This document shows, in pieces, positions 1 to 18,855 of a DNA stretch of 18,855 nucleotides. The DNA lies in assembly GCA_023436825.1 (NCBI GenBank), contig JAEZHS010000452.1:1-18855 (forward strand), read 5' to 3'. The stretch comes from Pseudomonadota bacterium (GTDB lineage: Bacteria; Pseudomonadota; Alphaproteobacteria; Reyranellales; Reyranellaceae). The notes under the pieces were generated by a model. That model was not told the origin of the DNA and ran no database searches. It saw nothing but the letters and a program-made list of their open reading frames with translations. The position numbers and the translations under genes are program-made. Within the stretch, counting starts at the first letter, position 1. Each line of letters opens with the position of its first letter.

Positions 1-26
1 GTATCAGGCATTTGTGATTCCGGGTA

Positions 27-1160
27 CTAGGCGCCGAGGCGCGCCAGCTCATTGCTGGCGGCGGCGCACTCGATGAGCGCCGGCGGGCCCTGGTCGACGA
101 CTTCGCGCCAGTAGCGGCGCGCCGCCGCCGGATTGCCGTCGACAGACAGCACCCCCATTTGGAAGCGCGCTTCGGCATGGCGGGCGGGCGAGTTGGCGCG
201 GTTGAGCAGCGCCTCCTCCGTCACCTGCCCGGTCCGGAAGGCGAGCAGCAGCGTGGGCCAACGATCGTCGGCGGGAAGCGTGACCGACTCGGTGGGCGCC
301 CCTGCCAGCCGCGCGGCCGTCAGGCGGTAGAGCAGCCAGTAGGCGTTCGTCGGATCCTTGGCGATGGCCAGCCCGAATTCGTTGAACGCGGCGCTGTAGT
401 TGGCCATGCGCATCGCCACGCAGGCGCGCGCCGCCGGGCTGGTCTGCGGCAGGAGCTCGAACTGATGGCGCCAGTCGTCGTTCGCCTCGGCCAGCCGACC
501 CAGCGCTGCACGCGCGATGCCGCGGGCGTTCAGGGTGTCGCCGTCCTTCGGATTGGCGGCGAGGACGCCGTCGAAGATCTCGATCGCCTCCTGGTAGCGG
601 CCGAGCGTCGACAGGGCCTCGCCCTTCAACGCCAACACCTCCGAAAGCTTGGGGTTCACCTTCAGCGCGCGCTCGTAGCTGTCCAGCGCCTCCGCGGCAC
701 GCCCGTACGCAAGACACGCGTTGCCGTGCGCGAGCTGCGGCAGGACCTTGCTGCGAACGTTGGCGCGGACCAGGTCGTACGATTCGGTCTCGAAGGCGAA
801 GTATCCCTGGCGGCGAAAAATATAGCGCCGGTCGGCGGCGCCCGGCGGCAGTTCCGACCACAGACGGCGCGCGCGCTCGTACTCGCCCTGCGCCTCTGCG
901 CTGCGTCCCAGGCTGTCGAGGAGTTCCGCCCGCGCCATCACGGCGTCGGCAAAATCGGGAACAAGGGCCAGCGCCCGGTCGAATGCAGCAAGGGCGCCCT
1001 CGCCGTTGCCGCCGCGCCGCTTCACCAAGCCGTCGCGGAAATGGCCGCGGGCATCCTGCTCGTCATCGCCGACCTTGGGGGCAATCTCGACCGCGTCGGG
1101 CCGGCGCCACAGGCGCCTGACCGGCGCAATAGCTGCTCGCAAAATGCCGATATCAGCCAC
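27..1160 (-). CDS. TPR-repeat protein of unknown role
   Basis: This 377-residue protein consists mainly of tetratricopeptide repeats, helical hairpins that usually mediate protein-protein contacts. About six repeat-like units are visible, around residues 40-72, 73-101, 145-172, 174-206, 208-238 and 246-272. The clearest have the typical A-L/Y-x-R-A-L and N-P spacing, for example SYERALKVNP near 161-170. There is no signal peptide or membrane segment; the N-terminus is basic (VRRLWRR at 14-20). The first ATG at 1160 gives full TPR coverage and the stop is TAG at 27-29. It is transcribed away from the polysaccharide exporter across a 322-bp divergent spacer. TPR proteins are common beside polysaccharide loci, but nothing here ties it to one reaction. 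The family call is firm; the role is unknown. Confidence 0.85.
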   Translation of the reverse strand: MADIGILRAAIAPVRRLWRRPDAVEIAPKVGDDEQDARGHFRDGLVKRRGGNGEGALAAFDRALALVPDFADAVMARAELLDSLGRSAEAQGEYERARRLWSELPPGAADRRYIFRRQGYFAFETESYDLVRANVRSKVLPQLAHGNACLAYGRAAEALDSYERALKVNPKLSEVLALKGEALSTLGRYQEAIEIFDGVLAANPKDGDTLNARGIARAALGRLAEANDDWRHQFELLPQTSPAARACVAMRMANYSAAFNEFGLAIAKDPTNAYWLLYRLTAARLAGAPTESVTLPADDRWPTLLLAFRTGQVTEEALLNRANSPARHAEARFQMGVLSVDGNPAAARRYWREVVDQGPPALIECAAASNELARLGA

Positions 1161-1482
1161 GGGCGGCTCTCAAGGTATCGTTCGAGGTGGTCAAGATCGA
1201 CACTTTCGCCGGCAGCCGGTGTTTGCGATAGGGAATCCGAGGCGTCCCGCTAGCCTATACCCCTGGGGAGCGTCAAGACGATGTCGCACCTCGGGCATCG
1301 CCGCATAACTCGCCATGATTCCAGGGCAAATTCCCCCTGCCGATGGCAACAGGAGGCTCCAGCAAGACATTGTCGAGGCTATCTCGGACGGGTTCGCTAT
1401 GCTATGCGACCTGCCGCAATGCTCCCCACCCTGACACCACGTCTTGCGGCCCCCGGCCATCCCGATTTGTCGTTCTAATTCA
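1161..1482. other. Divergent intergenic spacer between TPR gene and exporter
   Basis: These 322 bp separate two divergent transcription units and must hold promoters for both if the genes start as called. I see no convincing -35/-10 pair. A TATGCT at 1398-1403 resembles a -10 box, but the nearest -35-like TTGTCG at 1370 is 22 bp away, too far. No terminator, repeat or small gene is supported. Confidence 0.4.
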
Positions 1483-2394
1483 ATGGTTAACTTGAATAAT
1501 CGCCAGGAACTGCCCGATGCGCCCGTCATGCACTTTGTGGATGGCAAGGCGGTCGAGCCGCGGGACTACAACTGGCTGGAGCGCATCGTCCGCTTCCTGT
1601 TGCGGCCGTTCGTCGAGGCCTGGCACCACCGCGACCTGATTGCGGCAATTCTGCGACGGGAGTTGCGCGAGCGCTTCAGCGGGTCGATGGCCGGCTGGGT
1701 GTGGGCCGTGGTGGCGCCCCTGATTTCGCTCGTTACCTACACCCTTGTCTTCGGCGGCTCGGCGACGCTGCCCAACAAGACCCAGTCCAGTTCGTCGATC
1801 GACTACGCCCTGTTCATCTTCGGCGGGCTGGTGGCGTTCAACTTCTTCACCGAGATGGCGTACCGGGCGCCCTCGCTGCTCCACGAATACGCCCACTACA
1901 TCAAGCAGACGATGTTTCCGGCCGAGATGCTGCCGATCATCTCGACGCTCAGGGCGACGACATATGCCTCGATCGGCCTGGCACTCATGCTGGTCTGCCA
2001 GCTCGTCTTCGCCGGGACGTTGCATTGGACCGTGCTGCTGCTGCCTCTGTGGTTCATCCCGTTCCTGATGTTCCTGATCGGCATCACCTGGCTGCTGTCC
2101 GCCATGGGCGCGTTCACGCGCGACACTGCCTACCTCATGATGACCATCGCCCCGGTGCTGATGTTCGCCACCCCGGTGTTCTTCAGCCACGAAACGCTCG
2201 GCCCCACCTGGTATCTTCTGATGTACGCCAACGTCCTGACCGGCTTCATCGAGACCATCCGCGACCTTGTGGTGTTCGGGAGGATTCCCGCCGGCCTGGT
2301 CATTGCCTGGACGATGTTCATATCGATGTTCTTCTTCTGGTTCGGCTACTGGTTCTTCCGGCGCCAGCAGGATGCGATTGCCGATGTCATCTGA
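1483..2394 (+). CDS. Polysaccharide ABC-2 exporter, permease subunit (Wzm/KpsM family)
   Basis: This is the inner-membrane subunit of an ABC-2 type exporter for polysaccharide (O-antigen, capsule or teichoic-acid type). It has 303 residues from ATG 1483. The N-terminus is soluble (1-60), followed by the amphipathic RRELRERFSGS segment (58-68) and the G-W-x-W motif typical of the family. Hydrophobic stretches lie near 72-92, 108-125, 155-180, 184-210, 217-235 and 270-293, matching the usual six-span topology. The C-terminus overlaps the ATPase gene by 11 bp, so the two are co-translated partners. The start is uncertain: no clear Shine-Dalgarno precedes ATG 1483, and an in-frame ATG at 1528 and TTG at 1444 are alternatives. 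A KpsM/Wzm/TagG-like assignment is secure; the substrate is not known but is presumably the polymer built by this locus. Confidence 0.93.
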   Translation: MVNLNNRQELPDAPVMHFVDGKAVEPRDYNWLERIVRFLLRPFVEAWHHRDLIAAILRRELRERFSGSMAGWVWAVVAPLISLVTYTLVFGGSATLPNKTQSSSSIDYALFIFGGLVAFNFFTEMAYRAPSLLHEYAHYIKQTMFPAEMLPIISTLRATTYASIGLALMLVCQLVFAGTLHWTVLLLPLWFIPFLMFLIGITWLLSAMGAFTRDTAYLMMTIAPVLMFATPVFFSHETLGPTWYLLMYANVLTGFIETIRDLVVFGRIPAGLVIAWTMFISMFFFWFGYWFFRRQQDAIADVI

Positions 2395-3160
2395 GCCCGA
2401 GGTCGTGGTCAGGGCGAGGCACCTCGCCAAGGCCTACAAGCTCTACGACAGCCCCAAGGACTGGGTGAAGCAGCAGCTTCTGGGGTCGGAGAAGAAGCCT
2501 TACTACAAGTCGTTCTGGGCGCTGAAGGACATCAGCTTCGAGGTCCGGCGCGGCAAGAGCCTGGGCATCATCGGTCGCAATGGCTGCGGCAAGTCCACGC
2601 TGCTGCAGATCGTCTGCGGCATGACTCGGCCGACCAAGGGTGAAATCTGGGTCAAGGGCCGTGTCGCCCCGGTGCTGGCGCTCGGCGCCACTTTCGACCT
2701 CGAGGCCACGGGGCGCGAGAACGTGCTGATCGGCGGCGCCGTACTGGGGCTGAAGCGCCAGGAGATCCTGAACAAGTTCGAGTCGATCACCGAGTTCGCC
2801 GGCATCGGCGCATTCATGGACCAGCCGCTGAAGCTCTATTCGGTCGGCATGCGCATGCGGCTCGCCTTTGCCATCTGCGCCCATATCGACGCCGAGATCC
2901 TGATCGTCGACGAGGCGCTGGCGGTGGGCGACCTCGCCTTCCAGAAGAAGTGCGTCGACTGGATCGACAACTTCCGCCGCACCGGCACGCTCCTCTTCGT
3001 CAGCCACTCGACCGGCGAGCTGTCGCGGCTGTGCGAGAGCGCGATGTGGATCGACAACGGTCGCGTCCGCGAAGCCGGCAGCGTCGCCGACGTCGCCCGC
3101 GCCTACCGTCGCGCGACCTTCGTCGAGAAGGACAACATGAAGCGGTTCTCCGCCGTCTGA
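2384..3160 (+). CDS. Polysaccharide ABC exporter, ATP-binding subunit (Wzt/KpsT family, short form)
   Basis: This 258-residue ATPase powers export with the permease just upstream. It carries a Walker A (GRNGCGKST, residues 64-72), a family-typical degenerate signature (LYSVGMRMRLAF, 151-162), Walker B (ILIVDEAL, 172-179) and an H-loop histidine (SHST, 207-210). The start at ATG 2384 overlaps the permease stop, with AGGA about 12 bp upstream; the reading frame is open further upstream, but that part lies inside the permease gene. The protein ends at about residue 258 and lacks the C-terminal carbohydrate-binding domain found in Wzt proteins such as those of E. coli O8/O9a. Export is therefore probably not gated by recognition of a chain-terminal modification within this protein. 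The last base lies 15 bp from the 3' end of the convergent oxygenase gene. Confidence 0.93.
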   Translation: MSSEPEVVVRARHLAKAYKLYDSPKDWVKQQLLGSEKKPYYKSFWALKDISFEVRRGKSLGIIGRNGCGKSTLLQIVCGMTRPTKGEIWVKGRVAPVLALGATFDLEATGRENVLIGGAVLGLKRQEILNKFESITEFAGIGAFMDQPLKLYSVGMRMRLAFAICAHIDAEILIVDEALAVGDLAFQKKCVDWIDNFRRTGTLLFVSHSTGELSRLCESAMWIDNGRVREAGSVADVARAYRRATFVEKDNMKRFSAV

Positions 3161-3175
3161 ACGACGGATTGCACG

Positions 3176-4048
3176 TTACCCCGCTCGGCCGAGATCGGCG
3201 GAGTCGAGGAAGGCATTGGCGCCGATATCGGCGGAGCGCCGGATGTCGACGATGGTCGGAATGCCCTGCCGCCGCGATACGCCAACCGAGGGGTCGAGAT
3301 ATTCCGGGGGAGCGGCCCGCCGCGACATTGGCCGTATCTCGAGGCTGAGCCGCTCGGCCTCCGAGCCGTAGCCAGTGGTGAAATGCGGCGAAAACCGCGA
3401 GTGGATCGTGAGATCACCCAGGTCGTAGGAAGGGATCCACAGCTTCGATGGATCTTGAAGCAGGTAGTCCGCACCGAAGTCTTGATGCTGTAGCGTCGGC
3501 AGTAGCCCGTCGGGCACGGGCACGACAAAGCCCAGACCTGAATTCTGCCCAGGAATGATGCGGTCGAACGGAATCCAGAGCGAAAAGGGCACGCCCTCCG
3601 CGACGACCTTTGCATCCTGATGTCCGCCCACTCCCAGCGGCTTGTCGATCGCGTGGCGCACCGTGCACCATTTGAGGAGCAGGACGATATGCGAGGATGC
3701 ACACAGGTTCTCGACGACGTCCCATACCCACGACCTGATGACGGCGGCGATGACGGCGGCGGCCGGAAAGCGATCGCCCTCGCGAAGTGACCAAGGTGGA
3801 TACCAGCTGCCGCTGTAGGCCTGCTGCGGGCTGTCGGCGGTCAGCGAGCGGTGAACCCGGAGGGATCGCCGAAGCGCCTCTCCTTCCGCGCCGAGCATCT
3901 CGGGCCGCAACGCCTCCCTCAGCCGGACGACGCCGAATTTCGAATAGGCAGCGGCGATATCGGCGGGCCGGGCTTCACGGGAGAAGGACAGAGCGTATCG
4001 GTCCTTGGTGACGTCCGGATGATTCCCGAGGAGTTCCTTGAAATTCAT
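3176..4048 (-). CDS. Phytanoyl-CoA dioxygenase (PhyH)-like Fe(II)/2-oxoglutarate oxygenase
   Basis: This 290-residue protein looks like a non-haem iron oxygenase of the PhyH type, which hydroxylates or oxidises a small substrate using 2-oxoglutarate and O2. The iron-binding H-x-D is visible as H143-Q-D145 in GVGGHQDAKVV. The distal histidine is probably H216 or H222 (TIHSRFSPHFTTGYG) and the 2OG-binding arginine R233 or R239 (AERLSLEIRP). The region between them (SLWIPFDRIIPGQNSGLGFV) has the family's usual 'W-I-x-x-D ... N-S-x-L' look. It is the last gene of the twelve-gene operon, 19 bp after the phosphotransferase, and converges on the exporter ATPase. In this setting a sugar or sugar-linked substituent is the likely substrate (inference). 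The family call is good, the substrate unknown. Confidence 0.8.
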   Translation of the reverse strand: MNFKELLGNHPDVTKDRYALSFSREARPADIAAAYSKFGVVRLREALRPEMLGAEGEALRRSLRVHRSLTADSPQQAYSGSWYPPWSLREGDRFPAAAVIAAVIRSWVWDVVENLCASSHIVLLLKWCTVRHAIDKPLGVGGHQDAKVVAEGVPFSLWIPFDRIIPGQNSGLGFVVPVPDGLLPTLQHQDFGADYLLQDPSKLWIPSYDLGDLTIHSRFSPHFTTGYGSEAERLSLEIRPMSRRAAPPEYLDPSVGVSRRQGIPTIVDIRRSADIGANAFLDSADLGRAG

Positions 4049-4067
4049 CTGTCGCTCGGCTGTGGGC

Positions 4068-5105
4068 TTACGACCAGGCTTCGATCTCGGCCATCAAGGC
4101 TTTCGCCTTGCCGATCTGCTCGCGCCGAACCCTGTCCCAGCTATCCATGGTCGCCGCGTTGCTTTCCAGCCGATGCTCCCAGCGCTCCGGCAGCAGTTCG
4201 CCGAGAATGATGGCGCACCAGCGAAGACCGTAGAGCGGCATCAACGCCGGCAGGCGATGAGCCTCGGCATGGCGGGTGAAGTGGCCGAGCAGGCTCTCGC
4301 GAAAAGCTGCCTTCTGCCGTTCGTTCAACTGCATGCCGGGGTGCATCACGAAGTTGGCGATGCTGGTCACGGGATCGTCCCAACCGAAGTACTCGAAGTC
4401 AAGGAAGCACAGCTTCCCGTCCGGCGACCTGAGAGCGTTGTGCGCCCCCATGTCGGAGGGAATGAGAGTCCGGAACTGCGGCGCAAGGTCTTCGCCGAGG
4501 TCGAATCCGAGTTGGCCGTACGACTTGGCGGCGCCGACCTCGAAACGGCGCAGCGAGGGCACCAGAACGTCGTCGAAGAACGGCGCGAACTCGGGCACAT
4601 CATGCTTGACCGCCGCCAGCCGGGCGTAGCGGCGTTCGATCTGGGCCAGGATGCGTGGACCTGAGAGGCAGGCTTCGGCCGCTTCGCCGATCTCCGCCCT
4701 GGCCTGGTCGTCGACGCCATGGTCGAGCGCTATCTGAAAGGCGGCGAACTCGGCCACGTCGGCGTCGGTGACGATATCGGCCGGCTCGCCGTCGATCCAG
4801 GTCAGCAGGGCGAAGCGCCGCTCCGGCGACACGGCGACCACTTTGGGCACGCGGCCGATGCCCTTGCGCTCCATGAAGCGCAGCGCGTTGACCTCGCCCT
4901 CGAGCCGGTTGCGGTTGTCGGCGGCCGGGTATTTCTTCAGCGCATAGCGGGCTGCCTGCGTCTCGACCCGGAAGATGCGGCTGTTGCCGCCGCGGCGGAT
5001 CTCGGAGATCGACCGTACCGGCTCGGCGCAGAGCGCTCGGGCGACGTCTTGGATATCGTCAGTCGCCGCGGAAGAGCGCGTCACGGACTTCGTCCCAGGA
5101 GGCAT
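4068..5105 (-). CDS. APH/choline-kinase-like phosphotransferase
   Basis: This is a kinase-fold enzyme of the aminoglycoside phosphotransferase/choline kinase superfamily, expected to phosphorylate a small hydroxylated substrate with ATP. From ATG 5105 it has 345 residues. Visible features are a nucleotide-binding N-lobe (GGNSRIFRVETQAARYALKK), the hinge-like LLTWIDGEP, and a catalytic loop PSDMGAHNAL followed by FLDFEYFGWDDP, where the DFE supplies the metal-binding Asp. In the loop the family's usual H-x-D is S-x-D-like (Ser before Asp), while Asp and Asn are kept. I chose ATG 5105, with GTG 5084 as an alternative; a longer reading to 5219 would run deep inside the preceding HAD gene and has no family-like sequence. 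It overlaps HAD by 47 bp. Pairing with a HAD phosphatase suggests a phosphorylation/dephosphorylation step on a sugar intermediate (inference). Confidence 0.82.
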   Translation of the reverse strand: MPPGTKSVTRSSAATDDIQDVARALCAEPVRSISEIRRGGNSRIFRVETQAARYALKKYPAADNRNRLEGEVNALRFMERKGIGRVPKVVAVSPERRFALLTWIDGEPADIVTDADVAEFAAFQIALDHGVDDQARAEIGEAAEACLSGPRILAQIERRYARLAAVKHDVPEFAPFFDDVLVPSLRRFEVGAAKSYGQLGFDLGEDLAPQFRTLIPSDMGAHNALRSPDGKLCFLDFEYFGWDDPVTSIANFVMHPGMQLNERQKAAFRESLLGHFTRHAEAHRLPALMPLYGLRWCAIILGELLPERWEHRLESNAATMDSWDRVRREQIGKAKALMAEIEAWS

Positions 5106-5664
5106 ATTGCTCGAACTCACTCTGCGGCTCGCTGCCGAACAGGATCTTGCGGCACATCGCCGGCATCTCGGCGTGGCCCAGAACCTCGGCAAGATCGTCG
5201 ACGAACACGTCGCATTCAAGCGCCCTTATGCGCCTCACCTTCTCGTCCCGCGTGCCTTCGAAGTAAACATTGTGGCGGCCGATGCCGAGGCCCGCCGTAT
5301 CGAAGAAGCGATTGCCCTCCATCCAGCGCAACGCGGCGACGCGCAGGTCGGTCATGTGCGGGTCGTGATGCGCAAGCTCGGTCTTGTGGCTGACGATCGC
5401 CACCATGTCGGCTCGCGCCCGGCAGGTTTCCAGGAACCTGGCCACGCCGTCGAACAGGACCGCGGCATCGATCCGGCGGCCGTAGACCAGCCCCTGCAGG
5501 CTCTCCCAGAGAAAGCCGTCGGGACGCTCCGTCAGCAGGGCGCGCTTGACCGCGGCCTTGTTGCCCTTGAACGAAGGCGGCAGCAGCCCCTCCTCCCTGG
5601 CGACGCGCTGGAACGCCTGATCGTAGGAGATGAGCGTGTTGTCGAGATCGATACCCAGTCTCAT
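5059..5664 (-). CDS. HAD-superfamily hydrolase (sugar-phosphatase-like)
   Basis: This 201-residue haloacid-dehalogenase-like protein is a probable phosphatase. Motif I is at the N-terminus (GIDLDNTL, residues 4-11, with the nucleophile and acid/base aspartates in D-L-D). A motif II serine (AIVSHKT) and a motif IV acidic pair (DVFVDDL) follow. It is not the GmhB heptose-bisphosphate phosphatase type, whose motif I reads D-R-D-G-T. The start ATG 5664 overlaps the upstream reductase stop in an ATGA (5661-5664), a typical translational-coupling junction. A longer open frame to 5934 is only a shadow of the reductase gene. Cap-domain sequence between motifs I and II is short to moderate. The substrate cannot be deduced; by context it is probably a phosphorylated sugar. 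Confidence 0.83.
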   Translation of the reverse strand: MRLGIDLDNTLISYDQAFQRVAREEGLLPPSFKGNKAAVKRALLTERPDGFLWESLQGLVYGRRIDAAVLFDGVARFLETCRARADMVAIVSHKTELAHHDPHMTDLRVAALRWMEGNRFFDTAGLGIGRHNVYFEGTRDEKVRRIRALECDVFVDDLAEVLGHAEMPAMCRKILFGSEPQSEFEQYASWDEVRDALFRGD

Positions 5665-6566
5665 CGTGCGCCCGCGGCCGGCTGCGGAAAGCCCGCGAAC
5701 AAGGTGTCGAGAATGTCGCGCGCACTGCGGATCGGCATCGGCAGGGTCCGCGCGATCTTCTCGCAGCCGAGCGTCACGTAGCGGTGGCGATAGATGCTCG
5801 GCACCTGAGCTTCCGTCAGATTCTCTCCCCGGACCAGCGAGACGGGCAGATGCCGCGTCTCGGCCATCAGCCTGGCAGCTTCGAAATAGCCGATCTCGTC
5901 GCTGGAGCCGAGGTGCCAGACGCCGCGATGGCATCCGGCGCCGAGCCGCTCGGCCGCCTCGGCGACGTCGCCGACCATGACCGGCGAGAGTGCCATGTTG
6001 GACGCCGCCTGCACGGGCTGCCCTTTGGCCAGGGCTTCGAACCAGCCCTTGAAGACACCCACCGGATGGTCGGCCAGCACCTTGGTCACGCGCAGGACGG
6101 CGACGGGCAACGCCTCGCGCTCGATCGCCTCCTCGACGGCGCGCTTCTGGGCGCCGTATTCGTTCTTCGGGGCGGTAAGCGCCGCCTCGTCAGGCATCGG
6201 CGTCTCGCCGTCGAATACCTGGCTGCTCGACAGGAACACCAGCTGCGTGCCGCGATCGGCCAGCCGACGCATCACGTCAAGCGTGTTGTCGACGTTGATG
6301 CGGCGCGAGAGCGCCGGTTCGGCCTGGCAGGCCTGCATGCTGGTGACAGCGGCGCAGATGAAGGCGACGTCGTAGTTGCCGTTCTGCAGAGGCGCGACGT
6401 CGGGCTCTGCCAGATCGAGGAAGACGGTGCCGGGCCCCCGGACTCCGGGTCGGCGCGACGTCGTGTCGACCGTCGATCCGAGCTTGCGGCAATGCAGCTT
6501 CAGCGCGGAGCCGACTAGGCTGTCGCCTCCGACGACGAGTGCGCGACCGCTTCTGCCCTGCTCCAT
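5661..6566 (-). CDS. RmlD-like SDR sugar-nucleotide reductase/epimerase
   Basis: This 301-residue short-chain dehydrogenase/reductase is of the extended type, closest in look to dTDP-4-dehydrorhamnose reductases. The Rossmann motif reads VVGGDSLVGSAL (11-22), the substrate loop has SSSQVFDG (113-120), and the catalytic Y-x-x-x-K is Y137-G-A-Q-K141. SSxQVFDG followed by EYGAQK is characteristic of RmlD relatives, which use NAD(P)H to reduce a 4-keto sugar nucleotide. It starts immediately after the stop of the upstream epimerase (TAG then ATG with no spacer), and its own stop overlaps the HAD start. The exact sugar is unknown; no matching RmlA/RmlC is present, and the only RmlB relative in the window is a pseudogene. 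A 4-keto-sugar reductase role is inferred, not shown. Confidence 0.82.
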   Translation of the reverse strand: MEQGRSGRALVVGGDSLVGSALKLHCRKLGSTVDTTSRRPGVRGPGTVFLDLAEPDVAPLQNGNYDVAFICAAVTSMQACQAEPALSRRINVDNTLDVMRRLADRGTQLVFLSSSQVFDGETPMPDEAALTAPKNEYGAQKRAVEEAIEREALPVAVLRVTKVLADHPVGVFKGWFEALAKGQPVQAASNMALSPVMVGDVAEAAERLGAGCHRGVWHLGSSDEIGYFEAARLMAETRHLPVSLVRGENLTEAQVPSIYRHRYVTLGCEKIARTLPMPIRSARDILDTLFAGFPQPAAGAR

Positions 6567-7580
6567 CTACTGGAGATTTACCTTCTGCATCGTCTTGATG
6601 TTGAAGTAGCGCGGATCTTCGAGCGAGTTGGGCAGGCGACCGTCCTTGAAGGCCTTGATCAGGTCGACGACGGCCTCCTCGATCGTGTGGCTGGCCTCGA
6701 ATCCCAGCTCGTCTTTGATCTTCTTCGACGACACGTGATAGGAGCGCATGTCGTTGGTGTTCTGCACCTTGAGCTTGCAGTCCGGGCCGACGTTGCGCTG
6801 GACCATCTCGGCGAGCTGCATCACCGAATGGTTCTCGTAGCCCGCGTTGTAGACCTTGCCGTTGACCTTCTCGTCCGGCGCCAGCAGCAGCAGCATGTAG
6901 GCGTCGGCCATGTCCTCGATGTGGTTGTTCGGGCGCAGCTGAGTGCCGCCGAACACCGAGACCTCGCCCTTGTGCACGCCGAGGTTGGTCAGGATGTTGA
7001 CCACGACGTCGAGCCGCTGGCGGGGCGAGTAGCCGCACACCGTGGCCGGACGGATCGTCACCGTGGTGAAGCCGGGCGCCCGCTCCTGCTCGAGCAGGAC
7101 TTCGCACTCGGCCTTGAACTTCGAATAGTCGGTCAGCGGCTCTAGCGAGAGGTCCTCTGTCACCTCGACGCCGTCCTTGATGCCGTAGACCGACGAGGAT
7201 GAAGCGTAGATGAAGCGCTTGACCTTGGCGTCCTTGGAGGCACGCACCAGCGGCACGAAGGCGTCGAGGTTGATCGACCGGCCGAGGTCGGGATTGAGCT
7301 CGAACGAGGGGTCGTTGGAGATGCAGGCGAGATGGATGACGGCGTCGCAGCCCTGCAGCGCCTGCTTGACCACCTCGGCGTCGCGAATGTCGCCCTTGAC
7401 CTCGCGCAGCGAGGCGCCGCGGGAGCTCTTGAGCACGTCCTCGCCGTACATGAAGAGGTCGAGGACGGTCACCTGATAGCCGGCCGCGAGGAGCTTCGGC
7501 ACGAGCACCGCGCCGACATAGCCCGCGCCACCGGTGACCAGCACGCGATTGAGGTTGGGATTCTTCTGGTATCGACTCAT
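6567..7580 (-). CDS. NAD-dependent SDR epimerase/dehydratase (sugar nucleotide)
   Basis: This 337-residue extended SDR carries TGGAGYVG for NAD binding (16-23), the D-I-R-D segment near 64-67, HLACISNDPS (83-92), the catalytic SSSSVYG (127-133) and Y152-S-K-F-K156. The C-terminal half (RPNNHIEDMADAYMLLL and NAGYENHSV) is the usual sugar-nucleotide-binding pattern of UDP/GDP-sugar epimerases or dehydratases. The S-S-S-S-V-Y-G loop lacks the T-D-E triad of 4,6-dehydratases, so a 4-epimerase or C4 redox role is more likely. It starts at ATG 7580 after a 49-bp spacer and is joined end-to-start with the RmlD-like reductase. The enzyme class is secure and the substrate is not. Confidence 0.87.
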   Translation of the reverse strand: MSRYQKNPNLNRVLVTGGAGYVGAVLVPKLLAAGYQVTVLDLFMYGEDVLKSSRGASLREVKGDIRDAEVVKQALQGCDAVIHLACISNDPSFELNPDLGRSINLDAFVPLVRASKDAKVKRFIYASSSSVYGIKDGVEVTEDLSLEPLTDYSKFKAECEVLLEQERAPGFTTVTIRPATVCGYSPRQRLDVVVNILTNLGVHKGEVSVFGGTQLRPNNHIEDMADAYMLLLLAPDEKVNGKVYNAGYENHSVMQLAEMVQRNVGPDCKLKVQNTNDMRSYHVSSKKIKDELGFEASHTIEEAVVDLIKAFKDGRLPNSLEDPRYFNIKTMQKVNLQ

Positions 7581-7629
7581 GGGTCTGCCAATGCCTGAGT
7601 TGTGCGCGCGAACGGTCTTTCTTAGCCAC

Positions 7630-9153
7630 TCATTTCAAGAGCGTCGACAGGTACTTTAGGATTTCCGGCTTGGTGATCTGATGACGCTGACCGACGATGC
7701 GGACCTTCATCGCACCGACGGCGTTGCCGATGAAAGCCGCAAGATACGGGTCGCTGCCTGCGGCCAGCAACGGGCCCGCCAGGGCGAAGAAGGCATCGCC
7801 GGCACCGATCGTATCGATGGCCTCGCCGGTCAGCGCCGGAATGCGCTTCACGCCGGCCTGCGGCGTGTAGACGATGCTGCCGAGCTTGCCGTGCGTGATC
7901 ACGAAGGTGTGGCAGTCGATCTTCTTCTCGAGCTTCTCGCGCACCACCGTCTCGATCGGCGCATAGCGCTCGACCGCCGCCAGGCGCGCCTCGGGCTCGT
8001 CGATGCAGATGAAATCGGCACGCGGGTACTTGGTGATCAGGTTGAAGCCGCGATTGGCGCTGTTGGTCTGGGCGTTGACGGCCAGGAACTTCGACTTGCG
8101 GCAGACGATGTCGACGAGGCCGTCGTCGATCATGCCGTGGCCGAAGTCGTTGACGATGACGGCGTCGTAGTCGGCGATGTTCTTCTCGACCCAGTCGTTC
8201 AACGTCGCCTGCTCGGGCGCGGGCAGCGCCTCGTCGGAGATGTAGGCGACCTCGATCAGCTTCTTCACGTAGGCCGGGTCGACCAGCCGGCTCTTGACCG
8301 TGGTCTGGCCACCTTCGCGGTAGAACGGCACCAGGTTGATGTTCTGGTTCAGGTTGGAGCGGATCAACTCCTCGTGGCTCTGCGACTTGCCGAGCAGGGT
8401 CACGAGATCGACACTGGCGCATACCTGGCTGACGAGGTTGGCGGTGGCGATCGCGCCGCCGCAGAAGATCTCCCGGCTCCTGTACCTGGTGGCGATGATG
8501 TTTTCCTTGGCGGGCTTGCCCAGCGGCTCGACGTAGATGTACTCGTCGAGAATGGTGTCGCCGATCACCAGGCAGCGCTTCTTCTCGACGGCCGCCACTT
8601 CCCTCTTCACGTCGTCGACCGAGATGCGCGAGCGCAGGTCCTTGAGGTAGGCCGCCGTCTCCTCCGGATAGAGCGACATCACGCGGTTGGAGAGGTTCGA
8701 CGAGCTGAAGGTGATGTCCTCGGTATAGAGCACCTCGCCGCCGAACTTCTCCACGGTCAACCGCTCGGTCTTGATGCGGCCGGTGACGTCGGCCTCCTCG
8801 TCGGCGTACTCCGAACCCTTCAGGTAGTAGCTGGGCTTGATGGTCTCGAGCACATGCTCGGCGCCGGGATTGGGCGAGATGCCCACGAAGTCGACGCAGG
8901 CCAGCGCAGCGACCATCTCGGCGCGCAGCTTCTCCGAAAACACCGGCCGATCGGGCCCCTTGTTGACGAACTTGTCGGTGGTCAGCGTGACAATGAGCAG
9001 GTCGCCGTGACGCTTGCCGATGTCGAGGTGGCGTTTGTGCCCGACATGGAGGATGTCGAACACGCCGTGCGCGAGCACCACCTTGCGGCCCTTCGCGCGC
9101 GCCGCAGCAGCGATCTCGCCCAGCTCGCCGAGCGTCTTGATCTTTTCGAACAT
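7630..9153 (-). CDS. Bifunctional sugar nucleotidyltransferase (N-term) / PfkB-type sugar kinase (C-term), HldE/RfaE-like with swapped domain order
   Basis: This 507-residue fusion has two recognisable halves. Residues about 1-160 form an RfaE/TagD-type cytidylyltransferase, with AHGVFDILHVGHKRHLD containing the H-x-G-H nucleotide-binding signature at 36-39. Residues about 190-507 form a ribokinase/PfkB-family sugar kinase, with a glycine-rich FCGGAIATANL (230-240), VNDFGHGMID (335-344, comparable to the S-D-Y-G-K-G of HldE) and the catalytic DTIGAGDAFF (447-456). Known HldE has the kinase first and the nucleotidyltransferase second, so the order here is reversed. The expected activities are 1-phosphorylation or related kinase work and NTP activation of a heptose-like or other sugar. 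Start ATG 9153 has AAGGGA about 11 bp upstream. Family membership of both domains is strong; the sugar and nucleotide are inferred. Confidence 0.88.
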   Translation of the reverse strand: MFEKIKTLGELGEIAAAARAKGRKVVLAHGVFDILHVGHKRHLDIGKRHGDLLIVTLTTDKFVNKGPDRPVFSEKLRAEMVAALACVDFVGISPNPGAEHVLETIKPSYYLKGSEYADEEADVTGRIKTERLTVEKFGGEVLYTEDITFSSSNLSNRVMSLYPEETAAYLKDLRSRISVDDVKREVAAVEKKRCLVIGDTILDEYIYVEPLGKPAKENIIATRYRSREIFCGGAIATANLVSQVCASVDLVTLLGKSQSHEELIRSNLNQNINLVPFYREGGQTTVKSRLVDPAYVKKLIEVAYISDEALPAPEQATLNDWVEKNIADYDAVIVNDFGHGMIDDGLVDIVCRKSKFLAVNAQTNSANRGFNLITKYPRADFICIDEPEARLAAVERYAPIETVVREKLEKKIDCHTFVITHGKLGSIVYTPQAGVKRIPALTGEAIDTIGAGDAFFALAGPLLAAGSDPYLAAFIGNAVGAMKVRIVGQRHQITKPEILKYLSTLLK

Positions 9154-9197
9154 TCGATCTGCTGTCCCTTGCCAGCTCTCTTACCGAAAACGCGGGC

Positions 9198-10190
9198 CTA
9201 CTGGCGGCCGAGATAGGTGAACCAGTCCTTGGTCGCCACGGCGATCGAATCCGGCGTCCAGACCGGTGCGTCGCGCCAATAATCTATGACCTTCAGCATG
9301 TTCTGCACGCCGTCTTCAATCGGCACTTTCGACGTCCAGCCGAGCTCGGCCTTGATCCGTCTGGTGTCAGCGAATGTGCAATCAGGTTCGCCGGGCCGCT
9401 TGGGAATATGCACCGTCTCGGGTGCCTTGAGGAGCTTGGCCAGGTAGTTGACCGACACGGGATTGTCGCTGCCCACATTCAGGCACACCCCTACCTTGTT
9501 CGATTCGGCAGCACAAATCAGGGCATCGACGGCGTCCGATACATAGGTGAAGTCGCGCGTCTGCTCTCCGTCGCCGACGATGGTGAGCGGCTTGCCGGCC
9601 AGCAATTGGGCCAGGAAGACGCCGAATACGGCGCCGTAGGTTCCGCTGGTGCGGGCCCGCGGCCCGTAGATGTTGAAGAAGCGCAGCGACAGCGCGGGCA
9701 AGCCATAGACCTGAGACCAATGCATGACTTCGCACTCGCCCAGCCACTTGGTGAGCGCATAGGGATATTGCGGCCGGATCTCCGCCGTCTCCGGCGTCGG
9801 ATAGGAATCGGGAATGCCGTAGCACGACGACGAGGCGACGTAGACGAAGCGTTTGATGTTCGCTGCGCGCGCCGCCTGCAATGTCACGAAGGTGCCGACG
9901 ACATTGGAGCGGAAATAGCCCTCGGGGTTGACGATCGAAGGAACGATGTCGGCGAGCGCAGCGAGGTGGAAAACCCGGTCGACGCCGGCCATAGCCTTGG
10001 CCATCGCCGCGGGATCGGCGACGTCGGCGGCCATGACCTCGAGCTTGGGGTTGTCCTTGTGCTGGATGAGATTGCGCGGCTTGCCGACTTCCATGTTGTC
10101 GACCACGCGCACCGAACGGCCGAGGCTGAGCAGGCGGTCCGTCAGGTGGGAACCGATGAAGCCGGCGCCGCCGGTCACGAGATCAAGCAT
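9198..10190 (-). CDS. NAD-dependent UDP-glucose-4-epimerase-like SDR
   Basis: This 330-residue extended SDR has TGGAGFIGSHL (6-16), the acidic D31-N-x at the end of the second strand for NAD preference, HLAALADIVPS (75-85), SSSCYG (120-125) and Y144-A-L-T-K148. The LRFFNIYGPR and GDGEQTRDFTYVSDAV segments are hallmark regions of UDP-hexose(NAc) 4-epimerases. S-S-S-C-Y-G rather than a T-D-E triad argues against a 4,6-dehydratase. It lies 44 bp upstream (in transcription) of the kinase fusion and 54 bp downstream of the methyltransferase, in the same operon. It is probably a 4-epimerase of UDP- or another NDP-sugar. The class is firm, the exact substrate is not. Confidence 0.87.
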   Translation of the reverse strand: MLDLVTGGAGFIGSHLTDRLLSLGRSVRVVDNMEVGKPRNLIQHKDNPKLEVMAADVADPAAMAKAMAGVDRVFHLAALADIVPSIVNPEGYFRSNVVGTFVTLQAARAANIKRFVYVASSSCYGIPDSYPTPETAEIRPQYPYALTKWLGECEVMHWSQVYGLPALSLRFFNIYGPRARTSGTYGAVFGVFLAQLLAGKPLTIVGDGEQTRDFTYVSDAVDALICAAESNKVGVCLNVGSDNPVSVNYLAKLLKAPETVHIPKRPGEPDCTFADTRRIKAELGWTSKVPIEDGVQNMLKVIDYWRDAPVWTPDSIAVATKDWFTYLGRQ

Positions 10191-10244
10191 CTGGCCTACA
10201 TTCTTTCGATGTCTGGTGGTGCAATTACAATGCCGAAAGGCGGT

Positions 10245-10910
10245 TCATTCGAAGAAGATGAAGCCCCAGTCGCCCTGGTATCCGCTCTGCTTGTAGATCC
10301 ACTCCCAGTTCTTGACGTCGTGGAAGGATTCGCAGGTGAGCTGCCAATACAGCAGATTCATGCGCTCGCGCTCGTTCCGCCAGGATTCGACCATGATGTA
10401 CTTCCTGGTCCCCTTGCCTACCCGCTCGATCTCGCGCACGGCATCGTAGAGCTGGCTGATCGGAAAGTTGTGCAGGGTCCCCAGCGAGACGACGAAATCG
10501 AACGACTTGTCGGGATACGGCAGCGAGACGGCGTTGCCGACCTTGAGGAAGGGCTTCACCTCTTCCTTGGCATTGGCGATCGCATAGTCGGAGATGTCGA
10601 TGCCCTCGATGTGAACGCCGGGCACCGCGCGGGTGAATTCGTGCAGGAGGAAGCCCTTGCCGCAACCGACATCGAGGATGCGGTCGCCGGCCTTCAGGCC
10701 GTAGTGCTTGGCCATCGCCTCGGCGATCGGCAGCCAGCGACCGTCGTACCTGTAGCCGCCATAGCCGTACTGCCGCTCGCCGTCCCAGTAGTCCTGGCCG
10801 TACTTCTTGGCGATCTCCGAGCAGTCGGCCTTGTCGTACTGGACGACCCGGCCGACGTAGTCGCGCTTCGTCCGGTTATGCAGGGGGCCGATGAAATCTA
10901 CGTTAGCCAT
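10245..10910 (-). CDS. Class I SAM-dependent methyltransferase
   Basis: This 221-residue protein has a clear Rossmann-type SAM site: motif I ILDVGCGKGF (78-87), an acidic motif II region (GIDISDYAIANAKEE, 103-117) and motif III/IV around PYPDKSFDFVVSLGTLHNF (131-149). The long N-terminal tail and Y-rich YGQDYWDGERQYGYGGY (37-53) resemble sugar methyltransferases of polysaccharide clusters, but no named subfamily is claimed. I chose ATG 10910 because it begins MANVDFIG just after the previous gene; longer in-frame readings run into that gene. It overlaps the LIC12192-like gene by 13 bp, so the two are probably translationally coupled. The likely role is O- or N-methylation of a sugar intermediate or of the growing glycan. 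Confidence 0.85.
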   Translation of the reverse strand: MANVDFIGPLHNRTKRDYVGRVVQYDKADCSEIAKKYGQDYWDGERQYGYGGYRYDGRWLPIAEAMAKHYGLKAGDRILDVGCGKGFLLHEFTRAVPGVHIEGIDISDYAIANAKEEVKPFLKVGNAVSLPYPDKSFDFVVSLGTLHNFPISQLYDAVREIERVGKGTRKYIMVESWRNERERMNLLYWQLTCESFHDVKNWEWIYKQSGYQGDWGFIFFE

Positions 10911-11323
10911 CGCTCGATCTCTTGATAGTTCAGATCCCGGCAGATGTGCGCCGTGCGCAGCACATTCTCCCAGCGCTCGATATCCGTCTCGTCGGCCAGC
11001 ACGAAGCCTTCTACTGCCGAGTGCAGACCGCCGCCAGCGTCGAGCAGGCGCCGATATATCCGACTTCGCTCGCCGGCAGCCGCCGGCAGCATGAACATGC
11101 TGTAGAGGATCACGCCCTCGAGCGTCGCCATCTCGTCCAGGACCTGCTCCAGGATCAGATAGCAGCCCGGCATGGCGTACTCGGTGGCGCTCAGCAGATA
11201 GTGAAGCTTGCGGCGCGCGGCATAGTCGCGGATCACGAGATTCTGGATGTGCTGTGGCACCCTGTGATTGTCGACCGACCGACTGAAGACGTACCCGCGA
11301 TAGCCCTTCCGGTTGGACTGCAT
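10898..11323 (-). CDS. LIC12192-family 'sporadic carbohydrate cluster' protein (unknown function)
   Basis: This 141-residue protein matches my recollection of the small family named 'sporadic carbohydrate cluster protein, LIC12192 family', first noted in Leptospira surface-polysaccharide loci. Recognisable parts are GYRGYVFSR (7-15), VPQHIQNLVIRDYA (22-35), YLLSATEYAMPGCY (42-55) and a conserved YSMFMLP (74-80). It is soluble, with no signal peptide and no known cofactor motif. Its start overlaps the oxygenase stop by one base (TGATG), and its end overlaps the methyltransferase. No enzymatic function is established to my knowledge. Its constant company with sugar-tailoring genes suggests a step in unusual-sugar synthesis. 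The family call is from memory and is worth a profile check. Confidence 0.75.
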   Translation of the reverse strand: MQSNRKGYRGYVFSRSVDNHRVPQHIQNLVIRDYAARRKLHYLLSATEYAMPGCYLILEQVLDEMATLEGVILYSMFMLPAAAGERSRIYRRLLDAGGGLHSAVEGFVLADETDIERWENVLRTAHICRDLNYQEIERWLT

Positions 11324-12132
11324 CAGGCGACCGACGGCAGCCTGTAGCTGGCGCCGATAGTGGTCGCCGGACGCACCAGGATCGGCTCGAAGAATTCACC
11401 GAGCTTCTTGTCGTGGTACGGCGAAAACACGCTCTTGAAGCGGCAGTTGGTCGACCACCGGGTCTCCGGTTCCCGATTGACGATGTTCCCGTGCATGACG
11501 TTCTGGGTGAACAGCAGGACATTGCCGTAGGGAATGTCGAGCCAGCGCAGGTCGGGCTCGATGGTGCGGTAGAGCTCCTCGGCGGACTTGAGCTTCAACT
11601 CGCCCATTCGCGCCTGATAGCGGCCATCCTTGTCGCGCGGCAGGATGAACATCGTCTTGGTGCCGTAGACGTGGACGTAGGGAATCCACAGGACGACCTC
11701 GTACGGCGAATCGCCGGCCCAGACGTCCGCATGTACCGGCAGCAGCGAGCTGTCGTCGTTGGGAAGCTGGATGCTGAGATTGATGCGAAGCTGCATGGCC
11801 AGCTCGTTGCCGACCAGGACCTCGAGCGCGCGGCGCGCGGTGTTGAAATAGGACAGCCGTATCCAAGGCTCCTCGTTCATCTCGCGGATCACCGCGAGGC
11901 GAAGATCGTTGAGGCGGTGGGCATCGACCTTGTCGTGGATGTGGTCGAGGAACGCCCCCTTGTCCTCGGGCCGCGGCAGCTTGAGGAAGGCCGCGGCGAT
12001 ATCGGCCATGAGATCGCGGATCCGATCGAGGTCGGCGCGCGACTCGGCGGGGATGATGACGTAGCCGTCACGCACGAAGGCATCGGCCAAGGCGCGTTCC
12101 TCGTCCCGCCAGAAACTGGGGGAACTGCTCAC
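11323..12132 (-). CDS. Fe(II)/2-oxoglutarate oxygenase of sporadic carbohydrate clusters
   Basis: This 269-residue protein is a PhyH-like oxygenase distinct from the one at the operon's end. The iron ligands are visible as H134-A-D136 in LLPVHADVWAG and H214 in TQNVMHGN; the 2OG-binding arginine is probably R225 (EPETRWSTN). VVLWIPYVHVYGTKTMFILP (147-166) gives the core strands. I recall this type being named 'sporadic carbohydrate cluster 2OG-Fe(II) oxygenase', which fits its position beside the LIC12192-family gene. The start is GTG 12132, overlapping the transketolase stop as GTGA; the frame is open to 12435 but that part is a shadow. It probably hydroxylates or oxidises a sugar carbon, although the natural substrate is unknown. 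Confidence 0.82.
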   Translation of the reverse strand: MSSSPSFWRDEERALADAFVRDGYVIIPAESRADLDRIRDLMADIAAAFLKLPRPEDKGAFLDHIHDKVDAHRLNDLRLAVIREMNEEPWIRLSYFNTARRALEVLVGNELAMQLRINLSIQLPNDDSSLLPVHADVWAGDSPYEVVLWIPYVHVYGTKTMFILPRDKDGRYQARMGELKLKSAEELYRTIEPDLRWLDIPYGNVLLFTQNVMHGNIVNREPETRWSTNCRFKSVFSPYHDKKLGEFFEPILVRPATTIGASYRLPSVA

Positions 12133-13076
12133 CGGCGCAGCTCCGCCAGGAGCTTGCGCACCGTCGCATTGATGCCCTTGGCGTCGAACCGGAAGTCCTC
12201 CATCAGCTTCGCCTGGCTGCCGTAGTGATCGGCGAACTTGTCCGGAATGCCGAGCCGCTTGAGCGGCGGCAATCCGCGGGTCAAGCGGTCCGACAGGGTC
12301 TCCAGGACGGCGCTGCCCAACCCGCCGACGACGCTGTGCTCCTCGACGGTGACGACCAGCCTGGCCTGGCTCGCGGCATCGACGATGGCGTCGGCATCGA
12401 GCGGCTTGACGGTGTGGACGTGCAACAGGCGGCACCGGATGCCGTCCGCCGCCAGCGAGCCCGCCGCCTTGAGCGCCTGCGTGGTGGCGACACCCGTGCT
12501 GACGAGCAGCACGTCCGATGCGCCGGTCTCGCCGTCGATCATGTCGATCGCCTTGCCGATGGCGAAGCCACGCTCGGGCTTGCTGATGATGGGATCACCA
12601 CCCTTGCCGAGACGGATATAGATCGGATGCGGCCAGTCGAGCGTGGCGTCCATCAGCCGGGTCATCTCGTCGGCATCGCAAACCGCGGTGACGGTCATGC
12701 GCGGCAGGGCGCGCATGATGGCGATGTCCTCGATCGCCTCGTGCGTGGGCCCGAGCGGTGCATAGACGTAGCCGCCGCCGTTGCCGATCAGCCGTACCGG
12801 CAGGTCGTGCAGGCAGAGATCGACCGCGACCTGCTCGTAGCAGCGCCGCGTGATGAAGGTGGCGATCGTGTTGACGTAGGGAACGAACCCGTCCATCGCC
12901 ATGCCGGCCGCCATGCCGATGACGTTGGCCTCGGCAATGCCCTCCATGTAGTAGCGCTGCGGAAACTCCTTCTTCATCTCGCCGAGCAGGTTCGGCGAGA
13001 GGTCGGAGCCGATGAACACGACACGCTCGTCGCGCTTGGCGAGCGTATGGACCATGTCGAGACTGCGCTTACGCAT
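12129..13076 (-). CDS. Transketolase, C-terminal subunit (split form)
   Basis: This 315-residue protein has the pyrimidine-binding and C-terminal domains of a transketolase-type thiamine-diphosphate enzyme. Visible motifs are MEGIAEANVIGMAAGMA (44-60), with the cofactor-activating Glu in I-A-E, FITRRCYEQVA (74-84) and GPTHEAIEDIA (109-119), where the His is a substrate contact in transketolases. The C-terminal part (VEEHSVVGGLGSAV) is typical. A split transketolase works only as a complex with its N-terminal partner, encoded 14 bp upstream; GAAGGGAAG precedes ATG 13076. The complex transfers a two-carbon ketol unit between sugar phosphates, for example making sedoheptulose-7-phosphate. Location inside a polysaccharide operon suggests a dedicated rather than housekeeping role. 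Confidence 0.92.
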   Translation of the reverse strand: MRKRSLDMVHTLAKRDERVVFIGSDLSPNLLGEMKKEFPQRYYMEGIAEANVIGMAAGMAMDGFVPYVNTIATFITRRCYEQVAVDLCLHDLPVRLIGNGGGYVYAPLGPTHEAIEDIAIMRALPRMTVTAVCDADEMTRLMDATLDWPHPIYIRLGKGGDPIISKPERGFAIGKAIDMIDGETGASDVLLVSTGVATTQALKAAGSLAADGIRCRLLHVHTVKPLDADAIVDAASQARLVVTVEEHSVVGGLGSAVLETLSDRLTRGLPPLKRLGIPDKFADHYGSQAKLMEDFRFDAKGINATVRKLLAELRR

Positions 13077-13090
13077 CGCTCAGCTTCCCT

Positions 13091-13951
13091 TCAACTGCCA
13101 AGGGCGCTGCGGACGATCTGCAGCTCGGCCGGCTTCAGATCGGACTTGTGGTGCCAGTCGGGATTGTTTTCGGCCGCGGGAATGCCCTTGCCCTTGACCG
13201 TATGGCAGATCACCGCGCGCGGCCGGTCGCCGGCGTAAACGGCGGCGTCGCGGAAGACCTGCCGCAGGTCGGCGACATCGTGGCCGTTGCACTCGAACAC
13301 CCGGAAGCCGAAGGCGGTCCACTTGTCGGCCAGCGGCTCCATGTTCTGGATCTCGAAGACGCTGCCGGCCGACTGAATCTTGTTGTAGTCGATGATCGCC
13401 GTCAGGTTGGACAGCCGGTGCTTGTCGGCGCAGGCTGCCGCCTCCCAGACCGCCCCTTCGTTGATCTCGCCGTCACCCATCAGTACGTAGACCTTGCTGT
13501 CGCGGCCCTGCATGCGGGCGGCGAGCGCCATGCCCAGACCGATCGACAGGCCATGGCCGAGAGCGCCCGTGCAGGCCTCGACGCCGGGTACCACCGTCTC
13601 GGGATGGCCGCCGAGGAACGAATCGAAATGGCAGAAGCGGTCGAGCTCAGCCACGTCGAAGAAGCCCTTGTCGGCCAACACTGCGTAGAGCGCCAGGCAG
13701 CCGTGGCCCTTGCTCAGGATGAAGCGATCCCGCTCGCGCCACCCGGGCCGGGCCGGATCGTGCCTCAGGAAATCGTCATAGAGGACACGAATGATCTCGA
13801 CCAACGACAGGGCGGGTCCGATGTGCCCACGCCCTCCGTTCTCGATAGCCCGCATGATCAGCCGCCGCAGATGCCTGCTGCGATCATCCAACGTGGCCTG
13901 TTGGACCAAATCGAGGTCGGTTGCGTACTTGAGCGCAGTCTGATGCTTCAT
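13091..13951 (-). CDS. Transketolase, N-terminal subunit (split form)
   Basis: This 286-residue protein holds the diphosphate-binding half of transketolase. The thiamine-diphosphate/metal motif is GDGEINEG (159-166) with the partner asparagine in IDYNKIQ (N190). Substrate-site histidines are seen in GGRGHIGPALS (39-49), ILSKGHGCLALY (78-89) and GALGHGLSIGLGMA (129-142). The C-terminal HTVKGKGIP (250-258) is also standard. It is the first gene of the twelve-gene operon; ATG 13951 begins MKHQTALKYA and only a weak purine-rich stretch (GAAAG) precedes it. The upstream 1.2 kb contains repeats rather than genes. Domain assignment is strong; the specific ketol donor and acceptor are unknown. Confidence 0.92.
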   Translation of the reverse strand: MKHQTALKYATDLDLVQQATLDDRSRHLRRLIMRAIENGGRGHIGPALSLVEIIRVLYDDFLRHDPARPGWRERDRFILSKGHGCLALYAVLADKGFFDVAELDRFCHFDSFLGGHPETVVPGVEACTGALGHGLSIGLGMALAARMQGRDSKVYVLMGDGEINEGAVWEAAACADKHRLSNLTAIIDYNKIQSAGSVFEIQNMEPLADKWTAFGFRVFECNGHDVADLRQVFRDAAVYAGDRPRAVICHTVKGKGIPAAENNPDWHHKSDLKPAELQIVRSALGS

Positions 13952-14176
13952 GCTGCTGTTCTACTTTCAGTCGCCAAGCTCCGCAATTTTCAAGCTAGCA
14001 CGTGTTCCTTGTCGGGGGGAGCGGGGTTTTCGCGGCCGAAGTGAACAATAGCTCCGCCGCGCCGGAAGTTGGTTCGACGGCCCTACCCTGGTTCCGGTCA
14101 GCATTTTCGATCGAGTTTCCGCAGACATAGACAAAGAAGGGTCCAAGGTTCTTGCCAGTGCGTCGCCGCCCGCTGG
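13952..14176. other. Upstream region of the twelve-gene operon
   Basis: The operon promoter should lie here or farther right within the repeat region. I could not identify a convincing -35/-10 pair on the minus strand. A CACGTG palindrome lies near 14000-14005. No gene is supported. Confidence 0.35.
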
Positions 14177-14308
14177 GACACGGTGCGAAACGTTAGAGCC
14201 CAAAACCTTAGGTGCGGCCGGGCGGCAACAGAGTTGTTCCCGAACGCCGTGATCGCCGGCTGACGAAACATTGAACACCGCAGCGTCCAATGTTTCGGCT
14301 GGCGCCTC
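14177..14308. repeat. Repeat family 1, copy A (about 132 bp)
   Basis: This copy pairs with 14323-14454. Shared landmarks, in order, are GAAACGTTAGAG, CTTAGGTGC/GTTAGGTGC, GAG/GGAGTT-rich TT(G/T)TTCC, CGAACGCC, then a hairpin (14265-14296) and a GGCGCC-like end. The copies differ by many substitutions and a 2-bp indel, so the duplication is old. No open frame through both copies resembles a known protein. Confidence 0.8.
14265..14296. repeat. Hairpin in repeat family 1, copy A
   Basis: An inverted repeat with 14-base arms: GAAACATTGAACAC at the left and GCGTCCAATGTTTC at the right, around a 4-base loop. The outer nine pairs are perfect and the two mismatches are of the G-U/A-C type. No T-run follows on either strand, so it is not a standard rho-independent terminator. 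Confidence 0.75.
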
Positions 14309-14322
14309 GCGGACCACTGCCG

Positions 14323-14454
14323 GACAAAGTGTGAAACGTTAGAGGCAAAAACGTTAGGTGCCGGCTGGCCCCTACGGAGTTTTTCCTCGAACGCCCCGAC
14401 CCGACAGGCAGGGAAACATTGGACACCGGAGTGTCTAATGTTTCTCGGCGCACC
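14323..14454. repeat. Repeat family 1, copy B (about 132 bp)
   Basis: This is the second copy of the unit at 14177-14308, offset by about 146 bp. It keeps GAAACGTTAGAG, GTTAGGTGC, TTTTTCC, CGAACGCC, the hairpin and GGCGCACC at the end. The nearly tandem arrangement with 14 bp between copies points to local duplication. Confidence 0.8.
14413..14444. repeat. Hairpin in repeat family 1, copy B
   Basis: An inverted repeat with arms GAAACATTGGACAC and GTGTCTAATGTTTC around CGGA; 13 of 14 positions pair by Watson-Crick rules and the remaining one is G-U/A-C. Relative to copy A the inner arm bases change together (the inner pair AC/GC becomes AC/GT), which strengthens the stem. Confidence 0.78.
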
Positions 14455-14723
14455 ATAGGCGCAGGCGCCGTGCCGTCCGCTCTTACGGCGGCGACCGACG
14501 GCGCCCTGCCCGGCCGATGCCGAGCGCCATCGTTCGCAGCGTCGCCCTCCTTCCCTAAGGCTCCTGAGGGCCCACCCAGAGCGCACGTGTTCATCCAGTC
14601 CGCCGTCGAAGGGCTGTCGATCCGTGCAATCGGCAACCTCAGGGGCCGGCGCGTGCGGTCATGGATTTCCTCCGTGAGGTGGTGGGGCGAGGGCATGATC
14701 GACGCTTCGGCAATCCTCCTGCA

Positions 14724-14804
14724 GGACGGCTTGTCGGCCACCATCCGTTTCCGGTTGTCGAGCCTTTCGGTCGGTCCGGACGCGATGGAAACCGGTGTCG
14801 TCTT
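14724..14804. repeat. Repeat family 2, copy A (about 81 bp)
   Basis: An imperfect direct repeat with 14826-14906, period about 102 bp. Shared blocks include ACGGCTTG, CATCCG, TCCGGTTG, GGTCCGGACGCGATGG (16 bp identical) and CGGTGTCGTCT. It lies in gene-free sequence. Confidence 0.8.
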
Positions 14805-14825
14805 CGCAGGATGCACCATTTCGCC

Positions 14826-14906
14826 GAACGGCTTGCCGATGGCCCATCCGCATCCGGTTGCCAGGCCGTTGGCCCGGTCCGGACGCGATGGGTCGGTGTC
14901 GTCTGG
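14826..14906. repeat. Repeat family 2, copy B (about 81 bp)
   Basis: The partner of 14724-14804. The identical 16-bp core GGTCCGGACGCGATGG is at 14876-14891 here and 14773-14788 in copy A. The core contains the palindrome TCCGGA. Confidence 0.8.
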
Positions 14907-14967
14907 TTATGCCTTGCGGACAGCGGGTGGTCGCCGTTGGCGGCCATGGTGCCGAACCTCCGAATGA

Positions 14968-15010
14968 GCGTCGGCGGACACAGGCCACAATTTCCGGCGA
15001 AGGAGTCAAT
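14968..15010. repeat. Repeat family 3, copy A (about 43 bp)
   Basis: Direct repeat partner of 15069-15108, period about 100 bp. Shared blocks on the plus strand are GCGTCGG, ACA(A/G)GCCACAA and GGAGTCAA. Read on the minus strand each copy opens with TTGACTCC, which resembles a -35 box, but no good -10 hexamer lies at 16-18 bp. Confidence 0.7.
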
Positions 15011-15068
15011 ACCAGTCCGGTGCGCAGCTCTTCCCTCGGTGCTGGCAAGGCTTGAAGACGATGAAATG

Positions 15069-15108
15069 GCGTCGGCACAAGCCACAACTTTGCGCTAGGG
15101 AGTCAACT
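15069..15108. repeat. Repeat family 3, copy B (about 40 bp)
   Basis: The second copy of the 14968-15010 element, with a 3-bp deletion after GCGTCGG. On the minus strand it starts TTGACTCCCT, with the poly-T tract 15110-15116 just upstream. Confidence 0.7.
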
Positions 15109-15109
15109 T

Positions 15110-15139
15110 AAAAAAATTACTGGTGTCGTAAGCACGACA
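15110..15139 (-). terminator. Weak terminator-like hairpin plus T-run
   Basis: On the minus strand a 6-bp stem TGTCGT/ACGACA with a 4-base loop (15124-15139) is followed, after 7 bases, by seven Ts (15110-15116). The stem is short and the spacing long for a rho-independent terminator. It sits right after the decayed rfbB, where the end of that old operon would be expected. Confidence 0.35.
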
Positions 15140-15177
15140 GCGACGGGAGATGAAGAGAAGCCCTGCACGAGCGCGCA

Positions 15178-16101
15178 TCAACATGCAGCGTGCATCTGAC
15201 GGATCCGAGCGACGCCAGGCCATCCATCACCCAAGCCCCAAAAGTCGCCGCGATATGCCCCGATCATGACCCGTTCCCACCACCCCTCGTGATCGAGGTA
15301 CCAGCACACGGCCTGGCGCAGCCCGTCCTCGAAACTGTGGCGCGGCCGCCAGCCGAGTTCGGTCTTGATCTTGGCGGCATCGATGGCGTAGCGCGCATCG
15401 TGGCCGGGCCGGTCGATGACGAACTCAATCAGCCGCTCATGCGGCCGGTGCGGGCTTCCGGGCACCATCTCGTCGAGCAGGGCGCAGATCGTGCGGACGA
15501 CGTCGATGTTCTTGCGCTCGCTGTCGCCGCCCACATTGTAGGTCTCGCCGGGTCAGCCCTGGCGCAGCACCAGGGTCAGCGCCTCGGCATTTCCTCGACA
15601 TGCAGCCAGTCGCGCACGTTCTCGCCCTTGCCGTAGACCGGCAGGCTCGGGCCGCGCAGCGCGCGGATGATGACGAGCGGGATCAGCTTCTCGGGGAAGT
15701 GTTAGGGCCCGTAGTTGTTGGAGCAGTTGGTGGCGAGCGTCGGCAGGCCGTGCGTGTGGTGCCAGGCGCGCACCAGATGATCCGACGCAGCCTTGCTCGC
15801 GGCGTAGGGCGAGTTGGGCGCGTAGGGCGTGGTCCCGCTAAACTTGCCGCTGGCCCCCAGCGAGGCCGAACCCCTCGTCGGGCCGGAAACTTGCGAAGAT
15901 GCCGTCGATCGCCACGCGGTCCGTGATGTCGACCTTGAAATGCGTGTGCCGGTTGCTGTCGCGCGCCTCGGCCAGCGATTCGAGGTTGCCGGCGTAGGTC
16001 AGCTTATCGACATTGGCCACCGTCCAGTCGGTGTCGCGGATGATGTGGCGCACAACTGCCGAGCCGATGAACCTCGCGCCGCCGGTGACAAGGATTCTCA
16101 T
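15178..16101 (-). pseudogene. rfbB: Decayed dTDP-glucose 4,6-dehydratase (rfbB/rmlB)
   Basis: Stretches in three frames align in order with RmlB, which converts dTDP-glucose to the 4-keto-6-deoxy sugar. The N-terminus starts at ATG 16101 ([17 protein letters not shown], then [15 protein letters not shown]). The middle reads [40 protein letters not shown] and [14 protein letters not shown]. The C-terminus reads [31 protein letters not shown] and [15 protein letters not shown]. Lesions: G to R in the NAD motif; an in-frame internal deletion near 15871-15879 that joins R-P-D-E to the residues after S-T-D-E and removes roughly 65-75 residues; an extra C just after it; a TAA at 15702-15704 replacing the tyrosine of G-P-Y-H-F; a one-base loss near 15588; and a TGA at 15553-15555. 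It cannot encode a working enzyme. Confidence 0.93.
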
Positions 16102-16103
16102 GG

Positions 16104-16366
16104 CTAGGTGATCAGATCGGGGTCTGTACCTATGCTGAGCGCTGCATGCCCTGCCATCAACGGTGCCCGAGGTTCCGCATTCTTGCTGTACTTTCGGAGT
16201 GCACTCCAGTCCCCCCACTCTTCGAACAATTTACCCCGACCATCTGCAAGTAGCCCGACGGGCCTGCCGCGCGCCATCGATGTCAAGAACTTGTGGTTGG
16301 GATAACCAATTTCGCTTTCAAGGCGGTTGGCCGGAAATAGGGTATCATATACTGAGTGGGACTTTA
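16104..16366 (-). pseudogene. 3' remnant of an unidentified gene upstream of rfbB
   Basis: The minus strand is open for about 87 codons, ending in TAG at 16104-16106, two bases before the rfbB pseudogene ATG. That spacing is typical of neighbouring operon genes. The peptide reads like real protein: [48 protein letters not shown] and then a C-terminal tail. A TGA closes the frame on the 5' side with no start of a full-length gene, so only the C-terminal part appears to remain. I do not recognise the family. A tailoring or transfer enzyme of the old polysaccharide locus is a guess from position only. Confidence 0.5.
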
Positions 16367-16525
16367 AAACTTCTCAAGAGCCGCCTCCAACTGCCTCGAA
16401 TTAGAGGGAAATCGCTAGCTCCCGTGTCTAACCGCCTAGTTGCTACAAGGCTTTACGATTTTAGCAGAGTTGATTCTAGTTGGCGCCGAGTCCAATCCAA
16501 GCCATGTCAGGACGCTAGGATTTCC

Positions 16526-16957
16526 ATGACGACGACAACGATCATACTACTTGCTATTGGCTTCATGGGGACGCTGCTTAGCGGAGCGGCGGTTTGGCAG
16601 GCGGTCGAGTTACACCTTGTCGGCCAGCGGACGACGGGCGTCCTGCTCTACTGGCAGCATATCAATCACCACCGATGGCTGGGCAACGGTCGGATAATGC
16701 GATCGAGGCACTATCATCCGGTCGTCCGATTCGAGGCGTCGGACAACGCGCAACATCATGTTGTTAGCGAGCTGGCTTACGAGGAGGTGCCAAATTGGCA
16801 GGCCGATCGACCGTTTGTCGTGCGGTACGATCCGAAAAATCCGAGGAATGCGACCATCGATCCACTGGACTCGACTTGGATCTTCCCCGCAGTCTTTCTG
16901 TTCGGGGGACTAGTTATTATCTATGCCACAGTTCACCCGTTGCTTTCGGCACTCTAG
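16526..16957 (+). CDS. DUF3592-like small membrane protein
   Basis: This 143-residue protein has a hydrophobic N-terminal helix (IILLAIGFMGTLLSGAAVW, 6-24) and a C-terminal one (about 118-136), with a soluble domain between. The soluble part contains the pattern HPVVRFEASD (64-73) and VVRYDPKNPRNATI (98-111), which is the V-x-Y-D-P-x-N-P signature I associate with DUF3592 proteins. ATG 16526 was chosen because AGGA lies about 7 bp upstream and the hydrophobic helix starts at once; a longer in-frame reading to 16163 has no protein-like sequence. It stands alone in lower-GC sequence and diverges from the rfbB remnant. Function is unknown and there is no evident link to polysaccharide synthesis. 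Confidence 0.75.
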   Translation: MTTTTIILLAIGFMGTLLSGAAVWQAVELHLVGQRTTGVLLYWQHINHHRWLGNGRIMRSRHYHPVVRFEASDNAQHHVVSELAYEEVPNWQADRPFVVRYDPKNPRNATIDPLDSTWIFPAVFLFGGLVIIYATVHPLLSAL

Positions 16958-17858
16958 GCTTTTGCGACGTCCCATGGCCCAGTCTTAGGCTGGTAGCTCG
17001 TCATAGAAATCATGACTGCAAGGGGCCCCCAGCGACCTCTCGGCTTCGCCGGAAGGGCATGCACTGCAGTCGCCTCGCTGGTGAATTTCTGCATTTTCGA
17101 CCAATTTCCGGTGGGCCGGCCCGACGCCGTCCAAGCAATTGAAGCCATGCAGCTTCTGAAGTGCTCTGCGTTTCCCGCTGGGCCGCACTCCATTGCGAAG
17201 TTTGCGCCGATGGCAGATCCTCCGGCATATCACCACCACCGATCCGTTTACTGGGCGTTAGCGGCTCATTCGTGCAGGGCAAAACGGTCGATTCGTTGGG
17301 CGGCAAGCGATGCCTGGCGATCGGCGAGACGCAGCACACGTCGTCCACCACATCGATCTCGAATCGCCTTTTAAGGTGCCGGTTGCCGCACCTTCGGTTG
17401 CGCGGCCAGAAGATGCAGGCCTGGGTGTCAGGCGGAAATTGCAGCCCGGCAGTGACGGTGTTCTGCTCCCCGCGGCATTCGGCGCTGCGCGCGCGTGACC
17501 TCAAAAAACGTGGCGAGGTCTTCGTTGGTGGCGACGAGCAAGGACAATGGCTAGGCTTAGGCTAGTAGACGCAAGCTTGCGGTATTACGCCACAACATTG
17601 CTCAATCTTTCTTAACCGCTTTATGATGGCGGGCAAGGACGAACCGTACTTCCGGAATCATCGACCTATCGCAGCAGCAGTCATTGCATGCACCAAAACA
17701 CCCTGCTTGGTAGAATTGTCGAATGAGGATCGAGCCCATGCGTTAGAATCTGTGTCAAGTATGCTGCTTGTAGTTGTGGCATTGAGTTTCCAATGCGAGG
17801 GCCTTGTCGGGGTTCGACCTTGCTGACGCCCAATAGCTGTGCTGAAAGAGATTGGCAG
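16958..17858. other. About 900 bp without a recognisable gene, upstream of gmd
   Basis: Several short open frames occur on both strands but none shows a family motif or coherent coding character. A 12-bp perfect palindrome CGCAAGCTTGCG is at 17570-17581. A GCTTGTAG near 17767 could be a -35-like element for gmd, but no matching -10 hexamer is evident. I see no tRNA, complete insertion sequence or CRISPR array. Confidence 0.5.
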
Positions 17859-18855
17859 ATGTCCAATAAAATCGCATTCATTACCGGGATCACCGGCCAG
17901 GATGGCGCCTACCTCGCCGACCTCCTGCTCACGCGGGGCTACATCGTGCACGGTATCAAGCGCCGTTCCTCGTTGCTGAATACCGAACGCATCGACTATC
18001 TGTACCGCGACCGCCACGATGCCGATGTCAGGCTTTTCCTGCATTACGGCGATATGACGGACTCGGCCAACCTCTTGCGGCTGCTCGGCGAAATCAGGCC
18101 AACGGAAGTGTATAACCTCGCCGCACAGAGCCATGTTCAGGTGAGCTTCGAGACGCCCGAATACACTGCCAATACCGATGCCCTCGGCACCCTCCGACTA
18201 CTGGAAGCGATCCGGATTCTCAAGATGCAGGACGACGCGCGCTTCTACCAGGCGTCGACCTCGGAACTGTTCGGCAAGGTGCAGGAGACGCCGCAGCGCG
18301 AGATCACGCCTTTTTATCCGCGAAGCCCCTACGCGGTGGCCAAGCTCTATGCCTACTGGATCACGGTCAACTACCGCGAGGCCTATAGCATGCACGCCTC
18401 GAACGGCATCCTGTTCAACCATGAATCGCCGATCAGAGGCGAGACCTTCGTGACCCGCAAGATCACCCGCGCGGTGGCGGCGATCGAGCTCGGCTATCAG
18501 GACTGCCTCTATCTCGGCAATCTCGATGCCAAGCGCGACTGGGGCCATGCCCGCGACTACGTCGAGGGTATGTGGTGCATCCTGCAGCAGGCTGAGCCCG
18601 ACGACTATGTGCTGGCGACCGGCGAGACGCACACGGTGCGGGAATTCGTCGAGCTGGCCTTCCAGCAGATCGGCCATCCCATCGCCTGGCGCGGCAACGG
18701 CGACGACGAGCAGGGCTGCTGCCAGCGGACCGGCCGTGTGTTGGTGGCGATCGACGGTGCCTACCGGCGGCCGACCGAAGTCGACCTGCTGCTCGGCAAT
18801 CCCGCCAAGGCGCTCGCCAAGCTCGGCTGGCGGCACCGCACGAGCTTTCCGGAGC
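17859..18855 (+). CDS. gmd: GDP-mannose 4,6-dehydratase (3' end outside window)
   Basis: Gmd converts GDP-D-mannose to GDP-4-keto-6-deoxy-D-mannose, the precursor of GDP-fucose, GDP-rhamnose, GDP-perosamine and related sugars. The first 332 residues are present. They show [12 protein letters not shown] (9-20) for NADP binding, [14 protein letters not shown] (85-98), the catalytic STSELFG (133-139) with Y158-A-V-A-K162, [10 protein letters not shown] (182-191), [16 protein letters not shown] (221-236) and RRPTEVDLL (303-311). These are all diagnostic of Gmd. ATG 17859 is preceded by GAAAGAG. The frame is still open at base 18855, with roughly the last 10-40 residues missing. No GDP-fucose synthase or other partner is in view, so the final sugar is unknown. 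Confidence 0.96.

What the first reader, a model, noticed from the sequence alone, without database searches (positions are those of the whole stretch)
10245..13951. Sugar-tailoring module built on a split transketolase and a LIC12192-family protein
Seen: transketolase N and C, an Fe/2OG oxygenase, a LIC12192-like protein and a methyltransferase are packed with overlaps of 1-13 bp or a 14-bp gap. Known: the LIC12192 family and its companion oxygenase are named for sporadic carbohydrate clusters but have no established reaction that I know of. Inference: the five genes form a unit that adds or moves a two-carbon ketol unit on a sugar, then oxidises and methylates it, giving a branched or long-chain sugar. 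A C10 sugar, bradyrhizose, is known from Bradyrhizobium O-antigen, so unusual carbon skeletons in alphaproteobacterial glycans have precedent.
Basis: partly seen in the sequence, partly recalled or inferred. Interest (0 to 1): 0.8.

Follow-up and report, generated by a model that had tools for sequence, protein, structure and literature searches.

The report
Bradyrhizose-like sugar genes with split transketolase
This stretch of bacterial DNA carries a conserved set of about ten genes that probably builds an unusual branched, longer-than-normal sugar, and it shares its core with the gene set linked to bradyrhizose, a ten-carbon sugar whose synthesis is unexplained.

Summary
The five genes are real, at the stated coordinates and with the stated overlaps. 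They are half of a conserved module of about ten: SDR1, nucleotidyltransferase-PfkB, SDR2, HAD, APH-type kinase, tktN, tktC, Fe/2OG oxygenase, LIC12192, methyltransferase. The five-gene order is kept in 69 of 80 loci. The transketolase keeps its ketol-transfer residues, but a pocket His and Asp are lost and an Arg is Lys in 75 of 75 copies.

Main new result: published mutant primers place gdh of Bradyrhizobium ORS285, whose disruption abolishes the bradyrhizose O-antigen, directly before a split transketolase. That 11-gene cluster also holds homologues of the window's SDR2, NT-PfkB, HAD, APH and methyltransferase (56% identical), with an alcohol dehydrogenase instead of oxygenase plus LIC12192. 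A third form uses a radical SAM protein. LIC12192 has a predicted serine-recombinase fold.

Best reading: ketol transfer to a keto-sugar, giving a branched higher-carbon sugar. The product is untested. Against an O-antigen role: A. lipoferum Sp59b carries most of the module, yet its published O-antigen is ordinary, and in 7 of 8 Bradyrhizobium genomes the module lies 0.44-0.55 Mb from rfaL.

The parts
13091..13951 (-). tktN: N-terminal (ThDP-binding) subunit of split transketolase
   Evidence: PF00456 E 1.2e-53; closest solved structure 6yak, split TK N-chain, E 5.3e-70; His of the GH, KGH, GHP and WH motifs and the DGE of GDGE invariant in 72 of 72 rows
12129..13076 (-). tktC: C-terminal subunit of split transketolase with altered acceptor pocket (GGGxVYAPLGPTH, RLGKGG)
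   Evidence: PF02779, PF02780; 6yaj E 7.1e-54; His to Gly, Asp to Leu, Arg to Lys in 75 of 75 module copies
11323..12132 (-). Fe(II)/2OG oxygenase, sporadic carbohydrate cluster type (GTG start)
   Evidence: TIGR04324 306 bits; H134, D136, H214 and R225 invariant in 39 of 39 aligned copies; AF2 model pLDDT 88, PDB matches are 2OG oxygenases but with TM-scores of only 0.38-0.51
10898..11323 (-). LIC12192-family protein, predicted serine-recombinase catalytic-domain fold
10245..10910 (-). class I SAM methyltransferase, family shared with the ORS278/ORS285 bradyrhizose-linked cluster
   Evidence: Methyltransf_11 E 1.6e-17; 56% identical over 221 columns to the ORS278 protein
9198..10190 (-). SDR1: NDP-sugar epimerase/dehydratase family
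   Evidence: PF01370 E 9e-57; YxxxK at 144
7630..9153 (-). NT-PfkB: nucleotidyltransferase fused to PfkB kinase (HldE domains in swapped order)
   Evidence: rfaE_dom_I and rfaE_dom_II matches below their cut-offs; PF01467 + PF00294
6567..7580 (-). SDR2: NDP-sugar SDR, 42.5% identical to SDR2 of the ORS278 cluster
   Evidence: PF01370 E 1.8e-39; blastp
5661..6566 (-). RmlD-like reductase (accessory; relatives in 17 of 80 loci at best)
   Evidence: PF04321 E 2.7e-28; one search found 17 hits
5059..5664 (-). HAD-type protein (named by eye from its DxDxT start), 39% identical to the ORS278 cluster protein
   Evidence: no NCBIfam match (on a longer frame) and no Pfam match; blastp E 1.8e-37
4068..5105 (-). 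APH-type kinase
   Evidence: PF01636 E 1.3e-12; 29% to the ORS278 cluster protein
1444..3160 (+). Wzm/Wzt-type polysaccharide ABC exporter (two genes, 1444-2394 and within 2267-3160; starts uncertain), probable export system
   Evidence: NCBIfam galactan/teichoic export ABC matches below cut-off; beside the module in 5 of 5 near loci that reach that far (L008, L009, L010, L012, L013)

Best explanation
The window carries a nucleotide-sugar module that makes a branched or higher-carbon sugar. SHOWN: the ten-gene module is conserved; its transketolase keeps the ThDP and ketol-transfer residues but has lost the acceptor-pocket His and Asp, and one Arg is now Lys; its core (split transketolase, MT, HAD, APH, SDR2, NT-PfkB) recurs in the 11-gene cluster whose gdh gene is needed for the bradyrhizose O-antigen (polar effects not excluded by its authors). 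INFERRED: the heptose-type enzymes (NT-PfkB, HAD, SDRs, GmhA-like SIS in some loci) make an NDP-activated sugar; an SDR sets a ketone, probably at C4; the transketolase transfers a ketol unit to that ketone, leaving a tertiary alcohol with a hydroxyacetyl branch; a redox step follows (oxygenase with LIC12192 here, radical SAM or alcohol dehydrogenase elsewhere); MT methylates. For bradyrhizose the arithmetic fits: heptose C7 + ketol C2 + one C1 = C10, and the reported ring closures through O4, O5 and O9 imply that C4 is a tertiary carbinol bonded to C5 and C9, which ketol addition to a C4 ketone followed by an aldol closure would give. The window's own product need not be bradyrhizose.
For: Order tktN-tktC-2OG-LIC-MT in 69 of 80 loci; 2OG directly before LIC in 80 of 80. 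Co-occurrence 7 of 7 against 26 of 391, p 1.4e-8. Pocket changes in 75 of 75 at positions (D469, R520) whose engineering in E. coli TK shifts the acceptor from phosphorylated to other aldehydes (PMC5073344, abstract and passages). Primers of the published gdh mutant fall in the gene next to tktN in ORS285; the eleven genes are syntenic in the four genomes compared. Control: of 12 split TKs outside the module, 0 have a HAD, APH or MT relative nearby (L186-L194, L196, L198, L199). [quoted passage not shown]
Against: No enzyme here has been assayed. In the TK tree the window-type and bradyrhizose-type TKs are two well supported groups whose relation is unresolved, and several other split TKs without the module also lack the His and Asp, so that change alone does not prove a sugar acceptor. 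NT-PfkB and APH are only 25-29% identical to their ORS278 counterparts. The published gdh phenotype may be polar. A. lipoferum Sp59b (L017) has eight of the ten genes (no SDR1, SDR2 over threshold) but a published O-antigen of Gal, Rha and Man (review passage). In 8 of 8 window-type Bradyrhizobium genomes checked the module is far from rfaL: 0.44-0.55 Mb in seven, 1.2 Mb in G416.
Confidence: 0.55

Rival explanations
1. The transketolase is only a dedicated supplier: it makes sedoheptulose 7-phosphate (or another ketose phosphate), which GmhA-like SIS, NT-PfkB and HAD turn into an ordinary NDP-heptose that is then oxidised and methylated.
For: NT-PfkB matches both HldE domains, below cut-off; SIS proteins in the ORS278 cluster and in L012 match GmhA, below cut-off; HAD and kinase fit the heptose logic.
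Against: The phosphate/acceptor pocket residues are changed in 75 of 75 copies, odd for a sugar-phosphate supplier; it gives no reason why a C10-sugar cluster should keep the TK beside MT and ADH.
Confidence: 0.25
2. The transketolase works in the breaking direction: it removes a ketol unit from a keto-sugar intermediate to give a shorter sugar.
For: Transketolase reactions are reversible in general (recalled); the sequence cannot tell direction.
Against: The sugar attached to the homologous cluster has ten carbons, more than any simple precursor.
Confidence: 0.07
3. The genes are neighbours in a polysaccharide locus but serve separate products; the oxygenase and LIC12192 act on something else than the transketolase product.
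For: 2OG + LIC occur without TK on long flanks in L015, L049, L085, L087; L038 (Bradyrhizobium) has a DegT aminotransferase gene between tktC and 2OG, so the set is open to additions.
Against: Order kept in 69 of 80 loci, Alpha- and Betaproteobacteria among them, and the slot between tktC and MT is refilled by other redox enzymes rather than left empty.
Confidence: 0.13

Closest known systems
11-gene gdh cluster of photosynthetic Bradyrhizobium (ORS278, ORS285, BTAi1, B. oligotrophicum), linked to bradyrhizose O-antigen (PMC4743980)
   Same: Split transketolase with the same His/Asp loss and Arg-to-Lys change, MT (56%), SDR2 (43%), HAD (39%), APH (29%), NT-PfkB (25%, same swapped domain order)
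   Different: Has a zinc-type alcohol dehydrogenase, a sugar nucleotidyltransferase, GmhA-like SIS and gdh; lacks 2OG and LIC12192; lies 32 kb from rfaL in ORS278; its TK is a separate branch of the tree
Split-gene transketolases proposed for miharamycin and amipurimycin (PMC12247030, section 2.3 read)
   Same: Split-gene TK; proposed ketol transfer to a keto-sugar
   Different: Streptomycete antibiotics, not proteobacterial sugar loci; their sequences were not compared here
YerE-type ThDP enzymes, yersiniose (PMC12247030 passages)
   Same: ThDP-dependent C2 branching at a 4-keto-sugar giving a tertiary alcohol, in LPS
   Different: Decarboxylase superfamily using pyruvate, not a transketolase
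Carboxydothermus hydrogenoformans split transketolase (6yaj, 6yak; PMC7661550 passages)
   Same: Two-chain transketolase, closest solved structure
   Different: By its authors keeps R358, S385, D469 and R520 equivalents; studied with hydroxypyruvate and simple or bulky aldehydes
Serine recombinase (resolvase) catalytic domains
   Different: No detectable sequence similarity; catalytic Ser position appears to hold an invariant Arg (recalled motif)

Membership tests
TIGR04323 LIC12192 family | NCBIfam curated cut-off 55 bits | tested here: met
   146.5 bits
TIGR04324 sporadic carbohydrate cluster 2OG-Fe(II) oxygenase | NCBIfam curated cut-off 150 bits | tested here: met
   306.4 bits
TIGR04324 sporadic carbohydrate cluster 2OG-Fe(II) oxygenase | 2-His-1-carboxylate iron site and 2OG-binding Arg | tested here: met
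   H134, D136, H214, R225 invariant in 39 rows; assignment of the Arg to 2OG is by analogy
Transketolase (two-chain) | N and C domain families | tested here: met
   PF00456, PF02779, PF02780 above their cut-offs; no NCBIfam transketolase equivalog reaches its whole-length cut-off, as expected of half-length chains
Canonical pentose-phosphate transketolase | Acceptor and phosphate pocket residues (EcTK D469, R520 and the neighbouring His) | tested here: not met
   Asp to Leu, Arg to Lys, His to Gly in 75 of 75; mapping by alignment to 6yaj
Bradyrhizose-linked 11-gene cluster | Same gene set | tested here: not met
   tktN, tktC, MT, SDR2, HAD, APH, NT-PfkB have window homologues; gdh only distant SDRs (24-26%); ADH, NTPT and SIS have no blastp match among the window proteins used as queries. 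It works like it; it is not the same cluster
Bradyrhizose-linked 11-gene cluster | Product is bradyrhizose | not testable with these tools
   needs glycan chemistry
Serine recombinase superfamily | Catalytic-domain fold | tested here: met
Serine recombinase superfamily | Sequence-level match | tested here: not met
   no resolvase family among the 5 Pfam families matched by any of 49 members; no PDB recombinase by profile at E 10
Serine recombinase superfamily | Catalytic serine after strand 1 | tested here: inconclusive
   Arg15 is invariant at the place a recalled G-Y-x-R-x-S motif would put Ser; no residue-level structural alignment was available

The most novel reading that the evidence does not exclude
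Split, ketone-accepting transketolases are a general device of proteobacterial surface glycans. They build the tertiary C4 centre of bradyrhizose by adding a ketol to an NDP-4-keto-heptose, and ring closure follows an oxidation done by one of three interchangeable systems: alcohol dehydrogenase, radical SAM, or a 2OG oxygenase whose partner LIC12192 is a serine-recombinase domain put to a new, non-DNA use in sugar chemistry.
Probability: 0.3. Interest if true: 0.9.

Novelty: new variant of a known kind. Interest (0 to 1): 0.74.

Why it matters
[quoted passage not shown] the word transketolase does not occur in its main text), and a search for 'bradyrhizose' found only four papers, none on its enzymes in what I saw. 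The comparison gives a specific, testable carbon-carbon bond-forming enzyme for it, extends the same core to 33 of 398 sampled genomes of the phylum, and gives a structural lead for LIC12192, for which two name searches found no paper. If the transketolase accepts ketones it would also help to make tertiary alcohols, a gap that a 2025 review names.

Tried and rejected
Considered and set aside: (1) that the LIC-type module is simply the O-antigen locus swapped into the same place in Bradyrhizobium: rejected. In eight window-type genomes (G336, G405, G424, G500, G538, G605, G645, G416) the best rfaL relative is 444-547 kb away in seven and 1.2 Mb in G416, against 32 kb in G497 and 35 kb in G423. 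(2) That the His/Asp loss is unique to the module: rejected; several split TKs without the module share it. (3) That window-type and bradyrhizose-type TKs are sisters: not resolved. (4) LIC12192 as a sequence-detectable resolvase: no match; one of 49 members gave a chance-level Pox_F16 match (E 0.05), a family I recall as an inactive serine recombinase; the paper search on it was seen as a listing only. (5) Leptospira, the source of the name LIC12192, was not examined: none of the 80 loci is from it by title. (6) Paper searches with no hit: 'LIC12192', 'sporadic carbohydrate cluster' (13), 'split transketolase' + 'polysaccharide' (15), 'transketolase' + 'branched-chain sugar' + 'nucleotide sugar' (16). 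'bradyrhizose' gave 4 papers (17): passages seen in three, the fourth (PMC9671505) in the listing only. 'transketolase' + 'O-antigen' + 'split' gave 13, seen as a listing apart from PMC12247030. The library lacks most subscription journals, so work on bradyrhizose biosynthesis may exist.

Limits of the counts: the search for related loci kept the best 80 of 137; by genus label 39 of 80 are Bradyrhizobium, so the 80 are not independent; among the 41 others tktC is in 35, tktN in 34, MT in 37. Genome searches scored only the first few candidates per genome (5, 8). In Bradyrhizobium, 64 of 265 genomes have a window-type TK (E <= 1e-117) and 19 a weaker match (E 1e-61 to 1e-71); the 11-gene cluster is directly shown in 4 of the 10 photosynthetic genomes with the weaker match and in G436, G506, G561; it is absent around the match in G418, G451, G606; G566, G567, G499 were not examined and the other six photosynthetic genomes were judged by TK identity alone (95.8-98.7% to ORS278). 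The exclusivity p of 0.025 and the photosynthetic-association p of 5e-9 counted those six as having the cluster and the three unexamined as lacking it, and ignore relatedness. The HAD/APH/MT Fisher tests (p 0.0007, 0.0002, 0.0007) used 12 rSAM-type loci (L130 left out) against nine controls; one control, L190, holds only 3.2 kb, and controls L191 and L193 have weak SDR and nucleotidyltransferase relatives. The TK tree has 60 rows after near-copies were dropped.

The alignment of tktC residues to EcTK numbers is my reading of the alignment to 6yaj plus recalled motifs.
Full report
Observation. Family models confirm each: Transketolase_N; Transket_pyr plus Transketolase_C; TIGR04324; TIGR04323; Methyltransf_11. 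Downstream on the same strand come SDR1 (9198-10190), a nucleotidyltransferase-PfkB fusion (7630-9153), SDR2 (6567-7580), an RmlD-like gene, a HAD-type gene and an APH-type kinase; a Wzm/Wzt-type exporter lies beyond on the plus strand. Among relatives named to species the nearest LIC12192 is that of Reyranella soli, 95%. The window's own assembly is not held.

Conservation. A scan of named genomes gave 137 places that encode a LIC12192 relative; the best 80 were kept. tblastn of the window proteins on those 80 finds 2OG and LIC in 80, MT 75, tktC 74, tktN 73, APH 71, SDR2 69, NT-PfkB 68, HAD 67, SDR1 60. All five genes are in 70 of 80 and in the order tktN-tktC-2OG-LIC-MT in 69; the oxygenase is directly before LIC in 80 of 80. 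The commonest full order, SDR1-NTPfkB-SDR2-HAD-APH-tktN-tktC-2OG-LIC-MT, occurs in 47 of 80; the window and its near kin have the two halves the other way round. Among the 66 loci with more than 6 kb on both sides of LIC, tktN and tktC are in 61. By phylum label the 80 are 76 Pseudomonadota, 2 Acidobacteriota, 2 Myxococcota. LIC and 2OG without TK on long flanks: L015, L049, L085, L087; L019 has only a weak tktN hit; in L057 and L077 the TK pair is on the opposite strand. In a separate phylum sample of 398 genomes, TIGR04323 is in 7 and a close tktC (E <= 1e-90) in 33, which include all 7: p 1.4e-8.

The transketolase. tktN keeps the His residues of the GH, KGH, GHP and WH motifs and the DGE of the GDGE motif in 72 of 72 rows, the window's among them. 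tktC keeps the catalytic Glu in the rows printed, but the stretch THAGLTVGEDGASH of the C. hydrogenoformans enzyme is GGGxVYAPLG(P/A)T(H/Y) in 75 of 75 module copies, and RLGRSG is R-x-(G/A)-K-G. So the pocket His and Asp are gone and the Arg is Lys. Directed-evolution work on E. coli TK shows that S385, D469 and R520 help to decide whether the acceptor is a phosphorylated or another aldehyde (PMC5073344, abstract and passages). The close TKs from genomes without TIGR04323 carry VYAPLG or VYAPQG. Some other split TKs lack the His and Asp too, so this is a mark of non-canonical use, not proof of a sugar acceptor.

Three forms of one core. Of the 26 genomes with a close tktC but no TIGR04323, wider DNA was fetched for 13 (L118-L130). 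A radical SAM protein scoring over 100 bits is in 13 of 13. In 11 of the 12 printed it is at least 61% identical to the one in L048; it is directly behind tktC in nine of them and next to MT in L120 and L128; L122 has only a 27% relative placed elsewhere, and L130's was not printed. HAD is in 10 of 13, APH in 11 of 13, MT in 9 of 13; L118 has none of the three. In six LIC loci the order is 2OG-LIC-rSAM-MT, so the two systems can coexist (L018, L023, L048, L051, L052, L081). As a control, nine other split TKs with their surroundings (L186-L194, 3.2 to 19.5 kb) have no HAD, APH or MT relative, nor have three further Bradyrhizobium ones (L196, L198, L199): 0 of 12.

Bradyrhizose. PMC4743980 (passages read) reports that disruption of gdh in ORS285 abolishes the O-antigen made of bradyrhizose, that gdh sits in an 11-gene cluster about 44 kb from rfaL, syntenic in six photosynthetic strains, that the bradyrhizose genes were unknown, and that polar effects are possible; 'transketolase' does not occur in its main text. 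I found photosynthetic Bradyrhizobium genomes with PF00124 (27 of 265) and searched them with the window's tktC: 16 of 27 match at E <= 1e-60, six at 61-62% identity (window-type) and ten at 43-44%. The last 19 bases of the paper's gdh primers match ORS285 (G639) exactly at 1,978,094 and 1,978,447, inside the gene directly before tktN, and the rfaL primers match 45 kb away. The eleven genes in ORS278 are NT-PfkB, sugar nucleotidyltransferase, SDR2, GmhA-like SIS, gdh, tktN, tktC, zinc-type alcohol dehydrogenase, HAD, APH, MT; all eleven are syntenic at 91-100% in G497, G639, G423 and G482. Against the window: MT 56%, tktN 44%, tktC 43%, SDR2 43%, HAD 39%, APH 29%, NT-PfkB 25%. This tktC also has Gly and Leu in place of the His and Asp, and the Lys. 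The TK tree keeps window-type (support 99) and bradyrhizose-type (100, with L131) as two groups with an unresolved relation.

Chemistry (inference). A review states that bradyrhizose is a ten-carbon bicyclic sugar whose aldehyde closes on O4 (furanose) or on O5 or O9 (pyranoses) (PMC9912281, passages); another calls it inositol-fused (PMC9042403, passage). Such closures require C4 to bear OH and to be bonded to C3, C5 and C9. Ketol addition to a C4 ketone makes that centre; an aldol between the ketol CH2OH carbon and an oxidised C7 would close the carbocycle C4-C9, and one further carbon gives C10. A C-methyltransferase with Methyltransf_13/14 domains follows MT in ORS278 and is another possible source of that carbon. 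I do not know from any call where C10 is attached. The cluster's gdh matches dTDP-glucose 4,6-dehydratase at 197 bits, below that family's cut-off of 365, so its reaction is open too. A 2025 review reports split-gene TKs proposed for ketol transfer to keto sugars in streptomycete antibiotics, none yet characterised in vitro (PMC12247030 section 2.3); the word bradyrhizose does not occur in it.

Oxygenase. H134, D136, H214 and R225 are invariant in 39 rows. The model (pLDDT 88) matches 2OG oxygenases that include hydroxylases, a halogenase domain and the epimerase SnoN, with TM-scores of only 0.38-0.51, so its reaction cannot be called from fold.

Against. A. lipoferum Sp59b (L017) has NT-PfkB, HAD, APH, tktN, tktC, 2OG, LIC and MT but no SDR1 or SDR2 over threshold, and its O-antigen is described as Gal, Rha and Man (PMC4153317 passage): there the sugar, if made, is elsewhere. 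In 8 of 8 window-type Bradyrhizobium genomes checked the module is far from rfaL, 0.44-0.55 Mb in seven and 1.2 Mb in one. No genome of 265 shows two matches at E <= 1e-60, which may reflect phylogeny and the limit of eight scored candidates.

Verdict. The link to the bradyrhizose cluster turns it into a testable proposal; the mechanism itself is not shown.

Noticed in passing
window 15178-15534 (-): A 118-aa fragment matching only the last third of dTDP-glucose 4,6-dehydratase (profile 251-353 of 355), probably a remnant gene; an 87% counterpart is in L008.
   Followed up: partly
window 17793-18855 (+): GDP-mannose 4,6-dehydratase, 570 bits, cut by the window's end.
   Followed up: no
window 3176-4048 (-): 290-aa reading frame with no NCBIfam or Pfam match but relatives in L008, L009, L010.
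   Followed up: no
L072, L077, L080, L081: HAD and APH are fused into one 546-548 aa protein in four loci, suggesting that the two act together.
   Followed up: partly
L057:10001 onward: LIC12192 is fused to a second domain that looks by eye like a zinc-type C-methyltransferase, in a Myxococcales genome (518 aa).
   Followed up: no
L038:6988-8094: A DegT/DnrJ/EryC1 aminotransferase sits between tktC and 2OG in this Bradyrhizobium locus; its family is in 23 of the loci, positions there not checked. The sugar there may be an amino sugar.
   Followed up: partly
L162:14818-16604: Behind the 11-gene ORS278 cluster: a Methyltransf_13/23/14 C-methyltransferase and a protein that by eye resembles family 8, found in 44 LIC-type loci.
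   Followed up: partly
L195 (G436), L197 (G506), L200 (G561): The 11-gene bradyrhizose-linked cluster (58-94% identical) occurs in three Bradyrhizobium genomes without a PF00124 match, i.e. apparently not photosynthetic.
   Followed up: partly
L131 (G085): A genome of another family has a bradyrhizose-like cluster: tktN, tktC (54% to ORS278), gdh (56%), SIS, SDR2, nucleotidyltransferase, NT-PfkB.
   Followed up: partly
L186-L194: Further groups of split transketolases with an altered pocket (several with GGGFSYGxLG or similar) sit in other contexts and deserve their own look.
   Followed up: no
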